Positions 1 to 64,000 of a DNA stretch of 64,000 nucleotides are shown here, piece by piece. The notes below the pieces were generated by a model. That model worked only from the letters and a program-made list of their open reading frames with translations, was not told the origin of the DNA and ran no database searches. Position numbers and translations under genes: made by a program. Position 1 is the first letter of the stretch. Every line of letters begins with the position of its first letter. Source of the DNA: Gemmatimonadota bacterium (GTDB taxonomy: Bacteria > Gemmatimonadota > Gemmatimonadetes > Gemmatimonadales > Gemmatimonadaceae); contig JAJPIM010000007.1 in NCBI GenBank assembly GCA_021324775.1, positions 1 to 64,000 of the forward strand, in the 5' to 3' direction.

Positions 1-153
1 ACACCAGATCGAACATTGGCGCCGGGACTACAACAGCGCGCGTCCACACAGCGGACTTGCTGGTGCAACTCCCAGTGGGTTTGCGCGAGACTTCGCTCAC
101 GCGAACCTTTCACCCGACCCGTAATAACTGCTCCTCAAGCGGGGGGAAGGTCA
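1..153 (+). mobile_element. 3' end of an IS3-family insertion sequence (transposase C-terminus)
   Basis: Frame 2 reads a 40-residue tail from base 2 to a TAA at 122-124. It contains IEHWRRDYNSARPHSGL followed by TPSGFA, the usual C-terminal signature of IS3-group OrfB integrases (W-x-x-D-Y-N-x-x-R-P-H). The reading frame enters from outside the window, so most of the transposase is missing. About 29 bases after the stop, the minus strand reads TGACCTTCCCCCCGCTTG, a plausible IS3-type terminal repeat starting with TGA, which puts the element edge near 153. The element abuts the 3' end of the broken PD-(D/E)XK-like gene on the other strand. The exact boundary and the other end cannot be seen. 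Confidence 0.7.
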
Positions 154-638
154 CCCGTTGATCGGCTTCGAGGGTCGGAGGTGCCGATGGTATGTCTGGC
201 GTGGCAGCATCGTCCTTCCCGTTCGATGCTGTGCCTTTCCCGATGCGGTCCCAATTCTCCCTGAATAACGGAATTGCATATGCGCGAGGCTGTAGCCATT
301 AACTGACCGCCATCTTTCTCGCCTCGAAAGGCGCCCTGCCGTACCTCCGATGGATAGAGGACGAAACACTCTGGATGATCTTCGCCGACATTGCGGCATA
401 TCACGAAATAATCGGCGTAAGCGTGGGCAAAACCGGTCCCGAGCGGTACGGGTACAGCCTTTGAAAGAGCCTTGACCTGCACTGTGTGCTTGCGCTTGGC
501 ATCAATGCTATAGATCAGCAGATCTACTCATTTCGCATTCCGTGACGTGGGCATCACGTTCCACCCGAGGAGAGAGAGCCGATAACATACGTAGTAAAGC
601 CCGACGTTGCCCACGACCTGCTGGTTCAATGTTGGCAT
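154..638 (-). pseudogene. Broken PD-(D/E)XK-like hypothetical protein
   Basis: From an ATG at 636-638 the minus strand encodes a family I recognise by its conserved blocks: VGNVGLYYVCYRLSLLGWNV, then PTSRNAK, VDLLIYS, HTVQVKALSKAVPVPLG, ADYFVICRN, PECFVLYPSEVR, GEKDG, and WLQPRAYAIPLFRENWDRIG. The D-x(n)-QVK part looks like a PD-(D/E)XK nuclease-type core, but the function is unknown. The gene is broken in at least three ways. An in-frame TGA at 528-530 sits where Gly is expected. A one-base insertion lies near 305-312. A TAA follows directly in the restored frame, just before WLQP. The 3' tail runs into the IS3 end near 153. I am confident that this is a decayed gene, less so about its fold. 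Confidence 0.75.
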
Positions 639-658
639 CTCAGTCACGTACCTCGGTA

Positions 659-1333
659 TCAGACAAACTCGTGGATATCGCACGTGTCCGGCGCCCAAAT
701 GGCAAGCCGTACCGGCGTGTCGTCGGCGTCAGCCAATGTATTTATGAGTAAGCGAGCAGGGTCAACAGTCAATCGCTTTCGTCCGGCACGCGTATAGAAC
801 GAGCGTGGCGCGACAATAGCACCGGTAACCGGCTTTGCCAGCCCACGAGTTCGACCTTGGCAGAATTCCGCAAACCCTGCTGATTCCCGGGCCAATTTCA
901 CTTGAAGCAGGTTCTGCACGACCGCGTACCATACGTTGTTCGCGTCGTGTTTCACCTCGCCGATGACACCATACACGCCCGCATTGGTGCGATAGAAGAG
1001 GACAAGGTCGGCCTCGACATTGTCCGCTCTGCCGCCCCCCCGATCGGCCACTAGCGGAAGACCGTTCACTCCATCAATCACCTCATGGCCGAATAACCGA
1101 AGTCGAGAACAGCACTTGACGAGGATATCGTGTTCAATCGCGTGTTCACCGTTTCTGGGGTGATCGGCGTCCCCTCGCGAATACAGCGGCCCTCCGGGGT
1201 GTAACCTGCTGGGCAGTCTTGTCCCATTCCTGTCCCACGCGCCGGGCGCGGGGCAATTCCACAGAGTGCTTAGGTGGGCGACGCGGCAGCCGACATCAGG
1301 TACTCTTGACCCTTCGAATTGGGCCAGAGCCAT
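659..1333 (-). CDS. PD-(D/E)XK-like nuclease-fold protein, start uncertain
   Basis: The C-terminal half looks genuinely coding. It has HAIEHDILVKCCSRL, then EADLVLFYR and YGVIGEVKHD, i.e. an acidic residue (about D109) followed by E-V-K (about E126/K128), the spacing of a PD-(D/E)XK catalytic core, then a helix with NVWYAVVQNLLQVKLA. The first ~60 residues are unconvincing. Another frame just upstream carries MGQDCPAGYTPEGRCIREGT, so the true N-terminus may be in a different frame, with a frameshift near 1150. The ATG at 1333 is used here; an in-frame ATG also exists at 1498. It is the last gene on the strand of the methyltransferase-helicase-GIY-YIG operon and could be its accessory nuclease. 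Possibly truncated. Confidence 0.5.
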   Translation of the reverse strand: MALAQFEGSRVPDVGCRVAHLSTLWNCPAPGAWDRNGTRLPSRLHPGGPLYSRGDADHPRNGEHAIEHDILVKCCSRLRLFGHEVIDGVNGLPLVADRGGGRADNVEADLVLFYRTNAGVYGVIGEVKHDANNVWYAVVQNLLQVKLARESAGFAEFCQGRTRGLAKPVTGAIVAPRSFYTRAGRKRLTVDPARLLINTLADADDTPVRLAIWAPDTCDIHEFV

Positions 1334-1585
1334 CCACCAGCTAAGCCAAGCGACGAAGATGTTATCGCGCTTCACAATCGGTTGTGCGTGGCGATGGGGG
1401 CCTCCCGAAGGCCCACACCTAAGCTTGGAGGGCGTTCGGGCCCCTGAGGGAGAGCCAAAGCTAGCCGACAAGAATGTTGGTCGTAACGAGTCATGCACGA
1501 CGTGACAGCGCGAGTGTTAGCGGATTCGCGCAGAGGTGCTCAACTGCGCATCAAGCAACGACGGGCTACTTGCAGCGTCCCGTTG

Positions 1586-2770
1586 TTAGCAAGGATGCCG
1601 AACGAGTTGCGCACTTGCCGGATCGTACACAAGGTTCGTGATCGACCCATCCCGTATGGCGTCCACTGCCTCGTCGATGACATGAAGGGGCACAAGGAAC
1701 CATTCTCGGGGGTGCACTGGATGACCAAACCGGTCGTTAATGGTCAGGTTAAGCTGTGCCGGCGCGAATATGCGATGGAATATGGCTTCCAGTTTTGTAC
1801 GCTTGACACGCGCAAGCTTGTACGTGGCGATGACCTCGACGTCCGCCAGGAGGTAGGTGGGGTCTAGAGCGGCGTTGGCGATACGAGTCTCGACCTTGCC
1901 ACCGGTGACGCCAATCTTGTGGATCAGGTCACGATGTTCCGCGACGAAGGGGTTAGAGGACAGACTTCGCAGCACGTAAATGGTACCGCTTTCGATATCG
2001 TCTTCCTCCCACGCACCGCTAAACAGCGGCACGTCGGTCGGCTCGGTCAATCGGCGTCCCGCTTCATCCTTGTAGAGCGCCCGCTGCAGCGAGCGTCGCA
2101 GAAGATTGCTCTCTGTTCCATTCGAGTAGATGACGCGCAACCGTGCATCTGACTCACCGTTCGGCGCGCGGAACACGTCTCCCATTTCGGCGATGTAGAC
2201 GAGCTGGCCGCCGAGGATGAAGAAGTTGCCGGTTCCCACGCTTGCATCCTTGCCGAAAGGGCGCGCCTGGCGGATGCCTGTTTTGAGCTCGTCCTCGACT
2301 TGTTTGAACAGCGGCCGGTACCGATCGAAGTCCGCACACTTCTCGCGATTCGCGATTTCATCCGACGCTCGTATCTCAGCCCTTGGCCGGACGTGACGCA
2401 GTTCGGTGATCGCGGAGGTTCCCACAACGTTCTCGAGCTCCGCCAGCATCTCGTCGTCGGTCATCGACTCTGCTGGTTCAGCCGGAACGATCTCCGCCCC
2501 ACTTAACAGCCCCTGACGATCGAATGGCGCGAGAACGATCCGGCATTCCTCGAGTGCCCGCAGACGATCGAGCCTCACGGCGTACAGCCGTTCGAAGATG
2601 TCTTTGTCTTCCCCATGGTGCGGGGGGTGGCCATGCTGCTCGACGAAACGTTGGATTTCCTCGAATCCGGCGATAATGCGTTCCTCACGCGGCGAGCGCC
2701 CACCTGTCTTTGCCGGTTGGGCGAAGTCCGCCAGCTCCTCACTCAGCTGATCGAGGTCAAGCTCACTCAT
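1586..2770 (-). CDS. GIY-YIG nuclease family protein (T5orf172/Mug113 type)
   Basis: This is a 394-residue protein starting MSELDLDQLSEEL. The N-terminal ~250 residues are charged and helical, with no fold I recognise. About residues 262-360 form a GIY-YIG domain of the T5orf172 subtype: GTIYVLRS, then IHKIGVTGGKVETRI, then TKLEAIFHRIFAPAQLNL and HPREWFLVP. The start at 2770 was chosen because its ATG overlaps the helicase stop (ATGAGTGA, 8 bases), typical of translational coupling; the in-frame extension to 2917 lies inside the helicase gene. As third gene after the methyltransferase and helicase it is the only clear nuclease of that trio, so it probably supplies DNA cleavage. That role is inferred. 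Confidence 0.85.
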   Translation of the reverse strand: MSELDLDQLSEELADFAQPAKTGGRSPREERIIAGFEEIQRFVEQHGHPPHHGEDKDIFERLYAVRLDRLRALEECRIVLAPFDRQGLLSGAEIVPAEPAESMTDDEMLAELENVVGTSAITELRHVRPRAEIRASDEIANREKCADFDRYRPLFKQVEDELKTGIRQARPFGKDASVGTGNFFILGGQLVYIAEMGDVFRAPNGESDARLRVIYSNGTESNLLRRSLQRALYKDEAGRRLTEPTDVPLFSGAWEEDDIESGTIYVLRSLSSNPFVAEHRDLIHKIGVTGGKVETRIANAALDPTYLLADVEVIATYKLARVKRTKLEAIFHRIFAPAQLNLTINDRFGHPVHPREWFLVPLHVIDEAVDAIRDGSITNLVYDPASAQLVRHPC

Positions 2771-4820
2771 AACGGCCTTCGGCCTTGAATCGAACAAAGG
2801 CAGTGGCGCCTTCGGCCATTCGCCTTTCCCAAGCGTCCGGCGAGGTGAGCGATGGAAGTCGGCCGCGTTCCTTCTTGAATCGCACCGCGCGAACGGCAAG
2901 ATCTTTCGCTTCGTCAAGCGTGACGTTGGTTCGCTTCGCGGAAATGGCCGCGGCGACCTGTTTCAGACTGTCCTCGCTCATCGCCTTGGCGAGAATTGCG
3001 TATGCCTCGCTGAACGGATTGATCCGATCGATGAGGTCGATATCCAGGTCCTTCACGTCCATCGCGAACCTGCGGACGCCGTCAAGCAGCGCAGTGTTGG
3101 CAGGGGGTTCGGCACTCTCGCTCTCAACCGCCAGCTTCTTGGCCTGCTGCACCAGATTCATGGCGGCGACAGCGTGCTGCCGCACGGCCTCCTGATCCTC
3201 CTCTGGAAGGTCAGGGTACTTTTCCTTGATGATCTTGCCCATACGGACCTGCGTCAGTTCCTCAGGTACCAACTCCTCATCGAACAGCCCACGCTCGACC
3301 GCATTCCTGTCCTGCACGAAGGTGGCGATCACTTCGCTGAGGTCTTCCCGGCAGATTCGCGCGCCCCATTCACTCTTGGGCTCGGCAATGTTCTTGATCT
3401 CGACCTGAAACTGGCCCGAGCCCTGGTTGAATCCGACGTTGCACTTCTCAGGGTCATAGCCGCCCTCGCCGTAGTCGAACCCTGGCACGGGCCCACTCTT
3501 CGCATTCTTCGGCCTGAATTCGAACCGAGGCGCGAGCACCTGCTCCATCAGCAAGCTGGCAGCGATGGCCTTGAGAGTGTCGTTCACGGCCTCAGTGACC
3601 GCCTGCTCCGACGCGTCCGGCTCGGCGATCAGGTTGGTGAATCGAGCGCGCGTCTTCCCCGGAGCATCTCGTGTCGCACGGCCGATGATCTGGACGATCT
3701 CGGTGAGGCTGGCGCGATAGCCTACAGTCAGCGCGTGCTCGCACCAGATCCAATCGAAGCCCTCCTTCGCCATGCCGAGAGCGACGATAATGTCCAGGTA
3801 GGCACGATTGTTGTTTGCGGCGGGGGCCTTCAGCGCAGCGGCAACCCGCTCCCGCTTCCCTGGATCGTCATCGACGAGATCGGCAATGCGAAGCGTCTGC
3901 CCTTGGCGCGTCAAGACCAGTTGGAAGCCCGAGTCTGGGTCGGCCCCCTGCCATTCGCCGAGCTCGTGGATGATATGTTCGACTTCCTTGATCTTGTCCT
4001 TCGTACTCTCGCGCGCGTTGACGCTCGGGATGTGGATGATCGTCTTCTCGGCGGGATCGAGGACCTTGAGGATGTCGTCGACATAGGAACCCGAGTAGAA
4101 GAAGTAGCCTATGTCGAGCTGTTTCAGGTATTCGTAGCCGTTGAGCTGTTCATAGTACGTATACGTTACAGTGTCGAACTTCGCCTCATCCTGCGGAGCC
4201 AACACCGCCTCGGCGTCGCCCCGGAAGTAGGAGCCGGTCATCGCCACTATGTGCACGCGGTCGCGGGCGATGAGCTGGCCGAGGAACTGGCCCAGTTTAT
4301 TGTCAGGATTGGCGGACGCATGATGAAACTCGTCCACGGCAACCAACCGATCGTCGAGCGCTTCGATCCCGAACCTTTCAACGGCGAACCGAAAGGTCGC
4401 ATGTGTGCAGACCAGTATCCTGGCGTCGCTCGCGAGGAAAGCACCGAGCGCGCTGACTTTGCCGCCGTTATCTCCCCCCGGGGCGTTGCACAGGTTCCAT
4501 TTCGGCTCGATGTGCCAGTCGGCCCAGAAGCCTGATTGGGTAAGCGGTTGGTCGTGGAAGCTTGCGCCGATGGACCTCTCGGGGACCACGATAATTGCCT
4601 GCTTGAGTCCCTGGTTCTGCAGCTTGTCGAGCGCTATGAACATGAGCGCGCGACTCTTCCCAGACGCAGGTGGCGACTTGATTAGCAGGTATTGCTCACC
4701 GCGCCGCTCGTAGGCGCGTTCCTGCATGGGGCGCATGCCAAGCGCGTTGGCTCTGGTCGAGCTGCCGTTGCGTGCGTACGAAACCGAAACGGAAGGAATC
4801 GATAGCTGGTCGTCGGTCAC
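2763..4820 (-). CDS. DEAD/DEAH-box (SF2) DNA helicase of a modification-based defence operon
   Basis: This is a 685-residue SF2 helicase. Walker A is LIKSPPASGKS (Lys about 55). The Walker B box is VAVDEFHHAS (about 160-167), motif III is VAMTGSYF, and the second RecA lobe has AKEGFDWIWCEHAL and IGRATRDAPGK (motif VI). A C-terminal ~250-residue helical region follows. The start is a GTG at 4818-4820 forming GTGA with the methyltransferase stop. It resembles helicases beside DNA methyltransferases in restriction-like systems (ResIII type) and may translocate on DNA or couple recognition to cleavage. Neighbours on both sides overlap it, so one transcript is likely. Assignment to a named defence system is open. 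Confidence 0.9.
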   Translation of the reverse strand: MTDDQLSIPSVSVSYARNGSSTRANALGMRPMQERAYERRGEQYLLIKSPPASGKSRALMFIALDKLQNQGLKQAIIVVPERSIGASFHDQPLTQSGFWADWHIEPKWNLCNAPGGDNGGKVSALGAFLASDARILVCTHATFRFAVERFGIEALDDRLVAVDEFHHASANPDNKLGQFLGQLIARDRVHIVAMTGSYFRGDAEAVLAPQDEAKFDTVTYTYYEQLNGYEYLKQLDIGYFFYSGSYVDDILKVLDPAEKTIIHIPSVNARESTKDKIKEVEHIIHELGEWQGADPDSGFQLVLTRQGQTLRIADLVDDDPGKRERVAAALKAPAANNNRAYLDIIVALGMAKEGFDWIWCEHALTVGYRASLTEIVQIIGRATRDAPGKTRARFTNLIAEPDASEQAVTEAVNDTLKAIAASLLMEQVLAPRFEFRPKNAKSGPVPGFDYGEGGYDPEKCNVGFNQGSGQFQVEIKNIAEPKSEWGARICREDLSEVIATFVQDRNAVERGLFDEELVPEELTQVRMGKIIKEKYPDLPEEDQEAVRQHAVAAMNLVQQAKKLAVESESAEPPANTALLDGVRRFAMDVKDLDIDLIDRINPFSEAYAILAKAMSEDSLKQVAAAISAKRTNVTLDEAKDLAVRAVRFKKERGRLPSLTSPDAWERRMAEGATAFVRFKAEGRYE

Positions 4821-7594
4821 GCGCCCATTCCGGACTGGCGTTTGGTGGTCAAGGTGTGTCCGGCGGTCATCTTAGTGTAGAGATCAAACAGCTTTTCGAG
4901 CCGTTCAGTATCGTTGCGAAAGCGGCGGCCGATATAGATGCGCTCGAGCACTTCGTCATTGCGCTCATGCGCTTCGCGCAGATCTGGGGGCATCTTGCGG
5001 GGATCGTACAGGTCGGCGATCGTGGCCGGGAAATGCTCCTCGCGAGTCAGTAGGATGTCCGTGGCGCAACGTGTAAGGTCGCTCTTGTTCTTCTCGGTGA
5101 GGGTCGGAAGGGGAAAGGTGTTCCAACCGAGGGTGTTGGAGTAAGAGAAACGCATCTCCAAGCGCATGCAAACCGTACCGATCCAGACCCAGTGGAGCCG
5201 TGACGCGATGAGCGCCATGTTCCACAGGGGAGCATCATAGAGGGCGAATGCTTTGTTGTGCACTACCGCGCGGCTATCGACTAAGGCCACCGGGAGATAC
5301 GATCTGTTTTCGGAGCTCACAATCGGAACCACTAGCAGGCTTGAGCGTGCCTCATTTTGGTCGCGGAACCGATGGGGGGCGCTTGTCAGCTTTGCAGCTT
5401 GACCATCGGAACTTTTCTCCTTGCGCGCAGCGGCAACAGCGTCTATCCGACTTCGGATCGCGGGGATGCGCATCGCTTCTTCTACGGTCTCGTCCGTGAT
5501 CCAGAGGCAGGCACGCGGTATCCCGGAGATTAGCTCTCGCGATCCGTAGAGAGGACGAATGAAACGCCCAATGCAATGTCGCCCAACTAGCTCTCGCGCC
5601 TCACTGGCCTGCAACATCAGTTGGTTGGCGTAGTAGGGATGATTGCCGAACTGCATCGGCGTTCTTTCGTCCGGAACCCTGGTTCGAGGCGACACGAAGA
5701 CGTCGACCCCCGCAACCAAATATGGATTAATGTTCTCCACTTCTCGAACCACGGTTTGTCCGTCCGCGCCGGGAGAAAATAACCTGCGTAGGACGCCTTG
5801 TTTCCTCGTCATCCCCACGATGCACACTGTGACACCGGCATTGTGACTGGCCAGATTGGACCATTTAAATGACTGGTGCGCAAACGAAATGGCGGTGCCG
5901 CCGCTCAGAATCGTCTGCCATAGGGCGCGTACTTGGATGCCTTGGCATATCGAATTCGTGGTGACAAACGCCGATTCAGCGTCCGTTTCCTTCAGATAGT
6001 CTGAAGCCTTGATGAACCAGCCCGAGACATAGTCAAGCGAGAGCGTATCCTTGGAGCGCCCTTCAAAGACGTCTCTCAGCTCGGCCTTTTGAGATCCGAC
6101 CTGATACTTCCTACCGACGTACGGCGGATTGCCACAAATGTAAGTCTCACCGCCCTCGTTCTCGAAGTCGATCTCTGCCTGATTGAGCGGCGTATTAAAA
6201 AGGTCGTCACCTAGCAACTTCACACCGGTCCCAGTCGGGGGGCAGATGCTCAGCCAATCAACCCGTAGCGAGTTGCCGTGCGTGATCCAGTTTTGGGAAT
6301 CGAGCGGCAGAAACTCCGCCAACGCTTCCTTCTGCCCGCGGTACATGACGTCGCACTGAAACTCGGCGATAATGAGCGCCAGGCGGGCGATTTCAGCGGC
6401 GAAATCGCGCAACTCAATCCCGCGGAAGTTGGTCAGCGGAATGTCACTCTTCCGTCCGCTTTCGCCACGTCTCTCGTTAATACAGTTCTCGATCCCGCGC
6501 ATCTGCTTGTACGCGATGACGAGGAAATTGCCGGAGCCGCACGCTGGGTCGAAGACTCTGATCCTCGACATGCGCTTGCGCAGATTGAGCAACGAGCGAG
6601 GGTTGTTACCCGCTTCCGCCAAACGTGCCCGTAGGTCGTCGATGAACAGAGGATTTAGCACCTTCAGGATATTCGGGACGCTCGTGTAATGCATTCCGAG
6701 AGCGCCGCGCTCTTCGTCTTCGGCGACTGCTTGGATCATCGACCCGAAGATGTCCGGGTTGATCTTGGTCCAGTCGAGGCCGCCGATGTGCAGCAGGTAG
6801 GAGCGTGCAATCCTGCTAAAGCGCGGTGCGTCCGCGTTGCCTGAAAACAACCCTCCGTTTACGTAGGGAAATGCATCTGTCCAGCGCGGAGTGCGGGCCC
6901 CGGCGCGCTCTTCAGATCTCGTGTTCATGGCGCGGAAGATCCCGCGGATCACTTCATGCGTATTCGACGAGTCGCGCTCGCTCATCTTCGCGATGGTGTT
7001 GGTGAACAGTCCCTTGCTATCGAAGATGGCGGTGTCTTCGGCGAAGAAACAGAAGATCAGCCGCGCCAGGAAATGGTTCATGTCATGACGACGTTCCGAC
7101 GTTCCCCATTCCGGATTGTCCTTCAGCAACTCGACATACAGCTTGTTAAGGCGGCTGGTGGCGCGGATGTCGAACGCGCTCTCGCGGATCTGCTTGACTG
7201 TCGTGATACCAGCCAGCGGCAGGAAAAAACCGAAGTGATCTGGGAATGCGTGGTATGCGCACGCGACCGTCTCGCCCGACTCCAGGTCCTCAGCTTCGAA
7301 AGCCGCTCCGTCCGTGGCGAGAATGAATTGCGCTTTCGCCTTCGTCGTCGCAGAGCTCGCCTTCAGAACTGCAAGCGTTGACGCGACATCACCCGGCTGC
7401 GCGACGGCGATGTGGACGTTGTTCGTCTGCAGGACGCCGCCAACGTCGGATCTGTTCGACGCGCCCGACCGCAACCGCTTGATTGTCGTGTCCTTGTTTC
7501 CGAACGCTTGCAAGAACGCGAACGGGAACTCTTTTGCGTCAAACGGTTGGCCGGCCAGGTCCGATACAGCAGCTTCGATCTCGACTGCATTCAT
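4817..7594 (-). CDS. Class I SAM-dependent DNA adenine methyltransferase (MmeI/COG1002-like, no nuclease domain)
   Basis: This is a 925-residue protein beginning MNAVEIEAAVSDLAGQPF. It has the SAM-binding motif I FDPACGSGNFLVIAY (about 346-360) and the amino-methyltransferase motif IV NPPYVG (about 488), which implies N6-adenine or N4-cytosine methylation. A target-recognition-like region follows. The layout matches MmeI-like enzymes (N-terminal, helical spacer, methyltransferase, recognition domain), but I see no D-x(n)-ExK nuclease motif at the N-terminus. It should therefore modify but not cut, leaving cutting to its partners. The start is ATG 7594, preceded by AGGA seven bases upstream and overlapping the stop of a small broken ORF. 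The 3' end overlaps the helicase start (GTGA). Confidence 0.9.
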   Translation of the reverse strand: MNAVEIEAAVSDLAGQPFDAKEFPFAFLQAFGNKDTTIKRLRSGASNRSDVGGVLQTNNVHIAVAQPGDVASTLAVLKASSATTKAKAQFILATDGAAFEAEDLESGETVACAYHAFPDHFGFFLPLAGITTVKQIRESAFDIRATSRLNKLYVELLKDNPEWGTSERRHDMNHFLARLIFCFFAEDTAIFDSKGLFTNTIAKMSERDSSNTHEVIRGIFRAMNTRSEERAGARTPRWTDAFPYVNGGLFSGNADAPRFSRIARSYLLHIGGLDWTKINPDIFGSMIQAVAEDEERGALGMHYTSVPNILKVLNPLFIDDLRARLAEAGNNPRSLLNLRKRMSRIRVFDPACGSGNFLVIAYKQMRGIENCINERRGESGRKSDIPLTNFRGIELRDFAAEIARLALIIAEFQCDVMYRGQKEALAEFLPLDSQNWITHGNSLRVDWLSICPPTGTGVKLLGDDLFNTPLNQAEIDFENEGGETYICGNPPYVGRKYQVGSQKAELRDVFEGRSKDTLSLDYVSGWFIKASDYLKETDAESAFVTTNSICQGIQVRALWQTILSGGTAISFAHQSFKWSNLASHNAGVTVCIVGMTRKQGVLRRLFSPGADGQTVVREVENINPYLVAGVDVFVSPRTRVPDERTPMQFGNHPYYANQLMLQASEARELVGRHCIGRFIRPLYGSRELISGIPRACLWITDETVEEAMRIPAIRSRIDAVAAARKEKSSDGQAAKLTSAPHRFRDQNEARSSLLVVPIVSSENRSYLPVALVDSRAVVHNKAFALYDAPLWNMALIASRLHWVWIGTVCMRLEMRFSYSNTLGWNTFPLPTLTEKNKSDLTRCATDILLTREEHFPATIADLYDPRKMPPDLREAHERNDEVLERIYIGRRFRNDTERLEKLFDLYTKMTAGHTLTTKRQSGMGA

Positions 7595-7812
7595 TGGGCA
7601 TCCTGACGGTATGACTTTATCGCCTCTGCAGCTCGTCGCTGGCACAGACTAAAGGAGAATCGGCTTCCGCCCCCGGTCGTTGGCGGGTTATCGAGGATCG
7701 GGTCCCGGAAGATCTGCGACTGATAGGCATGTCCCAGCTGAATGCTACGTCGGGCACGAGGATCGATTCTAGATCGGATGCCGCCGATCGCGATAGGGCG
7801 CGGGACATCCCA
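7591..7812 (-). pseudogene. Small frameshifted gene leading into the methyltransferase
   Basis: The minus strand reads a coding-looking stretch without a usable start: PRPIAIGGIRSRIDPRAR, LGHAYQSQIFRDPIL, then RAAEAIKSYRQDAQ. Its TGA overlaps the methyltransferase ATG (CAATGA), the arrangement of a coupled upstream gene. Directly upstream, in another frame, HVFRHTDDSTFYFFLAVRR looks like its continuation. The two halves would join near 7800-7806 if one base were gained or lost. Together they would give about 100 residues. I do not recognise the family. It is either a broken first gene of the operon or a gene with a sequencing error. Confidence 0.45.
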
Positions 7813-7895
7813 CTACGTCGTACTGCAAGGAAGAAGTAGAAGGTGCTGTCGTCAGTGTGCCTGAAAACGTGGTCGGTCTTAGTCTCGGCTACGTC

Positions 7896-10019
7896 TTACG
7901 CGTCGCTCGTGCTGCCCAGTTGCGGCTCGAGCGATTGCCGAACGAGTCCGATCACGTACGGCAGGTCGTCCAAGCTCGACAGGCCGATCTCCACATCGCC
8001 GTTTCCCCAGCGCCCAATGCCACTGACATCTTTGCACAACCCTTTGGGATCGTTCAGATCGGCAAATGGCATGTTTAACGACAAGCGCAGCCGCTTGGCC
8101 TGAGGAACTGCATCCACGAAGTTGGTTTCGGCTTTGTACGCAACGTAATACTTGAGGAACTCCTCGGTCACACACGGGTCGAGCGCCAACACAGCCTTAC
8201 GAAAGCCTTCGAACACAGGTTGCATATTTGGTGTCAGTAGGTGCGGATGATCGTTGATCGTGTACTCCGCGACGGCATCGCCGGTCGGCCGGTAGGCGTC
8301 CAAAATATCGCGAGGCAAAACAGGGGCCGACCAAACCGTGACCGCAAAGTCTGCTAGTTTGTCGGCGCGGGCCTGTATCGCTGCCTCGTCCCAAGCCTCG
8401 AGCGCGCCAAGCCCCTGGTTGAGCTTGAGTGGGCTTTGCTTTAATCCCTTCTCGGGGGCATCGGGCATATCGCGCTTCTCAATGAAGGAACGGTCGCTGT
8501 AATCGGCGTTATACGCGGTCAGCGTCAGGTTACCGAGTGTATGTAACCACGTCTCATGAACGCGCTGCCAATCAGAGCCGAGCGCCTCGCGCCACTCGAG
8601 GGAGAGACTCGGGTTCTGTGGCATGATGTGCTCGATGGTGTACTCGTCCACCACCACGCGCTCCTTTCTGCCATAATTTTCAATGCGGCGGAGCCAATAA
8701 CTGCGACTGCGGAAGTTGTAAAGGTCGCGGGTATGCAGATCCCGGCGGAACTCTTCGTCAATGGGAAATCGACGGTAGGACGGCAGCCCAAGCAGGTGCG
8801 CCTGAATACTTTCCAGGTATCGGTCCTTCTTCAGTGCCTTCGTAAACGTGGCGAAGGTCTTGTTCATCGAGTTGGTGGGAATCGCACAAATGGCCCGGCG
8901 GAATACATATGCCTCGATCAGGCGCACGGTCATCAGCAGATCGTTCTTGGGCAGCGTATCGGCTTTGTAATCGTGATATAGCTCGAGTAGGAACGGATAA
9001 GCCACATCTACCTTAAGTTCGCGCAAGTCGTGGAAGGCAAGCTTTAGGTCAGCGTCGACTTCCGCGTCAAGCGCCATCGCGCAAAAGTGTCTGGCATAAT
9101 CGCGCATCTCACGTACGAGGCCTTCGATATGACTCTCGTCATTGGTGGCATCGGGTCGAGAGGATCGCGCATGCCCCTTAAAGGCTTCGTAAACAGCATT
9201 AATGTTGGGAATCTCGCCGGTCTTGACGGTGAGGTAGTGGCGCATAAAACTGTCAAAGTGGGTACCGTACGCCTCCTGACCGAAGCCTACCTCCATTGGC
9301 CGCCAGAACTGCTCGTAGAGTCGCGTTTGGAGAACTGGCTCAAGGCCCATCAAGATGAAGTTTCGAATGAGATCTGCCTGGCTTAGCTCCTTGCCAGTCG
9401 AGTTCATGCTCTCAAAAATAAGCTGAGGATTGTCCTGATCTCGGGTCAGCGCGATGTCCACGACGACCAACTTCGCGAGACCCTTGCAGACCGTGGCGAG
9501 TTCCACCCGCGCATCGGCAATCCATTTTGCGAACAACGCGTAGTTCGCCGCTATACGAAGGGACTGATGTTGCGGTTGTTCCCCGTCACCCACGATTGCG
9601 GTGAGCGAGGCCTTGTCTGTTTGCGACAGCAAGAGCTTAAAGTGGCGCTCGCCGGACTCTTCCGGGTTCAGCAGGTAGTAGTTGTTGATTTTCCTCTGCG
9701 AGAAGCCGTCGAACGGTTCGCTATCGGCCACCGCTTTGGCAAGGGCCGACAGCAACAGCGATACGGTAGTCAGTCGTTGTTGGCCATCGATGACAAGCAG
9801 GGGGGCCTGATGCGTGACTTGAGAGAGCCCGCTCTCGACATATACGATGGAACCGACGAAGTGGACGGGCACCTTGTCGCTAATGCCGCAACGCACTATG
9901 TCGTCCCAGAGCTGGCGACATTCCTTTTCCGTCCACGAATACGTCCGCTGGTAGATCGGAATGACGAACTGCGGGGACTTTTTCAGGAAATCGAGAAATT
10001 TGGCTTCAGTGGCCTTCAT
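7896..10019 (-). CDS. DUF262/DUF1524 (GmrSD-like) type IV restriction protein
   Basis: This is a 707-residue fusion. The N-terminal DUF262 (GmrS/ParB-like NTPase) shows IPIYQRTYSW (residues 20-29) and the diagnostic IDGQQRLTT (about 77-85). The middle carries the DUF1524 His-Me/HNH nuclease: YTIEHIMPQN (about 460) and LGNLTLT. The C-terminal ~120 residues (AYKAETNFVDAVPQ, IGRWGNGDVEIGL) match the DUF5655-like tail often fused to these proteins. The family includes GmrSD and BrxU, which cut modified phage DNA. Length is normal and all motifs are present, so it should be active. It points the same way as the methyltransferase operon downstream but is separated from it by the broken small gene. 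Start MKATEAKFLDFLKK at 10019. Confidence 0.9.
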   Translation of the reverse strand: MKATEAKFLDFLKKSPQFVIPIYQRTYSWTEKECRQLWDDIVRCGISDKVPVHFVGSIVYVESGLSQVTHQAPLLVIDGQQRLTTVSLLLSALAKAVADSEPFDGFSQRKINNYYLLNPEESGERHFKLLLSQTDKASLTAIVGDGEQPQHQSLRIAANYALFAKWIADARVELATVCKGLAKLVVVDIALTRDQDNPQLIFESMNSTGKELSQADLIRNFILMGLEPVLQTRLYEQFWRPMEVGFGQEAYGTHFDSFMRHYLTVKTGEIPNINAVYEAFKGHARSSRPDATNDESHIEGLVREMRDYARHFCAMALDAEVDADLKLAFHDLRELKVDVAYPFLLELYHDYKADTLPKNDLLMTVRLIEAYVFRRAICAIPTNSMNKTFATFTKALKKDRYLESIQAHLLGLPSYRRFPIDEEFRRDLHTRDLYNFRSRSYWLRRIENYGRKERVVVDEYTIEHIMPQNPSLSLEWREALGSDWQRVHETWLHTLGNLTLTAYNADYSDRSFIEKRDMPDAPEKGLKQSPLKLNQGLGALEAWDEAAIQARADKLADFAVTVWSAPVLPRDILDAYRPTGDAVAEYTINDHPHLLTPNMQPVFEGFRKAVLALDPCVTEEFLKYYVAYKAETNFVDAVPQAKRLRLSLNMPFADLNDPKGLCKDVSGIGRWGNGDVEIGLSSLDDLPYVIGLVRQSLEPQLGSTSDA

Positions 10020-10654
10020 ATGGATGTCGGTCTTGTTCCCTTCATGGCGTTGCGGAAAAGATGGCGCAAGATCGGTGCAACAGCGAGTCTCAACTGCGCT
10101 CGCAAGGGCGGTCGACCCGGTGAGGCGGGCTACCTAAGGGCGCCCACTGGAAATTGACGTACCGGGATGCGCCAAAGCGAGGGGCGTGAGCTGGCGCGAC
10201 GCGCAACTTGCCTCGTGCAGCCGACGGTCGGCGGCGACAGGCTGGAGGTTACATAGCGTGCGATTGGGTTACCTAGCGAGCCAATAGGCTACGTGCGGTA
10301 TGTTGCAGACGAAGGTTGGTTTATCAACCCCGCGACTGCGAACTCGCATCGAAAGCGTGCGGCCTCGCAAAGCGACGGATCCGCTTGATTTCACCACAGG
10401 CTCCCATATATTCGGCCTCCCCGCGCGACCCGATTCTCGGCGGGCTACCATCCGCGACTACGGAGCACGCGAAGGGCGTGCTAGCCACGATGATTTCCGC
10501 AGTGGAGTCGCGCATGGCCGCATAAACGCGCCGCACGTCGTGGTTCCATCATCCGATCCGGCGAGTTCGTCCCGCAGTTCTCGTCCGACTGGTCGCGCCG
10601 TTCTCGCTCGCGTTGTGATTCGCTCGAAGACGTGCCTCACCACCGAGGTCCGGA
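10020..10654. other. Intergenic region between GmrSD-like gene and thsA
   Basis: I find no convincing gene here; the short ORFs are incompatible with each other and have no recognisable motifs. The stretch holds a 20-base-periodic GGTTAC array (listed separately) and a small hairpin GGTTG/CAACC at 10314-10329. It separates the divergent GmrSD-like gene and thsA, so it must contain both promoters, but I cannot place them. Confidence 0.5.
10247..10298 (+). repeat. Three GGTTAC-type repeats at 20-base spacing (possible IS end)
   Basis: GGTTACATAGCG (10247-10258), GGTTACCTAGCG (10267-10278) and GGCTACGTGCGG (10287-10298) lie exactly 20 bases apart in one orientation. A related array starts at 33108 with the same first 12 bases. 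Regular, multiply repeated binding sites of this kind are typical of transposon ends such as IS21- or IS481-like elements, but no transposase lies next to it. Confidence 0.4.
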
Positions 10655-12088
10655 ATGACGGACGAGATCGATCGCTTTGTCAACGGGTATGTGGAAGCGA
10701 TACGCGATGAGAACGCCGCCGTGTTCGCAGGCGCGGGTTTATCGATTCCATGTGGCTTGGTCGATTGGGCCTCGCTGCTGCGCGACATCGCCGTGGAGAT
10801 CGGACTGAACGTCGACAAGGAAACCGACCTGATCAGTGTTGCTCAGTTCCATGAGAATGAGCGAGGCGGACGCCATGGGATCAACCAGGCGTTAATCAAC
10901 GAATTTGCTGAGCGGTCGGACATCACAATAAACCACACGATTCTGGCCGCACTTCCGATCCGTACCTACTGGACGACGAATTACGATAAGCTTCTTGAAG
11001 AGTCGCTGCGGCGGGTACAGAAACGCGTGGACGTGAAGATCGTTGAGAAGAACATTGCCACAATGCTGCCGAGGCGCGACGTGGTTGTGTACAAGATGCA
11101 TGGCGATATCTCGCTGCCGGATGAAGCCGTCGTGACAAGGGACGATTATGAAAGCTATGGTACCACACATCCGCTGTTCAGCACAGCATTGCAAGGAGAC
11201 CTAGTATCAAAGAGATTTCTCTTCATTGGTTTCAGTTTCAGCGATCCGAATGTTGGTTATCTCCTTAGTCGCATTCGGCTGATTCTTGGAAAAGATCGTC
11301 CTGAGCATCACTGCCTCTTACGGGATGTACATCCGGATGACTTCCCAAGTGACGAAGACTACATCTATGCCCGGGCACGGCAGAATCTCCAGGTAAAGGA
11401 TCTCAAGCGTTTTGGGATTCAAGCACTGCTTGTCCAATCGTACGGCCAGTACACGGTAGTGCTCAAGAAAATAGCGGAGCAGTTCCGGCGTAGACGCGTG
11501 TTTGTGTCTGGTAGCGCGGCGACTTACGCTCCAATGGGCGATTTGGCTGGCGAAGAATTCTTACGTTTATTGGGCGCCGCCCTTATCGAGAAGGGGCTGG
11601 ATGTCGTCACAGGGTTTGGCCTGGGAGTGGGCCCCTATCTGTTAAACGGTGTCCTCGAAGGGCTGGAGGCCGAGAGCACACATTCGTTTCATGATCGAGT
11701 GACATTGCGGCCTTTTCCTCAAGGCATCTCCGACGCCGCTAGTCGTGCGCAAAGGTGGCGCAAGTACCGGACTGACATGATTGGAACCGCAGGGATAGCG
11801 GTATTTGTGTTCGGCAACCGCAAAAATGGTGACGAGGTGGAAGCTGCTTCTGGCGTTATCGAGGAATTCGAGCTTGCCAAGGAAGCCGGGCTCGTTTTGG
11901 TGCCTGTTGGGAGTACGGGATACGTGGCGCGGGAACTCCATCGACGGGTGCTGCTCGACTATGAAGCGCTTTTTCCAGGTCTGCCTCAGCTTCGCAACAG
12001 GCTCGAAGAATTGGGCACTGAAACAGATCAAGGCACGCTAGTAAGCCGTGTCGTGTCGCTGGTGGCGACCATCGCGAAAGGAGCATAA
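10655..12088 (+). CDS. thsA: Thoeris effector ThsA (SIR2 NADase with C-terminal SLOG sensor)
   Basis: This is a 477-residue protein colinear with Bacillus cereus ThsA (about 476 residues). The N-terminal SIR2 domain has NAAVFAGAGLS (20-30), TYWTTNYDKL with the catalytic Asn at 109, and VVYKMHGD with His 149, plus FLFIGFSFSDPN. The C-terminal SLOG/STALD domain starts near 285 with RVFVSGSAATY and continues with VTGFGLGVGPYLLNGVLE and LRPFPQG, the ligand-binding part. In this family the SLOG domain binds a cyclic ADP-ribose isomer made by ThsB, which switches on NAD+ cleavage and stops phage replication. ATG at 10655 follows GAGG. thsB starts on the base after the stop. All key residues are present, so the system looks intact. 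Confidence 0.95.
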   Translation: MTDEIDRFVNGYVEAIRDENAAVFAGAGLSIPCGLVDWASLLRDIAVEIGLNVDKETDLISVAQFHENERGGRHGINQALINEFAERSDITINHTILAALPIRTYWTTNYDKLLEESLRRVQKRVDVKIVEKNIATMLPRRDVVVYKMHGDISLPDEAVVTRDDYESYGTTHPLFSTALQGDLVSKRFLFIGFSFSDPNVGYLLSRIRLILGKDRPEHHCLLRDVHPDDFPSDEDYIYARARQNLQVKDLKRFGIQALLVQSYGQYTVVLKKIAEQFRRRRVFVSGSAATYAPMGDLAGEEFLRLLGAALIEKGLDVVTGFGLGVGPYLLNGVLEGLEAESTHSFHDRVTLRPFPQGISDAASRAQRWRKYRTDMIGTAGIAVFVFGNRKNGDEVEAASGVIEEFELAKEAGLVLVPVGSTGYVARELHRRVLLDYEALFPGLPQLRNRLEELGTETDQGTLVSRVVSLVATIAKGA

Positions 12089-12583
12089 ATGGCGCGCAAA
12101 GTGTTCTACAGTTTCCATTATGACGCTGATGGTGCCCGCGTGTCTCAGGTCCGAAACATGGGCGTGGTGGAGGGCAGCCCAATTGCGTCAGACAACGAGT
12201 GGGAAGAGATCCAGCGCGGTGGTGACAAAGCCATCCAGACTTGGATCGACGGACAAATGTCCGGGACGTCCTGTTGCGTGGTTCTGATCGGTAAGGCGAC
12301 TGCCAACAGAAAATGGGTCAATTATGAGATTGACCAGGCTTGGAAACAAAAAAAGGGGGTCGTTGGGATTCACATTTATGAGTTGAAGGATCTGAACGGC
12401 GCTAAATCGACAAAGGGATTGAACCCACTTGACTTTGTCCAGATCTCACCAGGTCGCGCTGTCTCCTCAGTGGCTAAGACGTATGATCCTCCTCAGGTAG
12501 ACAGTAAAGAGGTATACGCCCATATCAAGAACCATCTGGCGGAATGGATCGACGAAGCAATTGAGATTCGTGGGCGGTCTTAA
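12089..12583 (+). CDS. thsB: Thoeris sensor ThsB (TIR-domain cyclase)
   Basis: This is a 164-residue single-domain TIR protein of the ThsB (DUF1863-type) family. It opens KVFYSFHYDADG, has AIQTWIDGQMSGTSCCVVLIG, and WVNYEIDQAW carrying the likely catalytic Glu at 80, the position equivalent to the essential Glu in characterised ThsB. In known systems ThsB detects infection and converts NAD+ into a cyclic ADP-ribose isomer that activates ThsA. The ATG touches the thsA stop (TAA-ATG), so the two are co-translated. Only one TIR gene is present, as in the simplest type I Thoeris loci. The next base stretch holds the att-like repeat. Confidence 0.93.
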   Translation: MARKVFYSFHYDADGARVSQVRNMGVVEGSPIASDNEWEEIQRGGDKAIQTWIDGQMSGTSCCVVLIGKATANRKWVNYEIDQAWKQKKGVVGIHIYELKDLNGAKSTKGLNPLDFVQISPGRAVSSVAKTYDPPQVDSKEVYAHIKNHLAEWIDEAIEIRGRS

Positions 12584-13657
12584 TGGTTCGCCCGCGACGT
12601 GTCAAATGCGGGTTAGACCCCTGAGGGTCGGCCGGCACCCACCGCCGATCCGTTGGCAGTAGCCTGGGCAAACGCCGCCTACCGAACGACAAATTGAGCA
12701 TCGATTTCGTCAGCGACGCACTCGCGGGAGAGCACATCAGCGAGTGTGGCCCGAGAGGGATCGCGGGATCTCCGGTGCGTTCCAAGAACGTGAGCGCGTA
12801 CGGTGGTGGGCATCGGCGGATCCGTCGGGTTGTAGTGCGGCCAGCCGTCGCCAGGTAGGTTCGGGCCCGCAACCCCGAGCCAAGTGCCCGCGGCGCTCTA
12901 GAAACTCGACGATCGCGGCGTCGGTGACGGTGCGCGCCGTGACGGCTCTCTCGGGACCGTGGCCCGTTTCGTGGTCCGTTTCTCCCGGCAGGTCCGATCA
13001 TTCTCTATGTGAAAACCGGCGCCGATGCCCGGTTTCACGCAGCTAACCGTCAAATTGCCGAACTTTGGCCCCCTCTGAGATCGAATGGGGTGCAGCGGGT
13101 CGCGGGCTCAAACCCAACCGTCCCGACGATGCACAACTCCGGCTCCCAAAAGGCCATAGGACCGAATCTCAACTAGCGCCTAGAGGTCGCCGTATGGTGG
13201 CTCAACCTCTGCGCTGCTCCGTCCGCAGACCTCGGTGGAACGACCGCGTAGCCAAGGGCCGCTGATACGGCCCAAAACTATGAGCGCGGGTTCCGGGACA
13301 CCAGAGAAAGTTGCGAATCGTTCCGACGCAATGCTCGTATTGCCGTATGTAGATTCTCGGTCGTCGGTCTGCCCCTGTTCGGTTGGGCCATTGGTCAACC
13401 AAGTCTCGACGGAAGATTAGAGCAGGCAATGAGCAGCGGCCTCCACTAGGGGCGTCGGCCGGGCGCACCCCTTGGCATGGCAGAGCAAGATCAAAACTTG
13501 GTACGTGCTGACCCTGGAGAGACCTGTCCGGTCCACGGAGTAGGCGGCAACGCCCGCCTACCCATTCATTATCAGCATCAGCGATGGCATCCGTCACTGG
13601 CAAGTGTCAGACCCCCGCGCCATGTTGTGTCGTCCGCACGAAACTCCAACACCGTGC
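12584..13657. other. 1-kb stretch without a convincing gene, holding the left att-like repeat
   Basis: Short ORFs occur on both strands, but none shows a motif or a start with a ribosome site. A minus-strand stretch near 12740-12990 reads through without many stops but is unrecognisable. The stretch carries the direct repeat at 12949-13130. It may contain the leader of the TM0106-type gene. Confidence 0.5.
12949..13130 (+). repeat. Left copy of tRNA-3'-end-like direct repeat (putative att site)
   Basis: About 170 bases align with 27974-28150, with long identical blocks: TGGTCCGTTTCTCCCGG, ACCGGCGCCGATGCCC, CAGCTAACCGTCA and GATCGAATGG, then GGGTCGCGGG and CCGTCCCGA. The end resembles the T-arm plus acceptor strand of a tRNA, the usual target of tyrosine integrases, though here the T-stem is damaged (GCGGG against CCCAA). 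A hairpin GTGAAAACCGG/CCGGTTTCAC is inside. No integrase gene is visible in the window. Confidence 0.55.
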
Positions 13658-16600
13658 ATGCGATACTTCAGGGAACATCTCACCCTCTCAGCCACCGACC
13701 TGTCCAATTTCCTCGGCTGCCACCATCGGATGGCCCTGGACATGGAGGCTGCGGCCGGGGGTCGAACGCGCCCGCATTTCGAGGATCCGCTGTTGGAGCT
13801 TCTTTTCCAGCGTGGGCGCGATCATGAGAAGGCATACGTCGATTCTTTGCGAGCAGCCGGGCGCGAGATCCTGGATCTCACCAGCCTGGAGAATCGTGAC
13901 GAGCTAGTCGACGCCACGATGGCCGCTATGCACGCCGGTGCCGACATCATCGTCCAGGGCGCGCTTCGCAACGACCCATGGTTCGGCAAACCCGACCTCC
14001 TGCAACGTACGCCGCGTGCCAGTGGGCTTGGGGAGTGGTCGTACGAGATCGCCGACACCAAGCTCGCCCGAGAGACTCGCGCCGGAGCCGTCCTTCAGTT
14101 GGGCCTCTATTCGGAGATGCTTACCGTTACACAGGGGCGCTCGCCGGAATACTTCCACGTCATAACGCCCGATCCCGACCATCCAACCCACACCTTTCGG
14201 GTCGACGAGTACGCCGCTTACGTGCGGCTCGTACGGAACCAGTTGGCCACGATGGTAACGCGGACGGCCACGGACATCGCCGCGGCGTATTACCCGGAAC
14301 CGGTTGAGGAGTGTCGGATCTGTCCCTGGTCGGGCCTCTGCGATAGGAAGCGCCACACTGATGACCATCTCTCCCTCGTGGCCGGCATTACGCGGATGCA
14401 GCGAAGCGAGCTCGAAGCCCATGGCTTGCGTACGCTCGCCCAGCTCGGGCGTCTCCCGCTGCCGATACCCTTCAAGCCCGACCGTGGCTCACCAGACTCA
14501 TATATCCGCATTCGCGAACAAGCCCGCCTCCAGCTCGATTCACGGGGAAAGACGCCTCCACTCTACGAGCTCCGCGACGTAGTCGAGGGTGAGGGGCTCT
14601 GTCGGCTCCCCACGCCTTCTCCCGGCGACATCTTCCTCGACCTCGAGGGCGATAGCCTCGCGGTCGAGGGTGGTCGCGAATACCTGTTCGGTCTCGTGAC
14701 GCTGGGCCCCGACAACGTGCCGCAATACTCCGCTTATTGGGGATTTAATGACCGCGACGAGCGCGCGTCCTTCGAGGCAGTGATCGACCGGATCGTCGAC
14801 GCGATCGGCGCACACCCTGATACGCACGTCTTTCACTACGCACCCTACGAGTCGACGGCATTCAAACGGCTCATGGGGCGCTACGCGACGCGAGAGAACG
14901 AACTCGACGGCATGCTGCGAGCGGGGCGGCTCATCGATCTCTATGCGGTCGTTCGCCAAGGTCTACGCGCTGGCATCGAGGGCTACTCCATCAAGAAGCT
15001 CGAGCCTTTGTATGGGTTCGCGCGCGTCGTTTCCTTGGCGGATGCCGACAAAGGGCTCCGGGCTCTCGAGTATGCCCTTGCGGTCGGGGCGACCGATGTG
15101 GTGCCCGCCGACGTTCGTGCCACCGTCGAGGGATATAACAAAGACGACTGCCTCTCGACACTTCGCCTGCGTGACTGGCTCGAGACCCTGCGTCGTAGGG
15201 CGGAGGAGGGCGGTGCAATCATTCCACGGCCTGTGCTCAAGCCCCCCGAGCCGTCCGCTGCCCTCGACGAACGGCAACGTCGCACGGAGGCACTTCGGGA
15301 GCGGCTGCTGGCAGGAATCGACGGCCCGCCCGCTCCTGACACCCCCGAGTACGGGCGGTGGATTCTCGCGCATCTGCTCGATTTCCATCGCCGAGAAGAC
15401 AAGGCCGGATGGTGGAAATACTATGCGCTGTGCGGGTCCACTGATGAAGAGCTCATGGACGAGCCGGAGGCCGTCGCGCAGCTCAAGCACGATTGCCGGT
15501 GCGAGGTCACGCTTAATTCCAGGACGAAGAAGCCAACAGGCACCGTCGTTGACAGGTACCGGTATCCGCCGCAGGAGATGGAGATCGAGCGAGAGGACGA
15601 CCTGAAGAACCGCGATGGGTCTGCGTTTGGAGAGGTCGTCGCGGTGGATCGGTTGGCGCGCACGATTGAAGTGAAGAAGACGAGGGCATGCACCGAACTG
15701 CACCCCACCGCCGTGTTTGCCCATAAGCATGTCTCAGCGGAGGTCATTGAGAACGCTATCGCTGCGATCGGCGATGACGTCGCGCCCTTGCCGGGATGCA
15801 CTGGCGCAAACAGAATTGCACGCGCGTTGCTACAACGGGAGCCTCCACGCCTCGTGTCCGGCACTTTCCAACAAAGTGGCAGTGCGGATGTATCGGCACT
15901 TGCCCTTGCTACTGTGTGCCAACTCGATCACACCGTACTGGCCGTCCAAGGGCCTCCGGGATCCGGAAAGACCCATATGGGCGCCAGGATGATCTGCGCA
16001 CTCGTTGCCGAGGGAAAGAAGGTTGGGGTAATGGGGCCGACCCACAAGGTCATCGCGAAGCTTCTGGGCGAAGTCGCGAAGGCGGCCGAGCAGATGGCCG
16101 CGGCCGTTCGCTGCGCCCAAAAGAGTTCTGGAGATGACTCCGATCCCATACCGGACGGTATCGCGGCAATCTCCGATACGAAAGAGGCGCTGCATATGCT
16201 CACCAGTCGCGAGATGCAGGTGGTGGGGGGCACGGCGTGGCTCTGGACTCGGACGGAGATGCAGGGCGCAGTGGATGTGCTGTTCGTCGATGAGGCGGGG
16301 CAGGTTGCACTCGCCAATGCGGTCGCCGCCTCTGGTGCTGCGGATAGCATGGTACTATTGGGCGATCCACAGCAACTCAATCAGCCGCAGAAGGGAAGCC
16401 ACCCAGACGGCGTCGCAATTTCGGCCCTCCAGCATCTACTCGGCGACCACGAGACTATGCCGAGTGATCGAGGAATCTTTCTTCCGGAAACGTGGCGGCT
16501 ATCGCCCGGGATCTGCGACTTCACGTCAGAGGTGTTCTATGAATCACGCCTCCGGTCGAAGCCGGCTCTCCGAAACCAGTCACTCACCGGCATCGATAGC

Positions 16601-17104
16601 TTGGCGGGCAGCGCTCTCTGGTACGTCGACGTCCATCACGAGGGCCGCAGCAGTTCGTCCGCCGAGGAGGTCGATGTCGTTGCAACCCTCGTCGCCAAGC
16701 TGACCTCCCGGGGCTCGTCCTGGATCTCGGCAAACAATACCAAGACGCAACTCACTATTGACGATGTGCTGATCGTTTCACCATTCAACGCGCAAGTCAG
16801 CCGCCTCGCGGAACGCCTGCCGGCGGGGGCTAAGGTTGGCACAGTTGACAGGTTCCAGGGGCAAGAGGCCCCGGTCGTCATCTACAGCATGGCGGCCTCA
16901 AGCCCGGATGACGCACCGCGCGGCATGGAGTTCCTCTACAGCCTCAATCGCCTCAACGTCGCCACCTCTCGAGCGAGGTGCGCAGTAATCATTGTGGCCA
17001 ATCCTCGGCTGTTCCAGCCCGAGTGTCGTTCACCACGGCAGATGAAACTCGCAAATGCCCTCTGTCGGTACAGAGAGAAGGCTCGGCCGTATGTTCTGCA
17101 ATAG
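13658..17104 (+). CDS. TM0106-type RecB-like nuclease fused to SF1 helicase
   Basis: This is a 1148-residue two-part protein. The N-terminal half is the TM0106 RecB-like nuclease: FREHLTLSATDLSNFLGCHH at the start, YEIADTKLARET (PD-(D/E)XK D...K region), then C-x2-C-x5-C (CRICPWSGLC), probably a metal or Fe-S cluster site. An RNase-H-like segment follows (DIFLDLEGDS, about 325). The C-terminal half is an SF1 helicase with GPPGSGKT (765-772), DVLFVDEAGQ, LLGDPQQL, VDRFQGQEAPVVIYS and NVATSRARCAVIIV. Such proteins occur in defence islands and DNA-repair settings. The ATG at 13658 was preferred to the one 54 bases upstream because homology begins there. It is the first gene right of the left att-like repeat. 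Confidence 0.9.
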   Translation: MRYFREHLTLSATDLSNFLGCHHRMALDMEAAAGGRTRPHFEDPLLELLFQRGRDHEKAYVDSLRAAGREILDLTSLENRDELVDATMAAMHAGADIIVQGALRNDPWFGKPDLLQRTPRASGLGEWSYEIADTKLARETRAGAVLQLGLYSEMLTVTQGRSPEYFHVITPDPDHPTHTFRVDEYAAYVRLVRNQLATMVTRTATDIAAAYYPEPVEECRICPWSGLCDRKRHTDDHLSLVAGITRMQRSELEAHGLRTLAQLGRLPLPIPFKPDRGSPDSYIRIREQARLQLDSRGKTPPLYELRDVVEGEGLCRLPTPSPGDIFLDLEGDSLAVEGGREYLFGLVTLGPDNVPQYSAYWGFNDRDERASFEAVIDRIVDAIGAHPDTHVFHYAPYESTAFKRLMGRYATRENELDGMLRAGRLIDLYAVVRQGLRAGIEGYSIKKLEPLYGFARVVSLADADKGLRALEYALAVGATDVVPADVRATVEGYNKDDCLSTLRLRDWLETLRRRAEEGGAIIPRPVLKPPEPSAALDERQRRTEALRERLLAGIDGPPAPDTPEYGRWILAHLLDFHRREDKAGWWKYYALCGSTDEELMDEPEAVAQLKHDCRCEVTLNSRTKKPTGTVVDRYRYPPQEMEIEREDDLKNRDGSAFGEVVAVDRLARTIEVKKTRACTELHPTAVFAHKHVSAEVIENAIAAIGDDVAPLPGCTGANRIARALLQREPPRLVSGTFQQSGSADVSALALATVCQLDHTVLAVQGPPGSGKTHMGARMICALVAEGKKVGVMGPTHKVIAKLLGEVAKAAEQMAAAVRCAQKSSGDDSDPIPDGIAAISDTKEALHMLTSREMQVVGGTAWLWTRTEMQGAVDVLFVDEAGQVALANAVAASGAADSMVLLGDPQQLNQPQKGSHPDGVAISALQHLLGDHETMPSDRGIFLPETWRLSPGICDFTSEVFYESRLRSKPALRNQSLTGIDSLAGSALWYVDVHHEGRSSSSAEEVDVVATLVAKLTSRGSSWISANNTKTQLTIDDVLIVSPFNAQVSRLAERLPAGAKVGTVDRFQGQEAPVVIYSMAASSPDDAPRGMEFLYSLNRLNVATSRARCAVIIVANPRLFQPECRSPRQMKLANALCRYREKARPYVLQ

Positions 17105-17196
17105 GGCAAATCGTGATCCTCGCGTCGAGGAAGTAGTGACTTGCACGACGCGGCCGGCGATGATGGACAAACCGGCGCGGACCGAAGCGGACTGCC

Positions 17197-17388
17197 GTGG
17201 CGACTACTAAGGCGAGGCGACAGCCCAAGCCGCCCAAAGGGCGGAACAGCAAGCTCCAGCGGTGGATTGACCTGCTTGCCGCGCTCCTTTCCCGCCAACT
17301 CCCCGCCTCGTTCGAGGACCTACGCCGCGACGTACCAGCATGCGCAGCTGGCGACGGTCCGACGCTCATGCGCATGATTTCACGAACT
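17197..17388 (+). pseudogene. N-terminal fragment of a WYL-domain transcriptional regulator
   Basis: From a GTG at 17197 the frame reads PPKGRNSKLQRWIDLLAALL, PASFEDLRRDVPAC and GPTLMRM. This is the winged-helix N-terminus typical of WYL regulators, where the family continues with FERDKDELR. Here the similarity stops at about residue 62 and the rest is unrelated. The WYL ligand-binding part is absent. WYL regulators often sit beside defence genes; this one is a remnant next to the TM0106-type gene. Confidence 0.6.
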
Positions 17389-17585
17389 TCTGGTAAGCGA
17401 AGATGGATGAGCCACTGCTGGCCGGCGCGACTGAGCAAACCATCGTGCAATTGGAGCGTGAGGGCGCCGTGTCCTGAGCCGATCTTGCCAAGCGAAGGTG
17501 TGTACGAATTGGCGGCACACGGGGCATGGTGGGTCCGTCGCCATCGCCCGGGTTGGCGCTCTGCCTTCCGGGACCGGCGGGTATT

Positions 17586-17804
17586 GTGAAGCCCGAAACG
17601 GTGGCGATGGTGAACGCGGTGAAAAACTCATGGGCCGACGCCGGGGCGGTGTTGCGCCGGGTGCCGTTCGATGAGGCGGCGTGGCGGGACGCAGACGTTG
17701 CGCAGAAAGCGGCCTGGGCCGTACTGGACGCGTACATCACCCGGCTTGAGGCTCTGGGAGAGGGCGTCCCCATTGACCCGATGGATTGGAACCCGCCGAC
17801 GTAG
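17586..17804 (+). CDS. Small hypothetical protein
   Basis: A 72-residue ORF from GTG (VKPETVAMVNAVKNSWADAG) through FDEAAWRDADVAQKAAWAVL to a stop after MDWNPPT. The amphipathic helical composition and codon use look protein-like, but I do not recognise the family. The frame extends upstream past a TGA near 17476 to an ATG at 17403, so it may be the remaining 3' part of a longer gene. It follows the WYL fragment and could be part of the same damaged locus. Confidence 0.45.
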   Translation: MKPETVAMVNAVKNSWADAGAVLRRVPFDEAAWRDADVAQKAAWAVLDAYITRLEALGEGVPIDPMDWNPPT

Positions 17805-18084
17805 ACCTCCTGATGTAGTGAGCGCGGAGCGATAGCTGTGCGTCAGGTCACCGCCCCAGCCCACGTAGATCTCCTTCGTGTTGACCGGAGCGGCGCGCAC
17901 GCGTCACATCAACCGGTCTTCATTCGGGGTGGTCCGTTATTGAATGAGGCTTTCGACCGTCAATATCGAGCCCCTCGCCCGCACCTGCTTGCGGGACCAC
18001 TCCGCCTTCCTGCAATAGCAGATTGGTGGTGAGATCGTCTTGACCCGGTGGACGCGCGCGCGCGCCGGTGGAGCTGACCCCCGA

Positions 18085-18654
18085 TCATTCCGTCGGGCCG
18101 CCATTGATTGCATTACGGATGCGGCCGATGGAGTCACGGTAACGGCCGACCCACCTCCGGATCTCAACTGGATCTGTGCCAAGACGCCTGCTATAGAGTT
18201 CCATCATAGGGGCTACATGACGGTTGAAGTAACGAACATCGGGTAATGTTTCTCCGGGACGCGGCTCTTCCTCACTCGGCTCGCCGGCACAGATAAGACT
18301 GCCCCGGCTGCCTTGCGGCTCGAAAACGACCCCCGCTTGGCGCAGAATCGCCAACGCGTCGTCACGACCCCGAGCGACAATCTCCCGCTCTACGGGAGCG
18401 CTGGATGCCGGCTCATTCGATGGCGCGTCGCCCGAGAGAAACAATCCTTGCGCAACGACCACTGGTGGCCAGAGCACGACCGGCGCCCCCCGGAGGTCAG
18501 GAACGAGAACGAGTGTCCGCCCATCACGCCGAATACCCAACACTACCAGCCACAGGTTTGGCGGTAGTCTCCTGAGGGCCGCCGGTACGGTTACGGTATC
18601 CCTGGCTACTGGAGATACGAGGCCGCCGGTCTCGACACGATCATCGTTTGGCAT
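18085..18654 (-). CDS. Hypothetical protein
   Basis: This 189-residue protein starts MPNDDRVETGGLVSPVARD with a strong GGAGG about 8 bases upstream, which decides the start at 18654 over the longer ORF. The N-terminal half is beta-rich (NLWLVVLGIRRDGRTLVLVP, APVVLWPPVVVAQ); the C-terminal half is helical and charged (MMELYSRRLGTDPVEIRRWV). No signal peptide, membrane segment or catalytic motif is seen. It lies alone inside the att-bounded segment, opposite in direction to its neighbours. I cannot assign a function. Confidence 0.6.
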   Translation of the reverse strand: MPNDDRVETGGLVSPVARDTVTVPAALRRLPPNLWLVVLGIRRDGRTLVLVPDLRGAPVVLWPPVVVAQGLFLSGDAPSNEPASSAPVEREIVARGRDDALAILRQAGVVFEPQGSRGSLICAGEPSEEEPRPGETLPDVRYFNRHVAPMMELYSRRLGTDPVEIRRWVGRYRDSIGRIRNAINGGPTE

Positions 18655-19562
18655 GGAGTGCCTCCTGGTTCTCCTGGCACCCGGCGACATCTCCGCGCCG
18701 AAACGATTTCGCGTCCCGACGCCAAAAAGCCGCGGGGACGCGAGGGCCTTTTAGCAGTTGTTTTACGTGGCTGCAATACGCCGTAAATCACCACGAACGT
18801 TCAATTGTACCGTTGCCAACCTACGGTAGGGGAATCTCCCGCACAAGGTGGTTGCCCACACCCCCTCGTCGCCGCGAACCAACGCGTGATGCCCCGGCGC
18901 GGTTTCCGGGCCACGTCAGTGACGGGAATGACGAGGCCTCGACCGATGAACGCAGCGCAGGCGCGGTTACCGGCCGAGGCTGGGCGCGACCCTCTCCCAT
19001 TTCCATACGAACGCGCGCCAGTCCAAGTCATTCGGTGCGCATTCGTCTGCGATCCTTGGCTAAATGACGGAAACGTCACGCATCTGCGGGCCGGCCACCC
19101 ACATATTGCCGGGGCGGGCAATCGGTCCGCGCTCGAGCCTGCCTCGGATGGTGCTGTTTCAGGTTCGCGGTCTTGGCGACGCCACAGAGGGGAACTCCCT
19201 GCTCGGTAGGCATTGTGCGCAAAGCTGTGCTACTTGGCGGGGCCGTGACGGCCGTCGCCTGCAGAAACTCAACCGGAACCCGGGCCGACGGCCAAGCGTC
19301 GCCCGTGATCCCGCGCCAACCGCTGACACGGGTTATTCGGGACAGGGATTCAATTGTCGATAACGTGCAAAACTGCGGATGGCGTTTACCTATCGAGCAA
19401 AACGTAGTATGAGGCAGCGACGACTCAGCAGTGGCGAAAGTCTTCGTCACCGTGTTGTTCCTCCCAGTTGAGCAAAGTGTTGAGCACCGTGTGCGCCGCG
19501 GTGGCGCTGCTGGTTGAGGGCATCTGCTATCCAGACCGCCCAACGAAATCGCGGTCGCAGTA
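18655..19562. other. 0.9-kb region without a clear gene
   Basis: Only short, motif-free ORFs occur here. The single possible gene is a plus-strand ORF at 19215-19412 (GTG start) whose first residues, RKAVLLGGAVTAVAC, resemble a lipoprotein signal. It has no clear ribosome site and only 65 residues. The region includes the upstream sequence of the SF2 helicase. Confidence 0.4.
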
Positions 19563-21725
19563 ATGCCATTTCGCTCAGGAGGGCCAACAATCCAGCCCGG
19601 CACCGTGGTTGAGGACGCAGACGATCAGCACTCGACCATCAAGGGGCTTCTCAGGGTACTTCGTCGCCTCGATGGCGGCTCATGGCAAGCGAACCGATCC
19701 GAGTCCGAGAGGCTTCGATGCGACCAGGCAAGCACCGAGGAAACCGATCGATTCATCGAGAAGTTGGAGGACAGTGTCGCGCGCTCGGCGGCTCCGCATT
19801 TCGAACTTGCGTATGAGCGAAATCCCACCACTCGGAAAGCGCGGTACCTCGTGCGGCGCGCGGGTCACGAATGCACGGATCAATCTGACGCAAAGTTTGA
19901 TACGTTTGATCGTATCACCGGGCTGGCCCTGGTAAAACGGTGCCATCGAATGGACGGTTGTGCGCGACAAGATGGATCAGAGTCTATCGATCGCTGGCAC
20001 GTTGAACGACACGGACTAAGACAGGACGCCACAAAGTTAGAGGGACGTGCGGCGCCAGTACCCGGCAGTGCCGCGTTACCGCCATCTGCGGTCAACCTCC
20101 CCGGGAGGATTGGCGAGGTGCTGGCCAGGATCCCTGGATCTAGCGCGCGCGAAATACACAGTTTATTCAGCGCAGAAGGCGTCTCTTGTTTTGACCGCCG
20201 CACAATCAATCGCGTGCTCTACCGAGATTCTGCCAAGTTCGCGTCCGACCACGGTGTGCCCCCTCGTTGGCGCCTTCGGGATGCTTTGATTGAGTTGTCC
20301 GTCCAGAGCTCGGATAGCACCACGAGTGGCAAGGCAAACGCTTGCATGCCGCCCCGGTTGTTTGCGTGGCAGGCCGAGGCTCTTGACGCCTGGCGCGAGA
20401 ATGGGCGACGCGGAATTGTTCAGGCGGTCACCGGGACGGGCAAGACACAGCTCGGCATCGAAGCCTCTAGAGTCGAGATTGCTCAGGGTGGTTCCGTCCT
20501 TGTCCTTGTACCATCCATTGACCTAATGCGGCAATGGAAAAGCAAACTGGCTGAGCAGCTGCCCAACGCTCGCATCGGTTGTATGGGTGGGGGTATGCGC
20601 ATGGACGCTGGGCGATGCGATGCGGTCATCGCAGTCGTCAATTCCATCCGCGATTCCCCAATTGATCTTCGTTCTGGACAAAGCCTTCTAATTGCCGACG
20701 AGTGTCACCGATATGGTTCAAGCTGTAACAAGAATGCTTTGAATGAGGATTTCGCGCGTCGACTCGGGCTAAGCGCCACATACATCCGCGCGGACGACGG
20801 ACACTTGGAAATATTAGAGCCGTATTTCGGAGGAATGTGTTATGACTTGGGCTATCGCCGAGCCATCAAGGATGACGTTGTCGCGCACTTCGTCGTCGCG
20901 CTCCTCGGGGTTCGATTCGACTCAGACGAACAACAAACCTATGACGACGCGAGCAAAGAGGCCGGACGGCTTCGCCTACGGCTAATCAACCAGTACAACT
21001 TCACCGCTGACCCGTTCGGCATATTTATGGAGGAAGTCACTAATGGCGCCAAACACTGGGACGGCAGAGTTAGTATCACGTGCCGGCAGTACCTAAGCGC
21101 GTTTGAACGGCGCCGCAGGGTACTTGCGGAATGCCACGGTAAGCGATGGGTTCTCTTCCAACTAAAGCGAGCGCTTGTCAACGCGACGGGTACCATCGTG
21201 TTTACCGAGTCTATCCGAGGTGCTAAAGCCGCGGTAGAAGTCCTCGATCTGATCGACGTTCGCGCGAAGGCACTTCACAGTGAGTCACCCACGGCGGAGC
21301 GTCGCGCGATTCTAGAGGAGTTCCGCCGCAACTCTCTCAAGGTGATTGTTGCGCCAAGGGTCCTCGACGAGGGAATCGATGTACCCCAAGCAGACCTTGG
21401 AGTTATTCTTGCGGCGAGCCGATCACATAGACAGATGGTGCAGCGAATGGGACGAGTAATCCGTCGGAAAGTCGACGATCGGCGCGCAAGGTTCGTTATC
21501 GCATATGTGAAGGGTACGTCGGAGGATCCCGCTCTGGGTGCCCACGAAACATTTCTGCGGGAGCTGACCGGAGTTGCCGACGACGTTCGGGATTTTGGCG
21601 CGACCGCGGATCCGCGCGATCTGTGTCGGTACCTCAACCGCCTGTACTCCGGGTTGCCGGTGTCACACCCGCGTCTTAGTGGGGAACCGTCGCGGGGCGG
21701 TAGCGAAGCCGTCCAACTGCCGTGA
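19563..21725 (+). CDS. SF2 DEAD/DEAH helicase with novel N-terminal region
   Basis: This is a 720-residue protein. Helicase motifs are clear: FAWQAEALDAWRENG (Q-motif region), AVTGTGKTQLGIE (Walker A Lys 294), ADECHRYG (Walker B, about 378-385), LGLSATYIRAD (motif III), GTIVFTES, DEGIDVPQADLGVILAASRS and QRMGRVIRR (motif VI). This resembles the ResIII/XPB-like group. The first ~250 residues are not a known helicase extension; about 185-240 (GEVLARIPGSSAREIHSLFS, then TINRVLYR) looks like a winged-helix DNA-binding segment. No partner gene is intact nearby; the next locus is the HsdR remnant. It may be a single-gene defence helicase or what remains of a larger system. Confidence 0.85.
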   Translation: MPFRSGGPTIQPGTVVEDADDQHSTIKGLLRVLRRLDGGSWQANRSESERLRCDQASTEETDRFIEKLEDSVARSAAPHFELAYERNPTTRKARYLVRRAGHECTDQSDAKFDTFDRITGLALVKRCHRMDGCARQDGSESIDRWHVERHGLRQDATKLEGRAAPVPGSAALPPSAVNLPGRIGEVLARIPGSSAREIHSLFSAEGVSCFDRRTINRVLYRDSAKFASDHGVPPRWRLRDALIELSVQSSDSTTSGKANACMPPRLFAWQAEALDAWRENGRRGIVQAVTGTGKTQLGIEASRVEIAQGGSVLVLVPSIDLMRQWKSKLAEQLPNARIGCMGGGMRMDAGRCDAVIAVVNSIRDSPIDLRSGQSLLIADECHRYGSSCNKNALNEDFARRLGLSATYIRADDGHLEILEPYFGGMCYDLGYRRAIKDDVVAHFVVALLGVRFDSDEQQTYDDASKEAGRLRLRLINQYNFTADPFGIFMEEVTNGAKHWDGRVSITCRQYLSAFERRRRVLAECHGKRWVLFQLKRALVNATGTIVFTESIRGAKAAVEVLDLIDVRAKALHSESPTAERRAILEEFRRNSLKVIVAPRVLDEGIDVPQADLGVILAASRSHRQMVQRMGRVIRRKVDDRRARFVIAYVKGTSEDPALGAHETFLRELTGVADDVRDFGATADPRDLCRYLNRLYSGLPVSHPRLSGEPSRGGSEAVQLP

Positions 21726-21816
21726 GATCTCCCCGAAGCGTGGAACCAGTAAGGTGACGGCAACCACCGTTGATCGCCTGTCACCGTGAGCCGGGTGCAG
21801 GGCGGTTGATGCGCGA

Positions 21817-21960
21817 TCATTCGATTATGCGGTGGAACAGTTGGCCCGCTCTGCGATTGTCGAACACCATCGCAGTACGCGCTCGCTCCTCGGCGCTTCC
21901 GGTCGCTATCTGCCCGGCTAGCTGACGAAGACTTTTCTCATTTCTGTAGTTGGTGGACAT
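21817..21960 (-). CDS. Possible small protein (47 residues)
   Basis: An ATG-started ORF reads MSTNYRNEKSLRQLAGQIAT, then AEERARTAMVFDNRRAG and LFHRIIE. The composition is protein-like, but there is no clear ribosome site and no family I know. It lies antisense to the edge of the HsdR remnant and could equally be chance or a fragment. Confidence 0.25.
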   Translation of the reverse strand: MSTNYRNEKSLRQLAGQIATGSAEERARTAMVFDNRRAGQLFHRIIE

Positions 21961-21984
21961 GACTAGGGCGCGCCCCATCGCGTG

Positions 21985-22303
21985 AGTGTGCGACGACTGC
22001 ACAATGACCCTGCGACTCACACGAGCGACCTCGCGGAGCTCATCCGCATGCTCGAGGAGACGGCATCGGCGGCGAAGCCCAGGTGAAGCGTGCCACGGAG
22101 GAGTGCCCGGGCTCGGGCTGTTTGTTCGCTCGCTCGTTGGACTCGATCGGGCCGCCGCGAAGCAGGTCTTTGCTGGATTCTTGAACGGCAAACTGTAGAG
22201 GGCGATCAGATCGCCCGCGAGGGGTTGAGGGAATGGTCTCGTCGGATCAAGTTGAGCAACTCGTACGAATCCTGGATGACGTGCGACAACGCACCGTCGC
22301 GTA
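21985..22303 (+). pseudogene. Shattered C-terminus of a type I restriction subunit R (HsdR, EcoEI-like)
   Basis: Pieces of the EcoEI-type HsdR C-terminal domain occur in order but in different frames: HTSDLAELIRMLEE (about 22017-22060), GEAQVKRATEEC (about 22074-22110), GLGLFVRSLVGLDRAAAKQ followed by VFAGFLNGK (about 22115-22190), and the protein's last residues, SSDQVEQLVRILDDVR (22236-22303). At least two frameshifts and one internal deletion separate them. No HsdM or HsdS is present. It shows that a type I system once stood here. Confidence 0.6.
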
Positions 22304-22333
22304 GTTATGGGCCGGCTTTTTGAGTACGCGTCA

Positions 22334-22367
22334 GGGGCGGCGGCTGACCCAGGCGCCCGGGTTTTTT
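22334..22367 (+). terminator. Possible rho-independent terminator
   Basis: A GC-rich stem (GGGCG ... CGCCC with an internal loop) is followed directly by G-TTTTTT. It lies just after the HsdR remnant on the same strand, where that gene would have ended. Confidence 0.35.
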
Positions 22368-22766
22368 CTTACTCGGCTGGACAGTCGGCGTGTTGCCGCT
22401 GCCGCGACCGTGAGGCGTCTGGCGCCAGCGACGGTCAGCCGTCAGGGAGCGAAGGATTTGCGCGGCGCACAGTTGAACGGGGAATAACCTAAGGTGTTGG
22501 GCGTGCCCGCACCGCTTTTCACCCGATTACCTCTCCGCATTGGGCGTGTCGCCTCGGCCGACAGGTTGCCTTTTTCCTGACTCGCCAATCCCTCGGTCGC
22601 CCATTGCCGCCGATACGGGTGTCAGAGACCACCGGCGAGTTTCGGGAGCTTTGCCTTCCCCTCGGCATGTGCGAGCCACCGGTCAGCCAGATGGCGATCC
22701 ATCGGTGCTTCCGCACTGATCGCGGCATGTCCGTGGACCTCAACCATCGCGTCAGACGCGGCCGAT

Positions 22767-22805
22767 GGTTACACGCGAATGTTACCTACGATGCGCCAGG
22801 GTTAC
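22767..22805 (+). repeat. GGTTAC motif cluster
   Basis: GGTTAC at 22767, TGTTAC at 22780 and GGTTAC at 22800, the last two 20 bases apart. It resembles the arrays at 10247 and 33108 and may be a decayed transposon end. The similarity is limited to the core motif. Confidence 0.3.
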
Positions 22806-23156
22806 ACCCCCTACTGGCCTCCACGCGAGGTGCTGAGACATTATGGTTTGTTGGCGGACAGCCTCTAAACTGTCTTGAGCGTTAAGGGCATGCGCGGCGC
22901 TTGCGCATAGTCTGTCAAACTCGTATGCATCGTGTGCCTGAGAGATCAGGAGGCGGGACGCATGCCTGGATCCGCTGATCACCACTGTCGGGTGTAACAA
23001 ATGCGGCCACGATTGAGAGCGCGGAATCCGCAGCTCGGTGCGCTGCGATCCACTCGCTGGCAGCACGTGGTGTCCCCACGCCCTCCACGCTCTAGCGCTT
23101 CCTCAGCCTGCGGCCCACCGCGACGGTCAGGGGCGAATCCGGCGCATCAAGCTAAA

Positions 23157-25127
23157 GTGGCGCACGGCTTCCTATGGGGGGCGGGTGCTTCCCTTACCTG
23201 TCTTGTTGCATCGTGCGTCGTCGCTACCGCAGCGGCTTCAGCACAGCCAGTGGTGGAGGCGCCAGAGGCAGTGAGTGGCGGATCGTACCTCCTTCAATTT
23301 GAGCCCTCTGCGATCGCCGACAGTGTTCTCGCCGACCTGATACTCAAGTTGAGTTTGCGGATACGGAACTCTGCCAACTGGCCGGTGCGAGTCGTTCCTG
23401 CAGGCTTGACTGTCCTCTCGCTCGTTCACGAGGAGTACGGTATAGGTGCCGACCGCCCACTTACCCGGTATCTGTTGGCGGGCTTGATCGCGAGCTCGAA
23501 TCAGCTTGCCCTCTCTGAGGCAATTCCTTCCGGCACGAGGCTGTTTCTGCCGCCCGCCCCCCGGCTTACAACCCGCGCAGCACATTCGAAGGATTACACA
23601 CAGTTCATCAGTTGGTCTTCGCCGCTCGTGGTTCTAGCGAGTACCGACCGGGTGTGGAGTAAGCCAAACGACGTGGTGCGAGAACAGGGGGACTTGTCAG
23701 ACGCGAGTTCTTGGACCGTCTACGGCAGTTCGACTGAGCTGGCGACGCTGATTCCCGTCGCCGAAGGTCTTAACGCCGGAGATCCCAGTCCCGTCATTAT
23801 TCTTCCGCTGGCCGCGCAAACTAAGCCCGATATTTCGCCGGAGGAACCCGCAACGGCCGCCGGGGCTCTTGGAACCAATGAATTTGTTGCTCCAGCGGCG
23901 CAAGCCGACAGTGCGTCGCATTCCTGGACGCCCGGTATGGTCAACGCCGAGCTGTCACGAGTCCACTTCTACCTTTTGGATTATTTCACGCCACATGGCG
24001 ATGAGAGTTGCGCGCACGGTCGTAAAGTGCTCGATGTCGTCCGTTGGACATTGAAATCCCTTGGCATCGACGTTGACACGTCCGCGCTTGCGTCTTCGGT
24101 CATGCATTGGGACCTTGACTTTGCGCACGAGCCAGACACCGCAGCCGAACGTATGAAAAAGTATTCGGCGAAGTACTCGGCGGACAATCAAGCGACGATC
24201 CTCGACCGGATTAAGGCAGTCGTGGAATCGAAGGTCGATTCCACCGACCTGCCGTATGACGCGTTCTACCTGCGAACGCTCTATTCGCTTGCAATGACCG
24301 ACACACTTGCGGGCGTCATATCGATGTCGTTCGCGGCTGAACCAAGAAGCGAGAAAGTGTTCCCAGAGTCGTACGGGGCAAGCAGTCGCGTAGTGGTAAT
24401 CAACGCTGCGATGGACGCAGAAAGAAACATCGACAGCACAAAGGTAGACCCATTCCGAGAAATGTTGCTATACGGCAGGGCTACCGGCGCCATCATTGTC
24501 GGTGGTGCTTTGGGTGACACTGGATGGGTCGGGATGTACTCCAAGAGTGGTCTCGGCATAACCGTCGTGGGCCAAGCCGCGGGGTATAGCGGTGACTGCA
24601 TCAGTCCAGAGGACAAGGGGACGAGCTTTGCAGCCCCTGAAATTGGAACGTTGGCGTTTCTCGCGATGGCTCATTTGCGGGGATCGGCGGACCGCGTTGC
24701 GGCCAGCGAGATGCGCCACCGCATTGAGCTGTCGAGTCGAATCAGATCGCGATATGTAAATCACGTTGCGTCAGCCGGACTTCCTCAATTGGCACTTCTA
24801 GTCCGCGGACCGGGTGCTCACGCCATCCGACACGACGGACGGATCGATGACGTCGTGATAGATGAGTCACAATCTTCCATTACACTGAAATATCCTGACG
24901 GCAGAAAACTCCCGTTGCGAATTGCCGGAGCGTACTCCTTTTATCGCGGCGATGTGCCCGCGTTTTACATAGTTGGCAATTTGGCCTATTACTATGACCA
25001 GTCTATGGGAATGTGGACGTCCAAGACGTATAGCGATTTACAAATCGGCGTCGACCAGAACGGCACGGTTGCCCGTTGGAACGCGACGCAATTCGCCCAA
25101 CGGTACGCCGGACTGGTGATTTTTTGA
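23157..25127 (+). CDS. Exported subtilisin-like (S8-type) serine peptidase
   Basis: From GTG 23157 this is a 656-residue protein with a signal peptide (ASLTCLVASCVVATAAASA before QPVVEA). The Ser box is unmistakable: GTSFAAPEIG (Ser about 490). The best His is in SCAHGRKVLDVV (His about 287), and a candidate Asp is in FYLLDYFTPHG (Asp about 275). That Asp-His spacing is shorter than in classical subtilases, so the Asp is tentative. The first ~200 residues after the signal (PSGTRLFLPPAPR and a serine/alanine-rich linker) are unfamiliar, and the C-terminal ~100 residues form a beta-rich tail. The ORF stays open back to 23001, so the start is uncertain. It heads a three-gene set of exported proteins. 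Confidence 0.75.
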   Translation: MAHGFLWGAGASLTCLVASCVVATAAASAQPVVEAPEAVSGGSYLLQFEPSAIADSVLADLILKLSLRIRNSANWPVRVVPAGLTVLSLVHEEYGIGADRPLTRYLLAGLIASSNQLALSEAIPSGTRLFLPPAPRLTTRAAHSKDYTQFISWSSPLVVLASTDRVWSKPNDVVREQGDLSDASSWTVYGSSTELATLIPVAEGLNAGDPSPVIILPLAAQTKPDISPEEPATAAGALGTNEFVAPAAQADSASHSWTPGMVNAELSRVHFYLLDYFTPHGDESCAHGRKVLDVVRWTLKSLGIDVDTSALASSVMHWDLDFAHEPDTAAERMKKYSAKYSADNQATILDRIKAVVESKVDSTDLPYDAFYLRTLYSLAMTDTLAGVISMSFAAEPRSEKVFPESYGASSRVVVINAAMDAERNIDSTKVDPFREMLLYGRATGAIIVGGALGDTGWVGMYSKSGLGITVVGQAAGYSGDCISPEDKGTSFAAPEIGTLAFLAMAHLRGSADRVAASEMRHRIELSSRIRSRYVNHVASAGLPQLALLVRGPGAHAIRHDGRIDDVVIDESQSSITLKYPDGRKLPLRIAGAYSFYRGDVPAFYIVGNLAYYYDQSMGMWTSKTYSDLQIGVDQNGTVARWNATQFAQRYAGLVIF

Positions 25128-25162
25128 TTGTGAAGTTGGTGCCACCGAGGGGTGACGCAGGT

Positions 25163-26599
25163 ATGCACGCCTTTCATCGCGGTCTGCGCAATACGATGCC
25201 CGTTAGCGAAGTGGTCTATGTGGTGGCCTGCATTGCACACGCTGCCATGGGCGTGACGACAGCGCAGGCGCAGCCGGAAATGCCGAATGCGGTCACGGAA
25301 CTCACAGTGCGTCTTAACTCCGATGCGTCACGGGTTGAAGAGGTCGCATCGGCGTTCAAGGATTCGACGTCTTCGATTCTCTTGAGTGACGCGGCAAAAC
25401 TGAGGAGCGTAGCGGAATACGTTTCAAGCGAGATCCCCCCGGTCTACTTTACGACTCCTAATGGCGCGCAGATGCTGCGTTGGCTCAGTACCGTGGCGGG
25501 CGACCATGAAGCTCTTTTGCGTTTCTTTGATCAAAGTGGCGCGGTGGCTCTGGCCGAAGTTGCGACCAGCGCAAGAGCCCTAGAACGCCGCCTGTCCATC
25601 CCCAATCCAGACGACTTGTCCCTGCCCATGATCTACGGAATACGACAGGTCGATGGTGGCCCGCCAGGCGAGGTGCGCGGGGGAGCGGGCGACATTTTGG
25701 TATTGGGAGGGCGGCTGAACCTTCTCTCCCCGAAAGCGGCGGTTGTAGACGAGGCGGGGACCGCGAGTTCCCCCCGGAACCTTAGAGTAGTTGCGCACTC
25801 GGATACCTTATGGCGGCTGGCGAGTCCGCCGCTCAGTCGAGGACCGATTGTATCGTGTGCAGCGCTCGTGCTCGGCACTGAGTTGGAAGCACGTGTTCCA
25901 TTCTGTACGGGCGCATCCCCGACCTATATGCTGTCCGCACAGCTCGGCCTACGAGTGGAAAAGACTGACTCGGTGCTTTACGGGCTTGAGCCTCAGACCG
26001 CCCATTTTGAAAACACAGATTGTCAAAAGGGCGAAGACATTGTCAAAACGCTAAACTGGCCGATGCCAATCGGTTCGCGAATCGTGCGGACTAGTTCCGA
26101 GACTCTCGATAGCCGGGGCCTAGCACGTTACGAAGTACACTTCTTAAGCGACACGCTCGGCACGGTCAGCGTCGCCGCTCACCTACCTCCGGCGAAGTGT
26201 GTGGCGATGGCCGTGGGGTCATCTAAACCACTTTACAGTACGCTTTTGACGATCCGTGTGCTTCCGCTGGTGAACCGCGAGGTCACGGGAAGCAACTGGG
26301 TCACGTTCCAAATGGGGCCCGCTCGGGCGGACACGAGCCTATTCATCGGGGGGTGCAGCGTGGGGCGGCTAGGGTCGCCACCTCGAGAGATACAGCTCGT
26401 CGTGCAGGTAACTAACCAGATCGGCGTGCCTATCGGTGTCTTGCAAACTCCGACGCTATCTACCGTGGAACTGCAAGAAGATCGCAGGCAGACACTACCA
26501 GGGTTGACTGTTTCGTGGCACAATCTAGCGACAGCACCAGGCGACTCCGGGAGAGTATGCGTAACCGTGCGATCGCGCCGCGCTGGTAATCCGTTCTAA
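25163..26599 (+). CDS. Exported protein of unknown function, second gene of the S8-peptidase set
   Basis: This 478-residue protein starts at ATG 25163 (MHAFHRGLRN), or possibly ATG 25196; both give a signal peptide ending TTAQA before QPEMPN. After an N-terminal helical part (SRVEEVASAFKDSTSSILLS, MLRWLSTVAGDHEALLRFFD) the protein is beta-rich and resembles repeated Ig-like or Gram-negative surface domains. Pairs of Cys (IVSCAAL, VPFCTG, ENTDCQKGED, PPAKCVA, IGGCSVG) suggest disulfides, fitting an extracytoplasmic place. I recognise no family. It begins about 36 bases after the peptidase stop and ends 36 bases before the next gene, so all three are probably one operon. Confidence 0.7.
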   Translation: MHAFHRGLRNTMPVSEVVYVVACIAHAAMGVTTAQAQPEMPNAVTELTVRLNSDASRVEEVASAFKDSTSSILLSDAAKLRSVAEYVSSEIPPVYFTTPNGAQMLRWLSTVAGDHEALLRFFDQSGAVALAEVATSARALERRLSIPNPDDLSLPMIYGIRQVDGGPPGEVRGGAGDILVLGGRLNLLSPKAAVVDEAGTASSPRNLRVVAHSDTLWRLASPPLSRGPIVSCAALVLGTELEARVPFCTGASPTYMLSAQLGLRVEKTDSVLYGLEPQTAHFENTDCQKGEDIVKTLNWPMPIGSRIVRTSSETLDSRGLARYEVHFLSDTLGTVSVAAHLPPAKCVAMAVGSSKPLYSTLLTIRVLPLVNREVTGSNWVTFQMGPARADTSLFIGGCSVGRLGSPPREIQLVVQVTNQIGVPIGVLQTPTLSTVELQEDRRQTLPGLTVSWHNLATAPGDSGRVCVTVRSRRAGNPF

Positions 26600-26635
26600 A
26601 CGCGGGTGTGGTGCGAACTTTCACCGGGAGGGACG

Positions 26636-27538
26636 ATGCGCCTAGGTATAGCCGGTCTTTGCATAATCACGATGGGCTTCCTGTTCGGAAGCCAGACCCC
26701 TGACCGTTCTCGTGAGACGAAAGAAACACCCACCAGTTACGCTGATATTGTAGGTAAGCACCTTAAGGAAGCGATGGGCAAGGACTATCGCGACTACGAG
26801 GCCGTGAGCTACCCGACTGACAACTTTGGCGTGCTGACTATCTATTCAGCGGATGCCGCGGATCCAAGGCGACGGAACTTTGAGTGCGCAACGTGGTCAT
26901 GTTTGGGAGTTTCGCCCGTCCCAGCGCTTACGGATTCCTTCATGACGGTGCGCGGTCTTGCAGACATCGGTCAAGGAGGGCCGGTAAAGTTTAGCGACCA
27001 AGACAAGAGTACGTTTGTCCTCACCGCGCTACTGCCGAAGCTGTTCGCCGTGCTCGGGCTAAACAATTCTTACAGTGACAACAAGGTTACAATAGTGTCA
27101 GTCGACATGGGTGGCGCCTGGTATCGCCAATTGGATCGCCCGCGATTCTTCGCCTACATGGACAGCTTGCCCGCCGGCAACCGCCTCCACGACGCCTTTC
27201 AGTCCGGCCGGCTTTCTGTGGTAGTTGGTGACGTCGTCCTGAAGACCATGAACGCCACGGTGACTCTGAGCCAAGATCTCAAGGATTCTCTAGATGCAAA
27301 GCTTATGGGTGGCACGAAGGTGGGCGACTCGTCTCTTGGAATGACCGTGGCAAAGAGTGTATCGGGACAATACACGATCACGAACGATCACCCCGTGATT
27401 GTTCTTAGGGCGATTAAGCGCCAGTCGGGCCAGAACACTCTGCAAAAAGGGCCATCTCCTTGGTCGGATTGGAAATACGACACACGAGTTCCTGAGGATC
27501 TACCAAGCAACGGTGGAACGCCAATCTATGCCCACTAG
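26636..27538 (+). CDS. Exported protein of unknown function, third gene of the S8-peptidase set
   Basis: This is a 300-residue protein from ATG 26636, with GGGAGGGAC just upstream deciding the start. The N-terminus (MRLGIAGLCIITMGFLFGS) is a signal peptide or signal anchor. A helical segment follows (YADIVGKHLKEAMGKDY), then mixed structure with FGVLTIYSADA, CATWSCLG (possible disulfide), VTIVSVDMGGAWYRQL and a C-terminal half with VVVGDVVLKTMNATVTLSQD. No enzyme motif is seen and I do not know the family. It could be a substrate, inhibitor or effector of the peptidase two genes upstream; that is only inference from the order. Confidence 0.65.
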   Translation: MRLGIAGLCIITMGFLFGSQTPDRSRETKETPTSYADIVGKHLKEAMGKDYRDYEAVSYPTDNFGVLTIYSADAADPRRRNFECATWSCLGVSPVPALTDSFMTVRGLADIGQGGPVKFSDQDKSTFVLTALLPKLFAVLGLNNSYSDNKVTIVSVDMGGAWYRQLDRPRFFAYMDSLPAGNRLHDAFQSGRLSVVVGDVVLKTMNATVTLSQDLKDSLDAKLMGGTKVGDSSLGMTVAKSVSGQYTITNDHPVIVLRAIKRQSGQNTLQKGPSPWSDWKYDTRVPEDLPSNGGTPIYAH

Positions 27539-28444
27539 TCGCCTTATTTACTGCGGAAACGAATTTGATCGGGGGGTGCAATCCACGTGATTACGCCGCG
27601 GCCCACGCGCATCCTCGCGGCCTCGACAGGTCTCGCAACCAGTTCACTTCCCTGCGATGAGCGCGCCGTGAACCGCAACAGGCCGCAAGAATTCGCGTGA
27701 GCTCTGACCGAGGCGGTGTGGGTATTGGAACTTGCGGCGAGTATGATCTCGCAGCGGCGTCTAGGAGCGTGAACCCGCGGCGGTGGAGATGCGGCGGCAT
27801 CACGCCGACAGTTCTGTGTGGCCGGTCGTCTGGTATCAGCGTCTGTCCAATGACGAGTGCTGCTCGACCTCAAATTTGAGGGCCGCTGCCCGGCTCCGAT
27901 GATACCATCCGGCGGCAAAATACAAGAATGACAGCGCCCCAGGCGGCGCGGCCTCGTCCCAATACGGCCCGCATCTCCGTGGTCCGTTTGGTGGTCCGTT
28001 TCTCCCGGGAGATTCCGACTTCTCGATTGCAAAAACCGGCGCCGATGCCCTGTTTCACTCAGCTAACCGTCAGGATGCCGTATCTTGATGCCCCGTAAGA
28101 TCGAATGGCGTTCAGAGGGTCGCGGGTTAAAATCCCGCCGTCCCGATGTTGTAAGCGCCTGTTCATCGGCAAGTTTCGACGCCGCTGCGGTACGTCGCCC
28201 GCCGCGGCTTCGCTTCGAGGAAGCTGATACGAAGCCCGCTGAGGCAAGTGAGCCGGACAACCGAGTCCGCGCGGCCATTCTCTGCTAGCGAAAGCCCGAC
28301 GGAGTTCTGAGTGTCGCCACGACTATCCAGAGGGGTTGTCTGAGGATCTCTGATTACGCCAAGGCGGCCGATTGGGAGGAAAAGCGGGTTAGCAAGAGCG
28401 ATTGCGTCGCCGTCACACGAAAGCCGCGCTCCCAAACCACAATC
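27539..28444. other. 0.9-kb region without a clear gene, holding the right att-like repeat
   Basis: The ORFs here are short, overlapping and lack motifs. The region ends the exported-protein operon and contains the right direct repeat at 27974-28150. To its right starts the convergent-direction aldo/keto reductase. Confidence 0.5.
27974..28150 (+). repeat. Right copy of tRNA-3'-end-like direct repeat (putative att site)
   Basis: This copy aligns with 12949-13130. Its T-arm is well formed: GCGGG (28122-28126), loop TTAAAAT (28127-28133), CCCGC (28134-28138), then CGTCCCGA, a typical acceptor 3' strand. No matching 5' half of a tRNA is present, so it is not a functional tRNA gene. It carries the sequence TGGTCCGTTT twice in tandem. 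Confidence 0.55.
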
Positions 28445-29452
28445 TCAATTCCAGGCAAAGGTCTGGCGCAGCCGCCAGTACTCGGCGGAAGGCATCGTCA
28501 GGGGCACGAGCATCTCCTCGAGCGCAGGATCCCACGGGATGGCGAGCGCCGCGACGTTGGATTCGAGCTGCTGGGCGGTCATTGCACCACTCAGCACGGT
28601 GTCGGCCCACGGACGGGCAAGCGCGGCCGCAATCGACAGAGCGTCGGGACTCGTTCCGACTCGTCGCGCCGCGTCGTACAGCGGTCGAAGCCGGCCGGCG
28701 AGCCGAGGGTCGCCGCTCGGATCGGCCAAGCGCCCATTCGATAGCGCCTCCTTCACCAGGACGCCCATCCCCGCCGCCCGGGCTGCCGCAAGTGCAGCGT
28801 CAGCGCCGCGCTCCACAAGATTCCAGGTGGCCTCGACCACCTCGAATACGCGCTCGCCATGTCGCTCGACATCAAGCGCCCGCCGGATAACCTCGCCCTG
28901 CCTGTCACCGCTGACCGACAGACCGATGTGGATGCCACGCGCAGCGCGTGTCTCCAGCAACAGGTCGAGTACTGCCGCATCGCTTAGCACCGTGCTCTCG
29001 GCAGTCACCGAGTGGATTTGATACAAGGATAGATGTTCGCCGAGCCGGTCGAGTGTCTCGCCTAACTGTCGTCGGAGCGCGGCGACCGAATGATCCTTCA
29101 CTTCGGGATGGTCAGCGTGAACGTGCCAGCCGGCGGTGTACGTGTATCCCCACTTCGATCCCACGACGATGGGCCCGCGGCTCAGCTCGTGCGTAGCCAG
29201 CCACGACGCAAGAAACTCTTCGCTACGCCCGTACGAGCGGGCAGCATCGATGTATCGGATGCCGTGCTCGTACGCGGCCGATAGCACGTCGTGCGCGCGG
29301 GTCGCCAATTCGCCAGGCTGATAGTGACCCCCGAGGTCCTGGCCGTGATGGAGCGTGATGTACCCCGGCCGTCCGAGCGCGGCGAGGCCGAGGCCAAGCC
29401 GGGACACGAACAGGCCGGTATTTCCGAGAGGCACCAGCTGCGGCTGCAACAT
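28445..29452 (-). CDS. Aldo/keto reductase
   Basis: This is a 335-residue NADPH-dependent TIM-barrel reductase. The four catalytic positions are visible: Asp and Tyr in RYIDAARSYGRSEEFL, Lys in VVGSKWGYT and His in YQIHSVTAES. The first strand is LVPLGNTGLFVSRLGLGLAA. The ATG at 29452 (MLQPQLVPLG) is preferred to the longer ORF because homology begins there. Substrate unknown; the type resembles bacterial reductases of small aldehydes or sugars. It is the first intact gene outside the right att-like repeat. Confidence 0.9.
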   Translation of the reverse strand: MLQPQLVPLGNTGLFVSRLGLGLAALGRPGYITLHHGQDLGGHYQPGELATRAHDVLSAAYEHGIRYIDAARSYGRSEEFLASWLATHELSRGPIVVGSKWGYTYTAGWHVHADHPEVKDHSVAALRRQLGETLDRLGEHLSLYQIHSVTAESTVLSDAAVLDLLLETRAARGIHIGLSVSGDRQGEVIRRALDVERHGERVFEVVEATWNLVERGADAALAAARAAGMGVLVKEALSNGRLADPSGDPRLAGRLRPLYDAARRVGTSPDALSIAAALARPWADTVLSGAMTAQQLESNVAALAIPWDPALEEMLVPLTMPSAEYWRLRQTFAWN

Positions 29453-29550
29453 CAGAAACCTCTGTCCCGTGTGCCGGCTGACGCCGCGGCCAGGAAGTGG
29501 GTCCGGATAGAGCTCCTCGACCACAGGCCAGGCACTGATCCCGCACGCCT

Positions 29551-29811
29551 TCAGGTGGGCCGCTCAGGAATCAGCATGACCGATGAACCGGACGCGTCCA
29601 TGTAACGCCCCCCCGGTGTGCTGACGATCCGCAGCATCACGGTATCGCAGTGGGGGCAGCGCAAGATCACTCCCATCGGACCACCATAATTCATGAGCAC
29701 GCCCATTGGGCTCGCTCGCGCACAGCCGGCGCAGGTCACCAACGCGGTGGTCATGTCGTGTGCGAAGATCTCGCGCAGGGCACCGGCCGCGGCATTGCCA
29801 TCGAGTCGCAT
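29551..29811 (-). CDS. DUF6510 family zinc-ribbon-like protein
   Basis: An 86-residue protein (MRLDGNAAAGALREIF) with two CxxC pairs, VTCAGCAR and LRCPHCDT, that should bind one zinc. The family is found next to molybdopterin oxidoreductase and flavin reductase genes, as here, which suggests a helper or redox-linked role. It is the last gene of that three-gene operon. Confidence 0.8.
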   Translation of the reverse strand: MRLDGNAAAGALREIFAHDMTTALVTCAGCARASPMGVLMNYGGPMGVILRCPHCDTVMLRIVSTPGGRYMDASGSSVMLIPERPT

Positions 29812-29836
29812 CTCCTCTACCCGCATATCATCGCCC

Positions 29837-30604
29837 TCACCCGGTTGGGCCGAAGCGCTCCGTTCGCACGCGTGCCGGATCGTGGCCGATCTCTACAAGC
29901 AGCGTCGCGACCGACTCGACGAGCGGCGTCGGACCGCATACGTACGCACGCGGCGTGGCCGACGGCGGCCAGCCGATCTCCTCGAGCATCGCTCGGTCGA
30001 TTCGCCGGCGATACCCGCGCCAATCCGAAGGCGCTTCACGAGTGATCGTAAACGCCACGGTTACGTCCGAGAACTTCGCCAACTGTTCCAAGTCGTCTCG
30101 ATAAATAATGTCGTCCCATGTCCGTGCCGAGTAGAGCAGATGCGCCGGCACGGAGGCGCGCACGGAAGCAGCGGCATGGGCTCGGTGCCGCAGCATCGCC
30201 GCGAGCGGGACGACCCCCGAACCGCCGGCAACGAGCAGCAGCGGACCGCCCTCCGCGATGTCCCACACGAAGTACCCGCCGATCGGCCCCCGTAGCTCCA
30301 GTCCGTCGTGCGCCTGGAGTACATCGCAGAGGTAGGGCGAGACTTCACCATCATCGATCCGTTCGACGGTCAGTACCAGGGATGCATCCTCCGGCGGGGA
30401 GGCGATCGAATAGGAACGCTGCGCCTGATAGCCATCGTCCGCGACGAGCCGCACATCGACGTGCTGCCCGGCTCGGTGACCCGGCCACTGCGGGACGTCG
30501 AGGACGATCGAGCACGTGCGAGCGGTCTCGCGCCGGACGTCCGTCACGCTCGCTACATGCCAATCGAGTCGTGACGCGGTGGCGGCGGGCAGCTCGGCCG
30601 TCAC
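29837..30604 (-). CDS. FAD/NAD(P)-binding ferredoxin reductase-type oxidoreductase
   Basis: This is a 255-residue protein from GTG 30604, which follows the previous stop by one base. The FAD domain has GQHVDVRL and the RxYS motif in QRSYSIASPP. The NAD(P) domain has LLVAGGSGVVPLAAML and AYVCGPTPLVE near the end. No 2Fe-2S domain is fused. It probably passes electrons between NAD(P)H and the molybdopterin oxidoreductase encoded just upstream, either way round. The much longer upstream ORF extension lies inside that gene and is rejected. Confidence 0.9.
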   Translation of the reverse strand: MTAELPAATASRLDWHVASVTDVRRETARTCSIVLDVPQWPGHRAGQHVDVRLVADDGYQAQRSYSIASPPEDASLVLTVERIDDGEVSPYLCDVLQAHDGLELRGPIGGYFVWDIAEGGPLLLVAGGSGVVPLAAMLRHRAHAAASVRASVPAHLLYSARTWDDIIYRDDLEQLAKFSDVTVAFTITREAPSDWRGYRRRIDRAMLEEIGWPPSATPRAYVCGPTPLVESVATLLVEIGHDPARVRTERFGPTG

Positions 30605-30605
30605 T

Positions 30606-31232
30606 CTAGGGATCGCCTTGGTAGCGCTGTTCGCGCCAGGGATCGCCGTAGTTGTGGTAGCCCAACTGCTCCCAGAACCCCGGTTGATCGTCCGGCAGCA
30701 GCCGAAGCCCGCGAATCCATTTGGCGCTCTTCCAGAAGTAGAGATGCGGAACGAGCAGTCTCGCCGGGCCGCCGTGCTCTGGCGCAAGAGGCTCGCCGCC
30801 ATACCCGAATGCGATCCAGGCCTTACCGTCGGTCACGTCCGCGAGTGGGAGGTTCGTCGTGTAGCCACCATCGGAAACGGCCAGCACGAACGGATTGCTC
30901 GCCACGCCCGCCGAGCGAGCGGCTGCCAACAGCGTGTCGACGGAGACGCCCTCCCACTTCGTGTCGAACTTGGACCATTTGGTGACGCAGTGGATATCGG
31001 CGGTCGGCGTCTCGCGTGGGAGCGCACGGAGGTCATCCCACGACCAGCGCACCGAGTGTCCCTCGGAATCGCGGATGGTGAAGTCCCAGGCGGCGAGCGG
31101 CGGGCGCGGAGTCGGACCCGCCGATAGAACGGGAAAGTCACGCGTTTCATATTGCCCGGGCGGTAGCCGGCCGGGTGGCGCTGCTGGACGACGGCTGTGG
31201 AAGCCGCGAGCGATGAAGGGGTTGCCGGCCAC
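30606..31232 (-). CDS. Sulfite oxidase-like molybdopterin-dependent oxidoreductase
   Basis: A 208-residue single-domain protein of the sulfite-oxidase/MsrP fold. The Mo-ligand Cys is in ADIHCVTKWSKFDTKWEGV; HGGPARLLVPHLYFWKSAKW and GYHNYGDPW are the matching downstream blocks. No Tat or Sec signal is present, so it is cytoplasmic, unlike MsrP and SoxC. It is first in an operon with the flavin reductase and the DUF6510 protein, which implies an NAD(P)H-linked reduction or oxidation; the substrate is unknown. Confidence 0.9.
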   Translation of the reverse strand: MAGNPFIARGFHSRRPAAPPGRLPPGQYETRDFPVLSAGPTPRPPLAAWDFTIRDSEGHSVRWSWDDLRALPRETPTADIHCVTKWSKFDTKWEGVSVDTLLAAARSAGVASNPFVLAVSDGGYTTNLPLADVTDGKAWIAFGYGGEPLAPEHGGPARLLVPHLYFWKSAKWIRGLRLLPDDQPGFWEQLGYHNYGDPWREQRYQGDP

Positions 31233-31381
31233 AGATCGCCTCCCAGGTGAGCCGCGTCAACTCGAATTTAATCTAGTGCTCTTTCTGAAGCACGCGGATC
31301 TCGATCCCTACCACCGTGATGCCCTCAGTCGTGCACTCGGCGCGATGCCCCTCACCGCGGACCTCGCGGCGCTCGCGCCGC

Positions 31382-31903
31382 TCAGCGCGTGGGCACCGCT
31401 CGCCGCCAGAACGCAAGCGTCTCCTCTCCGACGACCTCTCGATTCGTTCGGGCGATTAGTTCCAATTGGCCGAGCAACGCTGCCGCATGATCGGAAAGAC
31501 CGAGGACTCGCAGCGATGCCAGGATTCGTGTCAGCCTGAGATAATTGTGGTTGCCGCGTGAAAGCCAGACTTGGCTCCGTTCGTGGAAGTCTGGCGATTG
31601 ATCGATGCGCGGCGAATCGGCATTGCCCGTCAGGCTCAAGCCGTAGAACTGGAGCATCACCTCGAGCGACGCTGCGAGCTCCGAGCGAAGGCCCGGGTCA
31701 GCGCGAAAGGCGGCGATCGTGGTGGGCGTGAGTGTCGGCGCCCCGGGATTGGCGCCGCTGCGCGTCGCCAGCGGAAACAGCCACTGGATATAGTCGTGCA
31801 CTGACTCCAGGTGCCGAAGATCGAACGACCGGATCTCGTCCAGCTTCCGGCCGCGATCGTCGGTGCCCGCGCGGCGGTAGAAGGAGAGGATGCGGTCCGT
31901 CAC
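31382..31903 (-). CDS. Opioid growth factor receptor-related (OGFr_N) protein
   Basis: A 173-residue protein with the OGFr_N signature: DEIRSFDLRHLESVHDYIQW followed by LFP, then SLEVMLQFYGL and RGNHNYLRLTRILASLRVLG. In animals the domain is part of the opioid growth factor receptor; bacterial versions are short, soluble and uncharacterised. It is a separate gene, 150 bases from the molybdopterin operon on the same strand. Confidence 0.85.
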   Translation of the reverse strand: MTDRILSFYRRAGTDDRGRKLDEIRSFDLRHLESVHDYIQWLFPLATRSGANPGAPTLTPTTIAAFRADPGLRSELAASLEVMLQFYGLSLTGNADSPRIDQSPDFHERSQVWLSRGNHNYLRLTRILASLRVLGLSDHAAALLGQLELIARTNREVVGEETLAFWRRAVPTR

Positions 31904-32082
31904 GCGCCGGCCTCTATACGTCGTTCTTCACGTCCGCCGAGGGTTGGGCGAGTGTAGCCCCCACACGACCAGTTCGCGATCGGCTGATTGGGCCGGCGCT
32001 GATTCAGCGCCAGGTCGAGCGTACCGTTCGTCTTGGACACATCACCTCAGATAGTACAGTGATATCGGCGCACAATGGCTTA

Positions 32083-32110
32083 TTGATTGTACCAATCCGG
32101 CCGGCATAAT
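32083..32110 (+). promoter_or_regulatory. Possible sigma70-type promoter for the DoxX-like gene
   Basis: TTGATT (32083-32088) and CATAAT (32105-32110) with a 16-base spacer lie in an AT-rich gap between the divergent OGFr-like and DoxX-like genes, about 80 bases before the latter's ATG. The rest of the 294-base gap shows nothing else. Confidence 0.35.
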
Positions 32111-32197
32111 ATGTGTACGGCCCGCCGAACGTGAGGCGGCCGAATCGGTGGATGTTCCGGCCGGCGCGGCCCCAAGGCTGGCGCCAAGGAGACCAGC

Positions 32198-33124
32198 GTG
32201 ACGCCACGCGCGGAGTTCTGGCGATACGTGTTCTGCCCGGCCGCGGCCGGCACGCTCGTTCTGGTCGTCGCGCTCGTCGTCGTGTGGCGTCGGCTTGGCC
32301 GAAGCCCTGAGACGTGGCCTGTGCTCGGGCGCGTGTTCGTGCCGGCATCCCTGGCGGCATTTGGTGGTGAGCACCTGGTATCCGCCCACGGCCTCTCGAA
32401 AATGGTGCCCACGTGGATGCCGGTCCCGCTGTTCTGGGCCTACTTCGTCGGCATCGCCCTGTTGTCCGCTGCCGTGTCCATCGTCTCGACGCGGCTGATC
32501 CGCGTGGCGGCGGCACTGCTCGGGACGATGTTCTTCATCTTCGTGCTCACGCTACACATCCCACGCGTGGTTGAGAATCCGGCCGATCGGTTCGCCTGGG
32601 CGGTCGCGACTCGAGATCTGACGTTCGGGCTCGGCGGGTGGACGCTGTGGGCGACGCTGGCGCCCGAAAACCAACAGATGTGGTCCGCCCGTGTACTCTC
32701 GGCGTGCCGGACAGTCGCGGCCCTCGTGTTCGTCTTCTATGGCGTCGAGCACGTCCTGCATCCCGGATTCGTCCCAGGCGTGCCGCTCGAGCGGGCCATA
32801 GGGCCGTGGGTGCCGGCCGCGGTGGTGTGGGGGTACGCGATTGGCGTGATCCTGATCGCCAGTGGGGTACTGATGGTGCTCAACGTGCGGGCGCGCGAGG
32901 CGGCGACGTGGTTGGGGGTCGCGCTGACCGTTACGCTCCCAGTCATCTACGTCCCGATGCTCTTCGTCGCCGCCAGCACGTCGGAAGGCGTTGAAGCGGT
33001 CAATTACATCTTCGACTCGCTACTCTTCGCCGGAAGTGTGTTCCTGTTGGCGGGCGGCATGGGGGCGCCGGGGCGACCCTTGTCTAAGAAACCAGTACAG
33101 GTACAACGGTTACATAGCGTATAG
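32198..33124 (+). CDS. DoxX-like integral membrane protein
   Basis: A 308-residue protein with about eight membrane segments arranged as two similar halves, for example TLVLVVALVVVW, FWAYFVGIALLSAAV and LLGTMFFIFVLTLHIPR, then LVFVFYGVEHVLHPGF and VVWGYAIGVILIASGVLM. The EHLVSAHGL and EHVLHPGF motifs at matching points look like a duplicated DoxX-type unit. Function unknown. The last ~6 codons run into the GGTTACATAGCG array at 33108, so the natural C-terminus may have been replaced. Confidence 0.75.
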   Translation: MTPRAEFWRYVFCPAAAGTLVLVVALVVVWRRLGRSPETWPVLGRVFVPASLAAFGGEHLVSAHGLSKMVPTWMPVPLFWAYFVGIALLSAAVSIVSTRLIRVAAALLGTMFFIFVLTLHIPRVVENPADRFAWAVATRDLTFGLGGWTLWATLAPENQQMWSARVLSACRTVAALVFVFYGVEHVLHPGFVPGVPLERAIGPWVPAAVVWGYAIGVILIASGVLMVLNVRAREAATWLGVALTVTLPVIYVPMLFVAASTSEGVEAVNYIFDSLLFAGSVFLLAGGMGAPGRPLSKKPVQVQRLHSV

Positions 33125-33146
33125 ACCGGTTACCCACGGTGTTACC
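33108..33146 (+). repeat. GGTTAC array (possible IS end)
   Basis: GGTTACATAGCG (33108-33119), GGTTACCCACGG (33128-33139) and TGTTACC from 33140. The first 12 bases equal those at 10247 and the 20-base step is the same. It overlaps the end of the DoxX-like ORF and precedes the next gene by about 40 bases. Confidence 0.4.
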
Positions 33147-33181
33147 CCATCGGGCTGCTCGTAGGCCATGTTGTTCTCCTT

Positions 33182-34732
33182 ATGACCGGCATCATTCAAG
33201 ATCGGGCGAAACATCTACCGCCGGTAGCGGTATTCGTCTGCCACGGCATGGGTCAGCAGGTGGCCTTCGAGACGATTGACTCGGTCGTTCACGCTCTCGC
33301 GGACCAGGAACAGATTGCGACACGCGGGCCGCGCCCTTTTGCCACGCCAAGACTGATCGGATGGGAGGGGGAGTGGTTGGCACGGGCCACGATCGTACTG
33401 ACCACGCGGAACGGAGACCAACAGCCTGTCCATCTCTATGAAGCCTATTGGGCTCCACTGACCGAAGGGAAAATCGGTTTGTGGGCGACACTGGGATTTC
33501 TGTTGGGCGCAAGCTTCCGGGGAATCACATTTTCGGTTCGGGGCACTTTCGACCGCTGGATGTTTGGCCACCAGCGGCACTTCGGTATCCCACCGCGAGC
33601 GGCTGGGCAACTGCTACTGGCCGGGATCGTAGTGATCTGCCTCTGCCTGGTCTACATCGCGCTGTCAACGGATGTCGTGTTGGCCACGCTGCTAGCAGCC
33701 CGCGCTCCTTGGCCGGACTGGCCGCACGTTGCGGTACCGATCGGATGGACCACCGTACTCGCTGTGGCGACGATCAGCGTCGCTGGCGTCGGTTGGATAT
33801 TGTCGCTTTTCTTGCAATGGCGACGCCGAACCGAACGGCCATCCATCGACGACGCGCCGCCACCTTGGAGCGTGGCGAGGGTGGTGGAGCTCGTCACCGC
33901 CCTGGGGCTCGCGGTCGCTCTGATGGTGGGAGTTGGTTGGCTGACAATCAAATGGGGGAGACTCCTAGATCATTGCTTCATTGCCCATGAGACTCGGGCT
34001 GTCCTATGCGGCACCGTCGTTGCGCTAGTCTTCCTAGCGCTGCGCTGGTTTCTCATTGAATACGTGGGCGACGTCGCGATTTACGCGTGCGCCTACAAGG
34101 TGAGCCGTTTCAGGGACATTCGACGGCAGATACAAGACGTGGGGCGCCGGGTAGGCCGACTCGTGTACGCCACCGAGCCCCCGGGCGCAGGCGTGAAGCG
34201 ATATGAGCGCATCTTCGTGCTCGGTCATTCCTTGGGATCGGTCATCGCGTACGACGTTCTGAATGACATGGTGAACGGAGGGCTCGTACCTGGCGCCGGC
34301 GACACACCCCACACGCCCAGCGACGCGGCCGATGTGGCAGGCCGCACCAAGTTGTTGCTCACGTTCGGGTCGCCGCTTGACAAAACCGCGTTCATTTTCC
34401 GCGTACAGCAGCAGCGAACGGATGTCGATGTGCGCGAGACTTTAGCCTCGGCGACGCAGCCCCTCATCCTCGACGCGCACTGGCGGCCGGCCAACTGGTC
34501 GAACATCTGGTCGCCGTGGGACTGGATCAGCGGATCCCTCGGCTTCTACGACCCGCCGCCTGGCGCCCCGGACCGCAGCGTACGCAATCTCCAAGAATAT
34601 CTTCCCTTTTTAGCAAGAAACCCTGTCTGCGCTCACGCAGGATATTGGAGGCGAGCGCTTTTTGGGCGACTGCTCTACGCAGCTCTAACGGGCGCAGATG
34701 AAAACCTTGCTGGGATTGCCACGTTCAAATGA
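33182..34732 (+). CDS. Membrane-anchored alpha/beta-hydrolase (lipase-like) protein
   Basis: A 516-residue protein. It starts with a hydrolase first strand and oxyanion region (VAVFVCHGMGQQVAFETI); the nucleophile elbow is far downstream in RIFVLGHSLGSVIAYDVLND (Ser about 349). Four to five membrane segments lie between them, for example AGIVVICLCLVYIALSTD, TVLAVATISVAGVGWILSLF and CGTVVALVFLALRWFL. A C-terminal LLLTFGSPLDKTAFIF is usual for lipases. So a membrane domain splits the hydrolase fold. No relative is known to me; a phospholipase or membrane esterase role is possible. Confidence 0.65.
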   Translation: MTGIIQDRAKHLPPVAVFVCHGMGQQVAFETIDSVVHALADQEQIATRGPRPFATPRLIGWEGEWLARATIVLTTRNGDQQPVHLYEAYWAPLTEGKIGLWATLGFLLGASFRGITFSVRGTFDRWMFGHQRHFGIPPRAAGQLLLAGIVVICLCLVYIALSTDVVLATLLAARAPWPDWPHVAVPIGWTTVLAVATISVAGVGWILSLFLQWRRRTERPSIDDAPPPWSVARVVELVTALGLAVALMVGVGWLTIKWGRLLDHCFIAHETRAVLCGTVVALVFLALRWFLIEYVGDVAIYACAYKVSRFRDIRRQIQDVGRRVGRLVYATEPPGAGVKRYERIFVLGHSLGSVIAYDVLNDMVNGGLVPGAGDTPHTPSDAADVAGRTKLLLTFGSPLDKTAFIFRVQQQRTDVDVRETLASATQPLILDAHWRPANWSNIWSPWDWISGSLGFYDPPPGAPDRSVRNLQEYLPFLARNPVCAHAGYWRRALFGRLLYAALTGADENLAGIATFK

Positions 34733-35048
34733 TGCGTACTAAATCACGTCGCCGACACAACCAGCTGTGTCACCCATTTCGAGCGACGTTCAGAGTGAGC
34801 CAAATTGAATCCTCCTCTGCCGCAAATGTTGGAGGCCCTTCGGTGATTTGAACCCGAGGGCCGAGCGTGAGGCGACCGCGCTGTAGCCGGCCATCCAGGC
34901 CGTGAGTTGAGCGAGGAGCGCGACCGCCCAGCAGGTCAGATGGCCGCCCCACGCTTGCCACATTCCCCCCGGAACGATTCCATACGCTGACCTCCTCAAG
35001 ACCAAACCGCCTCGTGAGGAGTGCCTACTACAATCGGGCACACAGCAG
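34733..35048. other. Intergenic region, nothing recognised
   Basis: No gene, repeat or terminator with a U-tract is seen in these 316 bases between the lipase-like gene and the broken NTF2-like copy. Confidence 0.5.
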
Positions 35049-35401
35049 TCATTTACGGCTGTCGGTGCATCCAGTCTTGCGGATTGTGTCGGCAAGGTTG
35101 CATATCTTCCAGCCATCCGGCCCCTTGCGAAACAAAAAGGCATCGATGCCGCAGTGGTTGACCTTGGTCTGGCCGCCTTCCGCGTTGATGTAGTACGACC
35201 ATAAGGACGCCATGGGACCGTCGATCTGGACCTTTGGGTCGCGGAGCCGTTCATCCCCGCCTGGCCCGGTTCCCTTGCCGACACTATTGATGAATTGATC
35301 TACGGTGATCTGAACCTGAATACCTGTCGGGCCGCGGGGATCACAACCATCGTCGATGGCAGGGCAGTGGACCACATCTTGGCCGTGTCGCGAGCCCGCA
35401 T
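35049..35401 (-). pseudogene. Frameshifted, 5'-truncated copy of the NTF2-like protein
   Basis: This is nearly the same sequence as the C-terminal two thirds of the intact gene at 42660-43172. MRARDTAKMWSTALPSTMVV lies in one frame, then PTGIQVQITVDQFINSVGKG and DGPMASLWSYYINAEGGQTK in the next. A single missing base at about 35331-35340 breaks the frame, and the signal peptide and first strand are absent. It is a decayed duplicate. Confidence 0.8.
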
Positions 35402-35444
35402 GCCTACGTGCCGTCCTGTCTAGCACCGAAGAGGAGCCACACTC

Positions 35445-37091
35445 GTGACGTACCGGATTCTCGTTACCGACGGGGTCGATGCCGAAGGGGTCTCCGTACT
35501 CGCCGCCGAGCCCGCGCTGGCGGTCGACGAAGTGCCGACGCTGCCGAGCGACGAGCTCCTGGCCCGGATTGGAGCCTACGATGCGCTCGTCGTGCGCAGT
35601 GCGACGCGCGTGTCGTCGGGACTCCTGCGCGCGGCGCCGCGGCTTGCAGTCGTCGGACGAGCCGGCGTCGGCGTCGACAACATCGATGTTGGCCTCGCAA
35701 CCGAGCTCGGGATCGCCGTCATCAACGCACCCGCGGGCAACACCACCGCCGTGGCGGAGCTTTTCTTCGGGTCCGTCCTGAGCCTGCTCCGGCACATCCC
35801 GCGTGCCGATCAATCGTTGCGCGAGGGGCGGTGGGAGAAGTCGGCGTTTCTTGGGAGCGAGCTCAAAGGGCGCGCGCTCGGCGTCGTCGGGCTCGGACGG
35901 ATCGGCGGCGAGATCGCCGTCCGCGCCCACGCCTTCGGGATGACCGTCGTGGGCTACGACCCTTACGTGGGTGACCCGCGCCTGCACGCGCTCCGCGTGC
36001 GGCGTGCCGCGACCCTGGACGACCTCCTAGGCGAGGCCACCGTGCTCACCATCCACACGCCGCCGACCGACGAAACCCAGGCGATGATCGGCGCGCGCGA
36101 GATCGCGCGGCTCGCGCCTGGCTCCATCGTCGTCAACCTGTCGCGCGGTGGCATGGTCGACGAACTGGCGCTCGCCGACGGTCTCCGTCGCGGACACCTC
36201 GCCGGCGCAGTACTCGACGTCTACTCGAAGGAGCCCCTCTCTGCCGATCACCCGCTGCTGTCGATGCCGAATGTCGTGCTCACACCGCACATCGGGGCGT
36301 CCACGGTCGAGGCACAGCGGTCTGTCTCGGTCGAGGTATGCCAGGCCGTGCGAGACGCCCTCCTGAGTGGGGAGCTTTCTCGCTCCATCAACGCCGCGAG
36401 CGTGGTGAATGGAAGCTGGGCTGACGTCCGGCCGGCTCTGCTCCTCACGCGCCAGCTCGCCGCCGTTGGCCGGGCACTGCTCGCCTCACGAGGCGCACGC
36501 GCCATCGACCGGATTGATGTGAGCTCAGGAGACGCGCTCGCCGGAGCGGGAGAGGCGTTGCTGGCGAGCGCCGCACTCGGCGTCCTGGCGCCCGTCGTGG
36601 CCAACGAACGCCTCAATCTCATCAGCGCGCGTGCGCTCAGCACGGCCCGTGGGATCGCGCTCTCGGTCACAGCGGGCGAGGCGTTGGGAGAGGCCGGAAT
36701 AGAGTCCGCGGCCGAGAACCGCGGCGCGACGTATGGTGTCGCGGTGCGACTCACGAGTGGCCGGCACGAAATGACCGTGGCGGGCGTCGCACACCCAGAG
36801 GCCGCGCCACGCATCACGAGGATCGGCGCCTTCCACGTCGATGTGCAGCCCCGCGAAACGCTACTCATCCTCACCAACCGCGACGTCCCCGGCGTCATCG
36901 GCCATGTCGGCATGGCGCTCGGCTCCGCGGGAGTGAACATCGCCGAGTACCATCAGGCACGCCTCGCACAGGGCGGGGAGGCGCTCGCCGCAGTGGCCGT
37001 GGACGGGAGTGTAGAGGACTCCCTGCGCCATGGATTGCTCGCGCTCCCCGACGTCCTCTCGGCGACCGTCATTCCCCTGCCGATTGAGTAA
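35445..37091 (+). CDS. serA: D-3-phosphoglycerate dehydrogenase
   Basis: This 548-residue protein has the long (type I) SerA layout: substrate/nucleotide-binding domains (VVGRAGVGVDNIDVGLA, LGVVGLGRIGGEIAVRAHAF with the NAD Rossmann GxGxxG, and LTPHIGAST with the catalytic His), an intervening allosteric-substrate-binding domain, and a C-terminal ACT domain (LILTNRDVPGVIGHVGMALG), usually the serine-feedback site. It oxidises 3-phosphoglycerate in the first step of serine synthesis. Start GTG 35445 after GAGGAG. It stands alone; no serB or serC is adjacent. Confidence 0.95.
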   Translation: MTYRILVTDGVDAEGVSVLAAEPALAVDEVPTLPSDELLARIGAYDALVVRSATRVSSGLLRAAPRLAVVGRAGVGVDNIDVGLATELGIAVINAPAGNTTAVAELFFGSVLSLLRHIPRADQSLREGRWEKSAFLGSELKGRALGVVGLGRIGGEIAVRAHAFGMTVVGYDPYVGDPRLHALRVRRAATLDDLLGEATVLTIHTPPTDETQAMIGAREIARLAPGSIVVNLSRGGMVDELALADGLRRGHLAGAVLDVYSKEPLSADHPLLSMPNVVLTPHIGASTVEAQRSVSVEVCQAVRDALLSGELSRSINAASVVNGSWADVRPALLLTRQLAAVGRALLASRGARAIDRIDVSSGDALAGAGEALLASAALGVLAPVVANERLNLISARALSTARGIALSVTAGEALGEAGIESAAENRGATYGVAVRLTSGRHEMTVAGVAHPEAAPRITRIGAFHVDVQPRETLLILTNRDVPGVIGHVGMALGSAGVNIAEYHQARLAQGGEALAAVAVDGSVEDSLRHGLLALPDVLSATVIPLPIE

Positions 37092-37205
37092 CGCCGACAG
37101 CGGTGGTGTGGCCTGAGGAGCGCTATGTACGGTTGATCCGGACTGCCCCTCCTGCGGTTCCGCAGGGAGACTCGGCCGCCGCCGATGCGCGGCGATGGGT
37201 CCGCA

Positions 37206-37850
37206 TCAGCGCACCTCTGGGCCACCCGTCCGGTCGTCGGGCACGAAGCGATGGCGGGCTGGCATACGCACAAGCGGCAGCGTCCGTGCACTGAGCACCG
37301 CAGTGGACGGAACGATGCCGTTCCGGGCGAGGATGAATGCGGCGACGGCGTACACCTCGTGCGGGCTGAGCGAACCGGGCGAGCCGAACGGCATCGCGCG
37401 ATGGATGTAGTCGTAGAGCGTCGTCGCGTAAGGCCAGTAGTTACCGACCGTGGGAACCGCGGTCGTGTCGGTGGCGAACGGGAATGCGTCGTCCGGCATG
37501 CGTCCCACGAGTGTGGGCGCGGGTGCGACGGCGCCATGCGCTCCATCCGCGCCATGGCACGCGGCGCATCGCGCGGTGTAGATCGCGGCGCCCTCGGTCG
37601 CCGTGCCGCTGTCGGGCGGCAGGCCACGGCCGTCGGCGCGGACATCCGTGTCCCACGCCCGGATCTCATCGACCGTCGCGATGCGACCGAAGCCGAACCG
37701 CGCGGGCGCAGCCGCGGCGGACTGGCGCACCGGCGACACCTGACGGCACGCGATCGCAACGGTGAGCGCGACCGCCAGGCCACCGCTGAGCCGCGCCAGA
37801 CGGCCGTCGCCGATGCGGAAGCCGCACCCGCGCTCAGACGCGGGCGGCAA
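37206..37850 (-). CDS. Cytochrome c subunit of a sulfite dehydrogenase (SoxD-like)
   Basis: A 214-residue exported mono-haem cytochrome. The haem site is RCAACHGADG, and the sixth ligand is probably Met in HRAMPFGSPGSLS. The N-terminus (LAVALTVAIACRQ) has a lipobox-like Cys, so it is likely a lipoprotein. WDTDVRADGRGLPPDSG is the SoxD-type lead-in. Start TTG 37850, inside the end of the upstream SoxC-like gene (17-base overlap), which ties the two in expression. It should take electrons from the Mo subunit to the respiratory chain. Confidence 0.88.
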   Translation of the reverse strand: MPPASERGCGFRIGDGRLARLSGGLAVALTVAIACRQVSPVRQSAAAAPARFGFGRIATVDEIRAWDTDVRADGRGLPPDSGTATEGAAIYTARCAACHGADGAHGAVAPAPTLVGRMPDDAFPFATDTTAVPTVGNYWPYATTLYDYIHRAMPFGSPGSLSPHEVYAVAAFILARNGIVPSTAVLSARTLPLVRMPARHRFVPDDRTGGPEVR

Positions 37851-39108
37851 AAGTCACGCGGCCTGCGGCATCGACGTCCCAGCCGCGGATGTTGTTGAGA
37901 TGGTAGTTCGTCCCCGGCCCGCGAACGGACCGCAGCGTGGCGAGCGTCGGTTGGACGTATCCGGTCTCGTCCGTCGCGCGACTCATGAGTGTGGCTGGTT
38001 GTCCCTGCCACTGCCACACGTAGCGGAACCGGGTATGGGCCATGGGGAGCACCGGCTGCTGAAGGGTGGCGGGCGCCCACGTGGCACCACCGTCGGCACT
38101 GACATCGACCCCGGTGATGCGCCCACGCCCGGACCACGCGATGCCGCGGACTTCACACCAGCCACGACCGGGTAGCACCGTCGGGTACGCGGGGAATGTG
38201 ATGATCGACTTGGCGTCCATCACGAAGCTGAATTGGCGAGCCTCATCGCCTCGAAGCGCATCTGTGTAGCGCGCCGTCTCTTCGCGCGTCATGAACGGCT
38301 CGTCGCCGGCCTTGATGCGGCGCAGCCATTTCACGTTCATATTGCCCTCCCATCCCGGAAGCACGAGCCTGACGGGAAAGCCTTGCTCGGGACGCAGCGG
38401 CTCACCATTCTGTGCATACGCAACCAGCGCATCGTCGAGCGCCTTGGCGACCGGGACGCTGCGGGTGAGGAGGGCCGCGTCACCACCCTCGGCCAGCAAC
38501 CAACGCGCAGACTTCTGGATCCCGGCTTCGGCCAGCAACGTCGCGAGTGCCACACCCGTCCACTCGCTCGTGCTGGTCAATCCGTCGATCTGCTGCGGTG
38601 TCGTCTGCGGCGACATCGCGCGATACCCTTTCCGCCCGTTCCCCGAGCATTCGAGGAAGCAGATGCGCGAGCGGGCTGGGAATCGCCGCAGGTCGGCCAG
38701 CGTGAAGATGACAGGCCGGTCCACAAGGCCGTGGATAAGGAGGCGATAGCCAACTGGGTCGATCGCCGGGACGCCGGCGTGGTGCCGCTCGAAGTGCAGG
38801 TCGGCCGGTGTGATCGTGCCGTCGAGATCCTGGAGTGGCGTATACGACTCACCGACGACGGCACCGACGGGGGCTCGCGCGAGATGGACGGACGGTGCAC
38901 GCGTCCCGACGGCCGACGTCGGAAGCCCCGGCGCCGCGGGCGACTGTGGCGCCGGTGAGCCTTGCACTGGATTGGCGGGCATCTGCGCCGCCAATGAGCG
39001 GGCGAAGGCCGCCGTCGCCGCACCGAGTGCCCCGGCGAGCAGCGTCCGTCGGGTGACCGGGACGTCCGGCCCGGGATCGGTTGCCGCTTCGGGGCCCTCG
39101 TCAGCCAT
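37834..39108 (-). CDS. Molybdopterin sulfite dehydrogenase (SoxC-like)
   Basis: A 424-residue Tat-exported enzyme: TRRTLLAGALGAATAAFARS carries the twin arginines. The Mo-ligand Cys is in RICFLECSGNGRKG, and the dimerisation domain follows with GRGWCEVRGIAWSGRGRITG and DVSADGGATWAPA. This is the sulfite-oxidase fold in its SoxC form, oxidising sulfite or Sox-bound sulfur in the periplasm with a cytochrome c partner. That partner is encoded next door. No other sox genes are in the window, so the pair may be a stand-alone sulfite detoxifier. Confidence 0.92.
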   Translation of the reverse strand: MADEGPEAATDPGPDVPVTRRTLLAGALGAATAAFARSLAAQMPANPVQGSPAPQSPAAPGLPTSAVGTRAPSVHLARAPVGAVVGESYTPLQDLDGTITPADLHFERHHAGVPAIDPVGYRLLIHGLVDRPVIFTLADLRRFPARSRICFLECSGNGRKGYRAMSPQTTPQQIDGLTSTSEWTGVALATLLAEAGIQKSARWLLAEGGDAALLTRSVPVAKALDDALVAYAQNGEPLRPEQGFPVRLVLPGWEGNMNVKWLRRIKAGDEPFMTREETARYTDALRGDEARQFSFVMDAKSIITFPAYPTVLPGRGWCEVRGIAWSGRGRITGVDVSADGGATWAPATLQQPVLPMAHTRFRYVWQWQGQPATLMSRATDETGYVQPTLATLRSVRGPGTNYHLNNIRGWDVDAAGRVTFAARV

Positions 39109-39332
39109 AGAATAGATGCGGGCGCGGCTCTACCGCGTGGCTCGGCGCATCGAGGGCGCCATCGCTGCGGCAGGGTGTGGGCGCGAAGATCGCACCGACA
39201 CGCACGGCACGCAAGCACGGTCAACCGGCGGGCGATCCCGAGACCTCCTTACCGGCCGGTGTTGGGGTGTCCGCCGCCTATCGCGCTTCGAGTCGGCTGT
39301 GTGGGTGCGTAGAGGGGTCGGTCAGTCAGGCG

Positions 39333-39764
39333 TCACCGGGATGGATGCGGTGACTCCTGTTTTGCTGACAGCCATGCCGCCGCAGTCAGACAGATTGTAA
39401 TTGCGATTGAGAAGACGATGGGAATGAGAAAAAAGAACTTCCAGCTCAAAGCCGTGATGGCGCCAAAACAAACGGCGAACGTCCACGCAGTCCCGCGCAT
39501 GAGCGCCAACGACTCCTTCCGAAGACCGCCCAGTTGCCACGCCAGTACCGCCGCGAGGAGAACAAACACGGTGACAAAGAGTCCGAACCCAACGTAAAAA
39601 TCCCAAACCGTCCGGCTAGACCCCATAATGGCAAAGTGAGTTGACCGCATGGCACTAAGATCCACTCCCCACGCGGGATCGGACCAGGGAAAACCAGATG
39701 TGTGTCCGGCGTCAAAAAGGACCAGAAGAACAGCAGCGATGCGATAAAACAGACGTGCTTGCAT
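39333..39764 (-). CDS. LIC_13387-like small membrane protein
   Basis: A 143-residue protein, MQARLFYRIAAVLLVLFDAG, with four membrane segments (including GFGLFVTVFVLLAAVLAWQL and WKFFFLIPIVFSIAITICL). GHTSGFPWSDP and MGSSRTVWDFYVGFG are blocks I associate with the LIC_13387 family. Function unknown. Start 39764 preferred over 39794. Confidence 0.7.
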   Translation of the reverse strand: MQARLFYRIAAVLLVLFDAGHTSGFPWSDPAWGVDLSAMRSTHFAIMGSSRTVWDFYVGFGLFVTVFVLLAAVLAWQLGGLRKESLALMRGTAWTFAVCFGAITALSWKFFFLIPIVFSIAITICLTAAAWLSAKQESPHPSR

Positions 39765-39863
39765 GTGTTGCCTCCAGAGATCACGGCAGCGCACATCACG
39801 CTCCTGCGGCCCAGTGTCAAACTATACTAGTACCGGCCGGCTTTGTGCCTAACGGGAACGCGA

Positions 39864-40394
39864 TTACGTCGATCCGGCCACCCTCGGCTGCGTGGTCCGG
39901 CTGCGTTCCCAAGCCTGCATCAGGAGCGCAACCAGCGCCGAGAGGATCGATCCGAACACCGATAGTCGCAGCAAGTTGGCCAGTGCGATTCTCGACGCCG
40001 ACAGATCCGCCCGGACCGCCTCAAACGACTGAACCGGAAGGTGCCGTGCCACCTGCATGCCGACAAATGCGCGCGCCATGTCGTCGAGAAAGTGCGGATA
40101 GACGAACGTGATGAATATGAGGTTGTATGCCGCGTAGATAACACCCGTGCCAACGCTGGCGGCGATCCCGGCTCGGACCATGTCGAGCCACCGCGGCCGT
40201 TTCCCGTCGGCACGGACTCGCGCCGCACTTCGGCGGCATGCCCAGATGATGCAGCTCAGGAGGACAAACAAGCTGACCAACATGCTCCACGGGGCGAAGT
40301 AGACACCCGTCACATACATCAGAATCCCAGCCGCGACTTGTACCACGCCGGCAACCGCGCCGACTGTGAGCATCTCCTTGACTTGGCGTGTCAT
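39864..40394 (-). CDS. DUF4199 domain membrane protein
   Basis: A 176-residue protein from MTRQVKEMLTVGAVAGVVQV with four membrane spans: the first at 10-30, then SMLVSLFVLLSCIIWACR, GTGVIYAAYNLIFITFVYPH, and LSVFGSILSALVALLMQAW. DUF4199 proteins are uncharacterised inner-membrane proteins. The long ORF extension upstream lacks coding character and runs into the divergent kinase gene. Confidence 0.75.
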   Translation of the reverse strand: MTRQVKEMLTVGAVAGVVQVAAGILMYVTGVYFAPWSMLVSLFVLLSCIIWACRRSAARVRADGKRPRWLDMVRAGIAASVGTGVIYAAYNLIFITFVYPHFLDDMARAFVGMQVARHLPVQSFEAVRADLSASRIALANLLRLSVFGSILSALVALLMQAWERSRTTQPRVAGST

Positions 40395-40701
40395 GTTCCT
40401 CGCGAGTTCAAGCTCATCCGTACGAAGCCGATTCGCTTCGGCACGAGCGACATTGTTCGCGGGGTGCGACGCCCGCGCAAGCAAATTGGCGCGAAAGGGG
40501 CTCCGGGTGGCGCGAATGCGCCGCGCAGCGCCTTGCGCGTGGTCTCGGGCTCGCGGTGGAGACGCTCGCGAGCCACCTCCGCAACGGGCGGTTGAGGGAC
40601 CGAAGCATGACGGCGACTGCCGGCGCCGGCGCTGCGATCGATCGCCGCCTATACGGGCGGCTTGACGATTCCCACGGCCGCAACAATCATCCTCACCCGC
40701 C
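40395..40701. other. Divergent intergenic region (DUF4199 / histidine kinase)
   Basis: Promoter region for two divergent genes; I see no gene and no convincing -10/-35 pair or LytTR direct repeat in it. Confidence 0.4.
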
Positions 40702-41871
40702 ATGACAGCCCGATTGGATCGGCCGACGCACGTGCGGCCCACGATGGCCGCTCGCGATGCGCGACGCTTTGCCGCAGCCGTCCTTGCCAGCGTGGCGAGC
40801 TTGACGCTGTTGTTCACCTTCCAGGACATGATGCGAGGCGGCTTCACAACCGGCCATGGCGAATGGCTGCGCGCCTTGACACTCTACGGAATCGATTGGG
40901 GGACCTGGGGCGTCCTCGCGGCCGGGATCGGTCTTGTCCTGCAGTTCCAATCACCGAGCAGACAGCAGCACGTCGCGATCCGCGCGGCCGGTTGGGGTGC
41001 GATCGGACTGACGTGCGCCATCGCACACAGCGTCGTCACGGGATCGATTCTCCGCCGGCTCGGCCTCTTGAACGAGATCGTGCCCGCCGAGGTGCTGGCG
41101 AGCGGCGGCCGGTTTCTCCTCGCCTGGAGCATGGTGTCGCTGGGTTACAACCTCATCGTCTTCGCGCTCATCGTTGGTGCGTTGTACGCAGCCCGTTACT
41201 ACGGCGATTTGCGGACGAAGCGGCTGCGCGAAGTGGATCTCGAGGGGCGCCTCGCCCGGTCGGAGCTGAACGTGCTCCGCATGCAGTTGCAGCCGCACTT
41301 TCTGTTCAACGCCTTGAACACGATCTCTTCGCTCGTCGCAACCGACGGCGTGGCAGCACAACGCGTCATCGCGGCGCTCGGCGACATCCTGCGCGTGTCG
41401 ATCGACCACACGGCCCACCAGGAAGTCCGCCTGCGGGACGAGCTGTCGTTTGTCCTCCGATACGTCGAGATCCAGCAGGCCCGGTTCCGCGACCGGCTCC
41501 ACGTCGAGGTCGATGTCGCGCCGAATGCGCTCGACGGGTTCGTGCCCAGCCTCGTCCTCCAACCGCTCGTTGAAAATGCCATTCGGCACGGTGTCGAGCG
41601 ATCAGGGGCCCGCGGCTCGGTCTGGATCCACGCGGCTTGCGCGAACGGAGATCTCGTCCTGTCGGTACGTGACGACGGCCAGGTGGCGATTGGCGGCGAC
41701 GGGGCGTCCCAGGATGGCTCGGCTGGGATCGGGCTCTCCAACATCCAGCGGCGGATGTTTCAGTTGTATGGAGAGGCGCAGCAGTTCCGCGCGGGAAGGA
41801 CCGACGGCGGAGGATTCGAGGTTCGGCTGCTCATGCCGTTTCGAACCACCGCGAGCGGAGGGGCATCATGA
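40702..41871 (+). CDS. LytS-type sensor histidine kinase
   Basis: A 389-residue membrane kinase. Four N-terminal membrane spans (about 25-165) are followed by a coiled linker and the His_kinase domain with LRMQLQPHFLFNALNTISSL (phospho-acceptor His about 197). The ATPase domain has PLVENAIRHGVERSG (N box) and SAGIGLSNIQRRM (G box). It should sense a membrane or envelope signal and phosphorylate the LytTR regulator encoded downstream; the two genes overlap by ATGA (41868-41871). Confidence 0.93.
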   Translation: MTARLDRPTHVRPTMAARDARRFAAAVLASVASLTLLFTFQDMMRGGFTTGHGEWLRALTLYGIDWGTWGVLAAGIGLVLQFQSPSRQQHVAIRAAGWGAIGLTCAIAHSVVTGSILRRLGLLNEIVPAEVLASGGRFLLAWSMVSLGYNLIVFALIVGALYAARYYGDLRTKRLREVDLEGRLARSELNVLRMQLQPHFLFNALNTISSLVATDGVAAQRVIAALGDILRVSIDHTAHQEVRLRDELSFVLRYVEIQQARFRDRLHVEVDVAPNALDGFVPSLVLQPLVENAIRHGVERSGARGSVWIHAACANGDLVLSVRDDGQVAIGGDGASQDGSAGIGLSNIQRRMFQLYGEAQQFRAGRTDGGGFEVRLLMPFRTTASGGAS

Positions 41872-42632
41872 CGACGCGCATCGTGGTGGTCGACGACGAG
41901 GAACCAGCGAGAGAATTGTTGCGGTCCATGATCGGCGAATGGCCGGATGCGACGATCGTCGGTGAGGCGCCGGACGGCCCGACCGCGCTTCGGCTCATTC
42001 GAGAGACGTCGCCGGATCTGGTCTTTCTCGACATTCAGCTTCCTGGCGAGTCGGGACTCGATGTAGCAATCCAGGTCGCTGACGAGCCACATCCGCCGCT
42101 CATCGTCTTCGTCACCGCGTACGATCGGTACGCGGTCCGAGCGTTTGAGCTGAACGCCTGCGACTATCTACTCAAGCCGCTCGACGCTGGCCGGCTGAAA
42201 GCGACGATGGAACGGATCTCCCAGCGCCGGCCGGATGCGATCATCGCGGCAGTCGCTGCGATCCGGGCTCTGGTCGAGGGTGCGCAGCCCGCGGCCGATG
42301 CGCGACTCGTCTTCAAGGTCGACGGCCGTCACGTGTTCGTCGTTCCGAACGAGGTCGAATGGATTGAAGCGATCGGCAAAGAGATGCACGTGTACACCAA
42401 TGCGGGCGTGCTCCGGGTCCGAGAATCGATGAGCAGTCTGGAGGGCCGCCTCAGCCCCGCGACGTTCATCCGTGTCCACCGCGCGGCGATCGTGAACCGC
42501 AACCACGTGCGGGAGGTTCAGTCCTGGTTCAGGGGAGATTTCGCCATCATGCTCAAGAGCGGCACACGGGTGCTCAGTGGAAGAACGCACCGCAGCGCTG
42601 TAGAGCGGTTGCTCGATCGCCGCCCAGCGTGA
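41868..42632 (+). CDS. LytTR-family response regulator
   Basis: A 254-residue regulator. The receiver domain starts RIVVVDDEEPARELL, with phospho-Asp in DLVFLDIQLPGESG (about 58) and the Lys in YLLKPLDAG. A C-terminal LytTR DNA-binding domain (DGRHVFVVPNEVEWIEAIGK, then FIRVHRAAIVNRNHVREVQ) follows. Partner of the LytS-type kinase by gene overlap. Targets cannot be told; LytTR proteins bind paired direct repeats. Confidence 0.95.
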   Translation: MTTRIVVVDDEEPARELLRSMIGEWPDATIVGEAPDGPTALRLIRETSPDLVFLDIQLPGESGLDVAIQVADEPHPPLIVFVTAYDRYAVRAFELNACDYLLKPLDAGRLKATMERISQRRPDAIIAAVAAIRALVEGAQPAADARLVFKVDGRHVFVVPNEVEWIEAIGKEMHVYTNAGVLRVRESMSSLEGRLSPATFIRVHRAAIVNRNHVREVQSWFRGDFAIMLKSGTRVLSGRTHRSAVERLLDRRPA

Positions 42633-42659
42633 AAGGACCGCGCGATCGCTTCGGACGTC

Positions 42660-43172
42660 TCATTTGCTGATGGGAGTGCATCCTGTCTTGCGGATGGTTC
42701 CGGCAAGGCTGAAGATCTTCCAGCCATCCGGTCCCTTGCGAAACAGAAAGGCGTCGATGCCGCAGTGGTCGATCTTGGTCTGGCCGCCTTCCGTGTAGGT
42801 GTAGTACGACCATAACGACGCCATGGGGCCGTCGATGTCTACCTTGGGCTTCTGCATGCGTTCATCCCCGCCCGGCCCGGTGCCCTTGCCGACGCTATTG
42901 ATGAATTGGCCCACCGTGATTTGAACCTGAATGCCGGTCGGGCCGCCAGGGATCACAACCATCGTCGACGGCAGGGCAGTGGACCGCATCAAGGCGGTAT
43001 CGCGGGCCCGCATGCCGTCGAAGAAATGGGTCGCCACCGCAATCACGGCTTGCTCGTCGGACTGCGCGAGAGCTGGTGCGGCAGTGAATCCGCTCGTGGC
43101 TATCAGCGTGAGCGCGATGACCGCTGCTGAGCGGCCGACACCCGCAGCGATGAGACGTCGCACGGGATGCAC
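42660..43172 (-). CDS. Exported NTF2-like (SnoaL/SgcJ) protein
   Basis: A 170-residue protein with signal peptide (VIALTLIATSGFTAAPALAQ) and an NTF2-like alpha+beta cone: EQAVIAVATHFFDGMRARDT, GPMASLWSYYTYTEGGQTKI and HCGIDAFLFRKGPDGWKIFS, ending RKTGC. Substrate unknown; many members are unclassified hydrolases or binding proteins. A broken second copy lies at 35049-35401. It converges with the response regulator gene. Confidence 0.85.
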   Translation of the reverse strand: MHPVRRLIAAGVGRSAAVIALTLIATSGFTAAPALAQSDEQAVIAVATHFFDGMRARDTALMRSTALPSTMVVIPGGPTGIQVQITVGQFINSVGKGTGPGGDERMQKPKVDIDGPMASLWSYYTYTEGGQTKIDHCGIDAFLFRKGPDGWKIFSLAGTIRKTGCTPISK

Positions 43173-43541
43173 CGCGACGCAGGAAGGATTGCAGGCCGGT
43201 TGGCATCGTTTGAAGCGGTGACCTCACGTGGAAGTGAACGGCGCCGGAAGCGAGTCAGACTACGAGTCGCGCTATAATTGACACGCTCTTCCCGTCTTCG
43301 TCCATGAGCACACTTCATCTGCCGCCGTAGGCGCGTGGCGCAGCAGTGCCATTCTGTGGGTCTGTGCTGGTTGCTCCGCGTATTCGGAGCCCTTACTACT
43401 ATATGATGGCGGGGATTCTGCGATGGCCCGGCCAGCGAGAGTCTCGAGCACTGGGACCTACCCGGTCCCTGATCATAGCCCGCGAACCGACGCGCTAACG
43501 CGGACGCTGCGCTCACCGCGGTACCGATACTCAACCGTCCC
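43173..43541. other. Divergent intergenic region, nothing specific seen
   Basis: 369 bases between the NTF2-like gene and the hydrolase. It is AT-richer around 43270-43280 and 43395-43410 (CGCTATAATTGAC, ACTATATGATGG), which may hold promoter elements, but I cannot define a pair. Confidence 0.35.
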
Positions 43542-44396
43542 GTGGAACACCCGACTCGCTATCGCACGATACAGATCGATGGTCTCTCGATCTTCTACCG
43601 AGAGGCCGGCCCCGCCGACGCGCCGACGCTGCTCCTGCTGCACGGGCTGCCGTCGTCCTCCCGGATGTTCGAGCCGCTCTTCACGCGGCTCTCGGACCGA
43701 TATCACCTCATCGCACCCGACTACCCGGGCTTCGGACATAGCGACTGGCCGAGCCCCAAACAATTCGCGTATACGTTCGATCACTTGGCCGAGGTCATGC
43801 AGCACTTCACCGAGGCGCTCGGCCTCTCACGCTGCACGCTGTACATGCAGGACTACGGTGGCCCCGTAGGCTTTCGCATGGCCCTTGCCCATCGGGAACG
43901 GATCGACGCACTCATCGTCCAGGACGCCGTCGCGCACAACGAAGGACTCGGCGCGAATTGGAAAACACGGCGGGCGTTCTGGGCCGATCGCGCTGCCAAC
44001 GAAGCCGCGCTCCGCACCAACCTCCTTTCGCTGGCCACAACGAGGACGCGCCACGTCGGGAACGATCCCAACGTCGAGCGCTATGACCCGGACCTCTGGA
44101 CGGATGAATTCGCGTTTCTCAGCCAGCCCGGACAGGCCGACATCCAGACCGACCTATTCTACGATTACCGCACTAACGTCGATGCCTACCCCAAATGGCA
44201 GGCCTGGATGCGCCAGACCCAGCCCCGGCTCCTCGTCATCTGGGGGAAATACGAACTGTCGTTCGACCCATCAGAACCGGAAGCCTATCGCCGCGACGTG
44301 CCCACCGCCCAAGTCCATATCGTCGATGGGGGCCACTTCGCACTCGATACCGCAGCAGATCACATCGCGGAGCTCGTCCGGGCCTTCATGAAGTAG
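43542..44396 (+). CDS. Alpha/beta hydrolase, haloalkane dehalogenase/epoxide hydrolase-like
   Basis: A 284-residue soluble hydrolase. LLLLHGLPSSSRMFEPL gives the oxyanion HG motif; the nucleophile elbow is MQDYGGPVG, with Asp instead of Ser, which points to dehalogenase or epoxide-hydrolase chemistry. WGKYELSFDP holds a possible acid and VDGGHFALDT the catalytic His. Start GTG 43542. Substrate unknown; the family is common in soil bacteria. Confidence 0.9.
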   Translation: MEHPTRYRTIQIDGLSIFYREAGPADAPTLLLLHGLPSSSRMFEPLFTRLSDRYHLIAPDYPGFGHSDWPSPKQFAYTFDHLAEVMQHFTEALGLSRCTLYMQDYGGPVGFRMALAHRERIDALIVQDAVAHNEGLGANWKTRRAFWADRAANEAALRTNLLSLATTRTRHVGNDPNVERYDPDLWTDEFAFLSQPGQADIQTDLFYDYRTNVDAYPKWQAWMRQTQPRLLVIWGKYELSFDPSEPEAYRRDVPTAQVHIVDGGHFALDTAADHIAELVRAFMK

Positions 44397-44462
44397 CGGC
44401 GGCGCTGCTGGCACCCCTCTCTCCCGCTATCAGGCGCGACGGGCGAACGCGCAAGAAACAAT

Positions 44463-46482
<2,020 letters not shown>

Positions 46483-46505
46483 GACGGGTGTCGAAAAGCG
46501 ACCAC

Positions 46506-46528
46506 AATACGCACTATTTGTGCGTATT
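46506..46528. promoter_or_regulatory. Perfect inverted repeat downstream of the aldo/keto reductase
   Basis: AATACGCAC (46506-46514) and GTGCGTATT (46520-46528) with a TATTT loop. There is no T-tract, so it is more like an operator than a terminator. The 246-base gap holds no convincing gene. Confidence 0.4.
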
Positions 46529-46728
46529 ACGGCAAGCATGGGAAATTTGGGAGTACGGCCATTAGTTGCTGTTCTCTATCGTTATACGTATATGATGATG
46601 GCAAACCTCGAGGCGACGAGGGATCCGAAGCTACCCGCGTTTCGTTGTCGGCAGAACATCGCGCTCCTTGACCGGTCGCTTCATACAGAACAGTGTGAAG
46701 CGTCCCTTGGAGCCTCGGCGGGTCGCCC

Positions 46729-47586
46729 TTACCAGGCGAATCGATGGCCCAGGATCATCTTGGCGATGAGGTGATCGGTCCCGCGGGTAAATCCTTCGCC
46801 CAGGCCGGCGTTGAACTCCCAGGCCGCTCCGAAATTGAGGTTGACGACGCCGAAGAGTTGATGCTGCTGCTCCTCAATCGGGTCGAACCCCTGGATCGAT
46901 CCCAGCGATGCGTAATACTCGGCCGCGACGTTGACGAAATGCGAGAGATCGTAGCCCACCTGCGCCGCCGGCGAGAACTCCAACCCCTTGGACGCATCGG
47001 GGCCGACCAATGTCCGTTCGAGAGCCGGATTGACCGCGAAATACCACGGTCCGAGCTGCTTGTCGACGATCGGCCGGATCTCCCAGGTCCAGATGTCAGG
47101 GGACACTGTCGGCCGCTGGTAACCGACTTCCATCGACAAGCTGAGGCCGACCGGCCATTTCCACGACGGAGGGACTTGCACCCGGGGCCGGATGTGATCG
47201 CCCACCCACTGCCACCCCTGGCCGCTCCGCGCGCTCGTGAACACATAGAATCCCGTCTCGAACCAGTCCGTAATCCCTTGCGTGATCTCGAGCGTCTCGT
47301 GCTCTGCGTGGTCCGTGGGCCAGAGTCCATCCTCTTCCGCGGTGCGCCCCTCGATGGTGAAATTGCTATGGACCTCCACCATCGTCGTGCGAGGCGCCAC
47401 GGTCTCGGCCGCGTACACCTGAATCTCGTAGTTGTCCTGCGCCGCGAGACGACTGGATAACCCCAAGGTCCCCGCGCACAGGGCGCCTGCAAGAAGACGA
47501 ACTGGTACATTTGGCGCCAACCGCACGGACCTGCGCGTCGCAGAAGCGGCGTCGTACGACGAGCGGGTCTCCGATGAGCACTTCAT
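46729..47586 (-). CDS. Outer-membrane beta-barrel-like protein
   Basis: A 285-residue exported protein (signal LLAGALCAGTLGLSSRLAAQ) made of alternating aromatic strands: WFETGFYVFTSARSGQGWQW, RPIVDKQLGPWYFAVNPALE, DLSHFVNVAAEYYASLG and LNFGAAWEFNAGLG, ending in a C-terminal aromatic (GHRFAW), typical of barrels recognised by BamA. I do not know its substrate. Start MKCSSETRSS at 47586; longer ORF starts lie under the PAP2 gene. Confidence 0.75.
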   Translation of the reverse strand: MKCSSETRSSYDAASATRRSVRLAPNVPVRLLAGALCAGTLGLSSRLAAQDNYEIQVYAAETVAPRTTMVEVHSNFTIEGRTAEEDGLWPTDHAEHETLEITQGITDWFETGFYVFTSARSGQGWQWVGDHIRPRVQVPPSWKWPVGLSLSMEVGYQRPTVSPDIWTWEIRPIVDKQLGPWYFAVNPALERTLVGPDASKGLEFSPAAQVGYDLSHFVNVAAEYYASLGSIQGFDPIEEQQHQLFGVVNLNFGAAWEFNAGLGEGFTRGTDHLIAKMILGHRFAW

Positions 47587-47722
47587 TCGAGTGAATAGCG
47601 GTGAGAGACGGTGTACCAGAAGATGGCAAGGCGACAGGTTATTTTCGAGGGTAAGCCGACGATAGCGTCCGTCCAGGAACCTCCGCAGTAGCCGGCGGCG
47701 GCCGGTTCTCAGTACGCAACGC

Positions 47723-48505
47723 GTGGAATCTATTCTGCAGTGCGTCCGATTCGTTGCGCGGACCGTCGCGCTTCTTGTCCTTGTTACAAGGACCGTAGCG
47801 GCGCAGGGCATCGACACCGGGGCCGCGCGCTGGGCCCGAATCGATCCGGACACGGGCCACCAGGCGAAACTGCGCTTGACACCGGTCGGCCTCGGACCGT
47901 CAGACCGCGCTATGTACACGGCGGCCGGCGTCGCATTCGTGGCGGCGATCGCGCTCGACCATCCCGCGCGCACTAACATCCTCGCCACGCGCACCCCTTT
48001 CCTCGATCGGCTCGCACCCATCGGCAACTCCATGGGTCTCGCGCAATACACGGTCCCAACCGTGGCGACGGCCTTCGCCGCCGGCAACCTGATCGGCCGG
48101 CTCACCCACCATCCGCGGCTCGCGGATGCGGCGACGCACCTGGCACTGAGCTACGTGGTCGCGGATGTGTCAGCGTCGATCATCCGATTTCCGGTCGGGC
48201 GCCAGCGGCCATCATACGCCAACGACATGGACAACTTCCATCCGTTCGGGAAGTCGGACGAGTGGCAATCGTTCCCATCAGGACACGTGACGCATATCGG
48301 GGCGATCGCCGCCGCCGTCGCCGAGGAGGCCCGCACACCGTGGGTGACCGGGCTGGCTTCCGCAGCCGTCACGCTCACCGCGTGGCAGCGCATCTATGCG
48401 GACAAGCACTGGGCGAGCGACGTGGTCGCCGGGGCAATCGTCGCCGTCGCAGCGAGCCGCCTCACATCGCATTGGCTCCGCCACAAGGTGCCGGCTCGCT
48501 CCTGA
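47723..48505 (+). CDS. PAP2-family phosphatase
   Basis: A 260-residue exported membrane protein with the three PAP2 blocks: KxxxxxxRP-like GRQRPSYANDM, SFPSGHVTHIGAI and RIYADKHWASDVVAG. It should dephosphorylate a lipid phosphate such as phosphatidic acid or undecaprenyl diphosphate. N-terminal signal LVLVTRTVAAQG. Start GTG 47723; divergent from the barrel protein. Confidence 0.9.
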   Translation: MESILQCVRFVARTVALLVLVTRTVAAQGIDTGAARWARIDPDTGHQAKLRLTPVGLGPSDRAMYTAAGVAFVAAIALDHPARTNILATRTPFLDRLAPIGNSMGLAQYTVPTVATAFAAGNLIGRLTHHPRLADAATHLALSYVVADVSASIIRFPVGRQRPSYANDMDNFHPFGKSDEWQSFPSGHVTHIGAIAAAVAEEARTPWVTGLASAAVTLTAWQRIYADKHWASDVVAGAIVAVAASRLTSHWLRHKVPARS

Positions 48506-48648
48506 AGCGCGCCGGGCGCCTGCCCAAAAAATGGAACTCGTTGCGCCACGCCGTCTCAGCCGTCGATGGCATATCGCCGCGCCTCGGAACGGCCGCCCGG
48601 CGTCCGCTCGGCATCCCCGCGCTCCGTCACGTGCCCGTACGGTATCCG

Positions 48649-49437
48649 ATGAGCGACCTTCCTCCTCGCCGTGTTCCAGCGCACGTGAGCCCCGCACCCT
48701 TGTTGCTTCCGCCGCGCGGCCACCTCCGCGCCACCGGCCGCTTCGATTACATCGACCACTACTACCGCGGTGCTTTGGGGCTGGCGTTGCGCGAACGACT
48801 GCGATGGGTTCGTGCGGTACTCCCGCTCGAGGGATGTGCGCGGCTCCTCGAGATCGGCTACGGGAGCGGGGTGTTCTTCTACGAGGCGGTGCGGCACGCA
48901 GATCTCGTGATCGGGGTCGACATCCATCCATCGGCGGCAGACGTGCGGCGGCGCTGCGCCGCGGACGGCGTCAGGGTCACGACAATCCAGGCTGACGGCT
49001 GTGTGCTGCCACTTGCCGCCAGCAGCATCGATGTCATCGTCCTCATAAGCGTGCTCGAGTTCACGGACGACCCAGTACACTGCCTGCGTGAGTCGTTACG
49101 CATCCTGCGCCCGGGCGGGCGGATCATCGCCGTCACGCCGCGCATTCACGCGTGGTCAGATGCGCTGTGGGGCGCTTTCGCCGGCATCGACCCGGAAGCC
49201 GAGTTCCACGGCGGCCGCCAGCGGGTCGAACGCGCGCTGGCCGATGCGGAGAGGCGCCTCGGCGGCGTCGTGATCGAACGCTATCCACGACCCCGACCGC
49301 TGCCGCGGGCCTTGGCGCCCTATGACCTCATCGTCATTCGCCAGCGGCCCCGTCCCGACCGGCGCTCGACCCCCAGGAACACGTATCTCGACGTGGAGAG
49401 GGTGGCGAATCAAGGAGCCGAGCAGAGTTCGCCCTGA
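48649..49437 (+). CDS. Class I SAM-dependent methyltransferase
   Basis: A 262-residue enzyme: motif I ARLLEIGYGSGVFF, acidic ribose-binding Asp in VIGVDIHPSAAD, then SSIDVIVLISVLEFTDDPVH and LRILRPGGRIIAV, the Methyltransf_11 pattern. Substrate unknown. ATG 48649 (MSDLPPRRVP) was chosen as start; the ORF reaches further back under the PAP2 gene. Confidence 0.88.
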   Translation: MSDLPPRRVPAHVSPAPLLLPPRGHLRATGRFDYIDHYYRGALGLALRERLRWVRAVLPLEGCARLLEIGYGSGVFFYEAVRHADLVIGVDIHPSAADVRRRCAADGVRVTTIQADGCVLPLAASSIDVIVLISVLEFTDDPVHCLRESLRILRPGGRIIAVTPRIHAWSDALWGAFAGIDPEAEFHGGRQRVERALADAERRLGGVVIERYPRPRPLPRALAPYDLIVIRQRPRPDRRSTPRNTYLDVERVANQGAEQSSP

Positions 49438-49445
49438 GACGCGCC

Positions 49446-52400
49446 CTAAGAGTCGTCGTCGTTGTCATTCGCCGGCGGCTCTGTCTCGAGCGCCGCTCGG
49501 GGCCGGGGAACGCGAGGGACTACAATGAGTGCGTGACCAGCGGCTCGGAGCCTGGCGTTCAACGCGGCGAGTCCCGTCGACTCCAACGCCGCCCAGCGAC
49601 CGAGGACCACCCGTGACTGAGCCTGCGCACGGTCGCACGCCGCCACCTCTCTCGCGGTCGGCGCGACGTCCGCTCCCTGCATCGCCATCGCCGCGGCCAG
49701 CATGGCGCTGCTCACCGTCGCGAGGGTTGGCGGCCCGGCCGGTTCCGCGCGACCGGGCGCGGGGCCCGGTACCGGACTGCGCACCGGGGCCGGCGCCACC
49801 GCTTCGACCTGGGCTTTGAAGGCGTCGATCTCGCTGCCTTGCAGGCTGTCCAATCGCGCCACGAACGCCCGCGCTGTCACATAGGCCCAGTGCGCTGCGG
49901 TCGCGCCCTCGTACATCCTGCGGGTGAGGGTAGCCAACTGCACGAGCCCCGCCGGCGCGGTCTTCACCCGGGGGTCCAGCCGGAGGGTCAGCGGCTGCGT
50001 ATACGTCTTGCCGCTGACGGTGAGACGAACCGTGTAGGCGCCTGGGGGCGCCCAGGGCGCGTCGACCGCTGGGGCGGTCCGGTGGGGAACCGCGCCGACA
50101 TCGGACCCGCCTCCACCTGGCCGTCCGTCATCGCCAGCGATGGGTGCGTAGCGCAGGTCCCAACTGACGCGGTGCATCCCCGCATCCGTTGAGATCACCA
50201 TCGGGGGCGCCGGCCAGTAGAGCGGCAGTGCGCAATCGGCGGCAGTCGAAGTGTGCTGGCACAGACGATTGTATGCAGCCGTGTCCAGCGCGGGATCAGG
50301 ATGACGAATCGGATCGTCGCTGGAATAGGAGCGGACAATCGCGCCGGCGGCATCCAGGATGTCGAGGGTCACCGTACCCGATGCGGCGGTTGCGAGGAAA
50401 TAGTCGATGATCGCACCAGCCGGCGGATTCTCGCCGGCCAGGACTTCCGGCGGCCACGGCGTCGGGTCGTTGGTGGCAAACCGAACGCGCAGCGCTGGTG
50501 CCGGCTTGAACAGATACGCGGCGGTTGCCGCTCGCGCCGCGCGCGCTTGCCGGAGCGGCGTCACATCATCGAGGATCCAGAAGCCACGCCCGTGCGTGCC
50601 CGCGACGAGGTCGGAACAGTGGCAGGAGGAGTCATCCTTGACCTGCAGATCGCGCACGGAGATGGCCGGCATGCCGAGCCTGAGCGACTCCCAGTGATCG
50701 CCGTCGTCGAACGAAACCCAGACTTGCGTTTCGGTGGCCGCGTAGAGCAGACCCTTCACCCGCGGATCTTCACGGATGGAGTTGGCGACGGCGCCAGGGG
50801 CCATGCCGTTGTCGATCTCGGTCCACGTCTTGCCGCCATCGTGCGTGCGCCAGAAATGCGGATTGAGATCGTCCAGCCGCAGGGTGTTAGCGGCCGCATA
50901 GGCCGTCCGGGCATCGAAGTGGCCAGCGTCCAGATTGAAAATGCGGGTCCACGGCTTGATGGCCGCCGGCGTGACGGTGGTCCACGTCGCTCCGCCGTCC
51001 GTCGTCACCTGAATGTTTCCATCATCCGTGCCGGCCCACAGAACGGTGGCGCGCACCGGTGAGGGCGAAAGCGCGGTGATCGCGCCTTGCGGGCCAACGG
51101 TCACGGTCCCGGCGTATCTGCCCGCACTCGCCGGCACGGGCCAGGTCTGCCGCGCGAGATCGGGGCTGATCCGGGTCCAGCGCTGGCCGCGGTCGCCGGT
51201 TTTCCAGACGGCGTTCGAGACGTAGAAGAGTACCGTCGGATCGAGCGGCGACCAGTTGATCGGCATCGTGCGCACGTTGCGGTTGAAACTCGGCGCTGGC
51301 ATACCCGACGCAGCAGTACCGGCGGGAGCACTCATGTCGGGACCGATCAATGTCGTCTGGCCGGTCGCCCGGTTGTAGAGCGACACGTTGGTGCGCGCGC
51401 TCGCGAAGACCTGGTCGGGGTTCGCGGGATCGGGGGCGGCGATGCCGTATTCCTGGATGTTGACGGGATGCCAGTCGTGGAAGGTGATCTCCCCATCGTT
51501 CGAACGGCTTTCCACGCACGCGGACCCGGCATCCTGCTGGCCGCCACAGACGCGGTACGGGAACGCGTTGTCGGTGGAGACGTGGTACATCGCCGCGGTC
51601 GGCTGCGTATACCAATTGCTCCACGATACGCCGCGGTTGGCGGAAACCACCCCGCCCTGGTCCGACACCTCGAGCAGGATGTCGGGATTGTTGGGATTGA
51701 TCCACGTCTTCTGGTAGTCGTCGCCGCCGGGCGACCCGCGCACGGCCGACCAGGTGGCGCCCCCGTCCTCGGTCCGCCAAAACACGATGGACGAGCTGTA
51801 GACGACGTTGTCGTTCTTGGGGTCGACCGCGAGCGTCGGCAGGTCACCGCCCCCGATCCGCAGTAACGGCCGGCCGTCGTGGTTCGGGGACCGCGCGCTG
51901 TCGGCGGCGTTCGCGGCGGTGCCCGCGGGATGCCAATGCTCCCCACCGTCCGTCGTCTTATAGAGGCCGACGACAGTCGGGCTGGCACGCGGGACGCCAC
52001 CGCCCGGCGGGCCACCCGGAGCACCACCTGCCGGAGCACCGGCCGGCGGCGCGGGTGCAGCGATGGCCGCGTAGAGGACGCTCGGGTTACTCCTCGCGAT
52101 GCTCAGATTGGCCTCCACCACTGACGGCAGTCCATCGGTCAGCGGCGTCCAGGTCGAGCCGCCGTCGATCGACTTGAAAATGCCGCCGCCCGGCCCATCA
52201 AATGCGCCGCCTTCCACGAACGCCTGCTGCTGAACCCACAGCGCGGCGTAGACGATGTTCGGATTGCTCGGGTCGATGCGGACGTCGTTGCCGCTGGTGT
52301 AGTCATCCTTGTAGAGCACCTTCTCGAAGCTCTGGCCGCCGTCGGTGGAGCGGAAGATGCCGCGCTCGGCATTCGGACCGTACGGGTGGCCGAGCGCGGC

Positions 52401-52895
52401 TACGAAGAGCCGGTTGGGATCCGTGGGGTCGACGTCGATCATGGCAATCATCTGGCTGTCGCGGAGCCCGAGGTGCACCCAAGTCTTACCTGCATCAATC
52501 GACTTATAAACGCCGTCGCCGACCGCGAGGTCTGGCCGAATGATGCCCGCTCCGGTCCCGACGTAGATGACGTTCGGGTCGGAGGGAGCGACGGCGATGG
52601 CGCCAATCGCGCCAGTCGGCTCGTTGTCGAACAGTGGGACCCAGGTGGAGCCGTAGTCGGTCGAGCGCCACACGCCGCCATCATCGAAGCCGATGTAGAA
52701 GACGTTGGGCTGGCTGGGTACGCCAGCGAGCGCGCGTGCGCGCCCTGCGCGTGGGGGGCCGATCTGCCGCCAGTGCATCGCGGAGTACACGGGGGGCGAT
52801 TGCGGCGCGCCCGTGGCAGCGGCGGCGGCGATGAGCAGGACGCCCCCAGCGAGGCGGCCCAGCAGCGGGCGGACGCAAACCTTTCCGGACATCAT
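49446..52895 (-). CDS. Exported sortilin/BNR-repeat (VPS10-like) protein
   Basis: A 1149-residue secreted protein from MMSGKVCVRPL with AAGG upstream and signal peptide LAGGVLLIAAAAATGAPQSP. It has about ten BNR/sortilin repeats of the form S-x-D-x-G-x-T-W (RSTDYGSTWVPL, KSIDAGKTWVHL, RSTDGGQSFEKV, KSIDGGSTWTPL), a photosystem-II-stability/VPS10-like beta-propeller pair. A C-terminal Ig-like region follows (GAIIDYFLATAASGTVTLDI, GAYTVRLTVSGKTYTQPLTL). Such proteins occur in many copies in Gemmatimonadota and Acidobacteria and are called glycosyl hydrolases by similarity. The function is unproven. Confidence 0.85.
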   Translation of the reverse strand: MMSGKVCVRPLLGRLAGGVLLIAAAAATGAPQSPPVYSAMHWRQIGPPRAGRARALAGVPSQPNVFYIGFDDGGVWRSTDYGSTWVPLFDNEPTGAIGAIAVAPSDPNVIYVGTGAGIIRPDLAVGDGVYKSIDAGKTWVHLGLRDSQMIAMIDVDPTDPNRLFVAALGHPYGPNAERGIFRSTDGGQSFEKVLYKDDYTSGNDVRIDPSNPNIVYAALWVQQQAFVEGGAFDGPGGGIFKSIDGGSTWTPLTDGLPSVVEANLSIARSNPSVLYAAIAAPAPPAGAPAGGAPGGPPGGGVPRASPTVVGLYKTTDGGEHWHPAGTAANAADSARSPNHDGRPLLRIGGGDLPTLAVDPKNDNVVYSSSIVFWRTEDGGATWSAVRGSPGGDDYQKTWINPNNPDILLEVSDQGGVVSANRGVSWSNWYTQPTAAMYHVSTDNAFPYRVCGGQQDAGSACVESRSNDGEITFHDWHPVNIQEYGIAAPDPANPDQVFASARTNVSLYNRATGQTTLIGPDMSAPAGTAASGMPAPSFNRNVRTMPINWSPLDPTVLFYVSNAVWKTGDRGQRWTRISPDLARQTWPVPASAGRYAGTVTVGPQGAITALSPSPVRATVLWAGTDDGNIQVTTDGGATWTTVTPAAIKPWTRIFNLDAGHFDARTAYAAANTLRLDDLNPHFWRTHDGGKTWTEIDNGMAPGAVANSIREDPRVKGLLYAATETQVWVSFDDGDHWESLRLGMPAISVRDLQVKDDSSCHCSDLVAGTHGRGFWILDDVTPLRQARAARAATAAYLFKPAPALRVRFATNDPTPWPPEVLAGENPPAGAIIDYFLATAASGTVTLDILDAAGAIVRSYSSDDPIRHPDPALDTAAYNRLCQHTSTAADCALPLYWPAPPMVISTDAGMHRVSWDLRYAPIAGDDGRPGGGGSDVGAVPHRTAPAVDAPWAPPGAYTVRLTVSGKTYTQPLTLRLDPRVKTAPAGLVQLATLTRRMYEGATAAHWAYVTARAFVARLDSLQGSEIDAFKAQVEAVAPAPVRSPVPGPAPGRAEPAGPPTLATVSSAMLAAAMAMQGADVAPTAREVAACDRAQAQSRVVLGRWAALESTGLAALNARLRAAGHALIVVPRVPRPRAALETEPPANDNDDDS

Positions 52896-52926
52896 TCGAG
52901 GTCCTTCCGTTCGAGGATGGGGAATT

Positions 52927-53060
52927 CTAACGACGCACGCGTCTGCGCACAGGATGCTCGCACTCGCTAAGATTTCACGGGTTCCACCAATCGGCGCCGA
53001 CGTCCCTCGACCTGACCATATCCGCAATTCCGCTCAAGGAGACATCGTTAGATCACCCTG
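52927..53060 (+). pseudogene. Internally deleted remnant of the TonB receptor 5' end
   Basis: The first codons of the TonB receptor (MLALAKISRVPPIGA) recur here at 52954-52998, identical apart from one base. They are followed by CCGCAATTCCGCTCAAGGAG, which matches codons about 119-126 of the same gene (54616 onward). About 300 bases between the two parts are missing. The upstream CTAACGA...CTGCGCACA also matches. So it is a truncated duplicate, about 1.3 kb before the intact gene. Confidence 0.7.
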
Positions 53061-53080
53061 GGCTTGTCGAGCGTTCTTCC

Positions 53081-53515
53081 TTATGGATTGGGCGCGGAGA
53101 GACCCTGAAGCGCCGTCAGCACTTTTCCGCAGGCGACTGTCAGATCGATGACGAGTCGCTCGTCGACATCGAGATCGCCTTCGTATTCGCCTTGGTTCCT
53201 GATCTGGTGACACTTGGCGAGCACGCGCCATACCTCAGGGCCGAGGCCCAGTGTATGGGGGACCACCTGAAAGACGATGTATCGGTTTTCAGGACGGAAT
53301 CCGACTCGTCTGAGTGCGGCGAGTGCAAGCGCGTGTGCCGCATTGTAAGCGAGGTCGAATCGGCTTTCGAGTGAATTCGTCGATTTGAGCGCGTCGGCGA
53401 GACGAACGCGTCCTGAGTGTAGGAGTCCCTTGTACTCTGCGGCGTCAGGTTTCTCGCGGCGTAGGGATTTGCCAGGGCCCGCGAGATTCTCCAGGCTTTC
53501 AAGCGGCGAGGTCAT
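53081..53515 (-). CDS. HEPN-domain protein of an MNT/HEPN toxin-antitoxin pair
   Basis: A 144-residue all-helical HEPN protein: SRFDLAYNAAHALALAALRR, then KCHQIRNQGEYEGDLDVDER (RN...E-Y-x-x-D motif) and VIDLTVACGKVLTALQ. In this class HEPN is the toxin (RNase) and the MNT partner inactivates it by adding AMP or by binding. Start MTSPLESLENL at 53515 overlaps the end of the MNT gene by 17 bases. Confidence 0.88.
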   Translation of the reverse strand: MTSPLESLENLAGPGKSLRREKPDAAEYKGLLHSGRVRLADALKSTNSLESRFDLAYNAAHALALAALRRVGFRPENRYIVFQVVPHTLGLGPEVWRVLAKCHQIRNQGEYEGDLDVDERLVIDLTVACGKVLTALQGLSAPNP

Positions 53516-54128
53516 GCTCGTCGCCGATCAACCAGATCTTTGGTTGCGCGAGAGTACGTGTTACAAACGCGTGGCGCCGACCGACGCGGCGCGCGAGCTC
53601 CGTGGTCGAGTAGACGGTCGGGTTGACAGTGCGGCCAAGCGTATGCGAGACCTCCTCTAGGAGCGGGAAAATGTCCGCGTACGTGAGCTCGTCGCTGATG
53701 ATCATGAGATCGACGTCGCTGGTCGCGGTATCTTCGCTTTTTGCGACGGATCCATACACGAACGCGGCGCGAATCGCCGAGGTGTGTGGCGCGAGAGCGT
53801 TTCGGAGCTGATCGGCGAGTCCAGAAGTCTTGAGAATGAGCGACCGTAACTCCTCGAATACGGGAGCCGCGCGGTTTGCCTGATAGTGCCGCTGGTTCCC
53901 GACGCGTCGACTCGTCGCGAGACCCGCGCTCTCGAGCCGTGCCAGTTCACGCTGCACGGCGCCCGACCCTGAGGCGGCGAGCTTGATGATTTCGTTAGCG
54001 AAGAAGGTGCGTCCGGGATTCCCGAAGAGGACTCCCAGCACACGCTGCTGCACCTTGTTGAAAAGTGCGTCAGTAATGGTGACAGCGGCCGCTTTGCCTT
54101 GCTTCGATTGGTGTGCCTTAGTACCCAT
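53499..54128 (-). CDS. MNT-type nucleotidyltransferase antitoxin with winged-helix N-terminus
   Basis: A 209-residue two-domain protein. An N-terminal winged helix (VLGVLFGNPGRTFFANEIIK, QRELARLESAGLATSRRVGN) is fused to a minimal nucleotidyltransferase with GSVAKSEDTATSDVDL: Gly-Ser at about 126-127 and Asp pair at 138/140. The winged helix suggests it represses its own promoter; the catalytic domain should AMPylate the HEPN toxin. ATG 54128 was chosen because a consensus promoter ends 7 bases before it. Confidence 0.9.
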   Translation of the reverse strand: MGTKAHQSKQGKAAAVTITDALFNKVQQRVLGVLFGNPGRTFFANEIIKLAASGSGAVQRELARLESAGLATSRRVGNQRHYQANRAAPVFEELRSLILKTSGLADQLRNALAPHTSAIRAAFVYGSVAKSEDTATSDVDLMIISDELTYADIFPLLEEVSHTLGRTVNPTVYSTTELARRVGRRHAFVTRTLAQPKIWLIGDEHDLAA

Positions 54129-54163
54129 TATGGGTATAATACAACCCAATTTGAGTATGTCAA
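54122..54163 (-). promoter_or_regulatory. Promoter and operator of the MNT-HEPN operon (leaderless)
   Basis: On the minus strand TTGACA (54158-54163), a 16-base spacer and TATTAT (54136-54141) form a near-consensus promoter. The expected start of transcription is at 54128, the A of the ATG. The palindrome TACCCA-TTA-TGGGTA (54122-54136) covers the -10 edge and the start codon, a good place for an autorepressor. Confidence 0.65.
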
Positions 54164-54248
54164 CATATTTCATGAGAGGGGGCGTGCTCCGCACTCAGGC
54201 GACTTGAAGGCGGTGAAGCTCTAACGATCCAACCGCCTGCGCACAAGG

Positions 54249-56591
54249 ATGCTCGCACTCGCTAAGATTTCACGGGTTCCACCAATCGGAGCGTTCGTCG
54301 TGACGGGGATTCTGCGCGGCTCAGGCGTGGCGACCTCCGCTCTCGTGGCAGGGCTGCTCTGCGCCGCCACGGCGCGGGCACAGATCATTCAGGGAACCGT
54401 CCGGAGCGGCGGCGCACCCCTCGTCGGCGCGACGGTCCGTCTTCTCGAGCTCGATCGCGTGCAGCGCACGGATGCACAGGGCGCGTTCCGGTTTACGGAC
54501 GTGCCCAACGGGACGTATCGGGTGTATGCCGGCATCCTCGGATACGTGTCCACCACCGACACCGTGCGCGCCACCGGCAGCGTAGCGTCGGTGTCCTTCA
54601 ACCTGACCGCATCCGCGATTCCGCTCAAGGAGATCGTCGTCTCCGGTTCGCCCGCCGCACGCCCAGCCGACGAACAGTACCAATCGGTCGAATCCAAGTC
54701 CGAAGTCGATTTCGACAACAGCCCGGGAATGAGCTTCGCGGAGAAGGTGACCGACCTGCCTGGGGTGACGGCGCGCTGGAACGGATCAGCACCGTCTCGG
54801 CCGATCCTTCGAGGGTTGGGCGACAACGAAGTGCTGGTCCTGGAGGATGGGCTTCGCATGGGTGACATCGCCACCTACGATCCGGCTCACGCAACGCCCA
54901 TCGATGCGTTGAGCATCGCGCAGATCGACGTGGTGCGAGGACCAGCGACCATTCTCTACGGCCCCAATACCATCGGTGGGCTCGTCAACGTGATCACCAA
55001 CCTGGTACCCGTGGCGTCCGACCATCCCCTCTCAGGCACGGCGGTCGTGGAAGGCAACAGCGTGAGCAACGAGTACGCGGGTTACGTCAATAACGTCTAT
55101 ACACTCGGCCGCTCCGCATTCCGGGTGTCGGCGGGGGGACTGCACTCGGGTGACATCGGGATTCCCGCCGGCACTTACACCGTGCCCGGGACGGATGTCG
55201 GCTTCCACCTCAACCGGATTCCGCAGTCCGGCGACCGCACCGGTGAGGGAGGAATCGGCTACTCGTATCAGAGCGCGTTCGGCGTGGTCGGCATTGGTGT
55301 CAATCATTTCGAGACGAATTACGGCGTGCCCGGCGTGCCGCCCAACACCGGCTGGTTGACCGACCCGCCGACCACCTCGCGAATTGCGCAGCAGCGCAAC
55401 ACGGTGGAATTCCGCACGCTCGTGAACATCGGCAGCGGGTGGCTGGATCGCGTCAAGCTCTCGGGCAGCTACAACGATTATGCGCACTCCGAATTCCCGA
55501 CGGTCGAGGACTCCGCCGGCGTGTCCGACCCGCAGGCCAACCATTTCGACAAGCGGGAATTCAACGGAGTGCTCCAGTTCGAGCAGACCCCGGTGGGCAA
55601 ACTGAGCGGCACGCTCGGGTTGTGGACGGACGTTCAAGATCTGACCATCGAGGGGCAGCAGCCATTGGGCCCCAACTCCCGCACGACTGGATTTGCCGGG
55701 TATGCCTATGAGGAGTACCAACTGGCGGGGCACACGCGCCTGCAGGCGGCCGCCAGGTGGGACTACAACGGGATCCAGACTCGCCCGTATCCCCAGTCCC
55801 AGGACTCGGTGTTTCAGACGATCCGGGCGTCGCGGGCGACCAATGCCGTCACGGGGTCGCTCGGCGCGGTTCAGGAATTGGGCGCCGGAATTACCGGGTC
55901 GCTGAGCCTCGCCCGCTCGTTCCGGGCGCCCACGGTGCAGGAGCTGTTTGCGAACGGCCTCGATGCGTCGAGCGGGACGTACTCGATCGGCGATGCCACG
56001 CTGGGACCGGAGAGCGGGTATGGCGTGGACGCCTCGCTCAAGGGCGGATTTGCGCGCGCGGTCTTCGAGATCTCGCCCTACCTCAACTACATCGACCACT
56101 ACATCTACGGGTTCCTGAACGGCGACACCGTGCAGGGGTTTCCCGTGCGCCAATTCACCGCCAGCGATGCGAGGCTGATGGGCTTCGAGGCCGCGGCCAC
56201 CGTGGCACCGGTGCAGTTCATCGCGCTTCGGGCGAGCGCGGACTACGTGAACGCTGAGAATACACAGCTCGATGTGCCGCTCCCATTCATCCCGCCCCTC
56301 CGCGGCCTGCTGCGCGCCACGTATCAGGATCAGAAGTACATGGGAACGGTCGAGTGGCGTGCGGCCGCGAGCCAGACACGCCTCGGTGTGGGTGATACCC
56401 CGACGGCCGGATGGGCGATCTTGAATCTCGGTACCGGCATCCGTTTGACACAGGCAAGCGTGGTCCACAACATCAGCATCCACATCGACAACGTGTTCAA
56501 CCGGGTATACCGCGACAATCTGTCGGTGATCAAGGATTTCGTGCCGCAACCGGGGCGTGGGCTTCGGCTCAACTACGAGCTCCTCTACTGA
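54249..56591 (+). CDS. TonB-dependent outer-membrane receptor
   Basis: A 780-residue receptor. A signal peptide (about 15-37, ending TARAQ) precedes a carboxypeptidase-regulatory-like beta domain (GTVRSGGAPLVGATVRLLEL, FRFTDVPNGTYRVYAGILGY), the plug (TDLPGVTARW, LRGLGDNEVLVLEDGLRMGD, VVRGPATILYGPNTIGGLVN) and the 22-strand barrel, ending in HIDNVFNRVYRDNLSV and GLRLNYELLY. It imports siderophores, metals or other large nutrients with TonB. The next two genes on the other strand deal with chromate and copper, so a metal chelate is possible but unproven. Confidence 0.93.
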   Translation: MLALAKISRVPPIGAFVVTGILRGSGVATSALVAGLLCAATARAQIIQGTVRSGGAPLVGATVRLLELDRVQRTDAQGAFRFTDVPNGTYRVYAGILGYVSTTDTVRATGSVASVSFNLTASAIPLKEIVVSGSPAARPADEQYQSVESKSEVDFDNSPGMSFAEKVTDLPGVTARWNGSAPSRPILRGLGDNEVLVLEDGLRMGDIATYDPAHATPIDALSIAQIDVVRGPATILYGPNTIGGLVNVITNLVPVASDHPLSGTAVVEGNSVSNEYAGYVNNVYTLGRSAFRVSAGGLHSGDIGIPAGTYTVPGTDVGFHLNRIPQSGDRTGEGGIGYSYQSAFGVVGIGVNHFETNYGVPGVPPNTGWLTDPPTTSRIAQQRNTVEFRTLVNIGSGWLDRVKLSGSYNDYAHSEFPTVEDSAGVSDPQANHFDKREFNGVLQFEQTPVGKLSGTLGLWTDVQDLTIEGQQPLGPNSRTTGFAGYAYEEYQLAGHTRLQAAARWDYNGIQTRPYPQSQDSVFQTIRASRATNAVTGSLGAVQELGAGITGSLSLARSFRAPTVQELFANGLDASSGTYSIGDATLGPESGYGVDASLKGGFARAVFEISPYLNYIDHYIYGFLNGDTVQGFPVRQFTASDARLMGFEAAATVAPVQFIALRASADYVNAENTQLDVPLPFIPPLRGLLRATYQDQKYMGTVEWRAAASQTRLGVGDTPTAGWAILNLGTGIRLTQASVVHNISIHIDNVFNRVYRDNLSVIKDFVPQPGRGLRLNYELLY

Positions 56592-57805
56592 AAGCCGGCG
56601 CTCCTCACGAGCACCGCCGCCACCACCGTGAGCACGACGACGGCGATCGGCGGCGTCCGCCACCGCTCCAGCAGTAGAAACCCCGCCAGCGCAATCGCGA
56701 GATCCCGTCCGGTGATGACGGCAGTGCGCCAGATGGGATCGTAGAGCGCGGCGCCGAGGAGGCCGACGACCGCTGCATTTACACCGGCGAGCGCACCCCG
56801 CGCGGCCGGGCGACGGCCGATCCAGGTCCACACCGGGATTCCGGCGAGCGCGATGAGCAGGCCGGGCAAGAACATGCAGAGGAGTGCCACCGCGGCCCAG
56901 AGCGGGGCGAGCCCTGCGGGCGCGACGATCGCACCCAGATATGAGGACACCGTGAAGAGCGGACCGGGGACGGCCTGCGCCATGCCGTAGCCCGCGAGGA
57001 ACGTGTTGTCCGACATCCACCCACTTGGCACGAGCGCATCGCGAAGTAGCGGCAGCACGACGTGGCCGCCTCCAAAGACAAGCGCTCCGGCGCGATAAAA
57101 CACACCCGCGAGCGCCACGAGCGTATGGCCGGTCCTGAAGACCGAGAACAGGACCAGGAGTCCGACGAAGAGCACCAGTGCGGCGACACCAGCCCGACGG
57201 TCCACTGGCATCGCGGGCGGTCTTGCCACCGAATCCGTCCCCCTGCAGAGGAGTGCGCCGCCCAACGCACCACCGATCAGCACGGCGACCTGCATGAACG
57301 GACCGCCAACACCGAGCAACAGGACCGCCGCCGCCAGTGCGAGTGCCGTCCGTGTGCGGTCCGGACACAAGCGTGGTGCCATGTTCCAGACCGCTTGCGC
57401 CACCACGGCTACGGCGACCAGCGCGAGCCCGTGCAAGACAGGCGCAGTCCCTGACGCGTCCAGGTGCGGCGCCAGGATCGCGAACGCATACAATATGATC
57501 GCCGACGGTAACGTGAACCCGGCCCAGGCAGCCAGCCCGCCCGCCCATCCGGCGCGTATGAGCCCGACGAGGAATCCCACCTGGCTGCTCGCCGGCCCCG
57601 GCAACATCTGACAGAGCGCCACCAGGCCTGCGTACTCATCGCTCGACAGCCACCGCCGCTGCCGCACATAGGTCCTCTCGAAATAGCCCAGGTGCGCGAT
57701 CGGGCCGCCGAACGATGTCAGGCCAAGCCCGAGCGCGACGCCGAACACTTCGCTCGCGCTGCCATCCTGCCCGGCGGGCGGATCGGCCGCGGCCCGCTCA
57801 CTCAC
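56585..57805 (-). CDS. chrA: Chromate transporter
   Basis: A 406-residue long-chain CHR protein of two homologous halves. The first has GLTSFGGPIAHLGYFERTYV and CQMLPGPASSQVGFLVG; the second has GALVFGGGHVVLPLLRD and GMAQAVPGPLFTVSSYLGA. About ten to eleven membrane spans. It exports chromate. Start GTG 57805 overlaps the multicopper oxidase stop (GTGA), and its stop overlaps the end of the TonB gene by 7 bases on the other strand. Confidence 0.93.
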   Translation of the reverse strand: MSERAAADPPAGQDGSASEVFGVALGLGLTSFGGPIAHLGYFERTYVRQRRWLSSDEYAGLVALCQMLPGPASSQVGFLVGLIRAGWAGGLAAWAGFTLPSAIILYAFAILAPHLDASGTAPVLHGLALVAVAVVAQAVWNMAPRLCPDRTRTALALAAAVLLLGVGGPFMQVAVLIGGALGGALLCRGTDSVARPPAMPVDRRAGVAALVLFVGLLVLFSVFRTGHTLVALAGVFYRAGALVFGGGHVVLPLLRDALVPSGWMSDNTFLAGYGMAQAVPGPLFTVSSYLGAIVAPAGLAPLWAAVALLCMFLPGLLIALAGIPVWTWIGRRPAARGALAGVNAAVVGLLGAALYDPIWRTAVITGRDLAIALAGFLLLERWRTPPIAVVVLTVVAAVLVRSAGFQ

Positions 57806-59268
57806 GCGTAGTCGAACAGCGCCATGAACCCGAAGTCCATGTGCAGTTGCTGGTGGCAGTGAAACAGCGTGCGCCCGGGGTAGTTCGCGGTGAAGTCTAT
57901 GTCCATCGTCTGGTAGCCGTTCAGCATAACGACGTCCTTGAGGACGCCGGCGGTGGGCACCTCCATGATGCGCGTCAGCTCGAAGGTGTGCCGATGCAGA
58001 TGGATCGGATGGATATCGTCGCTCGCGTTGTGCATGCGCAGCCGATAGCGCTTGCCCTGTTGGAGATGGAACATGGGCTCCATCCGATCCCGCGCGAACG
58101 ATATGCCATTGATCGTCCACTCGTTGAAGCCATCGTTCGACGCGTTGTTCTTCGCGAACGTCATCTCGATGATCTCGTCGGGCACCGCCGCTGCCGGAGC
58201 AGGCCGGCCGAAGCGCGTGTAGTTCCAGTGAAACGGCGGCGGCGGGGTCCAAACTGGCTTACCTGTACGCCCGGCGTACTCGATGACAATGCCCATCCCA
58301 TGTCCGCGGTCGTCGTCAGCCAGGTCGCCCATGATCCAGACGCCCGGATGGCGCATCTCGACCACTGCCGAGACGCGCTCGGCCGTGCCGATCCACAGCA
58401 CCGGAACCGTGACCGGTGCGGGCAGTGGGTTGCCGTCCAGCGCCACCACGGCAAACGTGTGCCCCGGGAGTGCCAGGCTGCGGATCTCCGTCGCGCTTCC
58501 GTTGAGCACGTGGAACAACACGCGCTCCCCGGCGCGCACCCGAATCGGGTCCCCGTGACCCAGCACGCGGCCGTTGATCGAGAAGAGCCGATACCCAACC
58601 TCGTAGCCGTGCGGCATCCCCTTGGCCAACGAAGCATGCATCGCGGATTCTCCCGTATGCTTCAACGCGGCGTCGGGCGCCGAGGGCGCGAGAAAGTCCT
58701 GCGCCATGTCGCCGCCACGTGAGAGGAAGGGCTCGAACTCCTTGAGCACGAGAAAGACCTCGCGGTCGTAGCGACCGTCGTCGTGCCGAGGTGCGATGTA
58801 CACCGGGCCGATCTGTCCGCTGTACTGTCCGCTGTTCAGGTCCGCCCCCGCGCGGTTGTGCGTATGATAGAAGCGAAGCCCGGCCGGCCCGGGCGTGAAC
58901 TCGATGCGCCGCATCCCGCGCGCCGGAACGAATGGTGTACCCTCCTCTTCGGCTCCGTCGACGTCCACCGGAACTGTCTGGCCGTGCCAGTGCAACTGTT
59001 CCGGCACATCCGTTTCATTGACGATGTCGACGACCGCGCGCTCTCCTTCGGTGAAGCGCAGGAGCGGCCCCGGGAACTGCCCGTTATAGGTCGTCGTGGA
59101 GATGATGCGATCCGGCGCGAGCTCGATGAGGCCGGTGCCGATCCGGATGGTGTAGTCGGGAACCTGGCCAAGCGCACGACTCGCGGTCCGAACAAACGTT
59201 GGGGCATGGCCGGCGGCTGCGGCGACCGCACCGAGTCGCGCGAGGAACTCTCGCCGGCCGAGCGACAT
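57802..59268 (-). CDS. Multicopper oxidase, Tat-exported
   Basis: A 488-residue oxidase. The signal is GRREFLARLGAVAAAAGHAP. All four copper blocks are present: HWHGQTVPV, YHTHNRAG, HPIHLHRHTFEL and HCHQQLHMDFGFM (type 1 Cys and type 2/3 His). Probably oxidises Cu(I) or another metal in the periplasm. Start ATG 59268 (MSLGRREF) rather than the long upstream ORF. Directly coupled to chrA. Confidence 0.92.
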   Translation of the reverse strand: MSLGRREFLARLGAVAAAAGHAPTFVRTASRALGQVPDYTIRIGTGLIELAPDRIISTTTYNGQFPGPLLRFTEGERAVVDIVNETDVPEQLHWHGQTVPVDVDGAEEEGTPFVPARGMRRIEFTPGPAGLRFYHTHNRAGADLNSGQYSGQIGPVYIAPRHDDGRYDREVFLVLKEFEPFLSRGGDMAQDFLAPSAPDAALKHTGESAMHASLAKGMPHGYEVGYRLFSINGRVLGHGDPIRVRAGERVLFHVLNGSATEIRSLALPGHTFAVVALDGNPLPAPVTVPVLWIGTAERVSAVVEMRHPGVWIMGDLADDDRGHGMGIVIEYAGRTGKPVWTPPPPFHWNYTRFGRPAPAAAVPDEIIEMTFAKNNASNDGFNEWTINGISFARDRMEPMFHLQQGKRYRLRMHNASDDIHPIHLHRHTFELTRIMEVPTAGVLKDVVMLNGYQTMDIDFTANYPGRTLFHCHQQLHMDFGFMALFDYA

Positions 59269-59291
59269 CAGCGGGGAATTGCGGACTGTGG

Positions 59292-59449
59292 CGAGACTTG
59301 GTCGCTCGGAGAGTTGGGGGCCGTTCTCGAACGGCCCCCGCTGCTTAGGGCTGCAGCAACGAGTTGCAGATCGTGGAGTTCGCGGGCCGGCACGGTGTGG
59401 CGACGAGACTTGGTCGCTCGGCGAGTTTGGGGCCGTTGCCCGAAAGGGG
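59292..59449. repeat. Pair of 45-base direct repeats with a long hairpin, upstream of the multicopper oxidase
   Basis: CGAGACTTGGTCGCTCGG begins both copies (59292 and 59404, 112 bases apart), which continue with GAGTT(G/T)GGGGCCGTT. In the first copy the end folds into GGGGGCCGTTC / GAACGGCCCCC (59316-59339), nearly without a loop. It lies between the TMEM175 and multicopper oxidase genes, which run in the same direction. Confidence 0.6.
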
Positions 59450-59487
59450 CGACCTGCGGTTCCCGAACGGGGCGAAACCATCGTCCC

Positions 59488-60108
59488 CTACATCTCGCCA
59501 CGACTGGGCTCCAGATCCTTGTCGACACCGCGGGGCACCACAAAATACAGCACGATCGTGATGTAGAGTGCGAAACTGACAACCGGGAGAAACAGGGCGA
59601 CGAGCGCCGCAAGGGCGTAAGTGAGCCATCCAACGCGAAAGGCGACAACGGTGCCTCGGATATACCGAGCGTTCACAGATTCGTCAAACGCATGCGACCG
59701 AACCAGGTGCCACAGCATCAGGTTGTACGATGTGCCACACATGGAGAGCACCACACCGTACAGAAACGTCGCGGCGTGCGTCGTCGGATACGCACCAAGC
59801 GTGGCCGTCACAAAGGGGATGAGCGCGGTACTCCCGAGCAACAGAAGGTTCAGGAATACGGTCTTGCGGTCGACACGAGCGACGAGCCGAAACAAGGCGT
59901 GGTGATTCTGCCACATGAGACCGATCACGGCGAAGCTGAGTGCGTACGCAATCAGATTCGGCCAGAGCTTGAGAAGCTCACGTGTCAGGTCGGCGTCCGT
60001 CGGCCACTTGGCGTCGCCGTGCATCGGGACCGTGAACCCGAGGACCAGCAACGTGATCGCAAAGGCAAATACGCCATCGGAAAAGGCTTCGAACCGTCCT
60101 TTGTTCAT
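59488..60108 (-). CDS. TMEM175-family (DUF1211) potassium channel-like protein
   Basis: A 206-residue six-span protein. MNKGRFEAFSDGVFAFAITL has the hallmark FSDGxxAI-like filter region, and NLIAYALSFAVIGLMWQNHH follows, as in bacterial TMEM175. Bacterial members form tetrameric K+ channels. Start 60108. Confidence 0.9.
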   Translation of the reverse strand: MNKGRFEAFSDGVFAFAITLLVLGFTVPMHGDAKWPTDADLTRELLKLWPNLIAYALSFAVIGLMWQNHHALFRLVARVDRKTVFLNLLLLGSTALIPFVTATLGAYPTTHAATFLYGVVLSMCGTSYNLMLWHLVRSHAFDESVNARYIRGTVVAFRVGWLTYALAALVALFLPVVSFALYITIVLYFVVPRGVDKDLEPSRGEM

Positions 60109-60322
60109 GTTGGAATGTACCGTTGAGTCTCGTGGACGCGGAACAGCAGAGAGTACAAAGTGGAAAGTCGAAAGTAGAGAGGGCGGGGCGGGGCGCTGGC
60201 ACCGTTTGGGGAGGAGATCGTTCGCGTCGTATATTGGCTCCTTGTGGCCGCCGCATCGCCTGCGGCCGCCCAGGCGGCCGTGGACTGTATCGGTGCCAGT
60301 TGGGGACTCGGAGGCAGGTACA

Positions 60323-60955
60323 ATGAGCGCTGACCATGGTGGAATGAAAGACCATTGGGATCGCCTGTACACTGAGAAGGCCTCGACGGAACTGAGCTGG
60401 TATCAGCCGGTGCTGACACGTTCCCTCGAGCTCATGCGGGATGCCGCTATCGAGAAGACGGCGTCGATCATCGATGTCGGAGGCGGAGATTCGACACTGG
60501 TCGATGCACTGCTCGCCATCGGCTTCGTGAACATTACAGTCCTGGACTTGTCGAGCGCGGCGCTGGAGCGGTCGCGCGCGCGAATCGGCGATGCGGCGCG
60601 CTCGGTGAGGTGGGTAGTGGCGAGCGTCCTCGATGCCGGCTTACCACCCGCGAGTGCCGACCTGTGGCACGACCGTGCGGTGTTTCATTTTCTGACTGAC
60701 GTCGCCGAGCGCAATGCCTACATCGAGCAGGTGCGCCGGGTGGTTCGGCCGGGTGGTCATGTCATCGTGGCGACGTTCGCCGAGGATGGGCCGGCGAGTT
60801 GTAGCGGATTGCCTGTGGAGCGGTACTCCGCGGGACGCCTGCATTCGACGTTCGGCGAGGGATTCCGATTGCTGGGATCCGAGCGGGAGACACACCACAC
60901 GCCAGCGGGCCGAGATCAGCCATTCGTCTACTGCTGGTGCCGTCACGATCCATAG
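60323..60955 (+). CDS. Class I SAM-dependent methyltransferase
   Basis: A 210-residue enzyme. HWDRLYTEKASTELSWYQP is a start block typical of small-molecule methyltransferases (thiol/tellurite-like). IIDVGGGDSTLVDALL is motif I, VLDLSSAALERSRARIG the acidic loop, and VRRVVRPGGHVIVATF follows. GGAGG at 60310 places the start at ATG 60323. Substrate unknown. Confidence 0.88.
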   Translation: MSADHGGMKDHWDRLYTEKASTELSWYQPVLTRSLELMRDAAIEKTASIIDVGGGDSTLVDALLAIGFVNITVLDLSSAALERSRARIGDAARSVRWVVASVLDAGLPPASADLWHDRAVFHFLTDVAERNAYIEQVRRVVRPGGHVIVATFAEDGPASCSGLPVERYSAGRLHSTFGEGFRLLGSERETHHTPAGRDQPFVYCWCRHDP

Positions 60956-61007
60956 TGTGCGTGGCGGTCACGGCGGACGCTGAGCCCCGACACTCCAGGG
61001 TGGCCGC

Positions 61008-61607
61008 ATGAACATGATCTTCGGCACGGACAACTCGACGGATGCGGCCCATCGTCCGGGCTGCTTTTTTGGTGCCGCCGAGTCTTGCAGGGCGATCGAT
61101 GGGGTGCTGGGTCACGTCGTAAACGGGTTCCTTTTACGCCCGTACGCGTCCGTGCTGCTCGTGGTGTTTGTGTTTGCGAGCACCGGGTGCGTGTATCCGA
61201 GGCGCTATGTGGATGATCTCACCCGTGGCAATCACGTGGTGGTGACATTGACGGACGAGGGGATTCCCGATATGGCGCCGCGGTTGGGGCAGGGCGTGTT
61301 CCTGGTGAAGGGAGAGGTACAGTCGGTCGGTGACTCGGCGCTGACGCTGGCGGTGTGGCGGACCGAGTCTACGACCGGAGTCTTGTCCGGGGATCGTCCG
61401 ACGGCGGTGCCGCGGGTCGGGGACGTGGTCGCGATCCCGCGGGCCGACATCGCGACGGTGCGTAGGCGGCAGGTATCCGCACCGGGGGTGATCATCGCGG
61501 CGACGGCCATCGCCGGGGCGACGATCGCGGCGATCGCGATCAGTGCGCACGCGCATCCCGACAAGCTGCCGCCGTCGCGGCCGGCGGCGTCGCCGGCGAC
61601 TCCGTAG
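61008..61607 (+). CDS. Hypothetical lipoprotein
   Basis: A 199-residue ORF. A signal with lipobox (ASVLLVVFVFASTGC) occurs about 60 residues in, so the true start is probably internal (for example GTG near 61109). After it comes a beta-rich part (HVVVTLTDEGIPDMAPRLGQ, QSVGDSALTLAVWRTEST) and a hydrophobic helix (APGVIIAATAIAGATIAAIA) before a Pro-rich tail. No family known. Confidence 0.6.
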   Translation: MNMIFGTDNSTDAAHRPGCFFGAAESCRAIDGVLGHVVNGFLLRPYASVLLVVFVFASTGCVYPRRYVDDLTRGNHVVVTLTDEGIPDMAPRLGQGVFLVKGEVQSVGDSALTLAVWRTESTTGVLSGDRPTAVPRVGDVVAIPRADIATVRRRQVSAPGVIIAATAIAGATIAAIAISAHAHPDKLPPSRPAASPATP

Positions 61608-61674
61608 AGAGAGGGGCGAGGGGAAGCGGGCGCGGGGCTGGGGAACGTGGCCGCCCGCGCGCACGACGCGGGCC

Positions 61675-61700
61675 TTGACATCAACGTTTACAGATGTAAT
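61675..61700 (+). promoter_or_regulatory. Candidate BlaI/CopY-type operator and promoter
   Basis: TTGACA (61675-61680) is followed by the palindrome TTACAGATGTAA (61688-61699), which contains the core TACAnnTGTA used by CopY and close to that of BlaI/MecI. It lies about 67 bases before the FGE-like gene, the first of an operon ending in a BlaI-family repressor and its M56 sensor, so self-control by that repressor is likely. Confidence 0.6.
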
Positions 61701-61766
61701 CGTTCACCCAAGCGGGCCCGTTCGGCGCGGTCAGCACACATCACCCCAACTGAGGACTCACCCCGA

Positions 61767-62720
61767 ATGAAGCGAGCAGGATTCTTCTGTCTGTTGGCGG
61801 GTTGCGTCTTTGCGGTGACCGCCACACGGTCCGGTGCGACAATCGCTGCCTCGAATCCCGCGCGTGTCCTGGACACGGTGTTCCGTGACTGTCCGCAGTG
61901 TCCCGAGATGGTCGTGATCGCGGCCGGCAGTTTCACCATGGGCTCTCCGGCGGCCGAGAAATCGTGGGCGGTGAGCCATGGTGCCAGCATGGAGGCGGTC
62001 TCCGACGAGGCACCCCAACATTCCGTGACGCTGCGGTCCTTCGCATTGGGCAAGTTCGATGTGACGCGAGAGGAGTACGCGCAGTTCGTCCTGGAGACAG
62101 GGCATTCCGCCGGGGATGGATGCTATGCCTACGACGGAGCCCATTTGAACAGCAAGTCGTGGCCCAAGCCGCCGGGCTCGAGCTGGGAGAATCCGGGATT
62201 TGCGCAGACGGAGCGTGACCCGGTGGTGTGCGTGTCGTGGCGGGACGCGCGAGCCTACGTTTCCTGGCTGAATGGCAAGCTACGCCACCCTGGGTCAGCC
62301 GCGGGCCAGGGTCCGTATCGGCTGCCGAGCGAATCGGAATGGGAGTACGCCGCGCGCGCGGGGCGGACAACGCGCTTCTGGTGGGGTGACGACGACGATG
62401 CATCCCCGTACGCTTGGTACAGAGGCAACTCCAGTGGTCACACACATCCGGTGGCGTCGGATCCTCCCAACGCGTTCGGTCTGTATGACATAGCGGGCAA
62501 TGTCTGGCAATGGAACGAGGACTGCTATGCCGAGAGTTATGCCGGCGCGCCGGCGGACGGGGGTGCGGCCGAAGCGGGGGGATCCGATTGCCTCCGAGTG
62601 GACCGGGGCGGATCCTGGGCTTACCCTTCGTGGTTGCTGCGCGCGGCGACGCGCGAGAGAAACCCTGCCGATTACCGGGACAATGTGATGGGGTTCCGGG
62701 TGGCGAAGACGCTGCAGTGA
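61767..62720 (+). CDS. Formylglycine-generating enzyme-like (SUMF1/FGE-sulfatase) exported protein
   Basis: A 317-residue protein with signal MKRAGFFCLLAGCVFAVTAT. The SUMF1 core is complete: MVVIAAGSFTMGS, FALGKFDVTREEYAQFV, VVCVSWRDARAYVSWL, YRLPSESEWEYAARAG, GLYDIAGNVWQW, and the closing DRGGSWAYPSWLLRAATR. Formally the fold of formylglycine-generating enzymes, but many bacterial members have other or no activity. Start ATG 61767. It heads the operon with the BlaI-type regulator, 31 bases downstream. Confidence 0.9.
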   Translation: MKRAGFFCLLAGCVFAVTATRSGATIAASNPARVLDTVFRDCPQCPEMVVIAAGSFTMGSPAAEKSWAVSHGASMEAVSDEAPQHSVTLRSFALGKFDVTREEYAQFVLETGHSAGDGCYAYDGAHLNSKSWPKPPGSSWENPGFAQTERDPVVCVSWRDARAYVSWLNGKLRHPGSAAGQGPYRLPSESEWEYAARAGRTTRFWWGDDDDASPYAWYRGNSSGHTHPVASDPPNAFGLYDIAGNVWQWNEDCYAESYAGAPADGGAAEAGGSDCLRVDRGGSWAYPSWLLRAATRERNPADYRDNVMGFRVAKTLQ

Positions 62721-62751
62721 AACGGGAGCTTGATCTCCTGACCACGCCCTG

Positions 62752-63129
62752 ATGAAGCCACCGGTATCGATCAGCGAGGCGGAGTCGATAGTCCTGGCCG
62801 TATTGTGGCGGACGAGTCCTGCCACAACCGAGGCGGTCGTGGCCGCGCTCGCGCGCCAGCGGCAGTGGCAGGAATCGACGATCAAGACGCTGCTCAATCG
62901 CCTGCTCAAGAAAGGCGCGATCCGCGCGAAGAAAGATGGGCGCCGATACATCTATTCGCCCGTGCTGACGCGGGACCAGTGGCTCTCAAGCGAGAGCGAC
63001 GGGCTGCTCGACCGATTGTTCGGTGGCCGGGTTGCTCCGATGGTGGCGCATTTCAGCAAACACCAGAAGCTGTCCAAGAAAGACATCGCCGAGCTCAAGG
63101 TCCTGATCCAGGGTCTCGGCGATGATTAG
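62752..63129 (+). CDS. BlaI/MecI/CopY-family repressor
   Basis: A 125-residue winged-helix protein: ISEAESIVLAVLWRTSPATT, QWQESTIKTLLNRLLKKGAI, and YIYSPVLTRDQWLSSES, where the sensor protease would cut. The C-terminal dimer helix is LSKKDIAELKVLIQGLG. Stop overlaps the sensor's start (ATGATTAG). Probably binds the TACAnnTGTA box at 61689. Confidence 0.93.
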   Translation: MKPPVSISEAESIVLAVLWRTSPATTEAVVAALARQRQWQESTIKTLLNRLLKKGAIRAKKDGRRYIYSPVLTRDQWLSSESDGLLDRLFGGRVAPMVAHFSKHQKLSKKDIAELKVLIQGLGDD

Positions 63130-64000
63130 CCACGCGCTGTTTTCCCTCGTCGTGCTGACGGTCGCAGCGAGCGTCTCCATACTGGTGGTCGCCTTGCTGC
63201 GCGCGCCGCTCAGGCATGCGACCGGGGCGCAGGCGGCGTATTGGTTGTGGCTGATGGTGCCGTCGAGCGCGGTGGCGGCGTTGCTGCCGGCGCCCTCGTC
63301 GGCGCTCGCGACCATTGCCGTGCCGGCACGGGTCCTGGCGCTGGCCGGGGCGAGCGCGCCGGCGCGCTACGCGGTGATCGGGCTGCTCGTGTGGGCGGCG
63401 GGTGCTTCGCTCATGCTGGCGTATGCCATGCACCGCCAGCGAGCGTTCGAGCGCTCGCTCGGGAGCCTGACATCACTTCCCGACGGGGCTTACCAGAGCG
63501 CTTCCGTGGTGGAACCCATGTTGGTCGGGGCGTGGCGGCCTCGGGTCGTGTTGCCGGCCGATTTCGAGGCGCGGTACACGCAGGAGGAACGCGCGTTGGT
63601 GCTCGCGCACGAGCGAGCGCATTTGCGTCGCGGCGATGCACTGGCCAACGCCGTGGCTTCGGGCTGCCTTTGCCTGTCCTGGTTCAATCCGCTCATGTAT
63701 TGGGCTGTCGCGCAGTTCCGGTTCGATCAGGAGCTGGCGTGCGATGCGTCGGTACTGGCGGCGACGGGCACGGCGCGTCGGCGGTACGCCGACGCGCTGC
63801 TCAAGGCGCAACTCGCGGCAGACTCCGTCAGGTTCGTGCCCGCCGGTTGCGCGTGGCGATCCAGCCACCGGCTGAAGCAGAGAATCGCCGTGCTCAAGCG
63901 GCCGCTGCCGGGTTACATGCGCCGCGCGGCTGGCGTTCTCATGGCGGTCACGTGCATTGGTTCGGGCAGCTATGTCGCGTGGGGGACCCGTGCGATTGCG
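63122..64000 (+). CDS. BlaR1-type M56 metallopeptidase sensor, cut off by the window end
   Basis: An open frame from ATG 63122 to the end of the window, 293 codons. Three N-terminal membrane spans (FSLVVLTVAASVSILVVALL, YWLWLMVPSSAVAALLPAP, YAVIGLLVWAAGASLMLAYA) lead to a cytoplasmic M56 domain with the zinc motif HERAH (His163-Glu164, His167) in LAHERAHLRRGD and FDQELACDASVLA. This is the BlaR1/MecR1 layout; it should cleave or trigger cleavage of the BlaI-type repressor. Sensor part and C-terminus are outside the window. Confidence 0.9.
   Translation, partial: MISHALFSLVVLTVAASVSILVVALLRAPLRHATGAQAAYWLWLMVPSSAVAALLPAPSSALATIAVPARVLALAGASAPARYAVIGLLVWAAGASLMLAYAMHRQRAFERSLGSLTSLPDGAYQSASVVEPMLVGAWRPRVVLPADFEARYTQEERALVLAHERAHLRRGDALANAVASGCLCLSWFNPLMYWAVAQFRFDQELACDASVLAATGTARRRYADALLKAQLAADSVRFVPAGCAWRSSHRLKQRIAVLKRPLPGYMRRAAGVLMAVTCIGSGSYVAWGTRAIA

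Follow-up and report, generated by a model that had tools for sequence, protein, structure and literature searches.

The window, a 64,000-nucleotide stretch of Gemmatimonadota DNA at the start of a 163-kb contig (genome 4.19 Mb), carries three genes that are a member of the published dnmA(yeeA)-yeeB-yeeC (YeeABC) cluster, a family already known but poorly understood. When the ORF coordinates were re-checked, the trio was found on the minus strand in the order methyltransferase, SF2 helicase, GIY-YIG gene, and the whole anatomy described in an earlier note on this DNA was confirmed, including the GTGA shared by methyltransferase and helicase genes (bases 4820-4817) and the 8-base overlap of helicase and GIY-YIG genes (2770-2763). 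The features are as follows.

4817..7594, minus strand: YeeA/DnmA-type MmeI-family adenine DNA methyltransferase with its own target-recognition domain (Pfam, 5HR4 alignment, relatives)
4817..4820, minus strand: junction 1 (GTGA), methyltransferase/helicase; an insertion slot in relatives, empty here
2763..4820, minus strand: YeeB-type SF2 helicase/translocase without a nuclease domain (Pfam DEAD, motifs, GTGA overlap)
1586..2770, minus strand: YeeC-type protein with a C-terminal T5orf172/MUG113 GIY-YIG domain, the proposed cutter (Pfam, active-site residues, 8-bp overlap)
659..1498, minus strand: PD-(D/E)XK-like ORF downstream of the trio; on the evidence outside the system

Membership and distribution of the YeeABC family

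The trio has the features of YeeABC: an MmeI-family methyltransferase devoid of the D...ExK nuclease motif, an SF2 helicase gene immediately downstream and, second downstream, a gene for a protein with a C-terminal T5orf172/GIY-YIG domain. By their published description, the B. subtilis and V. crassostreae clusters have the same three families in the same order. For each of the three genes, homologues were aligned from Bacillota plasmids, and the B. subtilis genome, used as a control, gave a signal for MmeI_TRD. The first paper on the family is Morgan 2009, as cited in PMC7261158, and the cluster was also described by Makarova, as cited in PMC9973331. Nye 2020 (PMC7261158) and Fernbach 2023 (PMC9973331) treat it; these two papers already report that the endonuclease motif is absent, that a helicase and a T5orf172/GIY-YIG protein are conserved neighbours, and that a Type I-like restriction-modification system has been proposed.

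The suggestion in the earlier note that this is a distinct, undescribed system thus does not hold. The outcome that the note itself had given as refuting it, a match to an already named system, largely applies. PADLOC 2.0.0, run as that note had advised, has no model for the trio, labelled the methyltransferase alone, as Type IIG, and gave weak matches at most for the other two proteins. Taken as a whole, the earlier interpretation survives in its exclusion of other systems and in its choice of likely cutter, and fails in its suggestion of novelty; the fourth ORF lies outside the system. The trio is ordinary as a find and useful as an intact test case. YeeABC is widespread on plasmids and chromosomes, but the defence-gene library used does not list it as a named system, and the member studied best is a relic. 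With an intact copy and a partial site predicted for it, one can test directly if YeeABC restricts and which nuclease is responsible.

Genomes with the same three genes, which the earlier note had proposed to collect, were found, ranging from Pseudomonadota to Cyanobacteriota, Actinomycetota and Bacillota, and each of the 32 relatives whose trio is intact keeps the same gene order. Whole-length relatives with 42-81% identity, in the same order in many genomes, exclude chance association. A scan of 84,980 species genomes found the GIY-YIG gene and the helicase together in 15 loci (the helicase is degraded in L018); the methyltransferase was present in 13 of these, and the two exceptions, L006 and L012, end near a contig edge. 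Within the class to which the window belongs, the helicase occurs in 7 of 394 genomes; six of these are other than that of the window, and each has the methyltransferase and GIY-YIG genes next to the helicase. Two genomes of the same genus lack the trio. Relatives of the GIY-YIG protein occur in 228 plasmid records; in most of the annotated examples a methyltransferase is followed by a DEAD/DEAH helicase and then a GIY-YIG nuclease, and some copies, for example L031, are broken or partial.

The three proteins and the predicted target site

The methyltransferase ORF (7594-4817) starts with ATG and encodes 925 amino acids (MNAVEIE...), with both the SAM-binding DPACGSGNF and the NPPY motif reported earlier. 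All five MmeI Pfam domains (MmeI_N, hel, Mtase, TRD, C) match above the curated cut-off, identity to 17 relatives is 37-66%, and MmeI (5HR4) is the only close solved relative. MmeI cuts with residues D70, E80 and K82, and alanine changes in them abolish cutting (PMC4833311). In the family profile aligned to 5HR4 this triad falls on G/A/A, and none of the 18 aligned family members has ExK at the nuclease position. The observation that the protein has no visible nuclease motif was therefore right, and an active N-terminal nuclease is ruled out. Among relatives, mean pairwise identity is 0.65 in the dead N-terminal domain, on a par with the 0.63 of the methyltransferase domain (C-terminal domain 0.78), so that this part is still under selection; the fold probably persists in a structural or docking role, for instance as a dock for the other two proteins. 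The target-recognition domain is the most diverged part, with a mean pairwise identity of 0.39 versus 0.63-0.78 elsewhere in the trio regions compared, as expected of a defence system that changes specificity.

Contact rules established for MmeI (PMC4833311) allow a partial prediction of that specificity. In these rules C is specified at base 6 by E806/R808 and at base 4 by K774/S810, with the methylated A between them at base 5. The methyltransferase of the window has E, R, K and S at the aligned positions, and we therefore predict, with low to moderate confidence, a site of roughly 5'-NNNCAC-3'; position 3 (I at 751, N at 773) falls outside the stated rules. The site should thus differ from that of B. 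subtilis DnmA, GACGAG (PMC7261158, PMC9973331).

The helicase ORF (4820-2763) starts with GTG and encodes 685 amino acids, with Pfam DEAD above the curated cut-off. Motifs I, II, III and VI are present (Walker A PPASGKS, DEFH, TGS and QIIGRATR), their core residues are invariant in 14 sequences, and the mean pairwise identity among trio relatives is 0.70. No sequence relative was found among solved structures, so translocation is inferred from the SF2 motifs only. The label 'pseudomurein-binding repeat' carried by YeeB in some records is probably spurious; here that match is weak and below the Pfam cut-off. The GIY-YIG protein (ORF 2770-1586, 394 amino acids) matches MUG113 and T5orf172 above the curated cut-offs, and its active site (Y265, K285-x-G287, R296, E328, H332) is invariant in 16 sequences. 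It, too, had no sequence match to a solved structure, and the structure models of both proteins were too weak to lean on (mean pLDDT 63.1 and pTM 0.44 for the helicase; 70.6 and 0.36 for the GIY-YIG protein). The literature search found no biochemistry of any YeeB or YeeC.

Proposed mechanism and alternatives

We consider it probable, though by no means strongly so, that the three proteins of the YeeABC operon together carry out restriction and modification, in effect as a Type ISP/Type IIL machine divided over three polypeptides and fitted with another nuclease. The family probably methylates the DNA of its host cell and cleaves invading DNA that lacks the mark, with motor and nuclease as separate proteins. 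By homology, the MmeI-type protein would recognize an asymmetric site of about 6 bp via its own recognition domain and methylate one adenine on one strand, and this lone-strand methylation would protect host DNA. At unmethylated sites the same protein would load the helicase, which would then translocate. As the mark would sit on one strand only, cleavage is expected to require either a pair of unmethylated sites in head-to-head orientation, between which the motor would communicate, or the collision of two motors, as with Type ISP enzymes. Type ISP has been described as Type IIL plus a motor that requires head-to-head sites (PMC4872093), and lone-strand modification has been argued to need paired opposed sites (PMC3874165). 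The cut itself would be made by the GIY-YIG protein, the cutter suggested by the earlier note, to judge from its intact active site and constant linkage.

Type ISP enzymes (LlaGI, LlaBIII) share the functional parts, namely a nuclease, an SF2 motor, a gamma-methyltransferase, a recognition domain and an asymmetric site, but combine them in one polypeptide with an Mrr-like nuclease, whereas the window has three separate genes and a GIY-YIG domain. MmeI (Type IIL) has the same five methyltransferase domains and the same asymmetric modification of one adenine, but cuts by its own D70/E80/K82, whereas in the window a helicase and a nuclease would act in trans. The trio is therefore not a nuclease-bearing Type IIL enzyme of the MmeI kind, as had been argued, and it is scarcely credible that the first gene is a lone Type IIL restriction enzyme beside two unrelated neighbours: PADLOC and NCBI-type annotation do call it Type IIG/IIL, but the protein has lost the nuclease triad, and its gene stays linked to the other two wherever a relative has an intact trio. 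Type I systems with embedded genes (EcoprrI, with prrC) likewise have separate modification and motor genes and, as in relatives of the window, extra genes within the operon, the cargo slot of the window itself being empty. The distinction from classical Type I also stands: there is no HsdS, the recognition domain being fused to the methyltransferase, and the motor has no PD-(D/E)XK domain, its helicase motifs beginning near residue 30 with no match to a nuclease family.

Both BREX and DISARM combine an MmeI-like methyltransferase with helicases, and in PADLOC the methyltransferase of the window matches DrmMI and PglX weakly and in part. The operon might accordingly use methylation to mark self while the helicase and the GIY-YIG protein block phage replication by a route other than site-linked translocation and cutting. 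We regard this as unlikely. Neither drmA, drmB and drmC nor the BREX genes pglZ and brxC had a match in the trio or its neighbours (8 proteins of 1-17 kb), the partial DrmMI match being the only one to a Drm protein, which upholds the exclusion of DISARM, and the invariant GIY-YIG active site suggests catalysis.

That the operon is a relic of the orphan-methyltransferase type, with a methyltransferase that regulates gene expression beside helicase and GIY-YIG genes that have ceased to restrict, is the conclusion published for B. subtilis (PMC7261158, PMC9973331). There, single deletions of dnmA, yeeB or yeeC left plaquing of three phages unchanged, deletion of dnmA did not alter transformation, and phages show no avoidance of the DnmA motif (PMC7261158, PMC9973331). 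In V. crassostreae, according to what these two papers relay, deletion of dnmA or yeeB increased sensitivity to some phages. For the window we find the relic reading decidedly unlikely. B. subtilis YeeB and YeeC, reported inactive in defence, themselves lack stretches of their C-terminal domains (Fernbach 2023, PMC9973331), whereas here the three frames are intact and the motor and nuclease residues are invariant across 14-16 sequences. The recognition domain, moreover, has diverged, and the operon adjoins Thoeris and GmrSD-type genes and is missing from genomes of the same genus, a pattern that fits mobile defence genes.

The insertion slot and neighbouring genes

The junction between methyltransferase and helicase genes, closed in the window, carries cargo in many relatives. 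All three genes could be placed in 34 relatives, of which 32 were counted after we left out, on our own reading, L062 (broken methyltransferase) and L063 (insertion sequence in the methyltransferase). Half of these (16/32) have 0.4-2.7 kb between methyltransferase and helicase, while the distance from helicase to GIY-YIG gene never exceeds 119 bp (Fisher p = 2.5e-6, with loci counted as independent though L064 and L065 are near-identical). All 16 filled slots belong to closer relatives; six distant ones have none. The contents include PDDEXK_4, NucS-like, DUF1016/YhcG and AlbA_2 with HATPase_c_4 proteins, RelB/YafQ plus RelE/ParE pairs and unnamed proteins; RhuM occupies the slot of L011, a locus outside the 32 counted. 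Overlaps of about 4 bp between several cargo genes and the genes next to them imply co-translation. An unnamed protein recurs in four loci with 40-67% identity, and the two copies scanned had no Pfam match:

L009:5950-6723, L011:6113-6880, L014:5948-6721, L057:5627-6409: slot protein of ~257 amino acids between methyltransferase and helicase

By eye, this protein contains an R-LVVNVYKHG-like motif and is perhaps HEPN-like. Two other slot proteins (L009:6731-7939 and L014:6944-7954) are 41% alike and have no Pfam match, and their C-terminus resembles, by eye, a second GIY-YIG domain (YILRL...VKVGFS...R...E).

Genes embedded in Type I operons, such as prrC, are known (PMC3874165); searches of one open-access library found no description of an insertion slot in YeeABC. 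The slot would tie YeeABC to the idea of effectors embedded in restriction-modification operons. Tentatively, and with more doubt than conviction, we propose that YeeABC is a mechanistically separate ATP-dependent restriction class, Type ISP-like but split, which cuts by GIY-YIG and retains the dead nuclease fold as a dock. Its methyltransferase-helicase junction would then be reserved for backup effectors, which may act as guards of the system in the manner of PrrC in EcoprrI. Such effectors may include the toxin-antitoxin pairs, AlbA_2, RhuM, DUF1016/YhcG and the other nucleases.

The ORF at 659-1498, which the earlier note had drawn attention to after the trio, is indeed an open frame and contains EADLVLF...VIGEVK, PD-(D/E)XK-like by eye. 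It had no family match (Pfam, PADLOC), searches of 72,556 plasmids and of the 393 other genomes in the class yielded no relative, and it is absent from the other trio loci; we therefore rejected it as a part of the system. Its first ~100 codons do not look like protein, and the ORF may be a fragment.

On the other side of the trio, 300 bp upstream of the methyltransferase and on the same strand, lies a gene (7896-10019, minus strand) for a GmrSD-type single-chain protein (DUF262/DUF1524) with a C-terminal DUF5655, its best PADLOC match being 'Orf5' (627 bits). It was rejected as a part of the operon, showing no linkage in relatives. A complete Thoeris pair follows on the plus strand (10655-12583), with adjacent genes for ThsA (SIR2 plus STALD, 592 bits in PADLOC) and ThsB (TIR-like, 231 bits). 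Also on the plus strand are a 1166-amino-acid fusion of a TM0106-type RecB-like nuclease/RNase_H_2 region to a UPF1-like SF1 helicase (13604-17104) and an SF2 helicase resembling PbeA (19563-21725, 211 bits). After the latter come, in a low-GC stretch, three large ORFs (23001-27538) of 708, 507 and 310 amino acids; they have no Pfam or PADLOC match and are possibly undescribed defence genes.
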